From Tepidanaerobacter sp. EBM-38 (GTDB lineage Bacteria > Bacillota > Thermosediminibacteria > Thermosediminibacterales > Tepidanaerobacteraceae): a stretch of 64,000 bases of DNA. The notes below the pieces were generated by a model. It had not been told where the DNA came from. It saw only the letters and a program-made list of their open reading frames with translations, and ran no database searches. Numbering within the stretch: position 1 is the first letter of the stretch; each line of letters starts with the position of its first letter. Positions 1 to 64,000 of this stretch are shown here, one piece after another. The stretch lies in the NCBI GenBank assembly GCA_001896545.1, contig MPOT01000025.1, positions 62,001-126,000 of the forward strand, read 5' to 3'. A program made the position numbers and the translations under genes.

Positions 1-1135
1 ATCCAAAGTTTTAGATGTTATATCAATAGCACCGGACCAAAATGCACAAGAGCACTTTTTTGAACAAGAGAAGATGGATCATAGATTGGACGGTGCGGGT
101 GGTGTGCCACTGCGCTTTAGAGAGGATTTTGAAGCAATCTATGAGGCATCCCGCCGTGGAAATTATCCAATCCTTCGTTGCTACAGTGGAACTAAAGACC
201 TTATTCCATTTGCAGAGATGCTAAATGAAACCATAAAAAATGCGTGGTGTGCGGTTCCGCTTTACTGGTACAGTGTTTTAGACCGTAGAGGTCCCCGCAC
301 GGTTGAAGAAGCCATTAGAGAAAATCAGCAGGTTATGAAATGGCACGGCGAGCGGTCAATCCCGGTTGAAGTTAATGAGTCCCACCATTGGAGCCTGCGA
401 GATGCTCATGATACGATAGGTGTGGTCACTGCATATTTGGCGGCATATAATGCCAAGAAAATGGGAGTTAAGGATTATGTTGCACAGTATATGTTCAACG
501 TGCCTCCTTCTATCTCACCTGCAATGGATCTTGCAAAAATGCTAGCAAAAATTGAAATGATAGAAGACTTGCAAGATGAAAACTTTACCGTATACCGTCA
601 GGCTCGGGCAGGTATTGCCAGCTTGCCTGCGGATCTTGCTCAGGCTAAAGGACAGCTTGCAGCATCTGCTTATCTTGCTATGGCCATAAAGCCGCATATT
701 TATCATGTTGTAGGTTACTGTGAAGCTCACCACGCAGCAACTGCCGACGATATTATCGAAAGCTGCAAAATAGTGCGGGGCATTATCAGAAACACGATGT
801 TGGGGGCTGTGGATATTACCAAAGACTCCAAGATACAGGAACGAAAGAATGAGCTGATTGAAGAAGCGAGTATTACCTTACAAGCTATAAGAGCATTAAG
901 TCCTGATGTAAAGGACCCATTGACAGATCCGGCCACTCTTACTAAAGCTGTGGAAATCGGAATACTTGATGCGCCACATCTTAGAGGAAATCCTGCTGCT
1001 AGGGGAGATTTAGTAACACAGTTGGTTGATGGGGCTTTATATGCATACGATGCGCAGGAAAAACGCATCATTAGCGAAAAGGAACGCATTGACAGGATAT
1101 TAAATAAAAATAAAGTAAGCTGTGTTGCAGTATAA
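1..1135 (+). CDS. Cobalamin-mutase-like protein, 5' end outside the window
   Basis: The reading frame is open from base 2, so the true start lies upstream; 377 codons are visible. I do not recognise the family with certainty. It is a soluble, alanine-rich protein with no membrane segment. The tail (a KAVEIGILDAP stretch, then LRGNPAARGDLVTQLVDGA) loosely resembles the C-terminal part of glutamate mutase epsilon subunits, and the body contains a conserved-looking VEVNESHHWSLRDAHD block. A role as catalytic subunit of a cobalamin-dependent mutase or methyltransferase-like TIM-barrel enzyme is therefore an inference. The gene stands alone at the window edge and ends in a strong terminator. A B12-binding domain, if present, would be upstream and is not visible. 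Confidence 0.4.
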   Translation, partial: SKVLDVISIAPDQNAQEHFFEQEKMDHRLDGAGGVPLRFREDFEAIYEASRRGNYPILRCYSGTKDLIPFAEMLNETIKNAWCAVPLYWYSVLDRRGPRTVEEAIRENQQVMKWHGERSIPVEVNESHHWSLRDAHDTIGVVTAYLAAYNAKKMGVKDYVAQYMFNVPPSISPAMDLAKMLAKIEMIEDLQDENFTVYRQARAGIASLPADLAQAKGQLAASAYLAMAIKPHIYHVVGYCEAHHAATADDIIESCKIVRGIIRNTMLGAVDITKDSKIQERKNELIEEASITLQAIRALSPDVKDPLTDPATLTKAVEIGILDAPHLRGNPAARGDLVTQLVDGALYAYDAQEKRIISEKERIDRILNKNKVSCVAV

Positions 1136-1162
1136 ACCGGCTTTTGCCGGTTTATATTTTTC
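1132..1162 (+). terminator. Rho-independent terminator overlapping the stop codon
   Basis: A perfect 10-bp inverted repeat (ATAAACCGGC at 1132-1141, GCCGGTTTAT at 1146-1155) with a TTTT loop is followed by a T-rich run. The stop codon of the upstream gene is inside the left arm. Confidence 0.85.
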
Positions 1163-1231
1163 TCTTCATTTCCCTTAACAAAAATTGACTTTATGTGAGT
1201 TGCTTTCTGTGTTGAAATCAAAATTTTTTCA

Positions 1232-1261
1232 AAAAAATCAAAGTTTATGCTTTGATTTTTT
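1232..1261. terminator. A/T-rich inverted repeat, possible second terminator
   Basis: AAAAAATCAAAG (1232-1243) and CTTTGATTTTTT (1250-1261) form a 12-bp stem with a 6-base loop. A-run on one side and T-run on the other suit a bidirectional terminator. Confidence 0.5.
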
Positions 1262-1432
1262 ATATCTATAAAATCAGTATTCGCATTTTGTGCTGCTCTT
1301 GTTTTTACAGCGGCATTCTGCTAATATTATAAAACAAGATTACTTTTAAAGTAGAAACATATTTACTCAAGCATGTCAAGATACTATATAAAAATACAGA
1401 AAAACAATTGCTTTTTAAAACGGAGGTTGTCT

Positions 1433-1852
1433 ATGACCACAAACAATGGAGTAACAATTGATTTTTTGAAAAATATAAATTCCCCTTTTGACAAGAAATT
1501 AGGATTAAGAGTGGTTGAGGTGGAAAGGGGCAAGGCAGTTATAGAGCTGAATATAAAGCAAGAATTTTTGAACAGCAACGGTATAATTCATGGTGGGTTA
1601 ACGGCCAGTTTATGTGACACAGCCATGGGTGCTTCGGCAATGACACTGGGTGTTAATCCCTTAACTGTGGAGATGAAAGTAAATTACCTATCTCCAGGCG
1701 GCACTGACGGCAAATTTATCGCTGTGGGCAGAGTTATTAAAGAGGGTCGCACGTTGATATTTGCCGAAAGTGAAATATATTATAACGATAAACTTATAGC
1801 TAAAAGCATTGGAACATATATTGTAAAACAACCAAGGGAAATTGTAGGCTGA
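1433..1852 (+). CDS. PaaI-family hotdog thioesterase
   Basis: A 139-residue hotdog-fold acyl-CoA thioesterase. The signature HGG-x-T-A-x-L-C-D-T-A-M-G (residues about 52-64) is the PaaI/YdiI active-site segment, in which the Asp or equivalent acid drives thioester hydrolysis; VEMKVNYLSPG is the usual following strand. The frame extends upstream to 1373, but the ATG at 1433 is preferred because cggaggttg lies 4-10 bases upstream. The substrate is unknown. It is followed by lgt after about 100 bases and may be cotranscribed. Confidence 0.82.
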   Translation: MTTNNGVTIDFLKNINSPFDKKLGLRVVEVERGKAVIELNIKQEFLNSNGIIHGGLTASLCDTAMGASAMTLGVNPLTVEMKVNYLSPGGTDGKFIAVGRVIKEGRTLIFAESEIYYNDKLIAKSIGTYIVKQPREIVG

Positions 1853-1958
1853 CTTGTGTATTTACGCGCTATTTTATTGATAAAACCTTAAATATAAGAG
1901 AGCCGAAAGGTGGGTTATCTATTACCCGGATATTTTTATTTTACAAGGAGGTTTATTT

Positions 1959-2729
1959 ATGCTGCTTGATTTAAGTCCCTATGCTTTTAAGATAGGACCT
2001 ATCGCTGTGCATTGGTACGGAATATTCATGGCAATTTCGTTTTTGGTGGGTTCGTATCACTTATTAAAGATGGGCAAAAAGAAGGGTTTCGATGAAGATT
2101 TTTTACTAAACCTTGCTATGACGGTAATCATTGCAGGGATAATAGGGGCAAGACTGATGTTTGTACTGTGCAATTACCCGCAATGGTTTATTTCGGCGCC
2201 TTTGAATGTGATAAAAATATGGGAAGGCGGCTTGGCTTGGCATGGCGGACTTCTTGGTGGCCTTTTAGCCGGCTGGTCATACTGTAAGAAAAACGGAGTA
2301 AACCCTTATGTTTTGGCTGATTGGACAGTGGTTGGCTTATCTTTCGGGTATTTCCTTGTAAGAATAGCCAATATTTTTAATCAAGAAGTTTTAGGCAGGA
2401 TGACTCAATTTTCATTTGGACGTTGGCCGGCTCAGCTTATAGGTTCTTCCATCGGCTTGATACTGCTGATACGATATATTTATCTCCAAAAAAAGGAGGT
2501 TCCTCCGGGATATCAGTTCTGTTCATTTATTTGGTATCACCAACTGCTTAGAGCTGTTATAGAAGAGACAGTGAGGGAAAACCCGGTGTATTTAATAAAA
2601 TATGTAAATCCACGCTGGGGCTTGGGAGTGGTAACGCTGACACAGTGGTTTACACCACTTGTAATGGGCATTGCATATTATATGTATAAAATCTCTAATA
2701 AATACAATGTAAAAGACAGCGACAGTTAA
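1959..2729 (+). CDS. lgt: Prolipoprotein diacylglyceryl transferase
   Basis: Integral membrane enzyme (256 residues, about seven hydrophobic segments) that transfers diacylglyceryl from phosphatidylglycerol to the lipobox cysteine of prolipoproteins, the first step of lipoprotein maturation. Supporting features are the N-terminal HWYGIFMA segment, GARLMFVL, the WEGGLAWHGG-LLGG loop and the VRIANIFNQEVLGR block, equivalent to the usual GR-I-x-N-F-x-N-x-E-x-x-GR. That block has Val-Arg in place of Gly-Arg, and the following FGRWPAQL differs from the usual R-H-P-x-Q-L, so it is a somewhat divergent Lgt. Start supported by aaggaggt. Clients in this window include the YhcN-like and LivK-like lipoproteins. 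Confidence 0.85.
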   Translation: MLLDLSPYAFKIGPIAVHWYGIFMAISFLVGSYHLLKMGKKKGFDEDFLLNLAMTVIIAGIIGARLMFVLCNYPQWFISAPLNVIKIWEGGLAWHGGLLGGLLAGWSYCKKNGVNPYVLADWTVVGLSFGYFLVRIANIFNQEVLGRMTQFSFGRWPAQLIGSSIGLILLIRYIYLQKKEVPPGYQFCSFIWYHQLLRAVIEETVRENPVYLIKYVNPRWGLGVVTLTQWFTPLVMGIAYYMYKISNKYNVKDSDS

Positions 2730-2785
2730 ATCATTGACTTGCAATGAGAATTGAGGTATCATTTTATATGTAGCATAAGCGCTAT

Positions 2786-2863
2786 GCGCCTGTAGCTCAG
2801 CGGATAGAGCACCGGCCTCCGGAGCCGGGTTTTGCGGGGGTTCAAGTCCCTCCAGGCGCACCA
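2786..2863 (+). tRNA. tRNA-Arg (anticodon CCG)
   Basis: Cloverleaf is complete: acceptor GCGCCTG/CAGGCGC, D-arm with AGCGGATAGA, anticodon stem CCGGC/GCCGG around loop CTCCGGA (anticodon CCG), T-loop TTCAAGT, and an encoded CCA end at 2861-2863. It decodes CGG. Confidence 0.95.
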
Positions 2864-2982
2864 TATGATTTACCAAGGCTTTTAGCCTTTTGTATTTGCA
2901 GGTGGAATAAAATCATAGTTATATAATAGATGCTTTATCGAAACAGTAGTTATTCAAGATATTTGTAACTTTTTTATAAGTT

Positions 2983-3007
2983 AAAGAGCCTCCGGGCTCT
3001 TTTTTCA
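2983..3007 (+). terminator. Rho-independent terminator
   Basis: AAAGAGCC (2983-2990) pairs with GGCTCTTT (2995-3002) over a TCCG tetraloop, followed by T residues. It ends the lgt/tRNA-Arg transcript. I see no gene in the rest of 2864-3175. Confidence 0.85.
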
Positions 3008-3175
3008 TAAATGGACGACCGCATCTTGCAGTGCCGATTCATATGTTATAACACAATTTATATAAAAGTAAATACTCGAAGCGTCCTTGACGTAATCGAC
3101 GGCTGGATTCATTTGTAATTTTATGGGGAAATATCGTATAATAAAACTGAAAATTAGGGGAGGAGGTAATATCGA

Positions 3176-3751
3176 GTGGATATGTTGGCCGAAGTCGAGA
3201 AAGCCAAGGAATTAGTAGATATGGCATTAAGTTTTAACGGTATTGTCGAGGCAAAGCTAATACATTCAAGAGATATTGTAGTGGATGAAAGAGTAAGATT
3301 TCAGTGCAGCTATTCAGGTTGTAGGGATTATGGACGAAAGCTTATGTGCCCTCCGCATACTCCCGGCGTGGATGAATTTAAAAAGATTTTATCAAGCTAC
3401 TATATGGCTGTTTTAGTACAATTAGAAGGAGCCATAGTAAATAAAGATAATTGGGAGCCTGAAACGGATCGGTGGGCATTGCAGCTTCATGATATTATTT
3501 ATAAATTAGAAAAAAAGGCTTTTTCACTTGGATTTCCTTTTGCAGCAGGATTAATTGGAGGTTCATGTAAACTATGCAAGGATTGTCCGGGAGAAAACGA
3601 TACTAATGCTAAGTGCCTGCATCGGGAAAAGGCAAGACCTTCAATGGAAGCCATGGGCATCGATGTGTTATCGACTTGTAAGAACACAGGAATAAAAGTG
3701 GAGTTTTCGCCGACAAAGGTCATATGGGCGGGAATGGTGTTGCTCGCTTAA
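3176..3751 (+). CDS. DUF2284 cysteine-rich metal-binding protein
   Basis: A 191-residue soluble protein of the DUF2284 family (predicted metal binding, function unknown). The family hallmark is visible: C-S-Y-S-G-C-x-D-Y-G-R-K-L-M-C-P-P-H (residues about 42-60), then GGSCKLCKDCPG and a further cysteine pair. The spacing suggests an iron-sulfur or zinc site. GTG at 3176 sits 6 bases after aggaggt, so it is preferred over the ATG at 3182. The gene is monocistronic. No substrate or partner can be deduced from its neighbours. Confidence 0.8.
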   Translation: MDMLAEVEKAKELVDMALSFNGIVEAKLIHSRDIVVDERVRFQCSYSGCRDYGRKLMCPPHTPGVDEFKKILSSYYMAVLVQLEGAIVNKDNWEPETDRWALQLHDIIYKLEKKAFSLGFPFAAGLIGGSCKLCKDCPGENDTNAKCLHREKARPSMEAMGIDVLSTCKNTGIKVEFSPTKVIWAGMVLLA

Positions 3752-3826
3752 TAAGATAAATACCGATAAAATATTACAAAAACATTACAGTTATGTTTAA
3801 TTAGCCACTTTCCATAAAAGAGGTGT

Positions 3827-3960
3827 TATAATTAAATAGTGCTTCATATTTTTCACGTTCGGAGTACATAAAAACAAGGAGGATGTATAATATTCAAAAA
3901 ATTATGCACGTATAAGCGGCATGTAACAAGTCCTTATCGACAAGTATATGCCGCAGTTTT
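3827..3960 (+). promoter_or_regulatory. Putative promoter and hairpin leader upstream of the GH18 gene
   Basis: TATAAT at 3827-3832 is a good -10 with a weak -35. In the leader, GCGGCATGTA (3916-3925) pairs with TATATGCCGC (3945-3954), followed by AGTTTTTC. This looks like an intrinsic terminator 40 bases before the start codon, so it could act as an attenuator. An orphan aaggagg at about 3876 has no convincing reading frame behind it. I recognise no riboswitch class. Confidence 0.4.
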
Positions 3961-4001
3961 TCTTACTTAAAAGATTTGTATTATCTGAAAGGAAGATAAA
4001 T

Positions 4002-5429
4002 ATGACTAGCAGTCGAAGTTGGAGAAAGTTTATTACATGTATTATTATTACCCTGCTTATTTCGGCAATTTTTGCACCGATAAAAACTTGTTTGGCTGCA
4101 GCCCAGGTTCAGGTATTATTAAACGGAGAGAATTTGGACTTTGATGTTCCGCCGATTATAGAAAATGATCGCACATTAGTGCCTTTTAGGAAAATTGGCG
4201 AAGCACTTGGCGCTCAAGTCGAATGGGATCAGGAGACCAAAACTGTTACGGCTTATAAGGAAGATAAAACAGTAATCCTGCGTATTGGAGACTATACAGC
4301 CTATGTAAATCAAACTCCTGTAGAATTGGACATGCCTCCTGTGCTCAAAGATAATAGAACCTTGATACCCATAAGGTTTTTTAGCGAAGCTTTTGGAGCT
4401 ACGGTTATGTGGGATAATGCCATTCGAACGGTTGTGATAAATACGGGCGAAAAGCCTTCAAAATACATAATGGGCTATTACTACTCCCAATCTTATGAAG
4501 ATTTTTTAAAAAACCTTGATAAAATGTCGGCTATAGCAGTTAAATGGTACACTTTGGACGATAGCGGCGGTTTGACTAATAAAGATAATTTGCGCCATAT
4601 AAATGTTCCTGAGGGTTATGACAGCGTGACTAAACTCTCTAAAGAAAATGGCATAGAGATTCACATGCTTGTATTTGAAAGCGATAAAACCAGGCTTCAA
4701 ACTGTATTGGCAACTCCTGAATCCCAAGCAGGCTTGATAAACCAGATAATTGCAACAGTTGAAAGCGAAGGTTTCGATGGAGTTAATATTGATTTCGAGG
4801 CTGTAACGAGTGAAGAAAAGGAGCAGTTCAATGAATTTATAAAGAGCCTTTACGAAAACTTAAAAGCCCGAGGCAAATCGTTAAACCTTTCACTGCCAGT
4901 TAAGACTGAAAAAGTTGATTGGAGACCGGGATATGATTATGTAACACTTGGCAAGTATTGTGATTTTGCAGTTTTAATGGCCTACGACAAGAATCCGGGT
5001 ACACCCGGTCCCCAATCGGGAATCGATTGGGTGGAGGAAGTTGTAGATTATGCCATAGCCCGCATTCCGGCAGAAAAAATAGTATTAGGTATAGGCTGTT
5101 ACGGATATGATTGGGCTAATGGGGGAAGAAGCACTGTTATTTTAGAAAACAACGGTGCAACCTACTTAAAATTCGCCGATGAACTTTTGAAAAAATATGG
5201 TTTAAACCTCAATCTTGATCAAAATTCAGGTCTCCTAAACGGAAAGTATACCGATGAAAATGGACTTGTGCATGAAGTTTGGATGGAAAGCGATTATTCG
5301 GTAGATGCTAAGGCTAAAATGGTTATGCAAAAAGGATTAAAAGGTATTGCCATATGGAGATTAGGCTACACTACCCCATCGTTTTGGGATACTTTAGCGA
5401 ATAATTTCGAACCTGCGAAAATGAATTAA
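4002..5429 (+). CDS. Secreted GH18 glycosidase with copper-amine-oxidase-type N-terminal domain
   Basis: 475 residues from the ATG at 4002 (gaaaggaag upstream; the frame extends to 3948 without a better site). Order: signal peptide (residues about 10-33, ending near CLAAA), a Cu_amine_oxidN1-type wall/stalk domain (about 35-150, with the repeated VPFRKIGEALGAQVEWD / IPIRFFSEAFGATVMWD pattern), and a GH18 TIM barrel (about 155-470). The catalytic strand reads DGVNIDFE, as in SleL/YaaH-type spore-cortex or peptidoglycan N-acetylglucosaminidases, with the terminal Glu as general acid. It probably acts outside the cell on peptidoglycan. The substrate is inferred only. Confidence 0.85.
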   Translation: MTSSRSWRKFITCIIITLLISAIFAPIKTCLAAAQVQVLLNGENLDFDVPPIIENDRTLVPFRKIGEALGAQVEWDQETKTVTAYKEDKTVILRIGDYTAYVNQTPVELDMPPVLKDNRTLIPIRFFSEAFGATVMWDNAIRTVVINTGEKPSKYIMGYYYSQSYEDFLKNLDKMSAIAVKWYTLDDSGGLTNKDNLRHINVPEGYDSVTKLSKENGIEIHMLVFESDKTRLQTVLATPESQAGLINQIIATVESEGFDGVNIDFEAVTSEEKEQFNEFIKSLYENLKARGKSLNLSLPVKTEKVDWRPGYDYVTLGKYCDFAVLMAYDKNPGTPGPQSGIDWVEEVVDYAIARIPAEKIVLGIGCYGYDWANGGRSTVILENNGATYLKFADELLKKYGLNLNLDQNSGLLNGKYTDENGLVHEVWMESDYSVDAKAKMVMQKGLKGIAIWRLGYTTPSFWDTLANNFEPAKMN

Positions 5430-5463
5430 AATGTAACGCCTTTTTATTTGTATATTATGTAAT

Positions 5464-5500
5464 AAATTAAGACCCTCTTGTCATCAGGGTCTTAATTTAT
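5464..5500 (+). terminator. Rho-independent terminator
   Basis: A perfect 13-bp stem (AAATTAAGACCCT at 5464-5476, AGGGTCTTAATTT at 5486-5498) downstream of the GH18 gene. Confidence 0.85.
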
Positions 5501-5636
5501 ATCTTAGCCGATATGCTTTTAATTAATCAATGAAATTCAATTTAGAAGTTTATATGGTAAGATGACAGTTATCATGTATACAAATATCTTTAAAAAGATG
5601 ATATAATAAATAAGATACATATTTGGAGGCACAATC

Positions 5637-6473
5637 ATGCGAACGTTAGCTCTTGTAGGAAAGAGCGGTACAGGCAAAAGCCATAAAGCTCAAATAGTCG
5701 CAAAAAGAAATGGAATAAATTTTATAATAGACGACGGTCTTCTTATACATGGCAGCAGGGTGCTTGCCGGCTATTCGGCTAAAAGGGAAACTACGCGGGT
5801 AGGAGCGATTCGTCGAGCTATCTTTCAAGATCCGGCACATGCAGATGAAGTAAAAAGCAAGATTTCAGAGATGAAGGTAGACAGCCTTCTTATTCTGGGC
5901 ACGTCATATTCCATGATTGAAGTAATATGTAAAACTCTTGATATACCAATGCCGGAGCAGATTATCAAAATAGAAGATGTTTCTTCACCGAGGGAAATTA
6001 ACACTGCTATCAGGATACGCGAAACAACCGGGAAACATATAATCCCCGTCCCTACTCTGGAAATAAAAAAAGACTTTTCCGGATTTCTTTTAGATCCTTT
6101 ACGAATATTTAGAAAGGGAAAGAGCAAATATCCGGAAATGTTGGAGGAAAAATCCGTTGTAAGACCTACTTACAGCTACATGGGCAGGTATACCATAAAC
6201 GATACTACTGTAAATCAGATTGCTCTATATACTGCTCGACAGGTGCCGGGAATCGGTCCTGGAGGGAGAGTTTTTATTGAAAACAATGCAAATGGAGTTA
6301 TATTAAAACTTGAGCTATCTGTTGAGTATGGTATACAAATGCAGCCAGTCCTTGCTGAGGTAAAAAAGAAAGTAACCGAAATGATTGAACATATGACAGG
6401 CTTAAATGTTTTAAGTGTAGATGTAATTGCAAAAAATCTTTATTTTAAGCCTGAGCCGAAAAATAAAAACTAA
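5637..6473 (+). CDS. P-loop NTPase fused to an Asp23/Gls24-type domain
   Basis: 278 residues. The N-terminus has a Walker A motif, G-K-S-G-T-G-K-S-H (residues 8-16), and IIDDGLLIHG as a likely metal-binding segment of a small nucleotide-binding domain. The C-terminal ~115 residues (from about 160) carry the Asp23/alkaline-shock pattern: YTINDTTVNQIALYTARQVPGIG followed by a beta strand, EYGIQMQPVLAEVKKKV and MTGLNVLSVDVIAKNLYF. Asp23 proteins associate with the envelope or are linked to cell-wall stress; the NTPase role is unknown. The start has ggaggc upstream. It is followed by nfnA after 33 bases with its own Shine-Dalgarno site, so cotranscription is possible. Confidence 0.75.
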   Translation: MRTLALVGKSGTGKSHKAQIVAKRNGINFIIDDGLLIHGSRVLAGYSAKRETTRVGAIRRAIFQDPAHADEVKSKISEMKVDSLLILGTSYSMIEVICKTLDIPMPEQIIKIEDVSSPREINTAIRIRETTGKHIIPVPTLEIKKDFSGFLLDPLRIFRKGKSKYPEMLEEKSVVRPTYSYMGRYTINDTTVNQIALYTARQVPGIGPGGRVFIENNANGVILKLELSVEYGIQMQPVLAEVKKKVTEMIEHMTGLNVLSVDVIAKNLYFKPEPKNKN

Positions 6474-6506
6474 TATAAAATGTATTAAAATTTAAGGAGG
6501 TTTACC

Positions 6507-7355
6507 ATGTTTCAAATAATAGACAAAAAAGACCTAGCGCCATCCATCAAACAGTTTGTGGTAGATGCGCCGCTAGTAGCTCAAAAAGCCCGGCCCGGGC
6601 AGTTTATAATCCTGCGGATAAAAGAAGGTGGAGAAAGAATCCCCCTTACGATAGCTGACTATGACACACAAAAGGGCACTATAACAATAGTATTCCAAGA
6701 AGTTGGCAAAACAACCAAAGAACTAGGAACACTTAAAGCCGGGGATTACTTGGCAGACTTTGTAGGTCCATTAGGCAAGGCAGTAGAATTTTCAAACCAC
6801 AAAAAAGTTCTCGGAATTGGCGGAGGACTTGGGGTAGCTCCACTATATCCAAAACTCAAGATGCTGCATGAAAACGGAGCTGAGGTAATCAGCATCATTG
6901 GTGCAAAAACAGCTGATATGCTTATAATGGAAGAAGAAATAAAGGCGGTCAGTGATAAAACATATGTCTGCACAGATGACGGTTCAAAAGGGCGTCATGG
7001 CTTTGTCACTGTAGTTCTTAAGGAGCTGCTGGAGCAGGGAGAGAAATTTGATGAAATCATTATCATAGGCCCGCCAATATTGATGAAAATTGGGACAGAA
7101 ATTGCCAAACCATATAATATACCTATAATGGTCAGCTTAAATCCAATTATGATAGACGGTACAGGCATGTGCGGAGGCTGCAGGGTGACAGTGGGTGGAG
7201 AAACTAAGTTTGTGTGTGTAGATGGTCCTGCATTTGATGGAAGTAAGGTAGATTTCGATGAACTTATGAAGCGGCTCCAAACATATACAAGCGAAGAAAA
7301 ATTAGCATTAGATAAATATCATAGCGAAAGGGGTGCCTGCAAATGCCATCAATAA
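6507..7355 (+). CDS. nfnA: NADH-dependent reduced ferredoxin:NADP+ oxidoreductase, subunit A
   Basis: 282 residues. Small subunit of NfnAB, the electron-bifurcating transhydrogenase that couples NADH, reduced ferredoxin and 2 NADP+ reversibly. Seen: an FAD-binding beta-barrel (R-I-P-L-T-I-A-D-Y, about 50-58), NAD(H)-binding GIGGGLGVAPLYP (about 107-119), and a C-terminal [2Fe-2S] cysteine cluster (GTGMCGGCRVTVGG then FVCVDGP). The same fold occurs in dihydroorotate dehydrogenase electron-transfer subunits, but the directly overlapping nfnB gene fixes the identity. aaggaggt precedes the ATG. The 3' end overlaps nfnB by 13 bases, implying translational coupling. Confidence 0.92.
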   Translation: MFQIIDKKDLAPSIKQFVVDAPLVAQKARPGQFIILRIKEGGERIPLTIADYDTQKGTITIVFQEVGKTTKELGTLKAGDYLADFVGPLGKAVEFSNHKKVLGIGGGLGVAPLYPKLKMLHENGAEVISIIGAKTADMLIMEEEIKAVSDKTYVCTDDGSKGRHGFVTVVLKELLEQGEKFDEIIIIGPPILMKIGTEIAKPYNIPIMVSLNPIMIDGTGMCGGCRVTVGGETKFVCVDGPAFDGSKVDFDELMKRLQTYTSEEKLALDKYHSERGACKCHQ

Positions 7356-8737
7356 ACAGAAGCAAAACAAAAACCCCCATGCCTTCACAAGATGCAAAAT
7401 TGCGCAGCAAAAACTTTAATGAAGTTGCACTAGGCTATACAGAAGAAGATGCAATAAATGAGGCCCAGAGATGTCTAAACTGCAAGAAACCTTCATGTAT
7501 GGAAGGTTGTCCGGTACAGGTTCAAATACCTCGTTTTATTAAACATATAGCAGAAAAAAACTTCGAAAGTGCCATAAGCGTTATAAAAGAAACCAATAGT
7601 CTTCCGGCAGTATGCGGAAGAGTTTGCCCTCAAGAAGAACAGTGTGAGCAAAAATGCGTACTGGCAAAAAGAGGAGACCCGGTAGGCATTGGAAGACTTG
7701 AAAGATTTGCGGCTGATTGGGAGCGGCAGCAGGGGGTAAAAATTCCTGATAAAGCTAATCCCATAGGCAAAAAGGTGGCAGTAATAGGTTCCGGCCCTGC
7801 AGGTCTTACCTGCGCCGGAGATTTAGCCAAGCTGGGCTATGATGTTACAGTATTTGAGGCTTTTCATGAACCTGGCGGAGTCTTGATTTATGGTATACCT
7901 GAGTTCCGATTACCTAAAGAAATAGTAAAGCAAGAAGTAGATTTCTTAAAAAAACTTGGTGTAAAGGTACAAACAGATATGGTCATGGGTAAGGTATTGA
8001 CAGTAGATGATATTTTCGAGAAGGGATATGAGGCTGTATTTATAGGAACAGGTGCAGGCCTGCCCAAGTTTATGAAAATTCCCGGGGAGAACTATCTAGG
8101 TGTATATTCGGCTAATGAATTTTTAACAAGGATAAATCTCATGAAGGCCTACAAATTTCCTGAAACTGATACACCGGTGAAGGTTGGCAAGAAAGTAGCA
8201 GTTGTAGGTGGAGGCAACGTAGCTATGGACTCGGCAAGATCTGCCCTTAGAATGGGAGCCGAGGAGGTATACATAGTTTACAGACGCTCGGAATCAGAAA
8301 TGCCTGCAAGAAAAGAAGAGTTTGAACATGCTAAGGAAGAGGGAATTATATTCAAATTTCTGACAAATCCAACCCGCATAATCGGTGATGAAAAGGGATG
8401 GGTAAAAGGCTTGGAATGCATTCAAATGGAACTTGGCGAGCCTGATGCCTCAGGCAGACGCAGGCCGGTTCCCATAAAAGGTTCCGAATTCACCCTGGAT
8501 ATGGATACGGTAGTGATTGCCATAGGGACCGGTCCAAACCCTCTACTAATTGAGGCTACGGAAGGTCTTAAGCTCAACAAATATGGGTATATTGAAACCG
8601 ATGAAGATGGCAGGACTTCAAAAGAAGGAGTCTGGGCAGGCGGAGATATAGTGACTGGTTCGGCTACGGTTATCTTAGCAATGGGTGCCGGCAAGAAAGC
8701 TGCTCAATCGATACATGAGTATCTGCAAGGTAAATAA
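7343..8737 (+). CDS. nfnB: NADH-dependent reduced ferredoxin:NADP+ oxidoreductase, subunit B
   Basis: 464 residues, GltD-like. N-terminal cysteines CLNCKKPSCMEGCPV and CGRVCPQEEQCEQKC bind two [4Fe-4S] clusters. They are followed by an FAD Rossmann motif (VIGSGPAGLTCAGDL, residues about 148-162) and an NADPH Rossmann motif (VVGGGNVAMDSARSA, about 286-300). This is the bifurcating subunit of NfnAB. Glutamate synthase small subunits look alike, but no large subunit is nearby and nfnA overlaps the start. In this genome Nfn could turn NADPH from nicotinate dehydrogenase into NADH and reduced ferredoxin (inference). Confidence 0.92.
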   Translation: MPSINRSKTKTPMPSQDAKLRSKNFNEVALGYTEEDAINEAQRCLNCKKPSCMEGCPVQVQIPRFIKHIAEKNFESAISVIKETNSLPAVCGRVCPQEEQCEQKCVLAKRGDPVGIGRLERFAADWERQQGVKIPDKANPIGKKVAVIGSGPAGLTCAGDLAKLGYDVTVFEAFHEPGGVLIYGIPEFRLPKEIVKQEVDFLKKLGVKVQTDMVMGKVLTVDDIFEKGYEAVFIGTGAGLPKFMKIPGENYLGVYSANEFLTRINLMKAYKFPETDTPVKVGKKVAVVGGGNVAMDSARSALRMGAEEVYIVYRRSESEMPARKEEFEHAKEEGIIFKFLTNPTRIIGDEKGWVKGLECIQMELGEPDASGRRRPVPIKGSEFTLDMDTVVIAIGTGPNPLLIEATEGLKLNKYGYIETDEDGRTSKEGVWAGGDIVTGSATVILAMGAGKKAAQSIHEYLQGK

Positions 8738-8773
8738 GCAGCGCAAAGCGATAAAATATAAAAGATAATGCAT

Positions 8774-8826
8774 AAAGGGCGGAACCGTTTTATAATTAGT
8801 GTAGTTACTTTTTCCGCCCTTTTATG
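8774..8826 (+). terminator. Rho-independent terminator
   Basis: AAAGGGCGGAA (8774-8784) pairs with TTCCGCCCTTT (8812-8822), with a long loop and a short T-run, after nfnB. Confidence 0.75.
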
Positions 8827-8898
8827 AATCTGATGAAGGAATTATTAAATCCTCGTTGAAATATATTTAATAAGGCGTAATTTAGAGGAGAGATAAGG

Positions 8899-9858
8899 AT
8901 GAAGATAGGTATTCCTAGAGCACTGGCTTATTATGCCTACTACCCGTTTCTGGAAACCTTTTTTGAGAAGCTGGGTTTTGATGTAGTGGTATCTGACAAA
9001 ACGACCAAAGAAATTATGGATTTGGGCATTGAAGATGCTATCACTGATGCCTGTGTTCCTATTAAATTATTTCATGGTCATGTGCGGAATCTCAAGGATA
9101 GAGTTGATTACGTGCTAGTTCCACGACTAGTGAAGATAAAACATGATGCTACCTTTTGTCCTAAATTTTTAGGATTGCCGGACATGCTCTCTTGTTCCAT
9201 ACCACAGTTTAAAAATATGTTAGAAGTAAGGGTGGATTTAAAAAGAGGCAGACTTGACTTATTTATGCTTTGCATGAAATTTGCTAAGAAGTTTAAGAAA
9301 AGTTTTTTTAAAGCATATAATGCATATTTAAAAGCATTACTGAGTTTTAAAAATTATACTCATCAATTTCTGCAAGGAGGTATCCCGCCTCTGGGAATTG
9401 TTGGGCAGAAAAAAAATAGTCCCATATGTCTTGCGGTTTTGGGTTATCCATATATGCTCTATGATCCATACTTAAGTTTAGATCTTATAAAAAAACTGAT
9501 AAATATGGGTGTATATGTGGTTACTCCTGAGATGCTTAGGGAAAAGGATAAGCAAAAACAAGCAAGTAAACTTAAAAAGACGCTTTTCTGGACATTTAGC
9601 AATGAAGTTATAAGGTCGGCATATTGTCTTTTTGAAAATCAAAATGTTGATGGAATAATACACGTTACAGCCTTCGGATGTGGCCCTGACTTTATTGTTG
9701 ATAAACTTATGGAAATTGATGCTAAGAAGTACGAAATGCCATATCTGACTATAACACTTGATGAGCAAACTGGTCAGGAAGGTTTAAATACAAGGCTTGA
9801 AGCTTTTGTGGATATGTTGAAAATAAAAAAAGCAAAGAAAGAGGCGGCAATGGCATGA
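8899..9858 (+). CDS. Acyl-CoA dehydratase activase-associated protein (DUF2229-like)
   Basis: 319 residues. Starts MKIGIPRALAYYAYYPFLETFF, the typical opening of DUF2229/COG3580-type proteins that accompany the 2-hydroxyglutaryl-CoA dehydratase activator. Cysteines in DACVPIK, FCPKF and FGCGPDF are candidate cluster ligands; the ending shares ITLDEQTGQEGLNTRLEAFVDML with the next gene, showing the two are paralogous. In many Firmicutes these parts are fused with the activator in one very long protein; here they are separate. The 3' end overlaps the next gene by four bases (ATGA), so the three genes form an operon. Confidence 0.78.
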   Translation: MKIGIPRALAYYAYYPFLETFFEKLGFDVVVSDKTTKEIMDLGIEDAITDACVPIKLFHGHVRNLKDRVDYVLVPRLVKIKHDATFCPKFLGLPDMLSCSIPQFKNMLEVRVDLKRGRLDLFMLCMKFAKKFKKSFFKAYNAYLKALLSFKNYTHQFLQGGIPPLGIVGQKKNSPICLAVLGYPYMLYDPYLSLDLIKKLINMGVYVVTPEMLREKDKQKQASKLKKTLFWTFSNEVIRSAYCLFENQNVDGIIHVTAFGCGPDFIVDKLMEIDAKKYEMPYLTITLDEQTGQEGLNTRLEAFVDMLKIKKAKKEAAMA

Positions 9859-10982
9859 GAAAGGTTTCCTTTCCTTATATGGGAACATCTTATATCCCGT
9901 TTGAAAGATTGTTAACAGCATTTGGTAATGAAGTGGTAGTTCCTCCAAGACCTACTGAAGAAACAATCAGCTATGGGACTAAATATGCTCCCGAATTTGC
10001 CTGCTATCCTTTCAAGATTGTCTTAGGAACATATATCCAAGTGCTTGAAGCAGGAGCCGATACTTTGGTTTCTTCCGGCGGTGTTGGACCTTGTAGAGCA
10101 GGCCTGTATACGACTCTACAGGAAAAAATATTAAAAGATTTAGGATACGAATTTGAAATGATTACATTAGAGCCACCCGGAAGACATCTCAGGGATTTGA
10201 TAGATAATATAAAAAAACTGATAAACGACAGGCTTAGTTTAAAGGATTATATATCTATAGGCCGATTTGCATGGAAACAATTAGTTCTTTTGGACAAGGC
10301 GGAGAGGTTGTCACACAAGATGAGACCCTTGGAGGTCAAAAGAGGTGACACCACTCAAACATATAAAAAATGTGTAGAATTAATTGCAGGAGCAAAAAAA
10401 TATAGTGATTTAAGGGAAATAGAACGTGAAGTTGAGCTTTTATATGATGCGATAGAAAAAAAAGATTACGATCCGATAAAAATTGGAATTGTAGGAGAAA
10501 TCTATGTTTTACTGGAGCCCTCTTCAAATTTGGAAATTGAAGAAATGCTGGGAGAATTGGGAGTTTATGTTGAGCGTTCCATGTTTCTATCAGAATATAC
10601 CATATCTAATGCAGTAATGGATTTATTCCATATTGCAGGCGATAGAGATGCTAAGAAAATGGCTGCTCCCTATTTTAAGGAAATGTGCGGAGGTCATGGC
10701 AGGGAATCGGTAGGAAACTCGGTGCTCTTTGCAAAAAGAGGCTTTGATGGGATAATTCAGCTTTCACCTTTTACCTGCATACCTGAAATCGTAGCAAAGA
10801 GTATTCTTCCAAAGGTATGTAAAGAGCATGGGCTGGGGTTTTTAACCATAAGTCTTGATGAACAGACAGGGAAAGAAGGCTTACGAACCCGGCTGGAGGC
10901 TTTTGTAGATTTACTTATGGCTAAACGAAAAAAAGCTGAGTCTTTTAGGGTTAAATCACAGTATGTAAAGGAGATGGCTTAA
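9855..10982 (+). CDS. 2-hydroxyacyl-CoA dehydratase-like protein of the activase module
   Basis: 375 residues, second member of the three-gene module, related to HgdB-type subunits and COG3581. Visible cysteines: EFACYPFKIVLG, GVGPCRAG, MCGGHGRES and SPFTCIPEIV; the last two blocks are typical of dehydratase-like [4Fe-4S] proteins. It shares the tail ISLDEQTGKEGLRTRLEAFVDLL with the gene upstream. No genuine dehydratase substrate-binding pair is present in the window, so the module's client enzyme is unknown. Overlaps the preceding stop and is directly abutted by the activator gene. Confidence 0.75.
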   Translation: MRKVSFPYMGTSYIPFERLLTAFGNEVVVPPRPTEETISYGTKYAPEFACYPFKIVLGTYIQVLEAGADTLVSSGGVGPCRAGLYTTLQEKILKDLGYEFEMITLEPPGRHLRDLIDNIKKLINDRLSLKDYISIGRFAWKQLVLLDKAERLSHKMRPLEVKRGDTTQTYKKCVELIAGAKKYSDLREIEREVELLYDAIEKKDYDPIKIGIVGEIYVLLEPSSNLEIEEMLGELGVYVERSMFLSEYTISNAVMDLFHIAGDRDAKKMAAPYFKEMCGGHGRESVGNSVLFAKRGFDGIIQLSPFTCIPEIVAKSILPKVCKEHGLGFLTISLDEQTGKEGLRTRLEAFVDLLMAKRKKAESFRVKSQYVKEMA

Positions 10983-11945
10983 TTGTCCCATTATCTAGGT
11001 GTTGATGTGGGTTCGGTTAGCACGAACCTTGTTTTAATAGATGAGGACGGCTTTTTAGAAGAGGCAATATATATCAGGACACAGGGCAATCCCATAAAAG
11101 CTGTTCAAGAAGGGATGGAACAGCTTTCATTTCGGAATAAGGGCAAATGGAATGTAAAGGGAGTTGGGGCTACCGGCAGCGGCCGTCAATTGGCAGGTGT
11201 AATCGTTGGTGCGGATGTAATAAAAAACGAGATTACCGCGCATGCGGTGGCGGCTCTGCGAGAAGTTCCGGATGTCCAGACGGTTCTTGAAATAGGCGGC
11301 CAAGACTCTAAAATTATCATTCTTAGAGATGGAGTTGTGACTGATTTTGCCATGAATACGGTATGCGCCGCAGGGACAGGTTCATTTCTTGACCAACAAG
11401 CCAATCGGTTGAATATTCCCATAGAGGAGTTTGGCGATTATGCTTTAAAGTCTGAAAGTCCTGTGCGCATTGCCGGTAGATGTGCTGTTTTTGCCGAGTC
11501 GGATATGGTTCATAAACAGCAGTTAGGATATAAAACCCAGGATATCATTCGTGGCTTGTGCGAAGCTCTAGTAAGAAACTATTTAAATAATATTGCAAAA
11601 GGTAAAGAAATTCGTCCCCGCATAGTTTTTCAAGGTGGGGTAGCAGCAAATACTGGTATGAAAGCAGCCTTTGAAGATGCTCTTGAAGAAGAAATATACA
11701 TTCCAAAGCACTATGATGTTATGGGTGCAATAGGTGCCGCATTGTTGGCAAAGGATGCGGAGATATCCAAAACCCGATTTAAGGGATTTGGATTATCAAA
11801 CATAGAATTTACAGCCGACAGTTTCGAATGTAGCGGTTGCCCAAACCATTGTGAGGTTGTTAATATAAAGATGGAGGGCAAGGTCATAGCTCGATGGGGA
11901 GATAGATGTAATAAGTGGAAAATTGTAGATAATGGAGTAGCATAA
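10983..11945 (+). CDS. BadF/BadG/BcrA/HgdC-family ATPase (dehydratase activator)
   Basis: 320 residues, TTG start directly after the previous stop. Members are homodimeric ASKHA-fold ATPases with one [4Fe-4S] cluster that inject an electron into 2-hydroxyacyl-CoA dehydratases. Seen: phosphate-1 motif GVDVGSVSTNLVLID (residues 5-19), GGQDSKI, the cluster cysteine in VCAAGTGSFLDQQ and the second in GRCAVFAESD, then a GGVAANTGMK adenosine motif. A C-terminal extension of about 45 residues has additional cysteines (ECSGCPNHCEV and DRCNKW), not found in classic HgdC, and probably binds metal. Confidence 0.85.
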   Translation: MSHYLGVDVGSVSTNLVLIDEDGFLEEAIYIRTQGNPIKAVQEGMEQLSFRNKGKWNVKGVGATGSGRQLAGVIVGADVIKNEITAHAVAALREVPDVQTVLEIGGQDSKIIILRDGVVTDFAMNTVCAAGTGSFLDQQANRLNIPIEEFGDYALKSESPVRIAGRCAVFAESDMVHKQQLGYKTQDIIRGLCEALVRNYLNNIAKGKEIRPRIVFQGGVAANTGMKAAFEDALEEEIYIPKHYDVMGAIGAALLAKDAEISKTRFKGFGLSNIEFTADSFECSGCPNHCEVVNIKMEGKVIARWGDRCNKWKIVDNGVA

Positions 11946-11980
11946 TATACTTTAAAAAGTAAAGAAAGAGTGGAAATGAT

Positions 11981-12012
11981 AAGGGGTGCCATTTGAGCGG
12001 CACCCCTTAAAT
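11981..12012 (+). terminator. Rho-independent terminator
   Basis: A perfect 10-bp stem AAGGGGTGCC (11981-11990) / GGCACCCCTT (11999-12008) ends the activase operon. Its T-tract is poor on the plus strand. Confidence 0.65.
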
Positions 12013-12087
12013 AATGGGTATAACAGTAATACCTTTCATACAGCTTAGCGGTTGCATTGCCACATGTGTAAGTACTCTTTTCGAGAA

Positions 12088-12609
12088 TTACTCATCGCCT
12101 AAATAGTCATTATATCCTATTGTTTCAAGCCTTTCGGCCTTAGCCGTTACTTCGGACTTCATATTTTCCTTATATTTTTTTATATGGTCTCTAATAGCAG
12201 CATATTTAATTCCCAAGATTTGTGCCGCAAGCAAGCCGGCATTTATTGCATTGTTTATTGCTACAGTAGCAACAGGAACGCCACCGGGCATTTGAACTAT
12301 TGAAAACAATGAGTCAAGACCATTTAAAGTGGAGGTTTTGATGGGCACGCCGATGACCGGTAATGTAGTAATAGCTGCTACCATTCCGGGAAGGTGAGCA
12401 GCCCCCCCTGCACCTGCTATAATTACCTCGATGCCTCTTGATTCCGCATATCGAGCGTAGTCAAACATCCGCTGAGGGGTTCGATGAGCAGATACTATGG
12501 TAATCTCATAATTTATGTTGAATTTCTCTAATACTTTAGCAGCTTCCTTCATTACGGGAAGGTCTGAGTCGCTACCCATGATTATACCTACCAAAACCTT
12601 ATCATCCAT
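12088..12609 (-). CDS. purE: N5-carboxyaminoimidazole ribonucleotide mutase
   Basis: 173 residues. Class I PurE, which converts N5-CAIR to CAIR in purine synthesis. Motifs: [12 protein letters not shown] (about 12-23), the [13 protein letters not shown] catalytic histidine segment (about 42-54), and [15 protein letters not shown] (about 66-80), all canonical. The presence of purK immediately upstream confirms the two-step bacterial route. The start lies 3 bases after the purK stop, so the two are cotranscribed. Confidence 0.95.
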
Positions 12610-12612
12610 TTT

Positions 12613-13755
12613 CTATCCCTCCGAAATGACTTTTATAGTTTTTCTTACCATATCAGCCTTTTTTAAAGCACTATCCAGATTTTTGTCAACAATGGTGACA
12701 TGCCCCATTTTTCTAAAAGGCTTTGTTTCCTTTTTTCCGTAAATATGAAGGTTTACGCCTGGTATGCTCAGTATATCTTCTACACCTTCAAAACAAGGTT
12801 TGCCTTGGTAGCCTTCAGCACCAAGAAGATTAACCATCACTGCCGGTATTATTAATTCAGTAGAACCTAGAGGTAAACCTGTTATTGCTCTTAAATGCTG
12901 CTCAAATTGTGATGTAATACAGGCCTCAATGGTATAATGCCCGGAATTATGAGGCCTAGGAGCTATTTCATTTACAAGAACCTTTTTATCCGGTGTCAGA
13001 AACATTTCTATACCAAAAATACCGACACCATCCAAAGCCTCGACACATCTCATAGCCAAATCCAAAGCTTGTCTTTTGACAGATTCTTCAATGCGGGCCG
13101 GAGCTACTGTATTATCACATATATTGGCCCTTTGGTCAAAAGTCATTTCTACGACGGGGTAACATTTTATTTCCTTATTTGTGTTTCGCGCAACCATTAC
13201 TGCTAATTCTTTTTCAATAGGAATAAGTTCCTCTAAAAATGAGTCGCATTTTAAGGCATTTGAAATATCTTCAGGTTTTTCAATTACATAAACACCTCGG
13301 CCATCGTAACCGCCCTTACATGCCTTTTGAACTGCGGGAAGCCCGAAATTCTCAATAGCATCGGACAAATCATCATTTACCATGACCCAGCGGGCGGTAG
13401 GTATGCCGTTTTTGTCCAGCATCTGTTTTTGTTTAGATTTATCCTGTATAATTTCAAGAACATGAGGAGAAGGGAATATTTTATGTCCTTTTGCGCTGAG
13501 TTCGTTAAGTATACGAGTATTTATATGTTCTATCTCAAAAGTAGTAATGTCGCTATTTACGACAAGTTCACGAATTTTATCCTCATCGTAAAATCCTGCT
13601 ACGATTTGGCGGTCTACTAATGAATAGGCTGGGCACTCAGGTGTAGGATCGAGAACCGTTACGGTAAAATTAAGTTTTTTTGCTTCCTGTGCCAGCATTT
13701 TCCCCAGTTGACCGCCTCCGATAATGCCAATTTTAAAATCCATTGGGTGAGCCAT
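12613..13755 (-). CDS. purK: N5-carboxyaminoimidazole ribonucleotide synthase
   Basis: 380 residues, ATP-grasp enzyme that carboxylates AIR to N5-CAIR with ATP and bicarbonate. Seen: GIIGGGQLGKMLAQEA at the N-terminus, the KACKGGYDGRGVYV ATP-grasp loop (about 143-156), and the NEIAPRPHNSGHYTIEAC catalytic signature (about 264-281). ATG at 13755 follows aggag by 12 bases; an internal ATG at 13743 lacks a site. A minus-strand TATAAT lies at 13798-13803. First gene of the purKE operon, divergent from the racemase gene. Confidence 0.95.
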   Translation of the reverse strand: MAHPMDFKIGIIGGGQLGKMLAQEAKKLNFTVTVLDPTPECPAYSLVDRQIVAGFYDEDKIRELVVNSDITTFEIEHINTRILNELSAKGHKIFPSPHVLEIIQDKSKQKQMLDKNGIPTARWVMVNDDLSDAIENFGLPAVQKACKGGYDGRGVYVIEKPEDISNALKCDSFLEELIPIEKELAVMVARNTNKEIKCYPVVEMTFDQRANICDNTVAPARIEESVKRQALDLAMRCVEALDGVGIFGIEMFLTPDKKVLVNEIAPRPHNSGHYTIEACITSQFEQHLRAITGLPLGSTELIIPAVMVNLLGAEGYQGKPCFEGVEDILSIPGVNLHIYGKKETKPFRKMGHVTIVDKNLDSALKKADMVRKTIKVISEG

Positions 13756-13838
13756 GAATTAGTTCATCTCCTAAAATAATTACTTTGTTTGAAAAGTATT
13801 ATATCATAAACTTGGACAATTTTATACAAACACAAGAA

Positions 13839-13900
13839 ACCTGTTAATGACTAACTATCGATACCATTAGGTAAAAGTACCTCGCTAGTCATTAACAGGT
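13839..13900. repeat. 15-bp perfect inverted repeat between two divergent promoters
   Basis: ACCTGTTAATGACTA (13839-13853) and TAGTCATTAACAGGT (13886-13900) are perfect complements. The 32-base interior contains a smaller AGGTA/TACCT hairpin. It lies upstream of both the purK -10 (13798-13803, minus) and the racemase promoter (plus), so it is not in either predicted transcript. It does not match the purine riboswitch core. Confidence 0.7.
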
Positions 13901-13941
13901 AATATTATATTTCCCAAAAAAAATAGAGTTATAACGATAAT

Positions 13942-13970
13942 TTGATGGATATTTTACCAAATGCTATAAT
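13942..13970 (+). promoter_or_regulatory. SigA-type promoter for the racemase gene
   Basis: TTGATG (13942-13947), a 17-base spacer and TATAAT (13965-13970), about 110 bases before the start codon. Confidence 0.65.
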
Positions 13971-14082
13971 AATAGATGAGCGGCCCATAATCATTTTAGC
14001 AGACTGTAAAAGCTGCCGGACAATATTATGTATATTCAAAATTGACATAATAACACTAAATTAACTCGGAGGTAGTAAATTG

Positions 14083-15225
14083 ATGGAATTACCAATCGGT
14101 CCAACGTACATGGAAATAAATTTGGATACGATAGCAAGTAATACGAATAATATAAAGAGATTAATTGGAAATAAAGAACTGATGGCTGTTGTAAAGGGCA
14201 ATGCTTACACCCATGACATGATTGAAGTTTCCAAAACTGTTCTAAAGAATGGTGCATCAAGGTTGGGCGTTGGAAGACTTGAAGAAGGAATTTACTTGCG
14301 GAAGGCAGGTATAACCGCGCCAATCTTAAATATGTGTTTGAATATGGAAGGTCAAGAAAGAGAAATAGTTAAGTATGATATTGTACAGACGGTCTGCGAT
14401 TTGGACACCGTACACAGGCTTTCCTGTGAAGCGGCAAAAATGAATAAAAGTGCAAAAATCCATGTTAAGATTGATACGGGTATGGGCAGAATAGGTATTT
14501 TCCCAGAGGATGCATTGAATTTCATCAGCGAAGTTAGCACTATGCAGAATATAGAGCTAGAGGGTGTATATACCCATTTTGCCACTCCTCATGATAAAGA
14601 ATTTATGAGTTATCAGTTAAAACTGTTTTCAAGTGTTTTGAAACGGCTTAATCAAGAAGGGTATTCAATACCGCTTAAACACTGTGCATCGAGCGAAGCA
14701 TTTGTTGCCATGCCAGATACATGGAAAAAGTTTGATATGGTTAGAATCGGTGATCTTGTATATGGTGTCTATAACTCAGAAGAAGAAAAAGATAAAATCA
14801 AAGTCAATTTTGCTCAGACCTTTAAAACAACCATAGTATTCCTAAAAAAACTGGGCCCAAATACCAGTATAGGCTATGATAGAACATACATAACCGATAA
14901 AGATACAATTATTGCAACACTGCCTGCAGGATATAATGACGGATATACTAAGCTATACTCAAATAATGGTATTGTGCTCGTAAGAGGCAAAAAAGCTCCT
15001 GTGGTGGGAAGAGTATGTGCAGATCAGATGATGATAGATGTTACAAATATTCCGGATGCTAAGGTCGGCGATGAGGTTGTTTTGTGGGGAAGACAAGGCA
15101 ATGAAACAGTGCTGCCTGTATATGATTATATTTTCATGGGTGACAAGCAGAGAGTTCCAAAAGTGTTTATAAAAAATAATAAACCGTGGAAAGTCAAGAG
15201 CATATTTGGGGAAAAGGTATTTTAA
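14083..15225 (+). CDS. alr: Alanine racemase-family PLP enzyme
   Basis: 380 residues, fold-type III PLP racemase. The PLP lysine lies in AVVKGNAY (usual AVVKANAYGHG; here the following residues are THD). The PLP-binding arginine region is FDMVRIGDLVYGVY, the second catalytic base is the tyrosine of SIGYDRTY, and VVGRVCADQMMIDVT is the conserved C-terminal strand. All catalytic residues are present, so it is probably active. The altered loop after the lysine leaves substrate choice (alanine, serine or another amino acid) open. ATG at 14083 is preferred; a TTG three bases upstream shares the cggaggt site. Confidence 0.82.
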   Translation: MELPIGPTYMEINLDTIASNTNNIKRLIGNKELMAVVKGNAYTHDMIEVSKTVLKNGASRLGVGRLEEGIYLRKAGITAPILNMCLNMEGQEREIVKYDIVQTVCDLDTVHRLSCEAAKMNKSAKIHVKIDTGMGRIGIFPEDALNFISEVSTMQNIELEGVYTHFATPHDKEFMSYQLKLFSSVLKRLNQEGYSIPLKHCASSEAFVAMPDTWKKFDMVRIGDLVYGVYNSEEEKDKIKVNFAQTFKTTIVFLKKLGPNTSIGYDRTYITDKDTIIATLPAGYNDGYTKLYSNNGIVLVRGKKAPVVGRVCADQMMIDVTNIPDAKVGDEVVLWGRQGNETVLPVYDYIFMGDKQRVPKVFIKNNKPWKVKSIFGEKVF

Positions 15226-15273
15226 ACGCATTAAAAATAATTTACTAATACCAAGATCAACGGGGGTGATTGT

Positions 15274-16347
15274 TTGACCAAAATTTTAGTTATAGGCGGT
15301 GGGCCGGCAGGGCTTACAGCAGCCATTGAAGCTGCTAAGCAAGGATTTGATGTAACACTCTTTGAAAAAGCTAAAATCGGTGAAAATATAAAATGTGCCG
15401 AAGGCTTTTTCGATACCATGAAATTGTTGGGAAAACCATGTGCAGGTGTATTGTTTAAAGTGGAACAAATTATAGTAAAAGCTAAATCGACGTATAGCTT
15501 TGATGCCAGTTATTTAAATTTATGGATGATTGATAGGGCAGTTTGGCAAAAAGCATTGTCAAAGCAAGCAGAAAATAATAATGTTATAATTAAACAAGAT
15601 TTTCCTGTTCAGCATAGAGAGTTAGAACAACTAAGAACAGCATATGATTATATTATAGATGCAAGCGGTGCTCCCTCGGTTACATCAAGGTTATATGGTT
15701 TTTCAAGTTTTCATAAAGAAAATTCCGCAAGGACAGTTCAATACACTTTAAAAGGAGACTTTTCTCATATCGGTAATTGCCTTAAAGTTGGTCTGATGCC
15801 GGATTTTTGGGGATATTATTGGATTTTTCCGAAAGGAAAGGATGTTGCAAACGTCGGTGTCGGAGATTTCTATCCGGTGCAAAGTGAAAGCCTGTGGGCG
15901 CGCCTTGATAAGATAATTGAACAAGAAGGTTTAAGCGAGTATGAAATATTAAAAAAAATCGGCGGTATATGCCCGACGGCAATACCTGAAAGTTTAAAGT
16001 ATGATAATATATTATTGGTAGGCGATGCGGCGGGCCTTACATCTCCTTTGCACGGCGGAGGACTCGATATGGCTGTTATAAGTGCCATGGAAGCCGTAAA
16101 AGCCATAGCTTCTAATGCTCAATCCTATGATAAAAATTTGAGAGCAGTTTTTGCTGCAAAACTGAAGTTTGAAAGGTTTTTAGCTAAACTATGGCGTCAA
16201 AGGAATCTCGATGAAATGGATGAGTTAATTAAGAATTTAGAAAAAAATAGGATATATGGTTTTATGCTAAATCCTCATCTGATAAATGATACTACGATAA
16301 CTTTATTAGAAAAGTTTTTTGCAAAACAGCAGTCTGTTGAAAGCTAA
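15274..16347 (+). CDS. FAD-dependent oxidoreductase, geranylgeranyl-reductase-like
   Basis: 357 residues from a TTG start with gggggtg upstream. N-terminal dinucleotide-binding GGGPAGLTAAIEAAKQG (about 8-24), a middle DASGAPS segment and C-terminal GDAAGLTSPLHGGGLDMA (about 249-266) are hallmarks of the group-A flavin monooxygenase/geranylgeranyl reductase fold. Such proteins saturate isoprenoid chains or hydroxylate aromatic rings; in an anaerobe a reductase role is more likely. No neighbour indicates the substrate. It converges on the YhcN-like gene over a shared terminator. Confidence 0.75.
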   Translation: MTKILVIGGGPAGLTAAIEAAKQGFDVTLFEKAKIGENIKCAEGFFDTMKLLGKPCAGVLFKVEQIIVKAKSTYSFDASYLNLWMIDRAVWQKALSKQAENNNVIIKQDFPVQHRELEQLRTAYDYIIDASGAPSVTSRLYGFSSFHKENSARTVQYTLKGDFSHIGNCLKVGLMPDFWGYYWIFPKGKDVANVGVGDFYPVQSESLWARLDKIIEQEGLSEYEILKKIGGICPTAIPESLKYDNILLVGDAAGLTSPLHGGGLDMAVISAMEAVKAIASNAQSYDKNLRAVFAAKLKFERFLAKLWRQRNLDEMDELIKNLEKNRIYGFMLNPHLINDTTITLLEKFFAKQQSVES

Positions 16348-16427
16348 AAATATTATTATAAAGTAAATATCTCATAAAAAACGAAAATTTTTGTATTAAT
16401 AAAAAATGTTTTTTAATTTTTCTCAAA

Positions 16428-16480
16428 AAAAAGGAAGTATCGCAAGTTATTTAAAGGCAACCATGCGATGCTTCCTTTTT
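16428..16480. terminator. Bidirectional terminator between convergent genes
   Basis: Left arm 16428-16444 (AAAAAGGAAGTATCGCA) pairs with right arm 16464-16480 (TGCGATGCTTCCTTTTT) with one G-T wobble. The flanking A and T runs suit both directions. Confidence 0.85.
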
Positions 16481-16484
16481 AGAT

Positions 16485-16976
16485 TTACTTTGTTTTGGTT
16501 TTTGGAGTTATTCTACGAGTAATTTCGGCTATTTCGTCAGCAAAACTAGAGATCGGCTTTCCTTCTTTTATACCTTGGGCTACTTTTTTTAAACGAGTGA
16601 TTAGGTTCGGATCTGTTGTGATACTGACTGTTTTAATACCAGTGTCGGCTCTTTTGATTTCATCGGCTACTTTAGTCTTAATTTCTTCGGTTTTTTTAGC
16701 TTCAATATTCGGATTTGTTTCCAAACCAACCATGGCTGTAGAATCAGTTATAACAACAGTAGCCGATTTAACACCTTCGACCTTCTCCGCTGCCTTAGCT
16801 AACTTAGTAGCTCTTGTATGAGCTGAAGTTGCCGGCTTTTTAGCAGGCGACGGCGTAGGCGTCATTTTTGCAGGAGGAGCCGGCTTGGGAGCTGGTTTTT
16901 TAGTTGTGCTACAACCGCCAAGGGCCAATGAAAGACTTAAAGACAGTATTAAGCTTAATACCAATATTTTTTTCAT
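16485..16976 (-). CDS. YhcN/YlaJ-type sporulation lipoprotein
   Basis: 163 residues from the ATG at 16976, with aggaggg upstream; the frame runs to 17006 without a site. The N-terminus is a lipoprotein signal with lipobox LGGC, followed by a Pro/Ala/Lys-rich linker and a YhcN/YlaJ-type domain: KAAEKVEGVKSATVVITDSTAMVGLE then KVADEIKRADTGIKTVSITTDP, two repeating alpha/beta units. Family members are found in spore membranes and influence germination. Its presence supports a spore-forming host. Confidence 0.82.
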   Translation of the reverse strand: MKKILVLSLILSLSLSLALGGCSTTKKPAPKPAPPAKMTPTPSPAKKPATSAHTRATKLAKAAEKVEGVKSATVVITDSTAMVGLETNPNIEAKKTEEIKTKVADEIKRADTGIKTVSITTDPNLITRLKKVAQGIKEGKPISSFADEIAEITRRITPKTKTK

Positions 16977-17107
16977 GGCTTTTTCCCTCCTATCTAGTTT
17001 TATCATAAGAAATTTGAAGGTATTTTATACTGTAAGTTTAAGGGTAAAATTATCAGCCAGAGTTTACCATGTGTGATTTGTGGTATAATATACTTGAGGT
17101 GGTTTTA

Positions 17108-17545
17108 GTGTTTGAACTGCTGTCACGAGTTTCAAAATATATTTTTATTGCTCTCATATATTATTTTTTGTTCAATTTCCTAAAAATAATGATGGCAGAT
17201 TTAAGAAGAGAAAAAAACTATCCAAAGGAAACTGGATTTATCTTAGTAGAAGAAAATGGCAAAAAACACACGCTGTTTGATATAAATACGATAGGCAGAG
17301 CTGATGATGCAGATATAATTATTGATGACCCTTTTATTTCCAGCAAACATGCTTTAATTGCAAAAAGAGGTTCAAAGTTAGTAATTCAAGACTTAAACAG
17401 TACAAATGGCACATTTTTAAATGGTAAAAAAATTAAAAAACCGGTTAGGTTAAAAGAAAAGGACGAAATTCGTCTGGGTACAAAAAAATTTACGTTCTTA
17501 AGAGGTGAAACCATTGGAACCGGGGACCGAAGCTACTTACAATAA
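17108..17545 (+). CDS. FHA-domain membrane protein
   Basis: About 145 residues. A GTG at 17108 follows gaggtgg; the frame extends to 17069, but that region contains a TATAAT at about 17084-17089 and no ribosome site. One N-terminal membrane segment (about 8-28), a short linker, then an FHA domain with IGRADDADIIIDDPFISSKHALI and LNSTNGTFLNGKKI, the phosphothreonine-binding loops. The gene order FHA, RodA/FtsW, PBP resembles fhaB-rodA-pbpA of actinobacteria, where the FHA protein links Ser/Thr phosphorylation to wall synthesis. It overlaps the next gene. Confidence 0.82.
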   Translation: MFELLSRVSKYIFIALIYYFLFNFLKIMMADLRREKNYPKETGFILVEENGKKHTLFDINTIGRADDADIIIDDPFISSKHALIAKRGSKLVIQDLNSTNGTFLNGKKIKKPVRLKEKDEIRLGTKKFTFLRGETIGTGDRSYLQ

Positions 17546-18737
17546 AAATATAGCAATAACTGCATTAATAGGACTTATAGCATCTCTGCTGCTATCAGTG
17601 CGTGAAGGTTCTTTTTCCCCTGTGCCTATTTATGGTGATATAATTTTTATGGTGATTATGTTTTTTGGATATTTTTTAAGTAATATTTTATTTCCCGAAC
17701 AAGATCCAGCATTACTTATTCTTGTAAGTTTTATAGCTCAATTAGGATTGATAATGCTCTACAGAATAAACCCCGAATCGGCTGTCAAGCAACTAGCTTG
17801 GTTTGGGATAGGTTTATTTTTATTTTTTGCAAGTACATTTATATCTAAAGCTTGGGTTGAAGTTAGGATAGGTTCATTTTACCTTTTTGTGATAACTGCA
17901 TTATTATTGGCATCACCACTAGTTCTTGGAGTGGAACGCTGGGGTTCTAAAAGCTGGATAACATTTCAAAATTTCTCATTTCAGCCTTCAGAGTTGGCAA
18001 AAATAACATTCAGTCTTTTTTTGGCCGACAGCTTAAAAAATAAAAAGATAGAGAATCCATGGCAGTTTTTTGGGCAAATTTTTATAATCCTGGCTCTTTT
18101 GGCAGCAGCCAAAGATTTGGGTGGAGCAATGCTTTTTTATTGTACGGCTCTTGCAATTATTTTTGTGGCTACATCTCGCATAGATCTCACAATAATCGGC
18201 ATTGTCATTGCATGTATTGCAGGCCTTTTAGGCTATGAATTTTTTGGACATGTACAAGTCAGGGTGAAGGCGTGGTTAAATCCTTGGGAAGATGTCCCAG
18301 GTAAGGGTTATCAAATCGTACAATCACTTTTTGCTATAGCTGAAGGCGGATTTTTTGGTACCGGCTTAGGTCTCGGGCGTCCAGACTATATACCGGCTGT
18401 TACCACGGACTTCATTTTTTCGGCATTTTTTGAAGAATTTGGTTTTTTAGGCGCATCGGCATTAATTGTAGTATATTTTTTATTGGTATATAGAGGGATA
18501 AGGATATCATTATCCATAAAAAATAGCTTTCTAAGCTTGTCAGCTTTAGGTATTACATCTTTTTTCGGAATACAAATTTTTACTATAATAGGTGGAGTGA
18601 TAAAACTTATTCCAATGACGGGAGTGACATTACCTTTTATGAGTTATGGCGGCAGCTCCATGGTTATGAGCTTCATTTCCTTGGGAATACTGAACGGCAT
18701 AAAGATAAGGGCTTCAGGCGGTGAAAAGGATGGATAA
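17514..18737 (+). CDS. FtsW/RodA/SpoVE-family peptidoglycan glycosyltransferase
   Basis: About 407 residues and ten membrane helices. SEDS proteins polymerise lipid II together with a cognate class B PBP, here the next gene. Seen: WGSKSWITFQNFSFQPSELAKI (the conserved S-W-x-FQPSE motif), AKDLGGAMLFY, the PGKGYQIVQSLFAIAEGGFFG-TGLG loop with the catalytic Asp region, and SYGGSSM near the end. TTG at 17514 is chosen because agaggtg lies 6 bases upstream; a GTG at 17505 has no site. Overlap with the FHA gene indicates coupled translation. Confidence 0.88.
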   Translation: MEPGTEATYNKNIAITALIGLIASLLLSVREGSFSPVPIYGDIIFMVIMFFGYFLSNILFPEQDPALLILVSFIAQLGLIMLYRINPESAVKQLAWFGIGLFLFFASTFISKAWVEVRIGSFYLFVITALLLASPLVLGVERWGSKSWITFQNFSFQPSELAKITFSLFLADSLKNKKIENPWQFFGQIFIILALLAAAKDLGGAMLFYCTALAIIFVATSRIDLTIIGIVIACIAGLLGYEFFGHVQVRVKAWLNPWEDVPGKGYQIVQSLFAIAEGGFFGTGLGLGRPDYIPAVTTDFIFSAFFEEFGFLGASALIVVYFLLVYRGIRISLSIKNSFLSLSALGITSFFGIQIFTIIGGVIKLIPMTGVTLPFMSYGGSSMVMSFISLGILNGIKIRASGGEKDG

Positions 18738-20142
18738 GCTTGAGAGAAATATAAAACTCCTATTTACTGTTTTTTGTTTCCTTTTTATTTCGCTTATAAT
18801 ATATTTAACATATTTTACTACTGTCGAGCGGGAAAGGCTTATCAAAAGCTCATATAATCGTAGACTATGGGAGCAGGAAGAAAAAGTAATGAGGGGGACC
18901 ATTTATGATAGGAAAGGCAGACCTTTAGCCGAGTCAGGCATAGAGGGTGGAAATAAAAAAAGGATATATAATGGCGGAAAAGCTATAGGACCGCTTGTAG
19001 GATATTCGGACCGAATTCTAGGCAGAGCAGGGCTTGAAAGTATTTTTAACGGTGAATTGCTGGGAATATCTGAGCAGGATCCGGTTGCACTTCTGCGCCA
19101 AAAGATATTAGGAGTAAATGAACGCGGAAGTAATTTATATCTTACCATAGATTTAGATTTGCAAAAAAAGGCTTATAATTTGTTTCAAGGTCGTAAGGGA
19201 GCATTGGTAGCACTAGAACCGAAAACCGGCCAAATTTTAGCATTAGTGAGCTCCCCAGGCTATGATCCGTCAACGATTAAGCAAGATTGGGAAACCATTT
19301 CTAATAATGAGGACAAACCTCTAATGAATCGAGCCACACAGGGTCTTTACCCTCCGGGTTCAATTTTTAAAATCATAACATTAGCAGCAGCGTTAACACA
19401 TAATCCTGAAATAGAGACTGAAACCTTTTATACTCCTGGATATATAAAAGTTAATGGAAACATTATAAGAGATTCAGAACATTTATGGCCTGGTGAGTAT
19501 GATTTGTCCACAGCTTTTCGATATTCGAGCAATACTGTTTTTATTCAAATAGGGCAGAGGGTGCAAAGGGAAAAAATGATATCGATGGCTGAAAGTTTTG
19601 GCTTTAACAGCTCCAATAGATGTGATATTCCCGTAGCCAAAAGCACTTTTCCCAGACCTTCTATGCTTGGAGGTGATGTTGAAATGGCCGAGGCTTTTAT
19701 AGGCCAAGGGAAGATTTTGGCTACACCAATGGAGATGGCTCAGGTAGCTGCGATTATTGCAAATGAAGGCAGAGCAGTAACCCCATATATTATGGAAAAA
19801 ATTATTTCTCCACTGGGGGATGTAAAAACTGTGAAATCTAGCACAAGCACGACTCAGATAGTGAGCAAGCAAGTAGCCGATAAGATAAAAGCCCTTATGG
19901 TAGAAGTCATAAGAAACGGTACCGGAACCGCTGCAGCAATAAATGGAATTGAAGTTGCCGGTAAAACAGGAAGTGCTGAAAATCCGCATGGTAGGGCACA
20001 TGCTTGGTTTATCGGCTTTGCTCCGGCACAAAACCCCGAGATTGCATTAGCGGTTATAGTGGAAAATGCAGGTTCAGGAGGTGCTGTTGCCGGCCCTATT
20101 GCGCGAGATGTAATCTTGCAGTATTTGAACAGCTTAAAATAG
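18730..20142 (+). CDS. Penicillin-binding protein, class B transpeptidase (PbpA-like)
   Basis: About 470 residues. One N-terminal membrane anchor (about 8-28), a short dimerisation domain (RGTIYDRKGRPLAESG) and a transpeptidase domain. Catalytic motifs: SIFK (SxxK serine in YPPGSIFKIIT), SSN (YSSNTVF) and KTG (AGKTGSAE). Length and lack of PASTA repeats match the PbpA type paired with RodA rather than PBP2x. It crosslinks peptidoglycan with the SEDS partner encoded just upstream; the start overlaps that gene by 8 bases. Confidence 0.88.
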   Translation: MDKLERNIKLLFTVFCFLFISLIIYLTYFTTVERERLIKSSYNRRLWEQEEKVMRGTIYDRKGRPLAESGIEGGNKKRIYNGGKAIGPLVGYSDRILGRAGLESIFNGELLGISEQDPVALLRQKILGVNERGSNLYLTIDLDLQKKAYNLFQGRKGALVALEPKTGQILALVSSPGYDPSTIKQDWETISNNEDKPLMNRATQGLYPPGSIFKIITLAAALTHNPEIETETFYTPGYIKVNGNIIRDSEHLWPGEYDLSTAFRYSSNTVFIQIGQRVQREKMISMAESFGFNSSNRCDIPVAKSTFPRPSMLGGDVEMAEAFIGQGKILATPMEMAQVAAIIANEGRAVTPYIMEKIISPLGDVKTVKSSTSTTQIVSKQVADKIKALMVEVIRNGTGTAAAINGIEVAGKTGSAENPHGRAHAWFIGFAPAQNPEIALAVIVENAGSGGAVAGPIARDVILQYLNSLK

Positions 20143-20228
20143 TTAGCTCTATATAGCTGAATTTACTTGCACTTGTAAAACCTAATATAAATGACTAAAT
20201 TTTATTGTAGAAGTTAGAGGTGAACAAT

Positions 20229-21128
20229 TTGAAAAAAAGTACGATTGCAGACATAGCATTATTTTTCGTGGCTCTTGGCTGGGGGCTGAATTTTGTTGTA
20301 GAAAAGAAATCTTTAACAGCGATTACTCCACTCATGTATCTTGGCTTAAGGTTCACTCTAAGTGCATTACTTATGGCCGTAATATTTCATAAACAATTAA
20401 AAAATATAACTAAAGAAGATATTAAGGGTGGCCTAATCATTGGTCTGTTTGTGCTGTTGGGCTTTGTAACTCAGACCGTTGGTCTTGTTTATACAACCCC
20501 GTCAAAGTCCGGATTTATTACCGGCAGTAATGTGGTTATGGTGCCATTTTTGGCTTACTTTATAACAAAAGAATTTCCCCAACTAAACCAAATAGTCGGT
20601 GCAATAATAACATTTGTGGGTTTAGGATTTGTTTCTATCGATGAAAACTTAGTTATTGGCTGGGGGGATATACTCACATTATTGTGTGCATTATGTTTTG
20701 CATTGCAGATTACCTTTACCGAATACTATGTAAAAAAATCCAATCCGATAAATATAGCATTTATACAAATAGCACTGACAGGCATAATAACTATGGGTAT
20801 TGCAATAATCCAAGAACCTGCCATATCTTTAAGTTATGACCTAGAAATATGGGGTTCAATTTTCTTTGGCGCGGTATTCTGCACTGCTGGAGCTTTTGCT
20901 GTTCAAAATGTTGCTCAAAAATATACCAGTTCTACACATGCTGCTGTGATACTGTGCACTGAGTCAATTTTTGCAGGCATCTTTTCTTACCTGTTCTGGG
21001 GAGAACCCCTGGCTTTAAAGACAGTAGTTGGTTTTGTTTTAGTTCTAGCAGGAGTTTTAATTACAGAAATAGTTCCCGCCAGAGCAACCGAATGCATTAA
21101 AGAATCGGCAGAAACAACAACACTGTAA
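20229..21128 (+). CDS. EamA/DMT-family transporter
   Basis: About 300 residues, ten predicted helices in two EamA repeats. N-terminal ALGWGLNFVVEKKSL and the GFVTQTVGLVYTTPSKSGFITGSNVV region are typical of RhaT/YdcZ-like DMT permeases; the second repeat ends in LFWGEPLALKTVVGFVLVLAGVLITE. Substrate unknown; many relatives export amino acids or other metabolites. TTG at 20229 preceded by agaggtg is the likely start. It ends at a strong bidirectional terminator. Confidence 0.8.
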   Translation: MKKSTIADIALFFVALGWGLNFVVEKKSLTAITPLMYLGLRFTLSALLMAVIFHKQLKNITKEDIKGGLIIGLFVLLGFVTQTVGLVYTTPSKSGFITGSNVVMVPFLAYFITKEFPQLNQIVGAIITFVGLGFVSIDENLVIGWGDILTLLCALCFALQITFTEYYVKKSNPINIAFIQIALTGIITMGIAIIQEPAISLSYDLEIWGSIFFGAVFCTAGAFAVQNVAQKYTSSTHAAVILCTESIFAGIFSYLFWGEPLALKTVVGFVLVLAGVLITEIVPARATECIKESAETTTL

Positions 21129-21147
21129 AAGGCATTTAATTTATATT

Positions 21148-21203
21148 AAAAAGTGAGCGTCTCAAAACTATTTTTTAAATAGTTTTGAGACGCTCACTTT
21201 TTT
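21148..21203. terminator. Strong bidirectional terminator
   Basis: A perfect stem of about 26 bp centred at 21175, with A-run on the left and T-run on the right. It serves the DMT gene (plus) and livF (minus); the livF stop codon lies at its edge. Confidence 0.92.
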
Positions 21204-21906
21204 ATTCTCCAAGATAGGCTTTTTTTACTTCTTCATTTTTTAAAAGATTTTCTGCAGTATCTTGTAGTACTATTTTACCCGTCTCTATGACGAAACCCTT
21301 ATGAGCTATTGATAAAGCCATTCGGGCATTTTGCTCTACTAATAGGATAGTGGTTCCTTCTTTGTTTATTTCTGTTAATATATCGAATATATTTGCTACT
21401 ATTTTAGGTGCAAGCCCCATGGAAGGTTCATCCAAAAGCAGCAATTTTGGTTTGGCCATTAAGGCTCGGCCTATGGCTAGCATCTGCTGCTCACCGCCGG
21501 AAAGTGTGCCGGCAATTTGTCTTTTACGATTTTTAAGAATAGGAAAAAGTGTAAAAACTTCTTCAAGATAATTTTTTACTTCCTGTCGGTTTCTATTAAG
21601 GTAAGCACCTAACTGAAGATTTTCCAGTACAGTCATCCTGGGGAAAACTCTACGCCCCTCGGGAACCATGGCTATACCTGCCTCTACTATATCCGAAGTT
21701 GCTTTGCCTGTTATATCCTTATTTTGAAAATAAACCTTACCTGAAGTAGGAGATATAAGGCCACAGATGGTTTTTAATGTAGTCGTCTTACCGGCTCCAT
21801 TAGCCCCTATGATTGTAACGATTTCTCCTTGCTTTACCTCGATAGATATTCCTTTTAATGCTTGAATGTTACCATAATGTGTTACAATATCATCTAGCTT
21901 TAGCAT
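21202..21906 (-). CDS. livF: Branched-chain amino acid ABC transporter ATPase LivF
   Basis: 234 residues, ABC ATPase of the LivF subgroup. Walker A GANGAGKTTTLK (about 34-45), signature LSGGEQQMLAIGRAL (about 135-149), Walker B LLLLDEPSMGLAP (about 155-167). Works with LivG to drive import through LivHM. The start overlaps the livG stop by seven bases. Last gene of the liv operon. Confidence 0.93.
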   Translation of the reverse strand: MLKLDDIVTHYGNIQALKGISIEVKQGEIVTIIGANGAGKTTTLKTICGLISPTSGKVYFQNKDITGKATSDIVEAGIAMVPEGRRVFPRMTVLENLQLGAYLNRNRQEVKNYLEEVFTLFPILKNRKRQIAGTLSGGEQQMLAIGRALMAKPKLLLLDEPSMGLAPKIVANIFDILTEINKEGTTILLVEQNARMALSIAHKGFVIETGKIVLQDTAENLLKNEEVKKAYLGE

Positions 21907-22682
21907 GCACGGCCCTCCTTGAGGGAACTTTCCCCAAGATAAGCTTTTATGACCTTTTCATCATTTTTTATCTCGTCAGGAGGTCCATCGGCTATTTTCT
22001 TACCATAGTCAAGCACCATAATTCGCTTAGAAATACCCATGACCAATTTCATATCGTGCTCTATTAAAAGCACTGTTTTACCCTTGTCATTAAGTTTTTC
22101 AATAAGCTCTATTAGTTCGTTGGTTTCCTGAGGATTCATACCTGCTGCTGGTTCATCAAGTAAAATAAGTTCCGGGTCTGTAGCTAAAGCCCTTGCCATT
22201 TCCAGACGCCTTTGCTTGCCGTATGGAAGATTTTTTGCCTTTTCATTGTGCAGTGCTTCAAGACCGACAAATTTGAGAACATCCATAGCCCTTTCCTTAA
22301 CGAGTGCCTCTTCTTTCCTGGTTGACGGGGTTTTAAATATAGCGCCAAAAACACCTGTCTTAGTGCGGCAGTGCTGTCCGATTATAACATTATCAAGGAC
22401 ACTCATTTCACCGAACAACCTTATATTTTGAAAGGTTCTAGCAATGCCCATTTTTGTAATTTCATAAGGCTTAAGATTTCTAATTTCCTTTTTTCTAAAG
22501 TATATTTTACCTTCTGTAGGTGAGTATACTCCGGTTAAAAGATTAAAGAGAGTAGTTTTGCCGGCACCGTTGGGGCCGATAACACTTAAAACTTCTCCCT
22601 TATTTATTTTAATGTCAACTGAATTTAATGCTGAAAGACCTCCGAAAACCATTGTAAGATTATTACCTTCTAATAGTTCCAT
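21900..22682 (-). CDS. livG: Branched-chain amino acid ABC transporter ATPase LivG
   Basis: 260 residues. Walker A GPNGAGKTTLFN (about 36-47), LivG-type insert LKPYEITKMGIARTFQNIRLF, signature region LPYGKQRRLEMARAL (LPYG in place of LSGG is characteristic of LivG), Walker B LILLDEPAAGMNP. Lies 3 bases after livM and overlaps livF. Confidence 0.93.
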   Translation of the reverse strand: MELLEGNNLTMVFGGLSALNSVDIKINKGEVLSVIGPNGAGKTTLFNLLTGVYSPTEGKIYFRKKEIRNLKPYEITKMGIARTFQNIRLFGEMSVLDNVIIGQHCRTKTGVFGAIFKTPSTRKEEALVKERAMDVLKFVGLEALHNEKAKNLPYGKQRRLEMARALATDPELILLDEPAAGMNPQETNELIELIEKLNDKGKTVLLIEHDMKLVMGISKRIMVLDYGKKIADGPPDEIKNDEKVIKAYLGESSLKEGRAC

Positions 22683-22685
22683 TGA

Positions 22686-23549
22686 TTATTGACCTCCTTT
22701 CTCGAGTGAGTTTTTGTATTCTTTTTTATTTGAAGATGGTGCACTTATTATCCCTTGAGGTTTTACAATCATCATTATAATAAGCAGCAAACCATAAAAG
22801 ACCATACGATATTGAGCGATTACCGGTGATATTGAACGTAAAAGCTCAGGCAGCACAGTTATTATACATGCGCCTAAAACAGCACCATAAGTGTTGCCCA
22901 TTCCGCCCAAAACTACCATACACAGTATTTCAATTGACTTCATAAATCCGAAGTCCTTCGGATTTATGTACCGGAACAAAAAAGCATATAGCCCTCCTGC
23001 TAATCCGGCGTAAAATGCACCTATAATAAATGCGAGAATTTTAAACTGAGTAGTATTTATTCCCATTGCTTCGGCCGCCAATTCATCTTCGCGGATTGCA
23101 ATAAAGGATTTTCCTACACGGGAATTCATTATTCGATTTAGAGAAAAAATGACCAAAAACAGTGCTACTGCAGAGATATATATATTTGTAACCTTTGGGA
23201 TACCTCGAAGACCCATAGGACCGCCTGTAATTTCAAGATTTAAAAGGATATTTTTCATAATTTCGCCAAAGCCGAGAGTAGCGATAGCAAGATAATCGCC
23301 TTTTAATCTTAAGGTAGGCACTCCGATTATGAATCCAAAAAAAGCTGCTACAGAAGCACCTAAGATAATGGAGATTAAAAAAGGCAAATGCAACTTTAAC
23401 GTAAACAAGGTGGCAGCATATGCTCCTATACCCATAAACGTTGCATGACCAAGAGAAAGCTGGCCAGTATATCCTGTTATTAAATTCAGGCTTACAGCTA
23501 GTATAGAATTTATCATAATAACTGTCAATATTTGAAGATAATAATTCAA
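22686..23549 (-). CDS. livM: Branched-chain amino acid ABC transporter permease LivM
   Basis: 287 residues with eight to nine membrane segments. Characteristic LSLGHATFMGIGAYAATL near residue 30, GDYLAIATLGFGEI and the EAA-like loop IREDELAAEAMGIN, followed by GGMGNTYGAVLGA. One of two permeases forming the Liv channel. It starts 11 bases after livH ends. Confidence 0.93.
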   Translation of the reverse strand: MNYYLQILTVIMINSILAVSLNLITGYTGQLSLGHATFMGIGAYAATLFTLKLHLPFLISIILGASVAAFFGFIIGVPTLRLKGDYLAIATLGFGEIMKNILLNLEITGGPMGLRGIPKVTNIYISAVALFLVIFSLNRIMNSRVGKSFIAIREDELAAEAMGINTTQFKILAFIIGAFYAGLAGGLYAFLFRYINPKDFGFMKSIEILCMVVLGGMGNTYGAVLGACIITVLPELLRSISPVIAQYRMVFYGLLLIIMMIVKPQGIISAPSSNKKEYKNSLEKGGQ

Positions 23550-23560
23550 CCTTACTTCAC

Positions 23561-24430
23561 CTACACTTTCTCTTGTACACTGCGGCCCAAAAGCCCGGTA
23601 GGTTTAAGTAATAGAATAAATATCAAAACTGCAAAAGCAATAGCATCCTTATATCGTGACATATAAACCGCTCCAACCATTTCGACAAGTCCGAGAATTA
23701 AGCCACCAAGCATTGCACCGGGAATACTGCCGATTCCCCCCAGTACAGCTGCTACAAATCCCTTTAAACCGGGGAAAAATCCCATCATTGGATCAACTGA
23801 ATCAAAATAAACTCCGACAAGTACTCCTGCGGCCCCACCTAATGCCGAACCTATGGCAAAAGTAAAGGTAATAACATGATCGATTTTTATTCCCATTAAC
23901 TGAGCAGCTTCTTTGTCTTGAGCAGTAGCCCTCATAGCCTGACCGAGTTTAGTTTTTTGTATCAAAAAGTGCAATCCTACCATAAGAATAATAGATACAA
24001 ACAAAATTAAAAGCTGTAATGTTGAAATACGAAATCCTCCGATATTCAAAGTTGTTATATGAAGACCGGAAGGAAATGACCTGGCTTGTGGACCAACTAT
24101 CATTAAGACGGCATTTTGCAAAAAGATAGAAACTCCTATTGCACTAATCAGCGGAGCTATGCGATTAGCTTTCCTTAACGGTTTATATGCGGCTTTTTCA
24201 ATAATAATGCCTAATATACATGATCCTATCATACTAATAAGAAGTGCTGCAAAAAAAGGCAGCTTATAAACCGAAACCATTGTAAGTCCTATAAAGGCTC
24301 CAATCATATATATTTCGCTGTGTGCAAAGTTAATAAGTTCCAAAATTCCATATACCATTGTATAACCAAGAGCTATTAATGAATATGTGCTGCCAAGTGT
24401 TAGACCATTTATTATTTGTTCGAAAAACAT
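23561..24430 (-). CDS. livH: Branched-chain amino acid ABC transporter permease LivH
   Basis: 289 residues, membrane permease. N-terminal INGLTLGSTYSLIALGYTMVYG-type opening, NFAHSEIYMIGAF, the loop RATAQDKEAAQLMGI and GGIGSIPGAMLGGL are the LivH signatures. Separated from the binding-protein gene by 87 bases that contain a perfect palindrome, which may set a lower level of the membrane components. Confidence 0.93.
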   Translation of the reverse strand: MFFEQIINGLTLGSTYSLIALGYTMVYGILELINFAHSEIYMIGAFIGLTMVSVYKLPFFAALLISMIGSCILGIIIEKAAYKPLRKANRIAPLISAIGVSIFLQNAVLMIVGPQARSFPSGLHITTLNIGGFRISTLQLLILFVSIILMVGLHFLIQKTKLGQAMRATAQDKEAAQLMGIKIDHVITFTFAIGSALGGAAGVLVGVYFDSVDPMMGFFPGLKGFVAAVLGGIGSIPGAMLGGLILGLVEMVGAVYMSRYKDAIAFAVLIFILLLKPTGLLGRSVQEKV

Positions 24431-24460
24431 TTCTAAATCAATTCCTTTCTAAAGGGCAAA

Positions 24461-24490
24461 GTCAATGGATGGACTAGTCCATCCATTGAC
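24461..24490 (-). repeat. 30-base perfect palindrome between livK and livH
   Basis: GTCAATGGATGGACT is followed directly by its complement, with no spacer base. In the minus-strand transcript it forms a long hairpin after the binding-protein gene, without a strong T-run. Such hairpins commonly protect the binding-protein mRNA or partly terminate. Confidence 0.8.
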
Positions 24491-24517
24491 AAATTTATCT
24501 AACATCAACTGTTATTG

Positions 24518-25687
24518 TTAACGAAGCTTGGTAAATTTTCCATCTTCTACTTTTAATATAATTATATCTTTTATTGCATCTCCAACATCTGTAAAAGATG
24601 TGTTTCCAGTGATACCTGGGAAATCCTTAGTTTTTGCCATTTCCTGTTGAAGAACTTCTCCGCCTTTGCCATCAGTGTTTTTAATAGCAGTTAACAGTAT
24701 CATTGCTGCGTCATATGCTTGGGCCGCAAACATATCAGGTTCACTGTTGAATTTCTCTTTATATACCTTGACAAAATTCTGTGTGTTTTCAGAAGGATCA
24801 TCAGTAAAGAATCCGGCTGTAAAAACTGCACCTTCCACGGCATTGCCGCCTAGTTCAAGTAATACAGGGGAATAAAAACCGTCTGCACCGAGAATTTGAG
24901 CATTAAGACCTTGGTCTTTTGCCTGTTGGGCTATCTTGGCGGCTTCGGTATAATAACCTGCGATGTATAAAGCATCAGGATTTGTTCCTTTAATCTTAGT
25001 GAGCTGAGCCCTGAAGTCTTTCTCGCCATCGTTATAGGTTTCTATGGCTGTTATTCCTGCAAGTTCTTTAGCTTTTGCCTCAAAAGCTTCCTTAAGTGAA
25101 AGACCATAATCATTGTTTGTAAACATTATGGCAAATTTCTTAAGCCCCAATTCTTTAACGGCGTATTCGGCTAATTGTATAGCTTGAACTTCATCTGACA
25201 GGCAGTTTCTGAAAATATAATCACCAATTTCCGGAACTCCGGCTGCTGTTGATGAAGAGGAAATCATAACAACTTTAGCATCATTGGCTATCGGACCGGC
25301 AGTGAGCGTTTCCGAGCTTATTACGCCTCCGACAATGGCTACTACCTTATCCTGCTCTATGAGTTTTGAAGCAGCATTGGCAGCTTCGGTTTGTTCGCCG
25401 CGTGTGTCTTCCGATATTAGCTTTATAGGCTTACCGTTGATTCCACCGTTTTGATTAAACTCTTCCACAGCTATCTCTACACCGTTTTTAGTACTTAGAC
25501 CATAAGTAGCAATATTTCCGGTAAGAGGACCTATAGTACCAATTTTAATTGTTTCATCAGGTTTTGCCGGTTGTGATGTATCAGGACTTTTTTCCGACTG
25601 ATTTTGGCTGCAGCCGGATAAAAGTGCTGCTGTCAACATAATTATAAAAAGTATGGTTAGAAACCTTGAGCGTTTAGACATAAGCAT
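24518..25687 (-). CDS. livK: Branched-chain amino acid ABC transporter substrate-binding lipoprotein
   Basis: About 390 residues. ATG at 25687 has gcaggaggt upstream; the frame extends to 25714. Lipoprotein signal with LLSGC lipobox, then a type I periplasmic-binding fold: IKIGTIGPLTGNIATYG, SEDTRGEQTEAANAASKLIEQDKVVAIVG, then YIFRNCLSDEVQAIQLAEYAV. Family members bind Leu/Ile/Val or other amino acids. It heads the operon livK-H-M-G-F, behind a ykkC-class riboswitch. Confidence 0.9.
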   Translation of the reverse strand: MLMSKRSRFLTILFIIMLTAALLSGCSQNQSEKSPDTSQPAKPDETIKIGTIGPLTGNIATYGLSTKNGVEIAVEEFNQNGGINGKPIKLISEDTRGEQTEAANAASKLIEQDKVVAIVGGVISSETLTAGPIANDAKVVMISSSSTAAGVPEIGDYIFRNCLSDEVQAIQLAEYAVKELGLKKFAIMFTNNDYGLSLKEAFEAKAKELAGITAIETYNDGEKDFRAQLTKIKGTNPDALYIAGYYTEAAKIAQQAKDQGLNAQILGADGFYSPVLLELGGNAVEGAVFTAGFFTDDPSENTQNFVKVYKEKFNSEPDMFAAQAYDAAMILLTAIKNTDGKGGEVLQQEMAKTKDFPGITGNTSFTDVGDAIKDIIILKVEDGKFTKLR

Positions 25688-25829
25688 AAAATAACCTCCT
25701 GCGAGTATTTTCAAAATGATATTAATAAAAATAAGCTTTCTTCAGACAAGTAACTCAATTCGTAAATATTTAAACTACTTTAGACTTTAACCCTACTATA
25801 TTATACACCACCCCCAAAGTTCCAAGTAT

Positions 25830-25970
25830 AAAAAAATAGCAGATTACTCATGACAAAGCATAAGTGGAACCTGCCGCTAGAGTCTTTTATACTCACGGTG
25901 TACTAGAAAAACTAGCTGTACCGCTCGGACCAGACGCAATATAGCCGGAACCCTAGGTACACTCCCACAT
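25830..25970 (-). ncRNA. ykkC-class riboswitch (probable subtype 2a, ppGpp) with terminator
   Basis: On the minus strand the conserved ykkC core is visible: CTAGGGTTCCGG (about 25944-25955), then CTGGTCCGAGCGG (about 25922-25934), then ACACCGTGAG, TATAAAAG and ACTC (about 25881-25901). Just downstream, GCAGGTT-CC-ACTTATG and CATGAGT-AATCTGC (25839-25874) form a terminator ending in seven T. Its 5' arm overlaps the 3' strand of the basal helix, so ligand binding should prevent termination. ykkC subtype 2a senses ppGpp and commonly precedes branched-chain amino acid genes; subtype is inferred from the liv context, not from distinguishing bases. Confidence 0.82.
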
Positions 25971-26006
25971 CCTATATATATAATAAAACATTAGATTTTA
26001 TATCAT

Positions 26007-26035
26007 ATTATAATCTAAATCAATCAAAATGTCAC
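26007..26035 (-). promoter_or_regulatory. SigA-type promoter for the riboswitch-liv operon
   Basis: On the minus strand GTGACA (26030-26035), a 17-base spacer and TATAAT (26007-26012), placing the transcript start some 30 bases before the riboswitch. Confidence 0.7.
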
Positions 26036-26205
26036 TAATAAAAATGATAATTTATAAATATATTCGCATAAAACATGCATATTTTTCTTCTATAAGTGGA
26101 AAAATACAAAAGTGGATTTTATTTAAATAACGCGAAAAATAAAGAAAAAAGCAGTATAACTGGCAAAAATACAATTTATTCAACTAACAGCGAGAATAAG
26201 AGAAA

Positions 26206-26272
26206 TTGATTTTAATGGAAGCTTTGTATATCATATTAAATGAAGTTAGCACTCATCACGAGGGAGTGCTAA
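26206..26272 (+). promoter_or_regulatory. groESL promoter and CIRCE operator (HrcA site)
   Basis: TTGATT (26206-26211), 17 bases, TATCAT (26229-26234), then the CIRCE inverted repeat TTAGCACTC-N9-GAGTGCTAA (26246-26272) just downstream of the expected +1. HrcA binds CIRCE and represses groESL until heat shock. No hrcA is in the window. Confidence 0.95.
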
Positions 26273-26375
26273 CAACTTGCTTAATAGAATTTAACAGCAA
26301 AGTCCTTCATGCTTTGTTAAAAGCTTTTGCTTTAAACAAGATTGATAAATAAAATCATAAAAGGAGGGTTATACA

Positions 26376-26660
26376 ATGAATATTAAACCACTAGGTGATC
26401 GAATTGTCATCAAAGTTTTGGAGGAAGAAGAGAGGACTAAGGGAGGCATAGTACTGCCAGATACTGCGAAAGAAAAACCTCAGAAAGGTGAAGTAGTTGC
26501 AGTTGGGTCCGGTGAAATCATTGATGGGAAAAAAGTTCCATTAGAAGTAAAAGTAGGAGATAAAATTATTTTCTCCAAGTATGCAGGGACAGAAGTTAAA
26601 CTAGATAGTGAAGAGTATTTGATATTAAGACAAAGTGATGTTCTAGCTATATTGGAATAA
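26376..26660 (+). CDS. groES: Co-chaperonin GroES
   Basis: 94 residues, the usual length. [35 protein letters not shown] with the mobile GroEL-binding loop, then [20 protein letters not shown]. Forms the heptameric lid of GroEL. aaggaggg precedes the ATG; groEL follows after 22 bases. Confidence 0.98.
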
Positions 26661-26682
26661 AAATGCGAGGAGGGATTTTTAA

Positions 26683-28299
<1,617 letters not shown>

Positions 28300-28311
28300 T
28301 AAAACGTAAAT

Positions 28312-28346
28312 AAAAAGACTCGCAAAGTGATTTGCGGGTCTTTTTG
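28312..28346 (+). terminator. groESL terminator
   Basis: AAAAAGACTCGCAAA (28312-28326) pairs with TTTGCGGGTCTTTTT (28331-28345), one wobble, GTGA loop. Confidence 0.92.
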
Positions 28347-28444
28347 CTTATTCAACATTAATATTTATATTTAATAATTTCCATCCATTGCAAAACCATT
28401 TTCAGCAGCTTGGGAACTGGTTCCACTCGAACAAGAAATAGAAC

Positions 28445-28696
28445 ATGTTCAAAAGTAATGAAAATCATTTTGAGATGTATAAATTTATAGAGTATGTAGA
28501 AACGATGAATAAATCTCAGAATATCAAAATCCCCGTTTGGAAGAACAACAGAATTTACTTATTAAATCCGTCAGACATAAACTACTTTGAGGCCGTTGAA
28601 AAGGGCAGTAAGGTGATGGCTTCTAAAGGTGAGTTTGAAACTAATTACTGTCTTTCGGAGTTAGAAGACAAGTTAAGAGAACGTTTAGAAATCTAA
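28445..28696 (+). pseudogene. Truncated LytTR-type DNA-binding domain
   Basis: 83 codons. Residues about 28-80 (IPVWKNNRIYLLNPSDINYFEAVEKGSKVMASKGEF..., given here only in part) match the first half of a LytTR domain: the I-x-L-L-x-x-x-D-I-x-Y-x-E-A core and the L-S-E-L-E-D-K-L helix. The second half, normally F-x-R-x-H-R-S-Y-x-V-N, is missing because the frame stops after RERLEI. There is no clear ribosome site before the first ATG and no receiver domain. A terminator follows immediately. It is best read as a decayed regulator, possibly of the adjacent cstA remnant; translation into a small protein cannot be excluded. Confidence 0.65.
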
Positions 28697-28700
28697 ACCG

Positions 28701-28738
28701 AGTAGACCTCATATTCAACCGATGAGGTCTACTTTTTT
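28701..28738 (+). terminator. Rho-independent terminator
   Basis: AGTAGACCTCAT (28701-28712) pairs with ATGAGGTCTACT (28722-28733), then TTTTT. It follows the LytTR remnant directly. Confidence 0.9.
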
Positions 28739-28822
28739 ACCTTTTAGCGAGAAAATAGTGAAAATTTATCGATATATTCGTACAATATATAATACGTAAA
28801 TAATTTTAATAAAGGGGGTTTT

Positions 28823-29104
28823 ATGATGTTTTCTTTTATTGGATCTATTATTGTATTATTATTAGGTTATTTTATTTATGGCCGTTTTGTTGAACAGGTT
28901 TTTGGAGCAGACCCAAGCAGAGAAACACCGGCTTATACCCTACAGGACGGTGTAGATTATGTCCCGCTTAGTCAAACAAAAAGTGCCCTTATACAATTAC
29001 TAAATATTGCGGGCCTCGGGCCAATATATGGAGCTATACAAGGAGCTGTTATAGACGATGACAGCTCCTTTTTTGTTTATCACATACAAAAGATAAAGTA
29101 TTAA
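28823..29104 (+). pseudogene. cstA: 5' stub of a carbon starvation protein A (CstA) gene
   Basis: 93 codons. The first ~73 residues match the N-terminus of CstA peptide/pyruvate transporters: one hydrophobic helix, YGRFVEQVFGADPSRETPAY, DGVDYVPL and QLLNIAGLGPIYGAIQGA. Full CstA has several hundred more residues and many more helices. Here homology stops abruptly, and a terminator hairpin (29040-29070) begins inside the last homologous codons; about 20 unrelated residues follow. The ribosome site (aaaggggg) and the reading frame are intact, so decay is recent or the stub is retained. LytTR regulators often control cstA, which fits the neighbouring stub. Confidence 0.8.
29040..29075 (+). terminator. 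Terminator embedded in the cstA stub
   Basis: AAGGAGCTGT (29040-29049) and ACAGCTCCTT (29061-29070), perfect 10-bp stem followed by TTTTG, lying inside the open frame. Confidence 0.85.
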
Positions 29105-29218
29105 AATCTTATTTGTTGCTCGTGGATGTTAAAGAAGGAAAAATCATGAGAATTATCGAAATGTAATTAAAGAAACAGTTTGCTTTAAGTTTACGATTAC
29201 ACAGGGAGGTTATTTCAA

Positions 29219-30265
29219 ATGACTTCGATTCAAAGTTTAGAATTTAAGGACGGAAAACTTTACTTGATTGATCAGAGAAAATTGCCGGAAAAACTTTCTA
29301 TGTTTGAATGTAAAGAATATAAAGATGTGGAGTTTGCCATAAAGGACATGATAGTACGTGGAGCCCCGGCCATAGGAGTTGCCGGAGCTTATGGCATAGT
29401 CCTTGCCGCTAAAAAATTTTTAGATTTGCCGAAAGAAAAGTTTTTAGAAAAAATAAAAGAAAGTGCTGCAATTGTAGGAAATGCAAGACCTACAGCGGTA
29501 AATTTGATGTGGGCTGTTCGGAGGATGATGAATGTTTTAGAAGTAAATAGAGATAGAGCAAATAGTGAAATCTACGAGATTTTATTAGATGAGGCGAAAA
29601 ATATAGAGAAAGAAGACTTAGAAACAAATAAAGCCATAGCCAGGTATGGAAATGAAATTGTTCCGGAGGGAGCTACCATACTGACTCATTGCAATGCCGG
29701 TGCCCTTGCTACCACAGGATATGGCACAGCACTAGGCGTTATAAGGGAAGCTCACTACATGGGTAAGAACATACGGGTTTTTGCCGACGAAACAAGGCCG
29801 CGGCTTCAAGGTGCCAAGCTTACGGCATGGGAGCTGGTGCAGGAGAAGATTCCAGCTAAGCTCATCCCCGACAGTGTAGCTGCCGTGCTAATTAGAGATG
29901 GAAAAATTGATGTAATTATTGTGGGAGCTGACAGGATTGCGTTAAATGGCGATACAGCCAATAAAATAGGCACATTTATGCTGTCACAAATGGCAAAAGA
30001 TTTTAAGGTTCCTTTCTATATTGCAGCGCCTATTTCAACTATTGACTTTGATATAAAAAGCGGCAAAGAGATAGTAATCGAAGAAAGGGCTGCAACTGAG
30101 GTTACTCATATAAACGGCGTAAGAATTGCTCCGGAAGGCATAGATGTTTATAATCCCGCCTTTGATGTGACACCTAATGAGAATATAACAGGAATAATAA
30201 CAGAGAAGGGTATTATGAGGCCGCCATATTTAGAAAATTTAAGTAAACTTAAAGAACGGCATTAA
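29219..30265 (+). CDS. mtnA: S-methyl-5-thioribose-1-phosphate isomerase
   Basis: 348 residues, aIF2B-like isomerase converting methylthioribose-1-phosphate to methylthioribulose-1-phosphate (methionine salvage) or the 5-deoxyribose analogue. Motifs: IKDMIVRGAPAIGVAGAYG (about 47-65), ILTHCNAGALATTGYGTALG with the catalytic Cys (about 157-176), and the IVGADRIALNGDTANKIGT catalytic Asp segment. cagggaggt precedes the ATG. No other mtn genes are visible, so the physiological role may be salvage of deoxyribose phosphates. The amidohydrolase gene follows after about 30 bases. Confidence 0.93.
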   Translation: MTSIQSLEFKDGKLYLIDQRKLPEKLSMFECKEYKDVEFAIKDMIVRGAPAIGVAGAYGIVLAAKKFLDLPKEKFLEKIKESAAIVGNARPTAVNLMWAVRRMMNVLEVNRDRANSEIYEILLDEAKNIEKEDLETNKAIARYGNEIVPEGATILTHCNAGALATTGYGTALGVIREAHYMGKNIRVFADETRPRLQGAKLTAWELVQEKIPAKLIPDSVAAVLIRDGKIDVIIVGADRIALNGDTANKIGTFMLSQMAKDFKVPFYIAAPISTIDFDIKSGKEIVIEERAATEVTHINGVRIAPEGIDVYNPAFDVTPNENITGIITEKGIMRPPYLENLSKLKERH

Positions 30266-30297
30266 TAGCAATTAAATAAAAAAGGAGATTGTTAAAC

Positions 30298-31134
30298 TTG
30301 AAGATAGATTTTCATGTACATGTAACACCGCCGGATATTATAAAAGACTGGAAGAAAATAGCTGAAAAAGAGGACTACTTTAAGCTTCTAAGTGAAAGTC
30401 CTGTAAATAAGTTTGCTACGGCTGATGATGTTGTAAGAGAACTTGAAGGCTCAGGGGTTGATAAGGCAGTCATCTTTGGGTTTGCCTTTAAAGATATGGG
30501 TCTTTGCCGTTATGTCAACGACTATACGGCTGAAGCCGTAAAGAAATATCCCGAAAAACTAATAGGATATATGGTAGCTATGCCTACAGCGACGGAACTG
30601 GAAAAGGAAATTGACAGATGCCGAGCTGCCGGACTTAAGGGCGTTGGAGAACTTTTTCCTCAAGGGCAGGGATTTGATATAGCAGATTCTAAAGAGATGT
30701 CAAACCTAGCTAATTTATGTATAGAGCGAGAACTTCCCCTGATAATCCATACAAATGAGCCTGTAGGCCATTACTATGCCGGAAAGACTAACACCACTCC
30801 AGAAAAAGCCGGTGCCTTTGCTCAAAATTTTCCCGACATTAAAGTTATATTTGCCCATTGGGGCGGTGGGCTTATGTTTTATGAATTGATGCCTGAGATA
30901 AAAAAACAAAATCAAAACGTATATTATGATACGGCTGCATCTCCTTTGCTTTATAATAAAAATATATATAAAGCAGCCGGTAATATCGAAGTTTTACATA
31001 AAGTGCTATTTGGAAGTGATTTTCCCTTGCTGCCTATGAAAAGGTACCTTAAGGAAATATCAGAATCCGGCCTAAGCCAAGAAGAACAAGAGCTAGTAAG
31101 CGGACAAAACGCCTGTCGCCTCCTAGGCCTTTGA
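30298..31134 (+). CDS. Amidohydrolase-family (COG2159-like) metal-dependent hydrolase or decarboxylase
   Basis: 279 residues from a TTG at 30298, about ten bases after aaggaga. TIM-barrel amidohydrolase: N-terminal DFHVHVTP (H-x-H metal ligands), IIHTNEPVGH (third His), FAHWGGG (fourth His) and LFGSDFPLLP (catalytic Asp). Relatives include ACMS decarboxylase-like enzymes and predicted hydrolases. Cotranscription with mtnA suggests a role with a sugar-phosphate or nucleoside product, but that is only positional evidence. Confidence 0.78.
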   Translation: MKIDFHVHVTPPDIIKDWKKIAEKEDYFKLLSESPVNKFATADDVVRELEGSGVDKAVIFGFAFKDMGLCRYVNDYTAEAVKKYPEKLIGYMVAMPTATELEKEIDRCRAAGLKGVGELFPQGQGFDIADSKEMSNLANLCIERELPLIIHTNEPVGHYYAGKTNTTPEKAGAFAQNFPDIKVIFAHWGGGLMFYELMPEIKKQNQNVYYDTAASPLLYNKNIYKAAGNIEVLHKVLFGSDFPLLPMKRYLKEISESGLSQEEQELVSGQNACRLLGL

Positions 31135-31142
31135 GCATGAAG

Positions 31143-31724
31143 CTAATCAAATAAAAAGGATTTAATCACAGCAAAATATTCCCGTATGTAATATAGAGGC
31201 TTTAAATATCTGGGATATGCCGGAGTGGGCGCACATATCCCGTATGGGATAAATCCGTATCGCCTTGCTAAAAACTTGGAACGGAACATATGATATTCAC
31301 TGGTTACAATCATGACCTTCGGTCTTTCTGCCTTACCTGTATATTTAATTACTTCTCTTGCAAAAAGTAAATTTTCACCGGTATTTGTTGAGCAATCTTC
31401 TTTTATTATTCTTTCTTCTTTGATTCCGTGTTTCACCAAAAAGCGCTGCATTGCTTCAGCTTCACTTATCCATTCATTGGAACCTTGGCCGCCGGATACT
31501 ACTATGGGCACTTGAGGGTATTTATTTGCGTATTCTAAAGCTTGCTGCAGCCGATACCTCAGAGACGGTGACGGTTCATCGCCATATAATCCTGCACCCA
31601 AAATTATCATATAATCAACGGGCATATCATCATTAGAAAATGAGTTGACTATAATCAAGCTTTCAATTATCAGAAAAGAGAACAGCAAAACAAAAACTAT
31701 TATAAACAAGAGCCGTTTGAGCAT
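31143..31724 (-). CDS. YdcF/DUF218-family membrane-anchored protein
   Basis: 193 residues. One N-terminal transmembrane anchor (about 3-28), then a DUF218 domain with DYMIILGAGLYGDEPSPSLRYRLQQAL, VVSGGQGSNEWISEAEAMQRFL and EDCSTNTGENLLFAREV, all diagnostic. Relatives include SanA/YdcF with roles in envelope permeability or nucleotide binding; exact function unknown. Convergent with the amidohydrolase gene. Confidence 0.85.
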   Translation of the reverse strand: MLKRLLFIIVFVLLFSFLIIESLIIVNSFSNDDMPVDYMIILGAGLYGDEPSPSLRYRLQQALEYANKYPQVPIVVSGGQGSNEWISEAEAMQRFLVKHGIKEERIIKEDCSTNTGENLLFAREVIKYTGKAERPKVMIVTSEYHMFRSKFLARRYGFIPYGICAPTPAYPRYLKPLYYIREYFAVIKSFLFD

Positions 31725-31908
31725 TAAATCAGATATTTCCCTGACCCCTTTACTTTTTTATTTTTCCCTGCAATTTTCTATTCTTTAACTATGCCGGCAT
31801 CAAATTACGAAGTTACCGTCTTTAGTTTATCATTGTCGTAAATTTTATCAACCTTAAAGTTATGTGTTCTATGGATAAATGAATTTATCGAAGCTTTTCC
31901 GATCTATT

Positions 31909-31936
31909 ATTACAATGATGTAATTTATGCTATAAT
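31909..31936 (+). promoter_or_regulatory. Putative promoter upstream of the nifU stub and mnmA
   Basis: TATAAT at 31931-31936 with ATTACA at 31909-31914 (16-base spacer). ATTACA-N4-TGTAAT forms a small dyad overlapping the promoter, a possible operator. I see no gene between 31725 and 31942. Confidence 0.5.
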
Positions 31937-31942
31937 TAAGTT

Positions 31943-32035
31943 CAGAAAACTTTACCGAGCAAAATGCATTGTTCAAATCTTGCTGCTGACGCGCTTAAGG
32001 AAGCGATAAATGATTATAAAAAAAGTAGGGGTTAA
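31943..32035 (+). pseudogene. nifU: C-terminal remnant of nifU
   Basis: About 30 codons matching the last part of NifU/IscU scaffold proteins: TLPSKMHCSNLAADALKEAI followed by NDYKKSRG, including the third cluster-ligand cysteine (HCS). A stop codon (TAA, about 31940) precedes it in frame. The only start is an ATG at 31964, giving a 23-residue peptide without a ribosome site. The stop lies two bases before the mnmA start. In many clostridia nifS and nifU precede mnmA, so this is the leftover of a deleted nifS-nifU pair. Confidence 0.75.
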
Positions 32036-32037
32036 TA

Positions 32038-33138
32038 TTGAACAAAAATAAAGTTGCAGTAGCGATGAGCGGAGGGGTAGACAGTTCTGTCTGTGCATAT
32101 CTGTTAAAAGAGCAGGGATATGAAGTAATCGGAATAACTATGCAAATATTCGATGATGCGCCACGCAAAGTCGAAGCTAAAGAAGGCGGCTGCTCTAGCG
32201 AAGCTGTGCAGGACGCCCGGCTTGTAGCAGAAAAACTAGGCATACCGCATTATGTGGTAAATTTAAAACACTGCTTTAATGAAAAAGTCATAAAATATTT
32301 TGCAAACGAGTATTTGTCCGGCAAGACGCCAAACCCTTGCATTGTTTGCAATAAATATTTAAAATTTACCGAACTTCTAAAAGCGGCTTTTGAACTTGGC
32401 GCTTTTTATCTTGCAACCGGTCATTATGCCAGGGTAGAATATGATGATACTCTAAGCCGATATATTTTAAAAAAATCTGTCGACAGCGACAAGGACCAAT
32501 CTTATGTTTTATATGGTTTGACTCAGCGCCAACTTGAGCATGTCCTTTTTCCGCTGGGCAATTATACAAAAAAGGAAATTCGCCAAATAGCTCAAAAAAT
32601 AGGTCTATCTGTTTCGGACAAACCTGACAGCCAAGAGATTTGCTTTATCGATACCAATTACCGTGATTTTCTATATAAGAAAGTCCCGGACAAAATCAAA
32701 GAAGGGCCATTTATAGATATAAACGGCAAGGTAATTGGAAGGCATAAAGGCATTTCGTTTTATACAATAGGCCAAAGGAAAGGCCTTGGCATCTCTGCCG
32801 GTAAGCCTCTTTATGTAGTAGATATAGATGCTCGGAATAATGCCGTAATTTTAGGGGACGAAAAAGACCTTTATATAAAGGAGTTTACAGCCCATCAAAT
32901 TAACTGGGTATCAATAGATGCACCTTACGAAAAGTTTAGTGCAAATGTAAAAATAAGGTACAATTTTGCTGAAAAGCCGGCCAAAATCATCCCACTTGAT
33001 AGCGATACGGTAAAAGTAATTTTTGAAAATCCTCAAAAAGCCGTTACCCCCGGCCAATCAGTGGTATTTTATAACGGTGATAAAGTATTAGGCGGCGGCG
33101 TTATAAAACGGCGCTGTCTTTCTGAAAAATCTTTTTAG
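32038..33138 (+). CDS. mnmA: tRNA-specific 2-thiouridylase MnmA
   Basis: 366 residues from a TTG start after gtagggg. It adds sulfur to U34 of tRNA-Lys/Glu/Gln. Seen: PP-loop SGGVDSS (about 10-16), TPNPCIVCNKYLKF with the nucleophilic Cys (about 99-112), TGHYARV, DKDQSYVLYGL, SQEICFI with the second catalytic Cys (about 199-205) and IGQRKGLGIS. The cysteine desulfurase that normally donates sulfur is not adjacent; only a nifU tail remains upstream. The insertion KVEAKEGGCSSEAVQDAR is usual for clostridial MnmA. Confidence 0.93.
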   Translation: MNKNKVAVAMSGGVDSSVCAYLLKEQGYEVIGITMQIFDDAPRKVEAKEGGCSSEAVQDARLVAEKLGIPHYVVNLKHCFNEKVIKYFANEYLSGKTPNPCIVCNKYLKFTELLKAAFELGAFYLATGHYARVEYDDTLSRYILKKSVDSDKDQSYVLYGLTQRQLEHVLFPLGNYTKKEIRQIAQKIGLSVSDKPDSQEICFIDTNYRDFLYKKVPDKIKEGPFIDINGKVIGRHKGISFYTIGQRKGLGISAGKPLYVVDIDARNNAVILGDEKDLYIKEFTAHQINWVSIDAPYEKFSANVKIRYNFAEKPAKIIPLDSDTVKVIFENPQKAVTPGQSVVFYNGDKVLGGGVIKRRCLSEKSF

Positions 33139-33225
33139 AAAGACCTTACATTAAACAATTTCTTGGTTTATCGTTATATTGCAATTACCGACTAAATATG
33201 TGATAAGCTATATTTGAGGTAAAAA

Positions 33226-33280
33226 AATCGGGTAGGAGGTAGATAAAATAATTGTCTATCTACTACCCGATTATTGTTTT
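33226..33280 (+). terminator. mnmA terminator
   Basis: AATCGGGTA (33226-33234) pairs with TACCCGATT (33264-33272) and GTAGATA (33239-33245) with TATCTAC (33257-33263), with a GGAG bulge, followed by TTATTGTTTT. Confidence 0.8.
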
Positions 33281-33346
33281 AAAGAAGGGTTTTAAAACAA
33301 GTTTGTCGAATTACTAAATAATTCAGTCATAATTAACAGGATCAAC

Positions 33347-33388
33347 AGGGGGTATACTTAAGGGGGTATACTTAAGGGGGCATACTTA
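33347..33388 (+). repeat. Three tandem 14-bp units containing a Shine-Dalgarno site
   Basis: AGGGGGTATACTTA is repeated head to tail at 33347-33360, 33361-33374 and (with one T to C change) 33375-33388. The start ATG of the sigma-54 activator follows at once. Each unit carries AGGGGG and the palindrome GTATAC. Confidence 0.95.
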
Positions 33389-34957
33389 ATGAACGCAAAT
33401 TTACAGGAAATCTTGATAGACTGTTTGGAAGTCTTAGCTAGAATAACCGGAGGTTATGCCACTGTAACTGATAGAGATGGAGTAAGATTAAAAACCGTTG
33501 ACTCATCTGGTAATGAAATAGAATCTTTAAAGGGTGTAGTATTTGGGCTTGCAAAAAAGGCAGCTCAAACAGGCAAAGCTATTAGTGGCATGTCTCAACT
33601 GGAAGATGGAGCGGAATCGTGGTGCCTGCCCATAAGTGAGTATGTCTTAGCTTGCAGCAACATAGAAAGGGTTAAACGAAATAATGATTTGAAATTATCC
33701 CTTATAGAGTCTCTGCCCTTTATAGCCCGTGTAGCAGGGGGAGAAGCGGTAGTATTTGACAGTCAAGGTAAAAGAATAGCAACTGTTGATTCCAAAGGCA
33801 ATACAGACCATAAAAATTTGGGGTTAGTAAGCAAGGGCGCCAGAGAATCAATGATAAAGCAAAAACCTGTTATCGGAGAATCTTCGTCTGTCAGCGGCGC
33901 CATGGCTGTGCGAATACCAATAACCAAAGAATTTGGCTTCGGATTTAATAACGAAGAAATGGTCAGGCGCAGCAATAAACTTGTAAGTGAAGTAAGAAAA
34001 CATCAAACTGCGAAGTACAACTTTTCAGATATTATAGGGGAAAGTCCGGCAATGAGAAAATTAAAAGAGACTGCAAAACTAGCGGCAAAATCCAATTCAA
34101 ATGTCCTAATTTACGGTGAAACAGGGACGGGCAAAGAGTTATTTGCCCACTCGATTCATAATGCCAGCGAGCGGCATAATAAACCCTTTGTGGCTATAAA
34201 CTGTGCTGCTCTACCGCCTACTTTAATAGAAAGTGAGCTTTTTGGATACGAAAGTGGTGCTTTTACCGGTGCAAAAAAAGGTGGTCACCCGGGAGTATTT
34301 GAACAAGCTAATGGGGGTACATTATTTTTAGATGAGATCAGCGAGATGGACATTGATTTACAGGCAAAACTTCTAAGAGTTCTTCAGGAGCGGGAAGTAA
34401 CACGTTTAGGCGGAAGAAAGGCTATACCACTTGATGTTCGAGTAATAGCTTCCACTAATAAGCCCTTAGATAAAATGGTAAAAGATGGTAAATTCAGACA
34501 GGATTTATTTTTCCGATTAAATGTATTTGACATTAAATTGGTACCCTTGCGGCAGATAAGGGAGGATATACCTCTCATAGCTAGTGAGATAGTAAAAAAA
34601 ATGAACGTGATCTTTGGAAAATATGTAGAGAAAATTGATGATGAGGCTACAAGGCTGCTTATGCAATATGATTGGCCAGGAAATGTCAGAGAACTTGTAA
34701 ATTGTCTTGAAAAGGCCTTTAATATCTTAGGAAATGATAAATACATTACTAAAGATCACCTAAGCTTTAAATTCAATATGGATGATATAGGGGATGCAAG
34801 TCAAGGATTGTCGGCTATGTTGGCCGATTATGAAAAAAAAGTAATAGAAAAAGTGCTAAAAGAAACAAAAGGGGTAAAAGTACAAGCTGCAAAGATCCTT
34901 GGAATAAGCACTACTACTCTGTGGAGAAAAATCAAAGAATTAAATATTGAAGTCTGA
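33389..34957 (+). CDS. Sigma-54-dependent transcriptional activator of the nicotinate operon
   Basis: 522 residues. Two tandem sensor modules (about 7-102 and 103-198) are clearly duplicated: both have LARITGGYATV/IARVAGGEAVV, then D-x-x-G-x-R-x-x-T-V-D-S-x-G-N, then a terminal V-x-R-x-N-x-L / V-R-R-S-N-K-L helix. An AAA+ domain follows with ESPAMRKL, Walker A GETGTGKE, the sigma-54 contact loop ESGAFTGAKKG and Walker B GGTLFLDEISEM, then a C-terminal Fis-type helix-turn-helix (VQAAKILGISTTTLWRKIKEL). There is no receiver domain, so a small ligand probably controls it directly. Its position before a -24/-12 promoter suggests it activates hgd and the following genes. Confidence 0.9.
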   Translation: MNANLQEILIDCLEVLARITGGYATVTDRDGVRLKTVDSSGNEIESLKGVVFGLAKKAAQTGKAISGMSQLEDGAESWCLPISEYVLACSNIERVKRNNDLKLSLIESLPFIARVAGGEAVVFDSQGKRIATVDSKGNTDHKNLGLVSKGARESMIKQKPVIGESSSVSGAMAVRIPITKEFGFGFNNEEMVRRSNKLVSEVRKHQTAKYNFSDIIGESPAMRKLKETAKLAAKSNSNVLIYGETGTGKELFAHSIHNASERHNKPFVAINCAALPPTLIESELFGYESGAFTGAKKGGHPGVFEQANGGTLFLDEISEMDIDLQAKLLRVLQEREVTRLGGRKAIPLDVRVIASTNKPLDKMVKDGKFRQDLFFRLNVFDIKLVPLRQIREDIPLIASEIVKKMNVIFGKYVEKIDDEATRLLMQYDWPGNVRELVNCLEKAFNILGNDKYITKDHLSFKFNMDDIGDASQGLSAMLADYEKKVIEKVLKETKGVKVQAAKILGISTTTLWRKIKELNIEV

Positions 34958-34960
34958 AAA

Positions 34961-35056
34961 CATTTCATTTTTGAAATTACATAACAAAAACGAAATGATG
35001 CAATCTTCAATTATACTGTGTATTCTGATAAAAGCCCAGGAAGCATTTCATATTTG
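34961..35056 (+). promoter_or_regulatory. Three copies of a 13-bp motif, candidate activator binding sites
   Basis: CATTTCATTTTTG (34961-34973), its inverted near-copy CAAAAACGAAATG (34985-34997) and CATTTCATATTTG (35044-35056). Copies differ by one base from the first. They lie about 55-150 bases upstream of the sigma-54 promoter, the usual distance for enhancer sites. Confidence 0.55.
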
Positions 35057-35078
35057 CAATACTTTCTGGGCTTTTTGT
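35031..35078 (+). terminator. Terminator of the activator gene
   Basis: AAAGCCCAGGAAG (35031-35043) pairs with CTTTCTGGGCTTT (35062-35074), one wobble, followed by TTG. The third 13-bp motif copy is in its loop. Confidence 0.85.
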
Positions 35079-35110
35079 TGAATATGTGGCCTTTTTTAAG
35101 GCTGTTTTAA

Positions 35111-35127
35111 CGGCATAAAACTTGCAA
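35111..35127 (+). promoter_or_regulatory. Sigma-54 (-24/-12) promoter
   Basis: CGGCATAAAACTTGCA has the invariant GG (35112-35113) and GC (35124-35125) exactly ten bases apart, with TTGCA at the -12 element. It lies 70 bases before hgd and directly downstream of a sigma-54 activator gene. Confidence 0.8.
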
Positions 35128-35196
35128 GTATATATTATTGACTGTTTAAAGCATAAAGCCTGTTATGTTAATTAAAAACAATATTGGAGGTCAAAA

Positions 35197-36090
35197 ATGA
35201 AGATAGGTTTTATCGGTTTAGGTGTAATGGGAAGTCGCATGGCAAAGCGCATACATAATGCAGGGTATAATCTAAAAGTTTTCGACGTAATGGAAGATGC
35301 GGTTATGGAATTTGAAAAGCTGGGAGTCGAAGTCGGAAGCTCCCCCGGCGATGTAGCTATTGACACTGATGTAATATTAATGTCCTTACCCAATTCACAA
35401 ATCGTAACCAATGTAATACTAGGAGAAGACGGCATTCTTTCTAAGGCAAAACCCGGCACTATATTAGTAGACTTAAGCAGTATCACTCCTAAAGCTATCC
35501 GTGATATTTACAAAAAAACAAGCCAAAAAGGGGTAGAAATTCTAGATGCACCTGTCAGTGGAGGTTCTGCCGGGGCGGAATCTGGAAACTTGACTATAAT
35601 GGTGGGAGGAAAAAAAGAAATATTACACGAAGTAATGCCAATTCTTGAAACTATGGGTAAAACTATCTATCACGTTGGCGATGTAGGAGCAGGAGATACT
35701 GTAAAACTCGTGAACAATCTTTTGCTAGGAGCTAATATGGTTGCTGTGGCGGAAGCTCTAACACTGGGTGTAAAAGCAGGTCTGGATCCTGAAGTAATGT
35801 TTGAAGTTATCACAAACAGTTCAGGCAACTCTTATGCACTCAAAGCCAAGTATCCGAAATTTATATCACAGGGTAACTTTGAACCGGGTTTTATGATTGA
35901 TTTACAATATAAAGATCTGCAATTGGCAGTTGATACAGCAAAAGACCTAAACTTACCTCTTGTCATGGGAAATATGGCTCAGCAAATTTATGAAATGGCT
36001 AAGGCTGAAGGCTTGGGACAAAAGGATATTTCCTCAGTTGTAAAACTTTATGAAAAATGGTCTGGCATTACGGTAAGGAAGGAGGAATGA
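35197..36090 (+). CDS. hgd: 2-(hydroxymethyl)glutarate dehydrogenase
   Basis: 297 residues, 3-hydroxyisobutyrate/6-phosphogluconate dehydrogenase family. Reduces (S)-2-formylglutarate with NADH to (S)-2-(hydroxymethyl)glutarate in nicotinate fermentation. Motifs: GFIGLGVMGSRMAKRI (3-18, NAD Rossmann; a D at the end of strand 2, VFDV, favours NADH), DLSSITP, the substrate motif DAPVSGGSAGAE and the catalytic lysine in VKLVNNLLLG. Identity rests on the neighbouring hmd, dmdAB, mgm, mii and dml genes. First gene of the sigma-54-driven operon; ttggaggt precedes the ATG. Confidence 0.9.
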   Translation: MKIGFIGLGVMGSRMAKRIHNAGYNLKVFDVMEDAVMEFEKLGVEVGSSPGDVAIDTDVILMSLPNSQIVTNVILGEDGILSKAKPGTILVDLSSITPKAIRDIYKKTSQKGVEILDAPVSGGSAGAESGNLTIMVGGKKEILHEVMPILETMGKTIYHVGDVGAGDTVKLVNNLLLGANMVAVAEALTLGVKAGLDPEVMFEVITNSSGNSYALKAKYPKFISQGNFEPGFMIDLQYKDLQLAVDTAKDLNLPLVMGNMAQQIYEMAKAEGLGQKDISSVVKLYEKWSGITVRKEE

Positions 36091-36091
36091 A

Positions 36092-37507
36092 GTGGCTACT
36101 GCTAAACTTAAGAGTCTAATTGAACAAAAAATGCCTTTAACTTTGGGAGAAGTAATAGAGATCGCTAATGAGACCAAATCAAGTCCAGCAGTTGTGGTCA
36201 TTGAAGAGGCGCAAAATCAGACGGGTAAAAACAGAGGAGAAGTCTTAGACCTTGTCCTAAAACAGTTTGAGCATAATCTTAAAGCTGTAGAAATTGGTAT
36301 GACTACAGGAGAAAGCCTGCTGTTTGGTAAAGTGGGTGCTGAACTTGCAGCTATTGATGGGTCTAAAATCTTTGAAGATGAATTTATCGATAAGGCATTA
36401 ATGTATACCTTAGCAGCCCAAGTGGGAAATCATACTATAGGCCTTAGGCCATGTGCGGGTACAGGAGATCCTTGCCCCTATACGGGCTTCATAAAAGCCA
36501 TGATGGATAGCGGTTATGATCAAGATCGAATTGCTCAGTTGGCCAGCCTTATTTTGAAGGTAGGATCCGTATTCAGAGTGGGCAAAATTGGCACCGGCTG
36601 TAATATGGAAGGCTTCGGTGCAGGAGCTTGTGCCATGGCTGCAGCTTTTGTAGAACTTAAAGGAGGCAGCCCCCAGGCAATGGAAAGAGCTATGGTTTTA
36701 GCCTTGTCTCCTACAATTGCAGTTCCGTGCACTCCTAGGGTTATGGTGCCGGGTTTATGCGCCACCCATATCGGTGGAGCCATATTAATAGGGGCAATGG
36801 CTGCAAGTCTAGCAATAAATACTAACATCGAGGTGAATGTTCCGATAGATGTTATGGTATCTATGGCTGCAGAGATTCATCCTATTTCAGCCAAAGAGAT
36901 TGTTCCTACTGTGATAAAGTTCATGGAGCCTTTTTTCAAAACAAAGCCCATGGTGGAAGAACTGATAGACGACACAGTTAAATCAAAAGAAAAAACAAGA
37001 ATTGAAGAAACCATAAAGGAAGCCAAGGAAATTTCAAAAAGGCTTGTCACCGGTGCAAGACCTATTACGGAAACCTTAGGTGAAGCTGTTGTAGGCGGTA
37101 GCAGTCAAGCAGTGGGTTCTCCTACTAATGCAGCACGAATTGCCCACTTTTTATGTAAGGGAAATATTAAAAAAGTAAAGATAGAGCTTTATCCTGAACT
37201 TTTTGCCCGGCGAGGGATAAATATCCCTGGCATACTGATGGCTGCTGTGTTCGGATCCTCTACTGCTGATTATGAGATGTACGGTAAAGTTATGGATAAA
37301 GTCAAGGAAAAAGGAATAGAAGTGGAGATTTTAGAAACCCAGGAATATCAGGTGCAGAGAATTACCATAGTGGCAGAAGAAGTGACTTCTATGGTAGATA
37401 CTTTAAATAGAGGCGGGGGACGATTAGTTCTAAGAGATGCAAGCCCTTCTAAAGATGAGGCTTTAAAGATAGCAAAAGAACTGGGTATAGTAGTTATAAA
37501 TCCTTAA
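36092..37507 (+). CDS. hmd: Serine-dehydratase-like 2-(hydroxymethyl)glutarate dehydratase
   Basis: 471 residues, GTG start one base after the hgd stop with aggaggaa upstream. Homologous to the alpha domain of iron-sulfur L-serine dehydratases (residues about 15-340), followed by a ~110-residue C-terminal domain. Conserved cysteines for a [4Fe-4S] cluster: RPCAGTGDPCPYTG, GCNMEGFGAGACAMAA and VPCTPRVMVPG. A serine-dehydratase-like enzyme was predicted in Eubacterium barkeri to dehydrate 2-(hydroxymethyl)glutarate to 2-methyleneglutarate; position and family match. No separate beta subunit is present. Confidence 0.85.
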   Translation: MATAKLKSLIEQKMPLTLGEVIEIANETKSSPAVVVIEEAQNQTGKNRGEVLDLVLKQFEHNLKAVEIGMTTGESLLFGKVGAELAAIDGSKIFEDEFIDKALMYTLAAQVGNHTIGLRPCAGTGDPCPYTGFIKAMMDSGYDQDRIAQLASLILKVGSVFRVGKIGTGCNMEGFGAGACAMAAAFVELKGGSPQAMERAMVLALSPTIAVPCTPRVMVPGLCATHIGGAILIGAMAASLAINTNIEVNVPIDVMVSMAAEIHPISAKEIVPTVIKFMEPFFKTKPMVEELIDDTVKSKEKTRIEETIKEAKEISKRLVTGARPITETLGEAVVGGSSQAVGSPTNAARIAHFLCKGNIKKVKIELYPELFARRGINIPGILMAAVFGSSTADYEMYGKVMDKVKEKGIEVEILETQEYQVQRITIVAEEVTSMVDTLNRGGGRLVLRDASPSKDEALKIAKELGIVVINP

Positions 37508-37524
37508 GGGGCGGTGAACTAAGC

Positions 37525-38742
37525 TTGAATATCATTGAACGGATTATAGCGCAAAAGACCGGAAAAGAAACAGTGAAAGCGGGAGATGAATTGTGTGTGC
37601 CTGTAGATCTGGCAATAGCCCATGATGTTACCGGTCCGATGGCCATAGAACAATTTAGAAAAATCGGTGCCGAGAAAGTTTTTGACAAGGACAAAGTAGT
37701 ATTTGTCATAGATCACAACATACCTTCTTCTTCTGTTGATTCACGATTGCAACATAATAGTTTAAAAAGCTTTTACAAAGATATGGGAATTAAATTGTAC
37801 CACCAGGGAGATGGAGTCATTCATCAATTGGCGGCTGAGAAAGCCCTATACAAAGAGGGAGATATTGTGGTAGGCGCCGATTCTCATACATGCACAGCCG
37901 GTGCCTTCGGTGCCGTAGCTATTCCCGTAGGAGCAACAGAACTGGCAGCGGTAATGGCTTTAGGAACTATAGATATAGAAGTGCCCCAAACTTATCTAAT
38001 TGAGGTTGAAGGGCATTTAAATCCCGGCGTATATGCCAAAGACGTCATTCTTTATTTAATAGGCAAATTTGGCACCCACGGTTTTACGGACAAAGCGGTG
38101 ATTTTTGGCGGTAATACTATCACAAACATGTCCTTTGATGAAAAGATGACTATATCCAATATGGCCATAGAGATGGGGGCCATGATAGGGTATGTGAACC
38201 AAGGTGAGCCCATAGGAGAAGTTGAGGCAACTTACAGGATACAAGCATCGGACATACAGCCACAAGTAGCCTGCCCTTATTCTCCGGGCAATGTCAAACC
38301 GGTGAAAGATGTAGAGGGGACACCAATAACTCAAGTTGTTATAGGAAGTTGCACTAATGGTCGTGTTCAAGATATGGAGATTGCTGCCGAGGTTTTAAAA
38401 GGAAAAAAAATATCCGATATGGTGACCATGATAGTAGTTCCTGCATCCAAGAAAGTTATCGAACAAATGGACCACAAAGGTATAACCAAAATATTTCGCG
38501 ATGCTGGTGCTATTGTGGTAAATCCGGGATGTGGGCCGTGCTTCGGTGCCCATCAAGGTTTACTCAGTGAAGACGATATTGCCGTTTCCACTACAAACAG
38601 GAACTTTCCCGGTCGCATGGGCCACAATAAAGCAAAGGTTTACTTGGCTTCTCCCAGAACGGCTGCGGAAAGTGCCATAGCCGGATACATTGTAAGTCCG
38701 GGAAGCGTTTTGCCATGGAGGGATGATTGTGAAAAAAGTTAA
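37525..38742 (+). CDS. dmdA: 2,3-dimethylmalate dehydratase large subunit
   Basis: 405 residues, aconitase/isopropylmalate isomerase large-subunit family, TTG start after ggggcggtga. Ligands of the [4Fe-4S] cluster: the Cys of VIGSCTNGR and the two cysteines of NPGCGPCFGAHQG; ADSHTCTAGAFGA is the conserved substrate block. With DmdB it hydrates dimethylmaleate to (2R,3S)-2,3-dimethylmalate. Sequence alone cannot exclude a LeuC or aconitase-like role, but the gene cluster is decisive. Overlaps dmdB. Confidence 0.9.
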   Translation: MNIIERIIAQKTGKETVKAGDELCVPVDLAIAHDVTGPMAIEQFRKIGAEKVFDKDKVVFVIDHNIPSSSVDSRLQHNSLKSFYKDMGIKLYHQGDGVIHQLAAEKALYKEGDIVVGADSHTCTAGAFGAVAIPVGATELAAVMALGTIDIEVPQTYLIEVEGHLNPGVYAKDVILYLIGKFGTHGFTDKAVIFGGNTITNMSFDEKMTISNMAIEMGAMIGYVNQGEPIGEVEATYRIQASDIQPQVACPYSPGNVKPVKDVEGTPITQVVIGSCTNGRVQDMEIAAEVLKGKKISDMVTMIVVPASKKVIEQMDHKGITKIFRDAGAIVVNPGCGPCFGAHQGLLSEDDIAVSTTNRNFPGRMGHNKAKVYLASPRTAAESAIAGYIVSPGSVLPWRDDCEKS

Positions 38743-39265
38743 AGGTCGAGTATTTTTTCTGGGAGATAACATAGATACAGATCAGATTTTACCCGGCTAT
38801 GCCATGTCGGTTCCAGCTTGTCAACTAAAAAATTATGCATTAAAGGGAAGCTCAATTCCGGATTTTGTCGAAAAAGTAAGACCTGGGGATGTGATCATAG
38901 GAGGCAAAAATTTCGGGTGCGGTTCAAGCCGGGAACAGGCACCTGTGGCCTTAAAGGACGCTGGAGTTGGTGCCGTTATAGCCGCTTCTTTTGCTATGAT
39001 ATTCAGAAAAAACTCTATAAATATCGGGTTGCCGGTAATCACATCTGAGTGCATAGACCTAATGAAAAGAGAAATTCAAGAAGGCGATCAAGTAGAAGTT
39101 GATATTGAATCGGGAATTTTACTGCATATTGATTCAGGTAGGGTCTATGAGTTAAAAAAACTTTCCGAACCGGCTTTGGCTACACTGAGAGCCGGCGGTC
39201 TTATAAATCGTGTAAGGGATATACTGTGTGAGAGAGGTGAGCTAATTGACTGTAAAAAGGCCTAA
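38729..39265 (+). CDS. dmdB: 2,3-dimethylmalate dehydratase small subunit
   Basis: About 178 residues, LeuD/aconitase swivel-domain family: [15 protein letters not shown] at the N-terminus, [18 protein letters not shown] (about 58-75) and [16 protein letters not shown]. Partner of DmdA. A GTG at 38729 about six bases after ggaggg is preferred over the ATG at 38723. Overlaps dmdA by 14 bases and mgm by 20 bases, so translation is coupled. Confidence 0.9.
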
Positions 39266-41093
39266 TACTGAAAGAATTATCAAAGAAGATATGGAGCGAA
39301 TAAAAGCCTATGAAAAGGCATTTGATGTTAAAATGCCATATATCGATGAAAAAGGAATTATTCAAGGGCTTCCAGAGCCTTATCCCCGGGAAGTTAACGG
39401 AGTGATGAGAAGCGGGTACCGGTTGACGGAATTAGGAAGAAAGGCCAAAAAAGACAGCATTCCTATAATGAATCCTATACTGGGCAGAAATACCGCGGAG
39501 GAAACTTACAGAGAATCAAAACATATGTACGATATGGCGGAAAAACTAGGTACTACTCTTTTTCACTTCGTACACTCGGAAGCGACTCGCCATATAGATC
39601 CTTTAGACGGCATCGAACTGATAGAACAGTCCCGAGGTAAAGGTGGGATTACACCTCTTGGTGAGCGAGAGTTTGTGAAACTGGGTGGGGGTTCAAAACA
39701 CCCAATGCGGATTAATGCCACCGGCGATACTCCACACTTATCCATATTAAACTCTTTTATAGCTGGTTTCGATGGTACTGATATAGGGCCGGTTATCCAC
39801 GTGCATTTTGGAGGTCGAGGTATTCATGATTATAAAACCAAGGTGTTAAACGGTTTTAAAGCTATTCAGATTTGTGCGGAAAACAATATTTTCGTCCAAC
39901 TTGATTCTCACAAACATATAAACAATATTGAAGGTACCGATGGAATGGCTCTAGCAATGTGCTTATTAGCTGAAGGATTAGCAGTTTTGGGGGGTCTTGA
40001 CCGGGCTTTGAGTTGTATTCAAATGAATGTAGCCGGTATAAACCTTATGGCAGATCTAGCACTGATGAAAGCCTTCAGAGAGATGATATGGAGTGAGTTC
40101 ATTGTTGTAGTTCCCGAAACCTTCCAGAATCCTCCTGCTGATTTAACAGTGGAACAAGCCCACTTTGCTAGAATGGCTATAAGTGCAAAATTGGGCGGTG
40201 CCAATTTCTATAGACCAAAAGCTGCCGAATCTGTGGGAATACCTACAGGGGAATCTATGGCAAAAGCCATTTGGGCCACTATGAATGTATTTGAAAACAC
40301 TTATAAAATTGATATCCATGATGAATATATCACGCAGCGCAAAAACGAAATAAAACAGGAGGCCTTGGCAGTATTAACAGCTGCTTTAGGTGAATCAACC
40401 ATGCTTAAGCCAGAGCAGATCACTGAGGATTTCTGGAAGCGGTACAATCCCGAGGAGCTTATAGAGCTAATAGTAAAAGCCGGTAAAAGCGGTATATTAG
40501 ATACTCCCCGAGCCGGAGGGTGGGACTTGAAGCGATTTGTAAAAACCCATCGGGATCCTGATGGAATCAGACGATATGTACCAGGCTATACTCCACTGGG
40601 AGTGGACAAAAAATATATGCCTGTTACTAAAGAGAAAGTTCAAGTTCCTAAACAGGTTCCAATTACTAAAAAACATAAAGTAGTACTTGCCACAGTTGGA
40701 GCCGATGCTCACGTAGTTGGGATAAACCAAGTTCGAGAAGCCATCCAACAGGCAGGTTACGAGGTTATATTCTTAAGGGGCATGAACCTACCGGAAACTG
40801 TAGCAGAAGTGGCTGCAGAGACTAAAGCCAGTGTAGTGGGAGTCAGTAACCTTTTGGGTCTTGGAATTACCTTATTTCCACGGGTGAACCAGCGTTTACA
40901 GGAACTGGGCATAAGAGACGATGTTGTGCTAATGGCTGGGGGCAGGATTGCAGAAAAGGAAGAAGACCACAAAGAATACGAGGATAAAATTAAAAATGAA
41001 GGCCCCGGTTTTCTTGGAGTTGACGGATTTTTTGGTCCTGGTTCCAAGTTGGATGATATTGTGGCATGGATTGATGAAAAGACTCAAAAATAA
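39246..41093 (+). CDS. mgm: 2-methyleneglutarate mutase (B12-dependent)
   Basis: 615 residues from a TTG start after agaggtgag. Adenosylcobalamin-dependent carbon-skeleton mutase converting 2-methyleneglutarate to 3-methylitaconate. An N-terminal TIM-barrel region (for example [20 protein letters not shown] and [20 protein letters not shown]) precedes a B12 domain with D-x-H-x-x-G at D487, H489 and G492, then SNLLGLG and [12 protein letters not shown], the Ser-x-Leu and GG motifs that hold the nucleotide tail. Length matches the E. barkeri enzyme (about 614). The MutL-like ATPase two genes downstream is its probable reactivase. Confidence 0.93.
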
Positions 41094-41126
41094 TGTTTTC
41101 TAAAATACTTACAGGAGGAGAACTCT

Positions 41127-42281
41127 ATGGAACAGGAAAAAATAAGGGCTGTAATAATGAGGGCGGGAACCAGCAAAGGTATATTCTTAAGAGATGAAGA
41201 TTTGCCCAAGGATAAGGATAAGAGGGATGAGACAATTTTGAAGATATTCGGAAGTCCGGATGTAAGACAGATTGACGGCCTTGGGGGCGCAGACCCATTA
41301 ACAAGCAAAGTAGCCATTATTGGTCCTCCTTCAAGATCTGATGCCGATATCGATTATACATTTGGGCAAGTGTCTTATGTAGCGCCTACCATTGATTATT
41401 CAGGCAACTGTGGCAACATTTCATCAGGAGTGGGTCCGTTTGCTATAGATGAAGGACTAGTAAAGGTTGAAGAGCCATATACGATAGTAAGAGTTCACAA
41501 TACAAACACTAACTCTATTCTAATAGAGCAGGTCCAAGTGGTAAACGGAAAAGCAAAAGTGCTCGGAGACTATAAAATAGATGGAGTACCTGGAACAGGA
41601 GCAGAAATTTCCATTGATTTTTCTCAAACTGCCGGTGCCAAGACCGGTAAACTATTACCAACGGGAAATGTGAAAGATAAAATCCAAATAACTAATTTAG
41701 GAGAATTGGAAGTTTCCATAGTGGATGCAGCCAATCCCATGGTTTTTGTTAGGGCTGTAGACTTAGGACTAACAGGCACTGAGACACCTGAAGAAATCGA
41801 CGGCAATCAAAAGATACTGGATATACTCGAGGAAATCCGATCGAAAACTGCACAAACCATTGGAATGGTTAAGGATTGGAGAGAAGCTAAGACGAAATCT
41901 CCAGCCTTTCCTATGGTGGCCTTTGTATCTCCGGCTTCAGATTATAAAGATTTTACCACAGGACAGCAGATCAGGGAAGAAGATATAGATTTTGTATCCA
42001 GATTGATGTTTATGCAAATAATGCACAAAACTTATGCCGGAACGGGGACTATTTGTACAGGTGCTGCTGCAAGAATTGATGGAACTGTAGTAAATGAAGT
42101 GATGAAAGAAAAACATCGGGGCAAAGATCCAATTCTAAGAATAGGGCATCCTGCAGGAATAATTACTATTGATGTATGTGCAAATCATGAAGAGGGAAAG
42201 TGGAATCTTAAAAAGGCTGCCATAAGTAGAACTGCAAGAAGAATCATGGAGGGATACTGCTATATACCTAAAGAAAGGTGA
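41127..42281 (+). CDS. mii: 3-methylitaconate delta-isomerase
   Basis: 384 residues, PrpF/DUF453 family with the diaminopimelate-epimerase fold. Isomerises (R)-3-methylitaconate to 2,3-dimethylmaleate. Seen: VIMRAGTSKGIFLRDEDLP at the start, GADPLTSKVAIIGPPS, and the YSGNCGNISSGVGPFA block with conserved Cys and Asn. A methylaconitate isomerase (PrpF) would look similar, but no methylcitrate genes are here. aggaggag precedes the ATG; the stop nearly abuts the next start. Confidence 0.9.
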   Translation: MEQEKIRAVIMRAGTSKGIFLRDEDLPKDKDKRDETILKIFGSPDVRQIDGLGGADPLTSKVAIIGPPSRSDADIDYTFGQVSYVAPTIDYSGNCGNISSGVGPFAIDEGLVKVEEPYTIVRVHNTNTNSILIEQVQVVNGKAKVLGDYKIDGVPGTGAEISIDFSQTAGAKTGKLLPTGNVKDKIQITNLGELEVSIVDAANPMVFVRAVDLGLTGTETPEEIDGNQKILDILEEIRSKTAQTIGMVKDWREAKTKSPAFPMVAFVSPASDYKDFTTGQQIREEDIDFVSRLMFMQIMHKTYAGTGTICTGAAARIDGTVVNEVMKEKHRGKDPILRIGHPAGIITIDVCANHEEGKWNLKKAAISRTARRIMEGYCYIPKER

Positions 42282-42286
42282 TATTC

Positions 42287-43702
42287 GTGGCCAAATACGA
42301 TTATTTTGTTATCGATATAGGCAGCACCTATACAAAACTAAGATTGTTTAAAGATTGTCGATTGGTAGCTACAGCTCAGGCACCTACTACTATTGAAAAT
42401 GTATACAAGGGAATAACTCTGGGAAAGACAAAAATATGTGCAGCTACCGGAGATACATCTATCGATGCTTGTCATGTGCTTGCTACCAGCAGTGCCGCCG
42501 GCGGCCTTAGAATGGTAGCTATGGGTTATATGGCCAGAGTTACAGCAAAAGCTGCTAAAGAAGTAGCTATGAATGCGGGAGCCCGAGTATTGGAAATAGT
42601 ATCACAAGAAGATCCCCCAGAATACCGAGTAGAAATTTTAAAAGAGATAAATCCAGATATAATTTTGTTGGCTGGGGGAACTGACGGCGGTGACGAATCT
42701 TCCATCATTGAAAATGCAAAATTGATACTGGAAAGCGGGATAAAGGCTGTTGTAATAATAGCAGGAAACATCAACTCTCAATCAGAAGTAGCTGGGATCT
42801 TACATGATGGCGGAGTTGCCTACGAAAGAGTACCAAATATAATGCCTACAATTCATGAACTTAGAGTTAGGGAAGCTCGGGAAGCCATTCATCAGGAGTT
42901 CATACGACAGATAACAAAGGCTCCAGGCCTTGCTCCCCTGAAACAAGAGATAACCACTGACAAGATAATACCTACCCCTGGAGCGGTACTTATGGGAGCC
43001 GAACTTCTCGCAAAGGGCGTATATGATGAAAAAGGCTTGGGCGACTTAGTGCTGGTTGATTTAGGAGGTGCAACTACAGATGTACACTCGGTGCTTCCTA
43101 GCTTAGAAAAACTAGCTGATGAAGAGAAAGGATTAATAGTGGCCAATGAAAAGCAGGTCGCCTATAGAACCGTAGAAGGAAATTTAGGTATGCGTGTCAG
43201 TGCTCAAGGTATTCTCGATGTGGTGGGGAGTAAAGGTTTATTAAAGAAAAGAAATATTGATGATAAATCCGTTGAAAGGGAAGTTACTCAATATGTACGC
43301 TTTTTAGAAAAGAATCCGGGGCATCTGCCTAAGAATGAAAGAGAAAAACTATTCGATGAACTTTTGGCAGAAACCGCTATAGAAGTTGCCTTAAAACGTC
43401 ATGCGGGATTCATAACCCAAGAGTTTGATCCAATTATGGGTACAGTACCTGGGATGCCTATTGGCAGAGACCTTAGAAAGGTAAAGTACATAATAGGGGT
43501 AGGCGGATTTTTTGTTCACAACAAATTAAGTGATGCGCAGAAAAGAATAGAAAATGCTATCAAAAAACCCGAATTTTCCCTGCTCCCGGAGAATCCTGAA
43601 ATCCTTATCGACCAAAACTATCTTTTGTATGCAGCAGGTGCTATATCACAAATCGATCGAGAATATGCGTTTACATTACTTAAAAATTATTTTGGAATAT
43701 GA
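42287..43702 (+). CDS. MutL/GlmL-family ATPase, probable mutase reactivase
   Basis: About 471 residues. GTG at 42287 follows aaaggtg; the frame can begin at 42278. Actin/Hsp70-like ATPase: phosphate-1 motif FVIDIGSTYTKLRLF, a central ILLAGGTDGGD, phosphate-2 LVDLGGATTDVHSV and an adenosine motif near IIGVGGFFVHN. GlmL/MutL proteins accompany glutamate mutase and are thought to reactivate the B12 enzyme by exchanging damaged cofactor. Between mii and dml its client is almost certainly Mgm (inference). The stop overlaps the dml frame. Confidence 0.85.
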   Translation: MAKYDYFVIDIGSTYTKLRLFKDCRLVATAQAPTTIENVYKGITLGKTKICAATGDTSIDACHVLATSSAAGGLRMVAMGYMARVTAKAAKEVAMNAGARVLEIVSQEDPPEYRVEILKEINPDIILLAGGTDGGDESSIIENAKLILESGIKAVVIIAGNINSQSEVAGILHDGGVAYERVPNIMPTIHELRVREAREAIHQEFIRQITKAPGLAPLKQEITTDKIIPTPGAVLMGAELLAKGVYDEKGLGDLVLVDLGGATTDVHSVLPSLEKLADEEKGLIVANEKQVAYRTVEGNLGMRVSAQGILDVVGSKGLLKKRNIDDKSVEREVTQYVRFLEKNPGHLPKNEREKLFDELLAETAIEVALKRHAGFITQEFDPIMGTVPGMPIGRDLRKVKYIIGVGGFFVHNKLSDAQKRIENAIKKPEFSLLPENPEILIDQNYLLYAAGAISQIDREYAFTLLKNYFGI

Positions 43703-43722
43703 GCTTTAAGGAGGAACTGAAG

Positions 43723-44595
43723 TTGAAGAAAACAACTTTACTAAGAAAACTAATCGAAGATGAACAAATTCTTGTAGCACCCGGTGCTCATGATGTATTA
43801 ACAGCTAAAGTCATCGAAAAAGTAGGTTTCAATGCAGTGTACATGACAGGATATGGCCGGGCTGCCAGTTATCTCGGCAAGCCCGATGTAGGACTGATAA
43901 CCATGACGGAGATGCAGGATCAAGTCAGTAAACTTGCTGCAGCAGTGGATATACCAGTTATAGCGGATGGAGATACAGGCTTTGGCAATGCAATAAATGT
44001 TATGAGAACCGTTAAAGAGTATGAAAAAGCAGGAGCAGCTGCTATACAATTGGAAGATCAGGTTGCTCCAAAAAAATGTGGACACATGATAGGTCGTCAA
44101 GTAGTTTCAATGGATGAGATGTTAGGGAAAATTGAGGCAGCAATAAGTGCTAGACAGGACCCAGACTTTGTGATTATAGCACGTACCGATGCTAGGACAT
44201 CTATGGGTTTTGAAGAGGCATTAAAGCGGGCAAAAGCCTATGCTGAAGCTGGAGCAGATGTTATATTTTTTGAATCCCCGGAGAGCAAAGAAGAGATGAT
44301 AAGGCTCAACAAAGAGCTTAACGTTCCTACACTGGCAAATATGGTGGAAGGCGGGAGAACCCCCCTGTTTAGCGCCAAAGAGCTGGAGGAAATGGGATAT
44401 GCGCTAGTTATATTTCCTACAGCATCAGTTTATACCACTGCCAAATCAATGATGGAGCTAATGCAGGAATTGAAAAGTAAAGGTACTACACGGGATTCTA
44501 TTGAAAAGATGATCCCCTTTCAGGAGTTTAATGATTTAATTGGATTGCCTGAGATAAGAGAATTAGAAAACAAGTATGTAAGAGGAGGGGTGTAG
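43723..44595 (+). CDS. dml: 2,3-dimethylmalate lyase
   Basis: About 290 residues, isocitrate lyase/PEP mutase superfamily. Cleaves (2R,3S)-2,3-dimethylmalate to pyruvate and propionate, the last step of the pathway. Motifs: VAPGAHDVLTAKVIE, VYMTGYGRAASYLG, metal-binding DGDTGFGNA, the catalytic KKCGH (about residues 109-113), and the IARTDAR segment. A TTG at 43723 is placed 8 bases after aaggagg; the ATG at 43699 overlaps the preceding stop but has no site. Confidence 0.9.
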   Translation: MKKTTLLRKLIEDEQILVAPGAHDVLTAKVIEKVGFNAVYMTGYGRAASYLGKPDVGLITMTEMQDQVSKLAAAVDIPVIADGDTGFGNAINVMRTVKEYEKAGAAAIQLEDQVAPKKCGHMIGRQVVSMDEMLGKIEAAISARQDPDFVIIARTDARTSMGFEEALKRAKAYAEAGADVIFFESPESKEEMIRLNKELNVPTLANMVEGGRTPLFSAKELEEMGYALVIFPTASVYTTAKSMMELMQELKSKGTTRDSIEKMIPFQEFNDLIGLPEIRELENKYVRGGV

Positions 44596-44836
44596 ATATA
44601 AAAAATAATTAAACAGTTGGATAAATACTAAACCAGATCAATAATTTTGTCAGCAGAGTTTATTTTACTTTTTTAAAAAGCTAATAGGAATGTATGTGTT
44701 GTTTGTATTAAGAACTAGCAGTAACCCATGAGTGACTTTCATTGTGAAAAGGTGTATTGGCAGCTAAAATAGTATTTGTGAAAGTGCACTCCAACTCAGC
44801 TCCCAATATTAAGTATTTTAATGAGGAGGAAAGTTA

Positions 44837-46108
44837 ATGCAAACAGAGACAAAAAAAGTTGAGCAAAATACCGATATTTATGAAAGCGCATTTGCACCAG
44901 TTCCGGAATCTCAAAGAAAAACTTTATTAAGCCTGACCGCTGTTTTAGCAGGATATCCTATAGCCTTATCCAATTTCGTTATCGGAGGAGCGGCTGGAGT
45001 TGGATTGACCTTTGACAAAGCACTATTAGCGTTATTTATTGGGAACGGGATATTGATTGCGATAGTTATAATTACGGGTTTAATGGCTTACGAGACAGGA
45101 TTGTCCACTGCATTTCTATCAAGAAGAGCTTTTGGCAAAAATGGTTCTAGCATATTTTCTTTATTGTTGGCAATGTCTTCAGTTACATGGATATCATTGA
45201 ATGGTGACATATTTTCAAGGCTTATAAAAACTACATTCCCTTGGTGGCCGATTAGCATTCCTATTACCGCTGTAATTGTAATATTAATATGGATGCAATC
45301 CGCAATTAGAGGCTATAAAGGGTTAGAAGTTGTAAGCTTTATTGGTGTTCCTGCCGCACTTATCATGTCTTTAGTTGGTGTTATTGCTGCATTCAATGCA
45401 ACGAATGGTTTTGCTGGGCTAACAAGTTATATACCTGAGAAACCAATGTCTTTTACAGCTGCTACAGCTTCAATAGTTGGTGGCTGGGTATTTGGTGCAA
45501 CAATTACACCGGATATCTGTCGTTTTGCAAAAAGCAAAAGAGATGTAGTAATAGCCGGTTTAGTAGCATTTATAGTTGGTTGTTTTGGTTTACAGCTTGC
45601 AGGTGCGCTGGTAGCCCTTGCTACAGGACAAGGTGATTTTACTTTAGCAATGGCTGAGCTAGGTCTTACAGGTGTTGCTTTTGTGGCAGCTATATTCTGC
45701 CTTTGGACTACCCAAGACAATAACATATACGGGGCAAGCCTTGCAATACAAAATGTTTTAAGAGAAACTTCAGCAAAAGGAAAAGTAAGTCACATGCAAA
45801 TAGCAATTGCAGTAGCAGGTGTTTCAGCTGTATTTGCTGCCTTGGGAATTTATAAATATATACTGCCTATAATACAATTCTTATCAGTTCTAATACCACC
45901 TGTACCAGGGTTACTTACAGCCGAATATTATTTTGTAAAAAATTCAAAAGAAAATATTACAACAAATTGGTTAGCAATGTTAGCGTGGGTTTTAGGTGGA
46001 ACTACAGGATATATTTCACTTAAAACGAACTTCTTCATTCCCCCTGTTGTAGGCATGGTTGCCGCAGGTGTAATTTATACAGTCTTAAGTAAACTGTTTG
46101 ATAAATAA
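44837..46108 (+). CDS. NCS1/CodB-type permease, candidate substrate uptake
   Basis: 423 residues, about 12 helices, cytosine/purine permease (NCS1) family: PVPESQRKTLLSLTAVLAG opening, SRRAFGKNGSSIFSLLLA, then SVTWISLNG, WVFGATITPDICRFAKSKRD and DNNIYGASLAIQNV. NCS1 carriers import nucleobases, hydantoins and related N-heterocycles, which suits nicotinate or another pyridine (inference). aggaggaaa precedes the ATG. The 240 bases upstream have no recognisable sigma-54 promoter; a TTGGCA at about 44767 lacks a -12 partner. Confidence 0.82.
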   Translation: MQTETKKVEQNTDIYESAFAPVPESQRKTLLSLTAVLAGYPIALSNFVIGGAAGVGLTFDKALLALFIGNGILIAIVIITGLMAYETGLSTAFLSRRAFGKNGSSIFSLLLAMSSVTWISLNGDIFSRLIKTTFPWWPISIPITAVIVILIWMQSAIRGYKGLEVVSFIGVPAALIMSLVGVIAAFNATNGFAGLTSYIPEKPMSFTAATASIVGGWVFGATITPDICRFAKSKRDVVIAGLVAFIVGCFGLQLAGALVALATGQGDFTLAMAELGLTGVAFVAAIFCLWTTQDNNIYGASLAIQNVLRETSAKGKVSHMQIAIAVAGVSAVFAALGIYKYILPIIQFLSVLIPPVPGLLTAEYYFVKNSKENITTNWLAMLAWVLGGTTGYISLKTNFFIPPVVGMVAAGVIYTVLSKLFDK

Positions 46109-46283
46109 ACAAGTTGAAAAAGAAGTTCAACAAAGCAATAGTGAAATGAATATATAGTTTTTCAAAGCATTAAAATTCAAACCTGTGTAGGGAACTGCAA
46201 AAGGTTGTCCACAGGCAGTAGTAAGTGACTAATTATAAAGTAACTTTTCAAAATTAACAATTAATAAGGAGGCAGAAGAGATC

Positions 46284-47444
46284 ATGTCAGTTTTAGCCAT
46301 TAAAAACATAGGGATCTTGGTTACCGGAGATATTAATAATCCTATATCAGAGGCAAATACCGTTGTTGTAGAAGATGGAAAAATCAAGAGGATTGGCGAT
46401 GAGAAACTACTAGAAAAGTTTCAGTGCGATAAAGTTATAGATGCTCAAGGAACAACTGTAACACCGGGGCTTATAGACTCTCACGTACACCCTGTTATAG
46501 GTGATTTCACACCAAGACAAAACATGTTAGGGTTTATTAACAGTTCACTTCACGGTGGAGTAACAACCATGATATCCGCAGGTGAATGCCATACCCCGGG
46601 AAGACCAAAAGACGTTGAAGGAACAAAGGCCCTTGCTCTACTTGCCTATAAGTCTTCTAAAAATGCTAGACCCGGTGGTGTTAAACTTCACGGTGGTGGA
46701 TTAATATTAGAAAAGGGATTGACGGAAAAAGATTTCGAGGAATTAGCAAAGCAGGGCGTTTGGATAGTTGGCGAGATAGGCCTTGGTACAGTTAACAATC
46801 CAAAGGAAGCAGCACCAATGGTAGAGTGGGCTAAAAAATACGGTTTTAAAGTCATGATGCATACGGGAGGAACCTCGATTCCGGGTAGCACTACTATAAC
46901 AGCGGAAGATGTTATGACAGTGAATCCAGATGTTGTATCACATTTAAACGGTGGTCCCACAGCGATTTCTTTAAACGAAGTTAAAAAACTTATAGACGAA
47001 ACATCCTATGCCTTAGAACTTGTCCAGTGTGGAAATTTCAAAGTATTAAAGCAAGCAGTAGAATGGCTTAATGAAAAAGGGCAACTTGATAGAATAATAC
47101 TCGGTAACGATTCACCATCAGGCACAGGAATAATAACACTTGGAATATTGAGATCAATTGCCTATATAGCTTCTATGGCGGGGATTCCTGCTGAAAAGGC
47201 CATATGTATGGCTACAGGTAATACGGCAAGGATATATGGGTTAAATGTTGGAATTATCGAAGAAGGCCGTGAAGCTGATTTTGTAATCATGGATGCACCT
47301 ATGGGGTCCGTAGGAGAAGATTGCCTAAAGGCACTCGAAGCGGGTGATTTACCTGGAATTTCAATGGTTATAATCGATGGAAATATTGCTGTTTCTAAAA
47401 GTAGGAATACGCCACCACCTGTAACCAAAGCGGCAATATGCTAA
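46284..47444 (+). CDS. ena: Enamidase, first copy
   Basis: 386 residues, amidohydrolase superfamily, bifunctional Fe-Zn enzyme that hydrolyses 1,4,5,6-tetrahydro-6-oxonicotinate to ammonia and 2-formylglutarate. Motifs: TVTPGLIDSHVHPVIGDF (H-x-H ligands), KLHGGGLILEKGL, GEIGLG, MMHTGGTSIPGS, VSHLNGGPTAI and LGNDSPSGTG (catalytic Asp). A second, roughly 80% identical copy lies at 55689. This one sits with a DUF1185 protein and a flavoprotein rather than with hnr. aaggaggc precedes the ATG. Confidence 0.9.
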   Translation: MSVLAIKNIGILVTGDINNPISEANTVVVEDGKIKRIGDEKLLEKFQCDKVIDAQGTTVTPGLIDSHVHPVIGDFTPRQNMLGFINSSLHGGVTTMISAGECHTPGRPKDVEGTKALALLAYKSSKNARPGGVKLHGGGLILEKGLTEKDFEELAKQGVWIVGEIGLGTVNNPKEAAPMVEWAKKYGFKVMMHTGGTSIPGSTTITAEDVMTVNPDVVSHLNGGPTAISLNEVKKLIDETSYALELVQCGNFKVLKQAVEWLNEKGQLDRIILGNDSPSGTGIITLGILRSIAYIASMAGIPAEKAICMATGNTARIYGLNVGIIEEGREADFVIMDAPMGSVGEDCLKALEAGDLPGISMVIIDGNIAVSKSRNTPPPVTKAAIC

Positions 47445-47659
47445 GAAAACAATATATGTTTATATGAGTGTTTAAAAGGGAGCAAATAGATTATCACATG
47501 ATTCTAATTAATAATGATAAATGCAAGCGATGCTACACTGAAATAAGCCATAGAATTGGGTGCAACTAGAGTTTATAGTAAGCAATGGAGGTGATAGCAC
47601 TTTTACATTTAAACAGACGCGTTTATTAATGTTGGAATTATCAAAGAATTGGTCATTTG

Positions 47660-47691
47660 CCTTGGGAATGAAATTATAGTCATCCCCAAGG
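47660..47691 (+). repeat. Imperfect hairpin downstream of the first enamidase gene
   Basis: CCTTGGGAATGA (47660-47671) and TCATCCCCAAGG (47680-47691) pair with one mismatch. No T-run follows. I see no gene in 47445-47728. Confidence 0.6.
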
Positions 47692-47728
47692 TATAGCTTA
47701 AAAAATAATGAAGGGAGTAATTTGGATT

Positions 47729-48316
47729 ATGGATGTAAAAATAAGAAAGTTTTACACCATTGTTGAAGAGATCAAGAGCGATGGCGGAAAAGAAATTGAA
47801 GGTAAACCCCACAAACGGGCTGCTGCTGCAGTAGTAATTGAAAATCCATTTGCAGGTAAATATGTAGAGGATTTATCGCCATTGACAGAGTGGAGCGTAG
47901 AAATCGCACCAATACTGACCCAAAAAGCCCTTGCTGCCGCTGGCATGAATAAAACAGAAGTGGAAAGCTATGGAAAAGCAGCTATAGTCGGCGGAAATGG
48001 AGAGTTAGAACACGCAGCGGCACTTCTTCACCCAAAACTGGGCAAACCCTTTAGAGACGAAGTTAATGGAGGCAAGGCAATAATACCATCAGCTAAAAAG
48101 ATGGGATATCCAGGGTGCGCCATAGATGTACCACTGCATTTCAAGGATGCGGCTTTTGTCAGATCGCATTTTGATGCTATGGAAGTAAGAGTACCTGACG
48201 CACCTAGAGACAATGAGATAGTTTTAATACTTTCTGTTACTAACTGTGGCAGGCCTCACCCGAGAGTTGGCGGACTTACAAAAGAAGAAGCCAAATGCGA
48301 AGATGGTTTATGGTAA
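47729..48316 (+). CDS. AA_synth/DUF1185-family protein
   Basis: About 195 residues; ATG at 47729 with gaaggga upstream (frame open from 47708). Family signatures: KIRKFYTIVEEIKSDGGKEIEGKPHKRAAAAVVIENPFAG in part, ALAAAGMNKTEVESYGKAAIVG, ELEHAAALLHPKLGKPFR and NCGRPHPRVGG. The family is annotated as amino acid synthesis, with a chorismate-mutase-like fold but no proven reaction, and is often found near ring-opening amidohydrolases. Here it sits between an enamidase and a flavoprotein, so a role in heterocycle breakdown is an inference. Confidence 0.8.
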   Translation: MDVKIRKFYTIVEEIKSDGGKEIEGKPHKRAAAAVVIENPFAGKYVEDLSPLTEWSVEIAPILTQKALAAAGMNKTEVESYGKAAIVGGNGELEHAAALLHPKLGKPFRDEVNGGKAIIPSAKKMGYPGCAIDVPLHFKDAAFVRSHFDAMEVRVPDAPRDNEIVLILSVTNCGRPHPRVGGLTKEEAKCEDGLW

Positions 48317-48382
48317 TACCATTGCCAGGCGGGGGATTTCCCTACCTGGCAAAACAACATTTCTTATTTAAGGAGCAAAAGC

Positions 48383-49891
48383 ATGCTTCAAATAATGAAT
48401 ATAGGAATTACAGATGTAGCAGTAATAGGTGGTGGGCTTGCAGCCATGTATGCAGCTTTGGAAGCAAGCAACTATGATAAATCCGTAGTCATTATATCAA
48501 AAAAACCTGTGGGTAGATCCGGTGCTTCTGTTATTTCTAAATCGGTTCATAGGTTTCCCCCTGACCATTTAAAGGAGAAGCTTTCATATAAAAATAAGAT
48601 TATTGAGGCTGGCAGATATATTAATAATAGGGATTTAGTAGATACTTTCGTAGAGCATGCCTCACAAAAAATGGATAATATTGAAAAGTTAAAAGTCGGA
48701 TTGAACTTTAAAGAAAAACTTATAGATGGCAAGAATCATAAATATTTTGCTGCATGCAAGCCTAAGATGGGCAAACATCTTACTATACCGCTTTCGAACA
48801 TTATAAAAACTAAAGACAACATAAATATAATGGAAGGATACATGGCAGTTCAGATAGTAATAGAAAGAGATACTGTCTGCGGAATTTTAATAGAAAATAA
48901 GAATCGCCTATATTTTCTCGGTGCAAAAGCTGTGGTAATTGCGACAGGTGGAGGAGGATATAATTACATCCAAACTAGCAATACCAATGACTTAACCGGG
49001 GACGGGTATGCTATGGCCTTAAGAGCTGGCTTGCCTTTGATAGATATGGAGTTTATTCAGTTCTACCCATATAGAACAGTATATCCCTTTCAACACGATA
49101 TTTTCCCAGATATTTTTAGCCATGGGGCTAAATACTTAAACGAAAAAGGCGAAAGATTTATGGATAAGTATCCCAAAAAGGAGCTGGAGAACAGAGATAT
49201 TTTATCTCGTGAAATGTTTTTTCAAAAGGAAATATATCTTAATATAGAGGATTGCGACAAGGATTTTATGAAAGAAGAATGTGATGACTTATACGACAAT
49301 TATTTAAAATATAAAGGTGAGCAAATCAAAGTTTCACCTGTTGCTCATTTTATGATGGGCGGCGTTAAAATAAATGCAGATACATCTACAGATGTAAGAG
49401 GATTATTCTGTTGCGGAGAAGTAGCCGGAGGTTTACATGGAGCAAATCGGTTAGCGGGGCATGCCCTTACTGAAACTGTAGTATTTGGTCATATTGCAGG
49501 AGAGGAATCCGCTCATTATGCTGGAAGCAAAACAAAGATTTCTGTAAACTTTGTTAAAGAAGAAACTGCTAATTGGGTTCCTAATATAGGCGAGGAGAGT
49601 CCAACGAATATAAAAAATATATTAAGAAGAAATATGTGGGAATCAGCAGGAATTGTTAGGAATGAAGATGATCTGCAACGAGCAAAAGATAAAGTAGAAG
49701 AACTAGAACAACAAATAAAAAACTTAAAACCTCTAAAATTGAGAGATTGGATTGAATGCCAAAATATGATCCAGACCTCAAAAATGATAATAGATTCTTG
49801 TATTTTAAGAAAAGAGAGTAGAGGAGCACACTATAGATCTGACTTTCCTGAAGAAGATATTAATTGGCAGCGGAATATAATAATAAACTAA
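48383..49891 (+). CDS. Fumarate-reductase/aspartate-oxidase-like flavoprotein
   Basis: 502 residues, FAD_binding_2 superfamily. FAD-binding VAVIGGGLAAMYAALEA (about 12-28), KPVGRSGASVIS (Ser-Gly loop), ATGGGGYNY, DLTGDGYAMALRAGLPLIDMEFIQFYP, the conserved His of SPVAHFMMGGV and GLHGANRLAGHAL; the tail has SRGAHYRSDFPEED. No signal peptide, heme or iron-sulfur motif, so it is a soluble dehydrogenase or reductase. Enzymes of this type reduce activated C=C bonds or oxidise amino acids. Its place among nicotinate genes is unexplained by the E. barkeri pathway. Confidence 0.78.
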   Translation: MLQIMNIGITDVAVIGGGLAAMYAALEASNYDKSVVIISKKPVGRSGASVISKSVHRFPPDHLKEKLSYKNKIIEAGRYINNRDLVDTFVEHASQKMDNIEKLKVGLNFKEKLIDGKNHKYFAACKPKMGKHLTIPLSNIIKTKDNINIMEGYMAVQIVIERDTVCGILIENKNRLYFLGAKAVVIATGGGGYNYIQTSNTNDLTGDGYAMALRAGLPLIDMEFIQFYPYRTVYPFQHDIFPDIFSHGAKYLNEKGERFMDKYPKKELENRDILSREMFFQKEIYLNIEDCDKDFMKEECDDLYDNYLKYKGEQIKVSPVAHFMMGGVKINADTSTDVRGLFCCGEVAGGLHGANRLAGHALTETVVFGHIAGEESAHYAGSKTKISVNFVKEETANWVPNIGEESPTNIKNILRRNMWESAGIVRNEDDLQRAKDKVEELEQQIKNLKPLKLRDWIECQNMIQTSKMIIDSCILRKESRGAHYRSDFPEEDINWQRNIIIN

Positions 49892-50730
49892 ATAAATACT
49901 TCAAACCACATATAAAAATGCTCATTTTCAGCCTTAGCAACATTACAATTCATAGTAGAAAAATTTAAAAAGAATTACCCATTCATGCTTATTAACCTAC
50001 ATCTATCAATCTCATAATCATTCTTAACGCTATTAAACGATTGTTCTGAAGCAAAATCCCATAACTTAGTTATACCTAAATTCAGATAAAGGACCCCAAA
50101 CTCGGTCAAACCTATAATAATAGTTACAAAAAATATTTTAGCAATTTAAAAATATCAAGTTTGTTTTGGAACGTATATTCAAAATAATATCTTAGATTTA
50201 AATAATATCTCACAAATTATGCGAATACAATCAATTTAATAACAGCTACGAGTAAGTTCGGAAACAGGAAAAAATGCCTGTAAAAAACCAATAAAAGCAC
50301 TAAAAATAACAAAACAAAAACTTTTAAGCTGTGAAAGCAAAAAAAAACAAAATGAGAGTAAGGAAACAAATATCAGGCTAAAAAAATGCAAAAAGAAATA
50401 CCAATTCTTGCGGCTTATTACCCGAGAACATTCAATCTCATAACTCTTAGAGCAAATAGGAACACATACCCATTAACACTTGCTGCTGCCGTTAAAACAT
50501 AAGGAGGTGGTACACTCAAAAAAAGAAGTTACCAAAAGGTGTAACAAGGAGAGGCTGTTTTTTCCATAATAATACTAAGTATTATTATGGAAGACCCCTG
50601 ATTTGTGTAAACGGTCTTTAGTTATAAAGAGAAAAAATGAAACTTTTTTAAGAGGCTCTAAACCTTGCGGTTATTAGGTTTAATTACTCTGGATTTAAAC
50701 TAATTTTATTTTATACAAGGAGGGTATAAA
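49892..50730. other. 839-bp stretch without intact genes
   Basis: A/T-rich sequence with no intact frame. On the minus strand, 49975-50110 can be read as a broken peptide (for example LYLNLGITKLWDFASEQS) that loosely recalls IS1634-type transposases; this is weak. On the plus strand at about 50500-50640 a short frame containing KKKLPKGVTRRG follows aaggaggtgg but has no ATG. A palindrome lies at 50562-50592. The stretch may be a mobile-element relic. Confidence 0.4.
50562..50592. repeat. 31-base palindrome upstream of the EIIC-like gene
   Basis: TTCCATAATAATACT (50562-50576), one central A, then the exact complement (50578-50592). There is no T-run after it in either direction, so it is more likely an operator or cruciform than a terminator. 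Confidence 0.8.
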
Positions 50731-51822
50731 ATGTCCGAACAGAAAGAAAAGGGTTTTTCTGCTTATCTAAAAGAGCAAAACATCGAACTCACTTTTGACA
50801 GAATTGGTATCAAAGCTCTTGGTGCTATGGCTCACGGTCTATTTGCGTCATTATTAATCGGTACAATTATTAACACCCTGGGCAATCTACTTAAATTCCC
50901 GTTTCTTAACGAAATTGGTGCCTATGCCACGGCAGGTACCGGCGCAGCCATGGCAGTATCCATCGGTTACGCTTTACAAGCACCTCCCTTCGTTCTTTAT
51001 TCTTTGGTGGCTGTAGGTCAGGCTGCTAACAAATTAGGCGGCGCTGGCGGCCCTTTGGCCGTATTCTTCATTGCCCTTATTGCTGCCTTTTGCGGTATGC
51101 TGGTTTCCAAAAGAACGCGTATTGACTTAATTGTTACACCTTTTGTTACGATTGTTGTAGGCGTCACAGCTGCCTATTTTTTGGCTCCGCCCATCGGTGC
51201 CTTTGCTTCTTGGATTGGCAACATCATTATCTGGGCAACAGAAATGAGGCCATTCATAATGGGAATTCTGGTTTCCGCTATTATGGGTATCGTTCTTACA
51301 CTACCAATTAGCTCTGCGGCACTGGCTGCCGCTTTAGGGCTGGTTGGTCTGGCCGGCGGCGCTGCCCATGCTGGCTGCTGCGCTCACATGATTGGCTTTG
51401 CAGTCGCCTCTTACAGAGAAAATAAAATCGGCGGTTTAGCAGCCCAAGGTCTTGGTACATCCATGCTGCAAATACCTAATCTGTTGAAAAAACCGGTTCT
51501 ATGGATACCAGCAGTGGTTGCTTCTATCATCAATGGCCCTGTTGCTACTGTTGTTTTTAGGCTTAAACAAAACGGACCTCCTATCTCCTCAGGTATGGGC
51601 ACCTCCGGTCTCGTCGGTCCCATCGGCGTTATCACCGGTTGGTATACGCCTTCGGAGCAAGCTCTTGCCCACGGCGAGGTAGCCATGATCCCCACCGCCA
51701 TGGATTGGATTGGCTTAATTATGGTCAGTGTCGTGATCCCGGCGGTAGTAGCTTGGATTGTCTCTGAAATTATGCGCAAGAAGGAAATAATCGAGCCCGG
51801 CGATTTAAAAATCGAGGTCTAA
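50731..51822 (+). CDS. Orphan PTS EIIC-like membrane protein
   Basis: 363 residues, about nine helices, PTS_EIIC_2-type membrane domain: the LTFDRIGIKALGAMAHGLFASLLIG opening, LKFPFLNEIGAYATAGTGAAMAV, GGAAHAGCCAHMIGFAV and NGPPISSGMGTSGLVGPIG. No EIIA or EIIB domain and no PTS genes nearby, so phosphotransfer-driven sugar uptake is doubtful. Position directly before ndhF suggests transport of nicotinate or a product (inference). Codon use is noticeably more G/C-rich than in the neighbours, which suggests recent acquisition. caaggaggg precedes the ATG. Confidence 0.75.
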   Translation: MSEQKEKGFSAYLKEQNIELTFDRIGIKALGAMAHGLFASLLIGTIINTLGNLLKFPFLNEIGAYATAGTGAAMAVSIGYALQAPPFVLYSLVAVGQAANKLGGAGGPLAVFFIALIAAFCGMLVSKRTRIDLIVTPFVTIVVGVTAAYFLAPPIGAFASWIGNIIIWATEMRPFIMGILVSAIMGIVLTLPISSAALAAALGLVGLAGGAAHAGCCAHMIGFAVASYRENKIGGLAAQGLGTSMLQIPNLLKKPVLWIPAVVASIINGPVATVVFRLKQNGPPISSGMGTSGLVGPIGVITGWYTPSEQALAHGEVAMIPTAMDWIGLIMVSVVIPAVVAWIVSEIMRKKEIIEPGDLKIEV

Positions 51823-51843
51823 AGTTAAAGACTCAACCAAAAC

Positions 51844-51874
51844 CCAGAGTAAAGGTAAATAGCCTTTACTCTGG
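51844..51874 (+). repeat. Hairpin between the EIIC-like gene and ndhF
   Basis: CCAGAGTAAAGG (51844-51855) and CCTTTACTCTGG (51863-51874), perfect 12-bp stem. An A-run, not a T-run, follows on the plus strand, so it is not a standard terminator and may stabilise the message. Confidence 0.7.
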
Positions 51875-51923
51875 TAAAAAAATACTTTTTATAATATTGT
51901 AATAAACAAAGGGGGTAGGGTTA

Positions 51924-52796
51924 GTGCAGGAATTCAAATACTTTGCGCCTTCAGATATAAATCAAGCCTTAAAAATTCTTGACAGTGTAAAAGGTGATAA
52001 AAGAATCTTAGCTGGAGGAACTGATCTAGTCATAGCTATTAGAGAAAGGAAAATAAACCCTGAAGTAGTAATTGATCTAAAGAATACCCAAAATTTGAAT
52101 TATATAAAACAGGAAAACGGATACATCAAGATAGGTTCCATGAGCACCTTTACCGATGTTATTGAATCAGAACTCATCAAAAGAAAGGCAAGAGTACTTC
52201 ATGAATCTTGTTATTCAATGGGTTCCCCCCAGATTAGAAACTGGGCTACAATTGGGGGTAACATTATCAATGCTTCACCGGCTACAGATTCTGTACCAGC
52301 CCTTATGGTTCTTGATGCTACAGTTAAGCTTGAGAGTGTTTCGGGGATTAGAGAATTCAAGGTTCAAGATATTTTAAAAGGTATAAATAAGACCAATTTA
52401 AATGAAAATGAGATACTGACAGAAATATCATTTAAGATACCGTCAGAAAACACTGTAACAGGTTTTAGAAAACTTGGTCGGCGTGCCGCTTTATCCATTG
52501 CCAGAATAAGCATAGCATGTCTTATTGAAGTTGAAGAAAACACTATGAGATGTCGAGACGCTAGAATAGCCTTGGGAGCAGTAGCTAAAAATCCTATAAG
52601 GGCGACTTCAGCCGAAGAAGTGCTAATCGGAAAAGATATCTCACAGAAGCTTATTGATGATTGCGTTGAAGTAATATCAGAAATAGCGGTGAAAAATATA
52701 GGAAACAGGCCATCGTTACCTTTCAAGCGACAGAGCATAAAGGGCATTTCAAGGGAATTACTGAATCGACTTTACATGGAATTATGGTCAAACTGA
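51924..52796 (+). CDS. ndhF: Nicotinate dehydrogenase FAD subunit
   Basis: 290 residues from a GTG start after agggggtaggg. FAD-binding medium subunit of the xanthine dehydrogenase family: VKGDKRILAGGTDLVIAIRERK (FAD loop, about 20-41), IKIGSMSTFTDV, SPQIRNWATIGGNIINASPATDSVPAL (second FAD motif) and FRKLGRRAALSIARIS. Passes electrons from the [2Fe-2S] clusters to NADP+. Overlaps the region upstream of the fused ndhS-L gene, whose ribosome site lies at the ndhF stop. Confidence 0.93.
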   Translation: MQEFKYFAPSDINQALKILDSVKGDKRILAGGTDLVIAIRERKINPEVVIDLKNTQNLNYIKQENGYIKIGSMSTFTDVIESELIKRKARVLHESCYSMGSPQIRNWATIGGNIINASPATDSVPALMVLDATVKLESVSGIREFKVQDILKGINKTNLNENEILTEISFKIPSENTVTGFRKLGRRAALSIARISIACLIEVEENTMRCRDARIALGAVAKNPIRATSAEEVLIGKDISQKLIDDCVEVISEIAVKNIGNRPSLPFKRQSIKGISRELLNRLYMELWSN

Positions 52797-52810
52797 TGGA
52801 GGTGACAGGT

Positions 52811-54628
52811 TTGGAAGAAGTAAAAATATCTTTTATTTTAAATGATGAAAGTGTATCGGTGGAGGTAGATCCGAGAAAAAGACTCTTGGATATGTTGAGA
52901 GAGGACTTTTTGCTCACAGGAGTAAAAGAGGGTTGTTCTGTGGGAGAATGTGGTGCTTGCACAGTTTTGATAGATGGGAGAGCGGTAACATCATGCCTTG
53001 TTTTGGCACCACAGGTCAATGGACATAGAGTTACAACTATCGAGGGTCTACAAAAAAATGGAGAGTTACACCCACTTCAACAGGCTTTTATTGATTCCGG
53101 AGCAGTGCAGTGTGGATTTTGCACACCGGGGATGATACTTGCTGCTAAGGCTCTTCTGGACAGAAATCCACATCCAACTCGTGAGGACATAAAAACTGCA
53201 ATTTCAGGAAATCTCTGTCGGTGTACCGGTTATGAAAAGATTATAAAGGCAGTCGAAACAGCTGTAAAATATCTTGAAGGGAAAGATGAAAATAACAGGA
53301 CAAATGATAGAAAAAAGACTGAAACTTTAAAAAAGCTAACTGAAGAAGCTATTTCTGATGATATAAGAGTGATAGGGAAAAGTATTATTCGAAAAGACGC
53401 CTTAAAAAAGACAACCGGAGAAGCTCTTTTTGCTGGCGATATGCGCTTTGAAAATATGCTTTACGGAAAAGTCCTTAGAAGTCAGGTTCCTCATGCAATT
53501 CTGAAGAATATAGATACAACAGATGCTAAAAGTTTGCCCGGTGTAAAAGCGGTTCTGACTTACAAAGATATTCCCGGAGCTAATCGTGTAGGAATCATAC
53601 TAAAAGATGAGCCTGTTTTAGTGGATCATAAAATTGCCCGTATCGGAGATCCCATAGCTTTAGTAGCGGCAGAAACTCAAGAGATAGCCGAGGAGGCTCT
53701 AGAACGGATTAAAGTTGAGTTGGAAGAATTACCGCCCGTAGTCGATGTTAAAGAAGCTATAAAAGAAGATTCTGTAAAAGTTCACGGAGATACAAACATA
53801 ATAGCAATAAAAAACCTTATTAAGGGCGATGTTGAAGAAGGGTTTAGAAAAAGTGACATCATTGTAGAAAACCATTATAAAACTAATTTTGTTTCACATA
53901 TGTTTATTGAACCAGAGTGTGGTATAGGTAGTTATGAAAATGGAGTTATAACTGTGTGGTGCTCTTCACAAAATGTTCACTTTGATCGAGCTGAAGTAGC
54001 TCGTGTTCTAAATATGCCAAGAAGCAAGGTTCGAGTAATCCAGGCAGAAACCGGAGGGGGATTTGGTGGAAAACTAGACATATCCACTCAGTGTTATGCG
54101 GCTTTATTAGCTTATTATACAAAGAGACCAGTAAAAATCATTTACTCTCGAGTAGAGTCTACTATGGCTTCATCTAAACGACACCCAGCTATAATCAGAT
54201 GCAAAACAGGTGCTACCAAGGAAGGAAAGCTGATGGCCTTGGATGCTGATATGATTCTGGATACAGGAGCTTATGCATCTTATGGGCCTGGAGTAATCAC
54301 TAGGACTGTGGTTCATATTACAGGCCCTTATGATATTCCAAATGTAAAAGTTAAAGGTCATTTAGTTTATACAAATAATCCTATGGCTGGCGCTATGAGA
54401 GGTTTCGGTGTCCCTCAAGCAGCGATAGTTCACGAAAGTCAAATGGATATACTGGCAAAAGAGCTAGGGATAAGTCCCTATGAAATAAGAAAAAGAAATG
54501 TTCTAAAACCTGGATCTTACACTGCTACAAACCAACTGCTTACCTCAAGTGTTGGAATAGAAAAGACCTTAGATGCAGCAGTCGAAAAGGCAAAAGAAAT
54601 GTTAAAAGGATGGGAGGGGATTCTGTGA
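52811..54628 (+). CDS. ndhSL: Nicotinate dehydrogenase, fused [2Fe-2S] subunit and large molybdopterin subunit
   Basis: About 605 residues from a TTG at 52811, six bases after ggaggtg; the frame is open from 52784. Residues 1-155 are NdhS: plant-type cluster Cys42, Cys47, Cys50, Cys62 and alpha-helical cluster Cys101, Cys104, Cys136, Cys138. A charged linker (about 156-185) leads into NdhL, with KTTGEALFAGDM, the AETGGGFGGKLDIS molybdopterin contact and AGAMRGFGVPQAA. In E. barkeri ndhS and ndhL are separate genes; here they are one continuous frame, while the L/M split is kept. Active site expected to carry Mo with a labile selenium. Confidence 0.92.
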   Translation: MEEVKISFILNDESVSVEVDPRKRLLDMLREDFLLTGVKEGCSVGECGACTVLIDGRAVTSCLVLAPQVNGHRVTTIEGLQKNGELHPLQQAFIDSGAVQCGFCTPGMILAAKALLDRNPHPTREDIKTAISGNLCRCTGYEKIIKAVETAVKYLEGKDENNRTNDRKKTETLKKLTEEAISDDIRVIGKSIIRKDALKKTTGEALFAGDMRFENMLYGKVLRSQVPHAILKNIDTTDAKSLPGVKAVLTYKDIPGANRVGIILKDEPVLVDHKIARIGDPIALVAAETQEIAEEALERIKVELEELPPVVDVKEAIKEDSVKVHGDTNIIAIKNLIKGDVEEGFRKSDIIVENHYKTNFVSHMFIEPECGIGSYENGVITVWCSSQNVHFDRAEVARVLNMPRSKVRVIQAETGGGFGGKLDISTQCYAALLAYYTKRPVKIIYSRVESTMASSKRHPAIIRCKTGATKEGKLMALDADMILDTGAYASYGPGVITRTVVHITGPYDIPNVKVKGHLVYTNNPMAGAMRGFGVPQAAIVHESQMDILAKELGISPYEIRKRNVLKPGSYTATNQLLTSSVGIEKTLDAAVEKAKEMLKGWEGIL

Positions 54629-55611
54629 TAAAAACTGGAATAGGTATCGGATGTATGTGGTACGGTATAGGGAACACCGGCCTACCCAATCCTGCTGCAG
54701 CTTTTGTCGAGGTGCATAGTGACTGTTCAGCGACTTTACTCACCGGATGCGCAGATATTGGTCAGGGTTCCAATACTGTTCTTGCCCAGATCGTAGCTGA
54801 GACTTTAGGTATAGATTTTGAAGATGTATTCGTAACTTCTGCTGATACTGGGGTAACACCCGAAGCCGGTGCTACATCGGCCAGTCGACAAACCTACATT
54901 TCCGGCAATGCGTGCAAGCGGGCTGCAGAAATGGCTCGGCAAACCCTTGTAGATCTAGCTGCAGATCTGCTACAGGATGATAAAGATAAAATCCTTTTAA
55001 AAGATAAAATGGCTTTTGTAAAAGATACAGATAAATCCATCAGCATGGCAAAACTCTTAGAGGAATGCGACCGGCGTGGGATACTAGTAATAGGCAGCGG
55101 TTCCTTTAACCCGGATACAACTTATTTGGATGCTCAAACAATGGCTGGCATACCATATGCTACATATGCATTTGCTACTCACATAGCGGAAGTGGAAGTT
55201 AATACAGAGACTGGAGAAATTAAAGTTAAAAAAATTATAGCTGCTCATGACGTAGGAAAAGCTGTAAACCCGTCGCTGATTGAAGGACAAATTGAAGGGG
55301 GGTGTTTAATGGGTGCAGGTTATGCCCTTTTAGAGGAGGTTTTGTTGTCGAATGGTCGAATAACCAACCCGAATTTATCTAATTATCTATTATTCACAGC
55401 AAAGGATGTACCTGAAGTATACCCAATCATTGTGGAAGAGAAAGAAGAAACGGGTCCTTATGGAGCAAAGGGTGTCGGTGAACCGTCACTAATTCCTACA
55501 GCCCCTGCTATACTAAATGCCATTTATAATGCTACAGGTGAACGGTTTACGGATATTCCGGTGACACAGGAAAGATTTATCGAACAGACCTATTATAAAT
55601 TTGACAAATAA
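54625..55611 (+). CDS. ndhM: Nicotinate dehydrogenase medium molybdopterin subunit
   Basis: About 328 residues. A GTG at 54625 overlaps the previous stop as GTGA and follows gggagggg; the frame begins at 54610. It is the second half of the molybdopterin protein: GIGCMWYGIGNTGLPNPAAAFVE (in part), TGCADIGQGSNTVLAQIVAETLG, GATSASRQTYISGNA and GAKGVGEPSLIPTAPAI, whose Glu is the catalytic base of the xanthine oxidase family. Length equals the E. barkeri subunit (about 330). With NdhSL and NdhF it hydroxylates nicotinate to 6-hydroxynicotinate. Confidence 0.93.
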   Translation: MIKTGIGIGCMWYGIGNTGLPNPAAAFVEVHSDCSATLLTGCADIGQGSNTVLAQIVAETLGIDFEDVFVTSADTGVTPEAGATSASRQTYISGNACKRAAEMARQTLVDLAADLLQDDKDKILLKDKMAFVKDTDKSISMAKLLEECDRRGILVIGSGSFNPDTTYLDAQTMAGIPYATYAFATHIAEVEVNTETGEIKVKKIIAAHDVGKAVNPSLIEGQIEGGCLMGAGYALLEEVLLSNGRITNPNLSNYLLFTAKDVPEVYPIIVEEKEETGPYGAKGVGEPSLIPTAPAILNAIYNATGERFTDIPVTQERFIEQTYYKFDK

Positions 55612-55688
55612 ATTGATTGAAGACAATTTTACTTTATATAAATCACCTAATTACTTATCAAAAATATAAATAAAAAGGAGTCTTAAAT

Positions 55689-56849
55689 ATGACTATTATA
55701 GCTATTAAAAACATAGGAACTTTGGTAAGTGGTGATATTAAAAAACCAATTTCTTCGTCTAACACAATTATCATTGAAGACGGGAAAATTGCAAAGCTAG
55801 GGAATGAGGAATTATTAAAGCAATACCAATGTGACAAGGTAATTGATGCAAAAGGCATAACCGTTACTCCAGGCCTTATAGACTCACATGTGCATCCGGT
55901 TATAGGAGATTTTACACCACGCCAAAACACATTAGGGTTTATTGATAGTTCCCTTCATGGAGGAGTAACCACAATGATATCCGCAGGGGAATGTCATACT
56001 CCTGGCAGACCGAAAGATGTAGCAGGAACTAAGGCATTAGCTATATTGGCACACAAAAGTTTCCAAAATATGAGACCTGGCGGTGTCAAACTTCACGGTG
56101 GTGCCCTCATATTGGAAAAAGGCCTTACAGAAAAGGATTTTGAGGAACTAGCCCGGGAGGGAGTATGGTTAGTAGGGGAGATAGGCCTAGGTAGTATTAA
56201 CAAACCTGAAGACGCAGCCCCTATGGTAGAGTGGGCGAAAAAACATGGATTTAAGACAATGATGCATACCGGAGGTACATCGATTCCCGGTAGCACTACC
56301 GTTACAGCTGCTGATGTAATGCAAGTCAATCCTCATGTGGTATCTCATCTGAATGGAGGTCCTACTGCTATACCGATAGAAGAAGTAAAAAAGTTGATCG
56401 ATGAAACATCAATAACCCTGGAAATGGTTCAATGCGGTAATTTCAAAGTATTTAAACAAGCTATTGAATGGTTGAAAGAGAAAAATCAATTAGACCGGGT
56501 CATCCTTGGTAATGATTCGCCGTCAGGAACTGGGATTATACCCTTGGGAATCTTAAGATCCGTATGTTTTATAGCTTCTATGACAGGTGTATCAGCTGAA
56601 GAAGCCCTATGTATGGCTACTGGCAATACTGCTCGTGTTTATGGCCTTAATGTAGGGATAATAGAAGAAGGTCGGGAAGCAGATCTTGTATTGATGGATG
56701 CTCCTATGGGTTCTGTAGGCAAAAATTGCATTCAAGCACTGGAAGCCGGAGATCTCCCCGGGATTTCCATGGTAATAATTGATGGAAAGCTAGTGGCAAC
56801 AAAGAGTAGAAATACTCCTCCTCCCGCAATAAAAGCGGTTGTTTGCTAA
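55689..56849 (+). CDS. ena: Enamidase, second copy
   Basis: 386 residues, the same length and gap-free alignment as the copy at 46284. All metal and catalytic motifs are kept (DSHVHPVIGDF, KLHGGALILEKGL, MMHTGGTSIPGS, VSHLNGGPTAI, LGNDSPSGTG). Directly upstream of hnr, so this is the most likely housekeeping enamidase of the pathway. aaggagtc precedes the ATG. Confidence 0.92.
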   Translation: MTIIAIKNIGTLVSGDIKKPISSSNTIIIEDGKIAKLGNEELLKQYQCDKVIDAKGITVTPGLIDSHVHPVIGDFTPRQNTLGFIDSSLHGGVTTMISAGECHTPGRPKDVAGTKALAILAHKSFQNMRPGGVKLHGGALILEKGLTEKDFEELAREGVWLVGEIGLGSINKPEDAAPMVEWAKKHGFKTMMHTGGTSIPGSTTVTAADVMQVNPHVVSHLNGGPTAIPIEEVKKLIDETSITLEMVQCGNFKVFKQAIEWLKEKNQLDRVILGNDSPSGTGIIPLGILRSVCFIASMTGVSAEEALCMATGNTARVYGLNVGIIEEGREADLVLMDAPMGSVGKNCIQALEAGDLPGISMVIIDGKLVATKSRNTPPPAIKAVVC

Positions 56850-56873
56850 AATATATACGGAGGTAAAGTGATT

Positions 56874-58388
56874 ATGATTGTGATTGATTTGGAAAAATGC
56901 AGGGGCTGTAGTTTATGCGTTAAAAATTGCCCCCTTGAAGCAATCAAAGTTATTAACAAAAAGGCAAAAATAAATGATAATTGCGTTAATTGCGGAATTT
57001 GTTTCAGAGTCTGCACATTTGAAGCTATTAAAAGGACTGAAGAAAGGGCACCGGAGAATATTACATGTACCCACTGCCCTGTAAACTGTTCAATTCCACC
57101 GGAAAAAACCGGTGCGTGCAAGCGATATACTCATGTAAACGGAGAACTAATGAGAAATAGAAAGCTGGTAGTGGAAGCCATAACAGCCGAAACGGAGACA
57201 GCCAAGCTGCCTTATAAGCCGCTCATTACTGCTGTAGGCAGTGGTACCAACTACCCTTGTTCCTATCCCGCACCATATATTGTCAGTGAGTCTATTGATG
57301 GAGTTGATGTGATTACCGTAGTCACTGAAGCACCTCTTAGTTACAGTGGTGTCAAGGTTAAAATCGATACAAATCTTCACATTGGGGAAGAGGGGGCAAA
57401 AGTTCGACGGGATGGGAAGATTGTAGGAATGGTTACAACGGAGGAATATGGTTCTAAGATGCTGACTATTGGTGGTGCAAATCTCTTAAGCGGTAGCAAT
57501 GATGGCTTTATAGTAGCCAGGACCATAGTAGACTTAGTTAATGGCCGCAGGGTTACATTAAAAGTGGATAAGGGAAGTACTATGGAAATTCAACATGGTT
57601 TTCCTCCAGTAATTGACGGTCAGGAAGAAAAACTGATGCGGGTAGGTTGTGGCAGTGCTACTGTAGGTATGTTTGCCAGGCAATTATCTAAGGTAGTAGA
57701 CGAGGCGATAATTCTTGACTATCACATAATAGGGCTTTTATCGGAGCATATGGCTGGTAAGGCGGTAGGCATGGCTTATAGCGGTGTGGTTCCATACGGC
57801 CGCAAGAGTACCAACGGTAGATATTTTGGAAAACCGGGACACGGCTGGGGAGGAACGGAAATTACCGATCCAAGGGATGCCATAAAGTCCATAGATATGG
57901 GTATCGCCCGTTCTGGTATGAAAATATTGGTGACCGAAACTACAGGTCAGCAAGCTGCCCTTTTTGAGATACAAGAGGATGGTACTGTAAAATCTATAGA
58001 AATGCTCCCATCGGTGAGGGATGCAGTAAAGATCATTGCAGATACATGTGAGCGGTCAATGGTTTCGGTTATATATACCGGTGGTACTGGAGGAAGTGCC
58101 AGAGCCGGGGTGACTAATTTGCCCAAAGCACTTACCGATGCTATACATAGGGAAGAAATAAAATTAACTATCGCAGGAGCTCCAACTTTTGTGCTTCCCG
58201 GTGGTGGCATAAACTTTATGGTGGATGTTTCAAAAATGGTTCCCGAACCGTTAACTTGGGTGCCGACGCCAGCTACCGTTGCACCGGTGGAATACACTAT
58301 GACTCGTGAAAAATACGAAGAAATCGGTGGCCATGTAAACCATGTTATGTCAAAACAAGAACTTCTCAAGAAACTGAAAGAGTCATAA
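56874..58388 (+). CDS. hnr: 6-hydroxynicotinate reductase
   Basis: About 504 residues; ATG at 56874 is nine bases after acggaggt (a GTG at 56868 is too close). Reduces 6-hydroxynicotinate to 1,4,5,6-tetrahydro-6-oxonicotinate, probably with reduced ferredoxin. Two [4Fe-4S] motifs: Cys9, 12, 15, 19 and Cys37, 40, 43, 47; a further group Cys65, 68, 72, 82 may hold the [2Fe-2S] cluster. The large C-terminal part is glycine-rich. The E. barkeri enzyme has a covalently bound flavin; no canonical D-x-x-(x)-S-G-A-T site is present here, the nearest being GSAT at about 260-263. Confidence 0.9.
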   Translation: MIVIDLEKCRGCSLCVKNCPLEAIKVINKKAKINDNCVNCGICFRVCTFEAIKRTEERAPENITCTHCPVNCSIPPEKTGACKRYTHVNGELMRNRKLVVEAITAETETAKLPYKPLITAVGSGTNYPCSYPAPYIVSESIDGVDVITVVTEAPLSYSGVKVKIDTNLHIGEEGAKVRRDGKIVGMVTTEEYGSKMLTIGGANLLSGSNDGFIVARTIVDLVNGRRVTLKVDKGSTMEIQHGFPPVIDGQEEKLMRVGCGSATVGMFARQLSKVVDEAIILDYHIIGLLSEHMAGKAVGMAYSGVVPYGRKSTNGRYFGKPGHGWGGTEITDPRDAIKSIDMGIARSGMKILVTETTGQQAALFEIQEDGTVKSIEMLPSVRDAVKIIADTCERSMVSVIYTGGTGGSARAGVTNLPKALTDAIHREEIKLTIAGAPTFVLPGGGINFMVDVSKMVPEPLTWVPTPATVAPVEYTMTREKYEEIGGHVNHVMSKQELLKKLKES

Positions 58389-58391
58389 AAA

Positions 58392-59222
58392 ATGATGAAC
58401 CAATTGGAGGACGGTCGAGTATTTCTTGAATATGGACCCATACGCATGTTAATGGATGTTTCAATTAAAGTACAAAGACAACCAGAACTGGCGTTTATGG
58501 TAGGCTTAGATGTTATTGAAGAGTTCAAAAGAGCTTGTGAATACATGTCTCTTATTAAAGGTCAAGATCGTGTAAGGGAGTCTGTACAAAACTATCCCAT
58601 ATCAGTACAAAAGATGCTAGCTGCAGTCAAGAGAGTAGGGGATGAAACCCTTACTCCTCTGGCGGCAGTAGCAGGTGCTTTTTCCGATATTGCCCTTGAA
58701 AAGGCACTTGCACTTGGAGCCGAAAGAGTCATTATAAACAACGGCGGAGATATTGCATTTAAAGATATAAGGGGAAATCCTATAAAGATAGGTATTCCTG
58801 TGTCAAAAAATTCTCCTACCCCCTTTTTAACCCTGATGATTTCCGATAAGAATGTGACTGGAATTTGTACCAGTGGGATAGGAGGTAGGAGTTTTACTAA
58901 AGGCATAGCTACTGCAGCGGTAGCCATAGCTGAAAATGCTGCCTTGGCAGATGCTTGCGCTACATATCTTGGTAATGAGACTAATGTGGAAGACCCTGAA
59001 ATAATTCGATGTTATGCAGAGGAGATAGATTCAGAGACTGACATACCCGGCCATCAAATCACACTGAAAGTAGGATGCCTAAGCAAGAAAAAGATATATA
59101 GTGCTTTGTTAAATGGTATGAAGGCTGCGGAGGATATATATGAACGACACATAATATGGGGTTCTATATTATGCATAGATAAAGAGATAGTAACTGTGCC
59201 ATCGGAAATTAATATCTCTTGA
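58392..59222 (+). CDS. UPF0280 family protein, ApbE-like; candidate flavin transferase for Hnr
   Basis: 276 residues, three bases after the hnr stop; a second Met follows the first. UPF0280 belongs to the ApbE-like superfamily: LAAVAGAFSDIALEKALALGAERVIINNGGDIAFK (cited in part) parallels the ApbE segment G-x-A-K-G-x-x-x-D-x-...-N-x-G-G-D, and GICTSGIGG then ALADACATYLGN parallels the metal-binding A-D-A-x-x-T. ApbE attaches FMN to protein threonine or serine. Pairing with hnr, whose product carries covalent flavin, makes it the obvious flavinylation candidate. This is inference; UPF0280 has no proven reaction known to me. Confidence 0.8.
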   Translation: MMNQLEDGRVFLEYGPIRMLMDVSIKVQRQPELAFMVGLDVIEEFKRACEYMSLIKGQDRVRESVQNYPISVQKMLAAVKRVGDETLTPLAAVAGAFSDIALEKALALGAERVIINNGGDIAFKDIRGNPIKIGIPVSKNSPTPFLTLMISDKNVTGICTSGIGGRSFTKGIATAAVAIAENAALADACATYLGNETNVEDPEIIRCYAEEIDSETDIPGHQITLKVGCLSKKKIYSALLNGMKAAEDIYERHIIWGSILCIDKEIVTVPSEINIS

Positions 59223-59443
59223 AATACTGCATACTATTCATAATATAATGATTATTTACCGTATAACCTATTTTTATAATTGTACGGTCAACATCTAGTG
59301 CGTTTGATTATAATTAGAATAATGTAGAAATAATTGACTTTTGATAGTAGAATAAACAATAAGCGTAGAGTATGCTTTCTAATGATATAATTTACAAACG
59401 TGTCTTGTTCTTTTTATATAATCAAAAAATGTGGGGTAGCAAT

Positions 59444-60211
59444 ATGCTGCTTAATGCTTTAAACATAATTGAGAATAATGAAGTAATATCTCTAGTGGGG
59501 GCAGGAGGTAAAACCTCTTTCATGTATGCCTTAGCCCGTGAACTATCCTCATTGCAGAGGAGAGTCCTTATAACAACTACAACTCATCTCAAAAAACCTA
59601 CGGGAAAAGCTTATGAACTAATGATTCTAGAAAATTGCCCCAAAAGAGCCGCCAATAAAATAAACCAAATATTTGATGCATCGAACGTGGCTTTTTGGGC
59701 AGATAACGAAGTGTCTGATGGAAAAATACGTGGGTTATCCATGGAAAGTATTGATATTATCGCCGATATGGGCATTGCCGATAATATACTAATAGAAGCT
59801 GACGGATCCAAAGGCTTGCCTATAAAAGCGCCTGCATATAATGAACCTGTTATCCCAAAGAAAACAACCATATTGATAGGTGTAATTGGGATTGATGCTC
59901 TAGGTCGCACTATAGATGACAAGACTGTACACCGGCCTGAATTTTTAAGCATGATATCAGGGAAACCTTTAGGTGGGATTATCGATGAGGCGGTGATACA
60001 AAACCTAATATTTTCTCCATATGGTCTGTTTAAAGGTGCTACAGAGCAAATGAAGAAAGTTGTTGTGATAAATAAAGTTGATAATAATCAAATATTAGAC
60101 CTTGCAATAAAGTTGGCGGAATCCATAAAAAACGTAAGCAATATAGAGATTTTTCGCATTTTACTCACATCTTTTAATTGTGAAACTTCTAGAATCAAGG
60201 TGATTTTATAA
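59444..60211 (+). CDS. yqeC: YqeC-type selenium cofactor protein
   Basis: About 255 residues; ATG at 59444 after ggggtag is preferred (frame open from 59372). P-loop-like SLVGAGGKTSFMYALARELSS, then RRVLITTTTHLKKP, EADGSKGLPIKAPA and PEFLSMISGKPLGGIIDE. YqeC is a marker of selenium-dependent molybdenum hydroxylases, thought to act in making or inserting the labile selenium. It begins a maturation block yqeC-mocA-xdhC-yqeB behind the nicotinate dehydrogenase genes. I see no gene in the preceding 220 bases. Confidence 0.88.
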   Translation: MLLNALNIIENNEVISLVGAGGKTSFMYALARELSSLQRRVLITTTTHLKKPTGKAYELMILENCPKRAANKINQIFDASNVAFWADNEVSDGKIRGLSMESIDIIADMGIADNILIEADGSKGLPIKAPAYNEPVIPKKTTILIGVIGIDALGRTIDDKTVHRPEFLSMISGKPLGGIIDEAVIQNLIFSPYGLFKGATEQMKKVVVINKVDNNQILDLAIKLAESIKNVSNIEIFRILLTSFNCETSRIKVIL

Positions 60212-60789
60212 TGGGAGAATCATCAAAAGATAGTATAAAAATATGCGGTATTATTTTAGCGGCAGGGGAAGGGAAAAGGGCCGGTGGAGGCAAGTTGAGT
60301 AGGGATATTCAGGGAAAGCCCATGCTACAGTGCGTTGTTGAGATGGCAGTACAATCTAGTCTAGATGATGTCCTATTGGTCACTGGATATGAAAGAAATT
60401 TAGGTGAAAAAATAGCAAAGCGTGCTGGTATTAGATCCTACTATAATGCCGACTATCCATTGGGTATGAGCACATCGCTCAAGCTGGGGATATCTAAGGT
60501 GCCCCAAGGGATTTCTGCTGTTGTAATAATATTAGGAGATATGCCGTATATTCAAAGGGAAACCTTAGATTCTATTATTGATTTACATAAAACAACTAGG
60601 AGTAAGATAATCATCCCTGTCTACAATGGAAAGAAAGGCCATCCGGTTTTAATGGCTTGCACTTACAATGATGAAATATACAATATCTCAGGTGATAGGG
60701 GAGCACGGGAAATTATAAAAAAGCATGTTGATGAAGTTGTATACTTAGAGACTGGCGATCCGGGTATATTGCAGGACATCGATTATTAA
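60211..60789 (+). CDS. MocA-like molybdenum cofactor nucleotidyltransferase
   Basis: 192 residues. Nucleotidyltransferase fold: CGIILAAGEGKRAGGGKLSRDIQGKPML (motif L-A-A-G-x-x-x-R, cited in part), VILGDMPYIQRETLD (metal-binding Asp) and GHPVLMA. MocA attaches CMP to molybdopterin to form the cytosine dinucleotide cofactor used by xanthine dehydrogenase-type enzymes such as nicotinate dehydrogenase. Start overlaps the yqeC stop; aaggtga precedes it. Confidence 0.87.
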   Translation: MGESSKDSIKICGIILAAGEGKRAGGGKLSRDIQGKPMLQCVVEMAVQSSLDDVLLVTGYERNLGEKIAKRAGIRSYYNADYPLGMSTSLKLGISKVPQGISAVVIILGDMPYIQRETLDSIIDLHKTTRSKIIIPVYNGKKGHPVLMACTYNDEIYNISGDRGAREIIKKHVDEVVYLETGDPGILQDIDY

Positions 60790-60809
60790 TTTATTATGAG
60801 GTGATGGTA

Positions 60810-61640
60810 TTGGAAGGTTCTAAAGTAATAGAGAAGCTTGCTTGCATGATAGCTCAAAATGAACCTGCGGCACTAGTAACGGTAGTGGAATCTTCTGGTT
60901 CTACTCCCCGAGGGCCAGGAAGTATGATGTTAGTTGATAAAAAGGGTGTGCTTTTGGAAGGGACTATTGGCGGAGGAATTCTCGAAGAAAGGGCTAAAAG
61001 CGATGCGGCCGAATGTCTCAGGGTAAAGGAATCGAAACTTTTTTTCTATGAACTGGGTGCGGAAAATGAAAAATCATTGCCTATGATTTGTGGTGGAAAT
61101 ATTAGGTATTTTGTTAAAGTATTTCCCAAAAAAAAACGGCTTATAATTATAGGAGCCGGACATGTAGGGGAAAAACTATGTAAAATGGCTAATATTTTAG
61201 GATATACGATTATCGTTGTTGATGATCGGGAAAACCGTGCTACGAAGGAGAACTTTCCGGAAGCAAGTCAGCTTCTTGTGGGTGATATTCTGGAGAACTT
61301 GAGGAAAGTTTCTATCGATGAGAATACCTGCATAGTAATAGTAACACATGCTCATAAATATGATCAAGCTGTCCTGGAGGCTGTAATTGATTCAAATGCA
61401 TTATATATAGGTATGATAGGGAGTGTTTCTAAAGTTAGGACATGTTTTGAGAATTTACGGGAAAAGGGTATATCCAATGAACTCATTGGTAAAGTTTACT
61501 CTCCTATAGGTTTAGATATAGGAGGTGAATCCCCTGAAGAAATAGCCCTTTCCATTATGACTCAAATTCAGGCTATTACTTATAACAAGAGCGTGCCGCA
61601 CATGAAGTATATTATGAAACAAAAAAATCAGGAGGGCTGA
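60810..61640 (+). CDS. XdhC/CoxI-family molybdenum hydroxylase maturation protein
   Basis: About 276 residues; a TTG at 60810 follows gaggtga, with GTG and ATG codons a few bases upstream as alternatives. N-terminal XdhC_CoxI domain (VVESSGSTPRGPGSMMLVD, GTIGGGILEERAKSDA) and C-terminal Rossmann XdhC_C domain (LIIIGAGHVGEKLCKMANILGY, THAHKYDQAVLEAV, IGMIGSVSKVRTCFENL, SPIGLDIGGESPEEIALSI). XdhC binds molybdopterin, protects it and delivers it to the hydroxylase, here NdhSLM. Confidence 0.9.
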   Translation: MEGSKVIEKLACMIAQNEPAALVTVVESSGSTPRGPGSMMLVDKKGVLLEGTIGGGILEERAKSDAAECLRVKESKLFFYELGAENEKSLPMICGGNIRYFVKVFPKKKRLIIIGAGHVGEKLCKMANILGYTIIVVDDRENRATKENFPEASQLLVGDILENLRKVSIDENTCIVIVTHAHKYDQAVLEAVIDSNALYIGMIGSVSKVRTCFENLREKGISNELIGKVYSPIGLDIGGESPEEIALSIMTQIQAITYNKSVPHMKYIMKQKNQEG

Positions 61641-61642
61641 GC

Positions 61643-62446
61643 TTGCAAGATTTGGTGGTTTTAATAAAGGGTGCCGGCGAAATGGCGTCTGCTGTAGCGC
61701 ACAGACTATACCGATCGGGATTTCAAATTATTATGACCGAAGTGGAAAAACCCTTGATGGTACGAAGGCATGTATCTTTCGGGAATTGTGTATATGAAGG
61801 AAGTTGGCAGGTAGAAGGGGTTAAGTCAAAATTGGTGAACGATTTAAGAGAAATCCGGAGTACTTTAACCGAGGGCAAAATACCCGTGTTAATTGATGAT
61901 AAGTGTCAACTTTGCCAAGCTTTAAGTCCTAAAGTGATAGTTGACGGGATTTTGGCTAAACGAAACACCGGAACAACCATAAACGATGCACAGGTAGTCA
62001 TTGGCTTAGGGCCGGGCTTCGAGGCAGGTAAAGATGTTCATGTAGTGATTGAGACAATGAGGGGACACGATCTGGGACGAGTGATTCTAAAGGGAGCCGC
62101 ACAGAAAAATACAGGTACTCCGGGCCCAATTCAGGGTATTACAGATGATCGAGTATTGCGGGCACCTAGAGCGGGAGTGGTTAAAAATATTCTAGATATA
62201 GGGAGCCTTGTAAAAAAAGGTGACATTATAGGTAACGTAGGTGACCAACCGTTTACTGCAAAAATTGATGGGATTTTGCGGGGATTAATTCATGATGGTT
62301 TAACCGTTAAAGCAGGGCAAAAGATCGGGGATATAGATCCTCGGGGCCAGGTAGATTACTGTAATACCATAAGTGATAAAGGTAGGACTATTTCGGGAGG
62401 AGTATTGGAAACCATATTGTTGCTTTTAAAGGATGTAAATCTGTAA
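61643..62446 (+). CDS. yqeB: YqeB-type selenium-dependent molybdenum hydroxylase maturation protein
   Basis: 267 residues, TTG start after caggaggg. EF2563/YqeB family: LVVLIKGAGEMASAVAHRLYRSGFQIIMTE at the start, RRHVSFGNCVYEG, then DDKCQLCQALSPKVIVDGILAKRN with two close cysteines, LGPGFEAGKDVHVVIETMRGHDLGRVI. YqeB marks selenium-dependent molybdenum hydroxylase loci together with YqeC and XdhC. Its presence predicts that this nicotinate dehydrogenase contains non-selenocysteine selenium, like the E. barkeri enzyme. Confidence 0.9.
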   Translation: MQDLVVLIKGAGEMASAVAHRLYRSGFQIIMTEVEKPLMVRRHVSFGNCVYEGSWQVEGVKSKLVNDLREIRSTLTEGKIPVLIDDKCQLCQALSPKVIVDGILAKRNTGTTINDAQVVIGLGPGFEAGKDVHVVIETMRGHDLGRVILKGAAQKNTGTPGPIQGITDDRVLRAPRAGVVKNILDIGSLVKKGDIIGNVGDQPFTAKIDGILRGLIHDGLTVKAGQKIGDIDPRGQVDYCNTISDKGRTISGGVLETILLLLKDVNL

Positions 62447-62461
62447 AAGGTGGAGAAGAAA

Positions 62462-62797
62462 GTGAAGTTGGTTTATAAAATATGGGTTGAGGGCAAGACT
62501 AAAGCTTTTGGTGAAGGTCCCTATGAACTCTTGAGGAAAGTTGAACAACTGGGATCTTTGAATAAAGCGGCTCAAGATATGAATATGTCTTACAGTAAAG
62601 CTTGGTCGATTATCAAAAGAGCCGAGAAGGAGCTAGGCTTTAAACTGGTAGAAAGCAACACCGGGGGTGCTGGTGGTGGCGGTTCATGCCTTACATCTCA
62701 AGCCAAGACCCTGTTAAACAAATATGACGAATTTTGCAGTGAAGCTGGGGAAATACTTACAAAACTATATAATAAATATTTTAGTGAGTTGCTTTAG
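62462..62797 (+). CDS. ModE-like winged helix-turn-helix regulator
   Basis: About 111 residues; GTG at 62462 after ggtggag (frame open from 62450). ModE N-terminal domain: LLRKVEQLGSLNKAAQDMNMSYSKAWSIIKRAEKELGF, cited in part, the LysR-type winged helix, then LVESNTGGAGGGGSCLT. The C-terminal MOP molybdate domains are absent, so it is either a one-domain regulator or senses molybdenum through another protein. It probably controls the maturation block or the downstream metal transporter. Confidence 0.87.
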   Translation: MKLVYKIWVEGKTKAFGEGPYELLRKVEQLGSLNKAAQDMNMSYSKAWSIIKRAEKELGFKLVESNTGGAGGGGSCLTSQAKTLLNKYDEFCSEAGEILTKLYNKYFSELL

Positions 62798-62854
62798 AGC
62801 ATTTTTTAATGAAAGCGTTATTCGAACATAAATACAACGCTAAGGAGACTTGCT

Positions 62855-63481
62855 ATGGGATACAAGAATTTGCTACTGCAAGGCGATATCGGCATAGGTA
62901 AATCTATAATTATAATGGATTCAATAATACCTTATATCGACTTTGTCGGAGGTTATTATACTCAAAGGATATTGAAAAATAAACAAAAGGTAGGTTTCTT
63001 GATAAATCCCATAGAGAGTGTAAAAACCTATGGTTTGAATCGGGATATCAAAGACATAAAGCCGGAAGGAAGACAGCGGCTATTTATATATAAAAACCCC
63101 AATGGGACTTGGTCTTTTGATAACGAAGTCTTTACATACTTTAGCATAAAATATTTATCAAAGGGTCTGCAGCAGCGTAAAAAACTGCTTATAGCTGATG
63201 AACTTGGAGGTATGGAGTTTCAAAGGGATGATTTCCTTCAGGAGGTAGTAAAAATTTTCCTAAGCGATGTGCCTGTTTTAGGTGTATTAAAATCCCATAG
63301 CAATTTTCAAAAACTAAAAAAGACCACTCTTTTAAAAACAACCTATAAAAACGTGGAGCAATTCAAAAGCTTGGTAAGCCAAAAGACTCAAATAATTCTG
63401 TTAACTCCAGGGGCGAATAACAATGAAGTTGTGTCACAGGTGCAGGCATTTGTGAAAAAATCTATCACAGCAGTAAATTAA
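62855..63481 (+). CDS. THEP1-like nucleoside triphosphatase
   Basis: 208 residues. Walker A GDIGIGKS (about 10-17), DFVGGYYTQRILKNKQKVGFLI (pattern G-x-Y-T-x-x-x-x-x-x-x-x-x-G-F of NTPase_1/THEP1) and Walker B LLIADELGGMEFQRDDF, the D-E-x-G-x-M-E hallmark. THEP1 hydrolyses NTPs in vitro; the cellular role is unknown. It lies between a ModE-like gene and a metal permease, so a link to molybdenum or metal handling is only positional. aaggaga precedes the ATG. Confidence 0.7.
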   Translation: MGYKNLLLQGDIGIGKSIIIMDSIIPYIDFVGGYYTQRILKNKQKVGFLINPIESVKTYGLNRDIKDIKPEGRQRLFIYKNPNGTWSFDNEVFTYFSIKYLSKGLQQRKKLLIADELGGMEFQRDDFLQEVVKIFLSDVPVLGVLKSHSNFQKLKKTTLLKTTYKNVEQFKSLVSQKTQIILLTPGANNNEVVSQVQAFVKKSITAVN

Positions 63482-63503
63482 TTAAACGGAAGGAAAGACA
63501 TCT

Positions 63504-64000
63504 ATGGATATAAAAATCAATGAAGTCAATAATAAAAACCTCATCTCAATAAGGCATACACATATCAAAAATAAATTTACATTTCTCACCATAATATTTG
63601 CTGTAGTCTTTATAATATCTTTTACAGTAGGTCGGTATCCTTTGACAATAAAACAGCTTTTGGATTTTCTTATACTTAGATTTTTCCATGTTTCCAAAGA
63701 AGTACCTGATGTAGTCGAGACCGTTATAATGAATCTGAGGCTTCCTCGAATTTTAGCAGCAGTTTTGGTAGGGTCATCTCTGGCAGCTTCAGGCGCAGCT
63801 TATCAAGGTATTTTTAAAAATCCTCTGGCTTCGCCGGATGTTTTAGGGGCTTCAGCCGGTTCGGCCTTTGGGGCAAGTCTTGCCATTTATTTTTCATTTA
63901 GCCATTACGGAATACAGCTTTCAGCTTTTATCTTTGGAATAATTTCGGTGTTGTTGGCCTTTATCATAAGCCAAAGGATTCGCACCGATTCGGCGGTGGC
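63504..64000 (+). CDS. FecCD-type ABC permease, 3' end outside the window
   Basis: 165 codons visible, ATG after cggaaggaaa. Binding-protein-dependent metal/siderophore permease: VGRYPLTIKQLLDF, ETVIMNLRLPRILAAVLVGSSLAASGAAYQGIFKNPLASP (cited in part) and VLGASAGSAFGASLA are the FecCD signatures. Family members carry iron-siderophores, heme, B12 or molybdate. Given the ModE-like regulator and molybdenum enzymes upstream, a molybdate transporter (MolB-like) is plausible; B12 is also possible because Mgm needs it. Substrate unresolved. Confidence 0.85.
   Translation, partial: MDIKINEVNNKNLISIRHTHIKNKFTFLTIIFAVVFIISFTVGRYPLTIKQLLDFLILRFFHVSKEVPDVVETVIMNLRLPRILAAVLVGSSLAASGAAYQGIFKNPLASPDVLGASAGSAFGASLAIYFSFSHYGIQLSAFIFGIISVLLAFIISQRIRTDSAV

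Follow-up and report, generated by a model that had tools for sequence, protein, structure and literature searches.

COG2122 (UPF0280), the protein encoded next to 6-hydroxynicotinate reductase (Hnr) in Tepidanaerobacter sp. EBM-38, is probably a divergent flavin transferase of the ApbE type that works in the cytosol. It would attach FMN, taken from FAD, to an Hnr threonine, likeliest Thr151, and a sister clade would serve DUF39 proteins. We put the probability of this reading at about 0.6. An earlier note, made on the window (the whole stretch of 64,000 nucleotides analysed here), had proposed UPF0280 as a flavin transferase for Hnr. The pairing of the two genes, the ApbE fold and the Mg- and phosphate-site residues speak for that proposal; the missing catalytic His and Lys of ApbE speak against it.

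The ATG of the UPF0280 gene lies three bases past the hnr stop codon on the same strand, as the note had observed (Table 1). A GGAGG at 56859–56863 ends ten bases ahead of the hnr ATG, and an alternative in-frame start, GTG 56868, is present in the list of open reading frames. The amidohydrolase upstream is presumably an enamidase, a name that comes from the E. barkeri cluster; a similar gene (E < 1e-20) is found in 43 of 80 Hnr loci (the best 80 of 588), 52 of which extend over at least 15 kb. From context, nicotinate is the probable substrate of the dehydrogenase-like subunits. On the other side, YqeC and YqeB are model matches, and the MocA and XdhC labels are readings of the translations. 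The molybdenum hydroxylase subunits, the enamidase-like amidohydrolase, YqeB and YqeC fit a nicotinate-fermentation cluster.

Table 1. Position in the window of the hnr–UPF0280 pair, its neighbours and the residues discussed in the text.
Feature	Position	Strand	Basis
Nicotinate dehydrogenase-like FAD, Fe-S/Mo and Mo subunits	51924..55611	+	Domain and family models
Enamidase-like amidohydrolase, directly upstream of hnr	55689..56849	+	Pfam Amidohydro_1
hnr, 6-hydroxynicotinate reductase, 504 aa, proposed client	56874..58388	+	ORF, ATG 56874, stop 58388
Hnr N-terminal 2[4Fe-4S] ferredoxin domain, residues 1–57	56874..57044	+	Pfam Fer4 matches
Hnr Cys65-Cys68-Cys72-Cys82 cluster, candidate [2Fe-2S] ligands	57066..57119	+	All four Cys invariant, 53/53
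Hnr 145–151 D-V-I-T-V-V-T, predicted flavinylation heptamer, candidate acceptor Thr151	57306..57326	+	Conservation, ApbE-motif spacing
UPF0280/COG2122 gene, 276 aa, ApbE-fold protein, proposed cytosolic flavin transferase	58392..59222	+	ATG 58392
COG2122 N117-G-G-D120 = ApbE GGN (FmnB Asn216, Mg site)	58740..58751	+	G119, D120 47/47; hhalign
COG2122 T160-S161-G ... R166 = FmnB Thr256-Ser257 ... Arg262	58869..58889	+	S161 47/47, T160 46/47, R166 44/47
COG2122 A-D187-x-x-x-T191 = FmnB Mg ligands Asp301, Thr305	58947..58964	+	D187, T191 47/47; hhalign
YqeC, MocA-like, XdhC-like and YqeB selenium/molybdenum cofactor genes	59372..62446	+	Models for YqeC, YqeB

Hnr and UPF0280 occur together far beyond this lineage, a point on which the earlier proposal had staked itself. 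Among the best 80 of 588 Hnr loci, a sample biased toward close relatives, 79 contain COG2122, and these come from several phyla and one archaeon. COG2122 is always downstream of Hnr and on the same strand in the 79 loci, its match starting less than 150 nt from the end of the Hnr frame in 73; the sole locus without it has a copy elsewhere in the same genome. On all 26 plasmid records with Hnr, COG2122 is likewise close by. One Hydrogenophaga plasmid has COG2122 but no Hnr of its own. No earlier report of the pair was found in the literature searched.

Genome-wide counts agree. Across 149 genomes of the phylum, COG2122 (E < 1e-8) is present in all 56 with DUF39 or Hnr and in 4 of the 93 others (Fisher 1e-36, a descriptive p value for related genomes), a count that leaves out four genomes with E > 1e-4 in ApbE-sized frames. 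The four COG2122 genomes that have neither DUF39 nor Hnr carry it beside metH-like or nicotinate genes. All seven Hnr copies in this sample are paired with COG2122; here 37 of 43 matching genomes were left out as short N-terminal pieces below 26 bits, and three pieces in one genome were counted as one split gene. Of 101 genomes sampled from an archaeal phylum, COG2122 is found in 28 of the 29 with DUF39 and in 1 of the 72 others (G251, at E 1.8e-4, was left out of this count); none was found in the DUF39 genome G243. Because 9 of 16 Hnr genomes are without DUF39, the link of Hnr to COG2122 is independent of DUF39.

The enzyme had been thought dedicated to Hnr, which does not stand: DUF39 (COG1900) is a second constant partner, with its own COG2122 clade. 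The COG2122 tree splits by partner (support 100/100, with the bootstrap not settled). The host genome has one COG2122 of each type, the window copy belonging to the Hnr-linked clade and the second copy to a DUF39–ferredoxin–metH operon. Arg166 is present in 44 of 47 sequences of the COG2122 alignment; in 30 DUF39-linked copies this position is Pro (21) or His (9). Adjacency to DUF39 is not obligatory: among 35 further loci, 25 have COG2122 within about 4 kb of it, and in two genomes a single COG2122 accompanies two DUF39 genes. Synechococcus elongatus has a DUF39 match and no match to the COG2122 model used. Nor is the family uncharacterised, as had been supposed, since UPF0280 is COG2122, which published genetics, including work in M. 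acetivorans, link to homocysteine synthesis with DUF39/COG1900 (PMC5764234 and PMC12068725). UPF0280 was not found mentioned by name in the literature searched, and DUF375, a term that also matches longer DUF numbers, gave no relevant-looking title among the matches listed.

UPF0280 belongs to the COG2122 family (MA1715, DvMF_0044 and DVU1097, PDB 2o34). It matches the PRK04334 model (NF003322) with E 5.8e-62 and 209 bits, below the 290-bit cut-off of that model, and Pfam ApbE (PF02424) with 22.6 bits, just under the cut-off of 25.6. Similarity to PDB 2o34 is evident both in sequence (E 4e-6) and in structure (Z 22.3 over 213 residues). The structure model (pLDDT 94.6) also matches solved ApbE proteins with Z 15–18 over 202–217 aligned residues (model range 6–276). 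Aligned by hhalign to ApbE, the two COG2122 types together give E 2e-8; the DUF39 type alone is weak (E 4e-4, probability 34%, 48 columns). Searched against PDB sequences, the COG2122 profile found 2o34 and no ApbE. UPF0280 has the whole-length fold of ApbE (FmnB, Ftp and VcApbE), together with its Mg D..T pair and GG[ND] and TSG elements, and its proposed target has a heptamer of similar spacing, but UPF0280 falls below the Pfam cut-off, is without the catalytic His, the AKG Lys and (by eye) the lipoprotein start, and has 276 residues compared with 290–330 in the solved ApbE chains listed.

Both ApbE-like blocks picked out in the earlier note are present, N-N-G-G-D at residues 116–120 and A-D-A-C-A-T at 186–191. 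In the COG2122 alignment (47 sequences including the window's, from 77), the Mg-site Asn216 of FmnB is replaced by Asp (D120, 47/47), and the catalytic Ser (FmnB Ser257, Vc Ser241) is kept as S161 (47/47, hhalign). The equivalence of T160-S161-G comes from hhalign, and that of R166 with Arg262 from spacing alone. The ligand roles of Asp301, Thr305 and Asn216 are those given for FmnB in PMC8906456. The general-base His of ApbE (FmnB His273, Vc His257) has no counterpart, its segment being a gap in COG2122; neither has Lys190 of A-K-G, where Ala94 (47/47) stands beside G95, which hhalign aligns to the glycine of K-G. FmnB Asp184 aligns to Thr88. The metal and FAD residues of ApbE sought in the alignment are kept in the Mg and phosphate positions (46–47/47) and lost in the catalytic His and Lys. 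Earlier authors described the homology of COG2122 to ApbE as missing the flavin-binding region (PMC5764234).

The genome carries one canonical ApbE, the start of which is lipobox-like by eye, giving it the appearance of an exported lipoprotein; by the same inspection, the UPF0280 start has no lipoprotein signal. This resemblance to a lipoprotein signal disfavours the housekeeping ApbE as the flavinylator of Hnr, and its apparent export implies that flavinylation of Hnr by ApbE chemistry, if it takes place, would call for another enzyme, one in the cytosol. Cytosolic flavin transferases acting on soluble reductases, as proposed here for UPF0280, are known from the ApbE of Klebsiella fumarate reductase and from eukaryotic ApbE–fumarate reductase fusions; unlike UPF0280, these are classed as ApbE and, according to a review, use motifs of the D-x-x-[ST]-G-A-[ST] type (PMC12052999).

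The body of the window Hnr is 41.6–45.2% identical, over 96–98% of its length, to Hnr on the 26 plasmid records, most of which are annotated as 6-hydroxynicotinate reductase. The Hnr of E. barkeri is reported, in work of Alhapel in 2006, to contain covalently bound flavin, a [2Fe-2S] and two [4Fe-4S] clusters, and from this content Cys65, Cys68, Cys72 and Cys82 may hold the [2Fe-2S]. The structure model (pLDDT 93.6) has a ferredoxin fold in the N-terminal domain (Z 7.9–11.1 among the matches listed); its Foldseek and VIA matches mostly concern this domain and barely probe residues 58–504. Of the best 80 of 588 Hnr loci, 28 show two occurrences of a strict four-Cys pattern and the other 52 do not, and COG2122 accompanies both kinds.

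Hnr contains no exact D-x-x-[ST]-G-A-[ST], as had been stated, this being the ApbE target motif (PMC12052999). A degenerate heptamer at residues 145–151, overlooked in the earlier note, has the same spacing as DxxSGAT; the G-A is absent. The pattern [DE]xxTxx[TS] is found in 81 of 81 Hnr sequences (the best 80 of 588 loci plus the window), with Asp in 74 and Glu in 7, T148 in all 81, and only Thr (71) or Ser (10) at residue 151. The corresponding counts in the alignment of 53 sequences, including the window's and drawn from the 81, are D 47/E 6, T 53 and T 49/S 4. Thr/Ser exchange is also seen at T313 (52T/1S), T432 (51T/2S) and T475 (50T/3S) of the 53, among the Thr/Ser columns listed; the heptamer is favoured over these because nowhere else do an acidic residue at −6 and a Thr/Ser at −3 precede such a column. 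Such a triplet turns up in 1.3% of column shuffles. The model places T148 and T151 in a predicted strand (144–155) and not in a loop, which would count against the site. GSAT lies at residues 260–263, where it had been reported as the nearest motif, but is not conserved, and it is ruled out as the acceptor because residue 263 varies (T 45, A 5, S 3 of 53). Judged from sequence conservation, Thr151 is most likely the better candidate acceptor.

DUF39 proteins (COG1900; L-ASST and the coenzyme M synthase MMP16) resemble Hnr in being ferredoxin-linked, in their constant COG2122 partner and in a D-x-x-T-x-x-T present in 66 of 66 sequences, including those without the Cys (a 67th row, a truncated copy of the host genome's own gene that is blank at the site, was left out). 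One DUF39 carries DIVTGAT, the exact ApbE motif, in the same column. Homology between Hnr and DUF39 is not significant (profile E 0.1–0.3 under several hhalign settings and with more diverse rows); this weak alignment covers the segment of the heptamer, with the two proteins in register. Another stretch that keeps the order, Hnr 'IVDLVNGRRVTLK' with DUF39 'ICDLIAGKKIHLQ', appears in low-threshold hhalign paths only. A sequence search at E 1 gave no relative of DUF39 with a solved structure, and flavin in DUF39 proteins or in L-aspartate semialdehyde sulfurtransferase was not found reported in the literature searched.

The absence of the ApbE catalytic His and Lys would suit a flavin-binding protein that hands FAD or FMN to Hnr, or helps Hnr to fold, with autocatalytic 8-alpha or C6 attachment at a His, Cys or Tyr. 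Autocatalytic formation is common among covalent flavins, and Hnr has further invariant residues of these kinds (His284, His292, Cys259, Cys392 and Tyr157 in the 53 sequences). We nevertheless consider this unlikely: mere delivery would not require the retained Mg- and phosphate-site residues, and Thr/Ser exchange at Hnr 151 fits a phosphoester site. The least probable account has COG2122 acting as a nucleotidyl- or other phosphotransferase and placing a non-flavin group such as AMP on the same Thr of Hnr and DUF39. Against it stand the covalent flavin that E. barkeri Hnr is reported to contain and the lack of any known report of AMPylation, although it would explain why the ApbE site has kept its Mg/phosphate half and lost Lys190 and His273. 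FmnB, which has the ApbE fold, also binds AMP, ADP and ATP (PMC8906456).

Sulphur or persulphide trafficking, as put forward for Methanosarcina MA1715, would have COG2122 giving Hnr sulphur, for example for its [2Fe-2S]. The M. acetivorans genetics and the persulphide proposal (PMC5764234 and PMC12068725) favour it, as does the four-Cys cluster invariant in 53 of 53 aligned Hnr. However, Hnr chemistry involves no sulphur transfer, the invariant residues of Hnr-type COG2122 include no Cys, and the COG2122 fold is that of ApbE. In addition, four archaeal DUF39 sequences with COG2122 nearby have lost the catalytic Cys and kept D-x-x-T-x-A-T. We rate trafficking as rather improbable, below delivery with autocatalysis.

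According to the flavin-transferase reading, COG2122 would move FMN from FAD onto a threonine of the adjoining Hnr, likeliest Thr151 of D145-V-I-T-V-V-T151, and the covalent flavin would let the one-electron Fe-S clusters of Hnr perform the two-electron reduction of 6-hydroxynicotinate. The sister clade would flavinylate DUF39/COG1900 (aspartate-semialdehyde sulfurtransferase and relatives), where the segment around the invariant D-x-x-T-x-x-T is similar. We hold more tentatively, at somewhat less than even odds, that flavin transferases have a second class, COG2122, which is cytosolic, recognises the relaxed motif [DE]-x-x-T-x-x-[TS] and supplies covalent FMN to both Hnr and COG1900. In that case aspartate-semialdehyde sulfurtransferase and the coenzyme M synthase of methanogens would carry covalent flavin too, and would use it to gather the electrons that ferredoxin delivers one at a time for the two-electron step of reductive thiolation. 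COG2122 mutants would then owe their 'sulphur-trafficking' phenotype to the loss of this flavin.

If true, the flavin-transferase reading would give a chemical function to COG2122, a family known only by phenotype. It would make predictable the missing cofactor step of Hnr, namely how and where its flavin is installed, and the cofactor of COG1900, and with it the way in which electrons from ferredoxin power the making of homocysteine and coenzyme M. The motif would serve to spot further flavinylation clients, and protein flavinylation, mostly described outside the cytosol, would reach into the central metabolism of anaerobic bacteria and archaea.

The window carries what looks like a nicotinate-fermentation cluster (see table). 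The gene for 6-hydroxynicotinate reductase (Hnr) and the UPF0280 gene are separated by three bases (58388 to 58392), bearing out the spacing read in the earlier note. Hnr begins with a two-cluster ferredoxin domain (Pfam scan), C-terminal to which lie an invariant Cys65-x2-Cys68-x3-Cys72-x9-Cys82 set (alignment) and the roughly 420-residue body. The UPF0280 protein matches PRK04334 models (profile search) and DVU1097, PDB 2o34 (sequence search); its Pfam ApbE match falls just under the cut-off. We take UPF0280 and COG2122 to be one family, because of the match to 2o34 and because a second copy lies in a DUF39 operon of the same genome.

Coordinates of the nicotinate cluster in the window and of the DUF39 operon of the same genome
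Feature	Position	Remark
Cytosine/purine-type permease	44837-46108	
Enamidase-like gene	46284-47444	
PF06684 'amino acid synthesis' protein	47708-48316	
FAD_binding_2/fumarate-reductase-like flavoprotein	48383-49891	inside nicotinate cluster
PTS_EIIC_2 membrane protein	50731-51822	just upstream of dehydrogenase genes
[2Fe-2S] subunit and first molybdopterin domain	52784-54628	fused in one gene
Second molybdopterin domain	54610-55611	separate gene; 19-base overlap with 52784-54628
Enamidase-like gene	55689-56849	
hnr	56874-58388	ATG at 56874; 504 aa
UPF0280 gene	58392-59222	same strand as hnr; 276 aa
DUF39 - ferredoxin - COG2122 - MetH activation-like - MetH-like operon	G000:C75 (L142:3795-9000)	second COG2122 copy of the window's genome

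The PTS_EIIC_2 protein is a candidate nicotinate transporter, and the permease a second candidate. The dehydrogenase genes lie between two enamidase-like genes of equal length that are 79% identical; one of these two perhaps has another substrate. At one other locus (L200, genome G076) the frames suggest separate genes for the [2Fe-2S] subunit and the first molybdopterin domain. The PF06684 gene is a recurrent member of such clusters: 64 of 80 Hnr loci (the best 80 of 588) have a gene like it, and several annotated plasmids carry two such genes next to each other.

The hnr–COG2122 pairing is real and wide, and the co-occurrence that the earlier note had left to be checked extends beyond this lineage. 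Searched at the protein level, plasmids yielded 26 records with Hnr and 23 with UPF0280; in the 22 that have both, no more than about 0.6 kb lies between the two matches, and inspection of the remaining four Hnr records placed UPF0280 directly downstream, bringing the pairing to 26/26. A scan of one genome per species (84,980 species) gave at least 588 confirmed Hnr relatives; among the best 80 of the 588 loci, COG2122 lies downstream on the same strand in 79, its match beginning less than 150 nt past the end of the Hnr frame in 73, and in the remaining one (L062) the copy sits elsewhere in the genome. Among the titles of the Hnr records are Bacillota, Thermodesulfobacteriota, several Pseudomonadota and a Hecatellales archaeon. 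An even sample of the window's phylum (149 genomes; Hnr counted at >200 bits) holds seven Hnr copies in six genomes; COG2122 shares the contig with every copy, directly adjoining six of them and lying some 3 kb from the seventh (G134:C88).

The one plasmid with UPF0280 and no Hnr is from Hydrogenophaga; its COG2122 gene (L016, 9920-10852) has genes for a Rieske oxygenase, a PDR/VanB reductase and a tripartite transporter as neighbours, in units repeated together with IS1071, and is possibly a third context or a captured copy. At L193 (4755-6316), from G131, a genome of the 149 in which the Hnr search found no hnr, the enamidase-like gene of a nicotinate cluster has a COG2122 remnant of 114 aa behind it, as if hnr and COG2122 had decayed together.

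The earlier note took UPF0280 to be dedicated to Hnr; this does not hold for the family, as DUF39 (HcyBio, PF01837) is an equally constant partner. DUF39 occurs in 51 of the 149 genomes and COG2122 in all 51; COG2122 lies inside flanks of roughly 1.5 kb at 29 of 30 fetched DUF39 loci and near 25 of 35 further, more diverse ones. With presence set at E under 1e-8, COG2122 is found in 56/56 genomes with DUF39 or Hnr versus 4/93 without (Fisher p ~1e-36, the genomes being related). Those four have metH-like or nicotinate genes alongside (neighbours labelled from translations); three of the COG2122 genes are short, with frames 105, 114 and 186 aa long, and the contig of the fourth measures 4.6 kb. 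Across 101 genomes of an archaeal phylum, COG2122 is present in 28 of 29 with DUF39 versus 1 of 72 others. The control genome of Synechococcus elongatus, with a DUF39 match and no match to the COG2122 model used, is an exception. In the window's genome, where both partners occur, COG2122 is present twice: one gene adjoins hnr and the other, the paralogue used for comparison with the window's UPF0280, belongs to the DUF39 operon; an archaeon having Hnr and DUF39 likewise has two. A tree of 106 COG2122 sequences splits by partner with 100/100 support, the single archaeal-sample row on the Hnr side being the Hecatellales gene itself, entered twice. DUF39 is missing from 9 of 16 Hnr genomes tested, and the Hnr–COG2122 link is therefore no by-product of methionine synthesis.

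The predicted UPF0280 model (pLDDT 94.6) is closest to 2o34 (Z 22.3) in structure comparison; ApbE structures come next (Z 15-18, 202-217 residues, rmsd 3.1-3.7), with unrelated rows at 7.4 or below. Profile comparison with 30 ApbE sequences gave E 2e-8 for both COG2122 types jointly and 4e-4 for the DUF39 type alone; a COG2122 profile run against PDB sequences matched 2o34 and no ApbE. We used the numbering of FmnB, an ApbE enzyme whose Mg ligands are Asp301 and Thr305 according to PMC8906456. The ApbE likeness proposed earlier stands for the fold and for residues of the Mg and phosphate end: D187 and T191, equivalent to the two ligands, are present in 47/47 COG2122 sequences, as is D120 at the Asn216 position; Thr256-Ser257 correspond to T160 (46/47) and S161 (47/47), and Arg262, by spacing, to R166. 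It fails at Lys190, replaced by Ala94, and at the segment carrying the general base His273, which COG2122 lacks in alignment to ApbE. The statement in PMC5764234 that COG2122 homology to ApbE misses the flavin-binding region is too strong for the fold and phosphate end and right for some catalytic residues. According to PMC12052999, Vibrio ApbE loses activity in part when the His is changed to Gly. Position 166, after T-S-G-x-G-G, is Arg in 44/47 of the Hnr-linked clade and Pro (21) or His (9) in 30 DUF39-linked copies, a difference that could reflect client or mechanism.

The single canonical ApbE of the window's genome should act outside the membrane, because its start, judged by eye, combines a hydrophobic stretch with a lipobox-like ISAC; no hydrophobic stretch was seen by eye at the UPF0280 start. 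Since that ApbE starts like a lipoprotein and Hnr starts with a ferredoxin domain, Hnr would need a cytosolic enzyme. Cytosolic ApbE enzymes acting on soluble reductases are described in PMC12052999, which gives the ApbE target as D-x-x-[S/T]-G-A-[S/T], the final residue being modified.

That exact motif is found in 0/53 aligned Hnr sequences, as the earlier note had read for the window's protein; GSAT (260-263), which it named as the nearest site, was rejected because its last position varies among aligned Hnr. The COG2122 target should sit in the shared Hnr body, because a strict pattern picks up the four-Cys ferredoxin repeats in 28 of the 80 loci (best 80 of 588) and not in 52. Within that body, residues 145-151 fit [DE]-x-x-T-x-x-[TS] in 81/81 Hnr (those 80 loci plus the window): Asp in 74 and Glu in 7, T148 in 81, residue 151 Thr in 71 and Ser in 10 with no other, and V-V in the middle of most. 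With columns shuffled, 1.3% of trials produced a triplet of this kind. DUF39 has an analogous heptamer, mostly D-V-V-T-T-[GA]-T, with D-x-x-T-x-x-T in 66/66 sequences having residues there (chance 3.1%, from shuffling of the first 32-row alignment). Four archaeal DUF39 rows lack the Cys of the usual M-C-S-S-G downstream of the heptamer, yet keep D-[VI]-[VI]-T-[TSG]-A-T; they resemble the MMP16 type as PMC12068725 describes it (the label is ours), and one, L237, has at this alignment position D-I-V-T-G-A-T, which matches the ApbE motif exactly. The Hnr–DUF39 profile alignment is not significant (E 0.1-0.3), its top piece being the heptamer segment in register. In the predicted Hnr model (pLDDT 93.6) the heptamer falls within strand 144-155, a location that counts mildly against a flavin site.

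We favour, at a probability of roughly 0.6, a reading in which COG2122 transfers FMN to Hnr in the cytosol, the missing ApbE His and Lys being among its chief weak points; it probably serves DUF39 in the same way. Work by Alhapel in 2006 is reported to have found covalent flavin in E. barkeri Hnr. The family's job might instead be sulphur trafficking, and this is disfavoured because Hnr, a constant partner, moves no sulphur. What the two clients would share is a two-electron reduction powered by Fe-S donors that give one electron at a time, and a bound flavin would be the natural converter between the two. The kinds of component, an ApbE-fold protein and a reductase, are already known; the literature searched gave no earlier report of the near-universal Hnr–COG2122 pairing, the partner-wise split of the family or the heptamer common to Hnr and DUF39, and within that literature these three are new.
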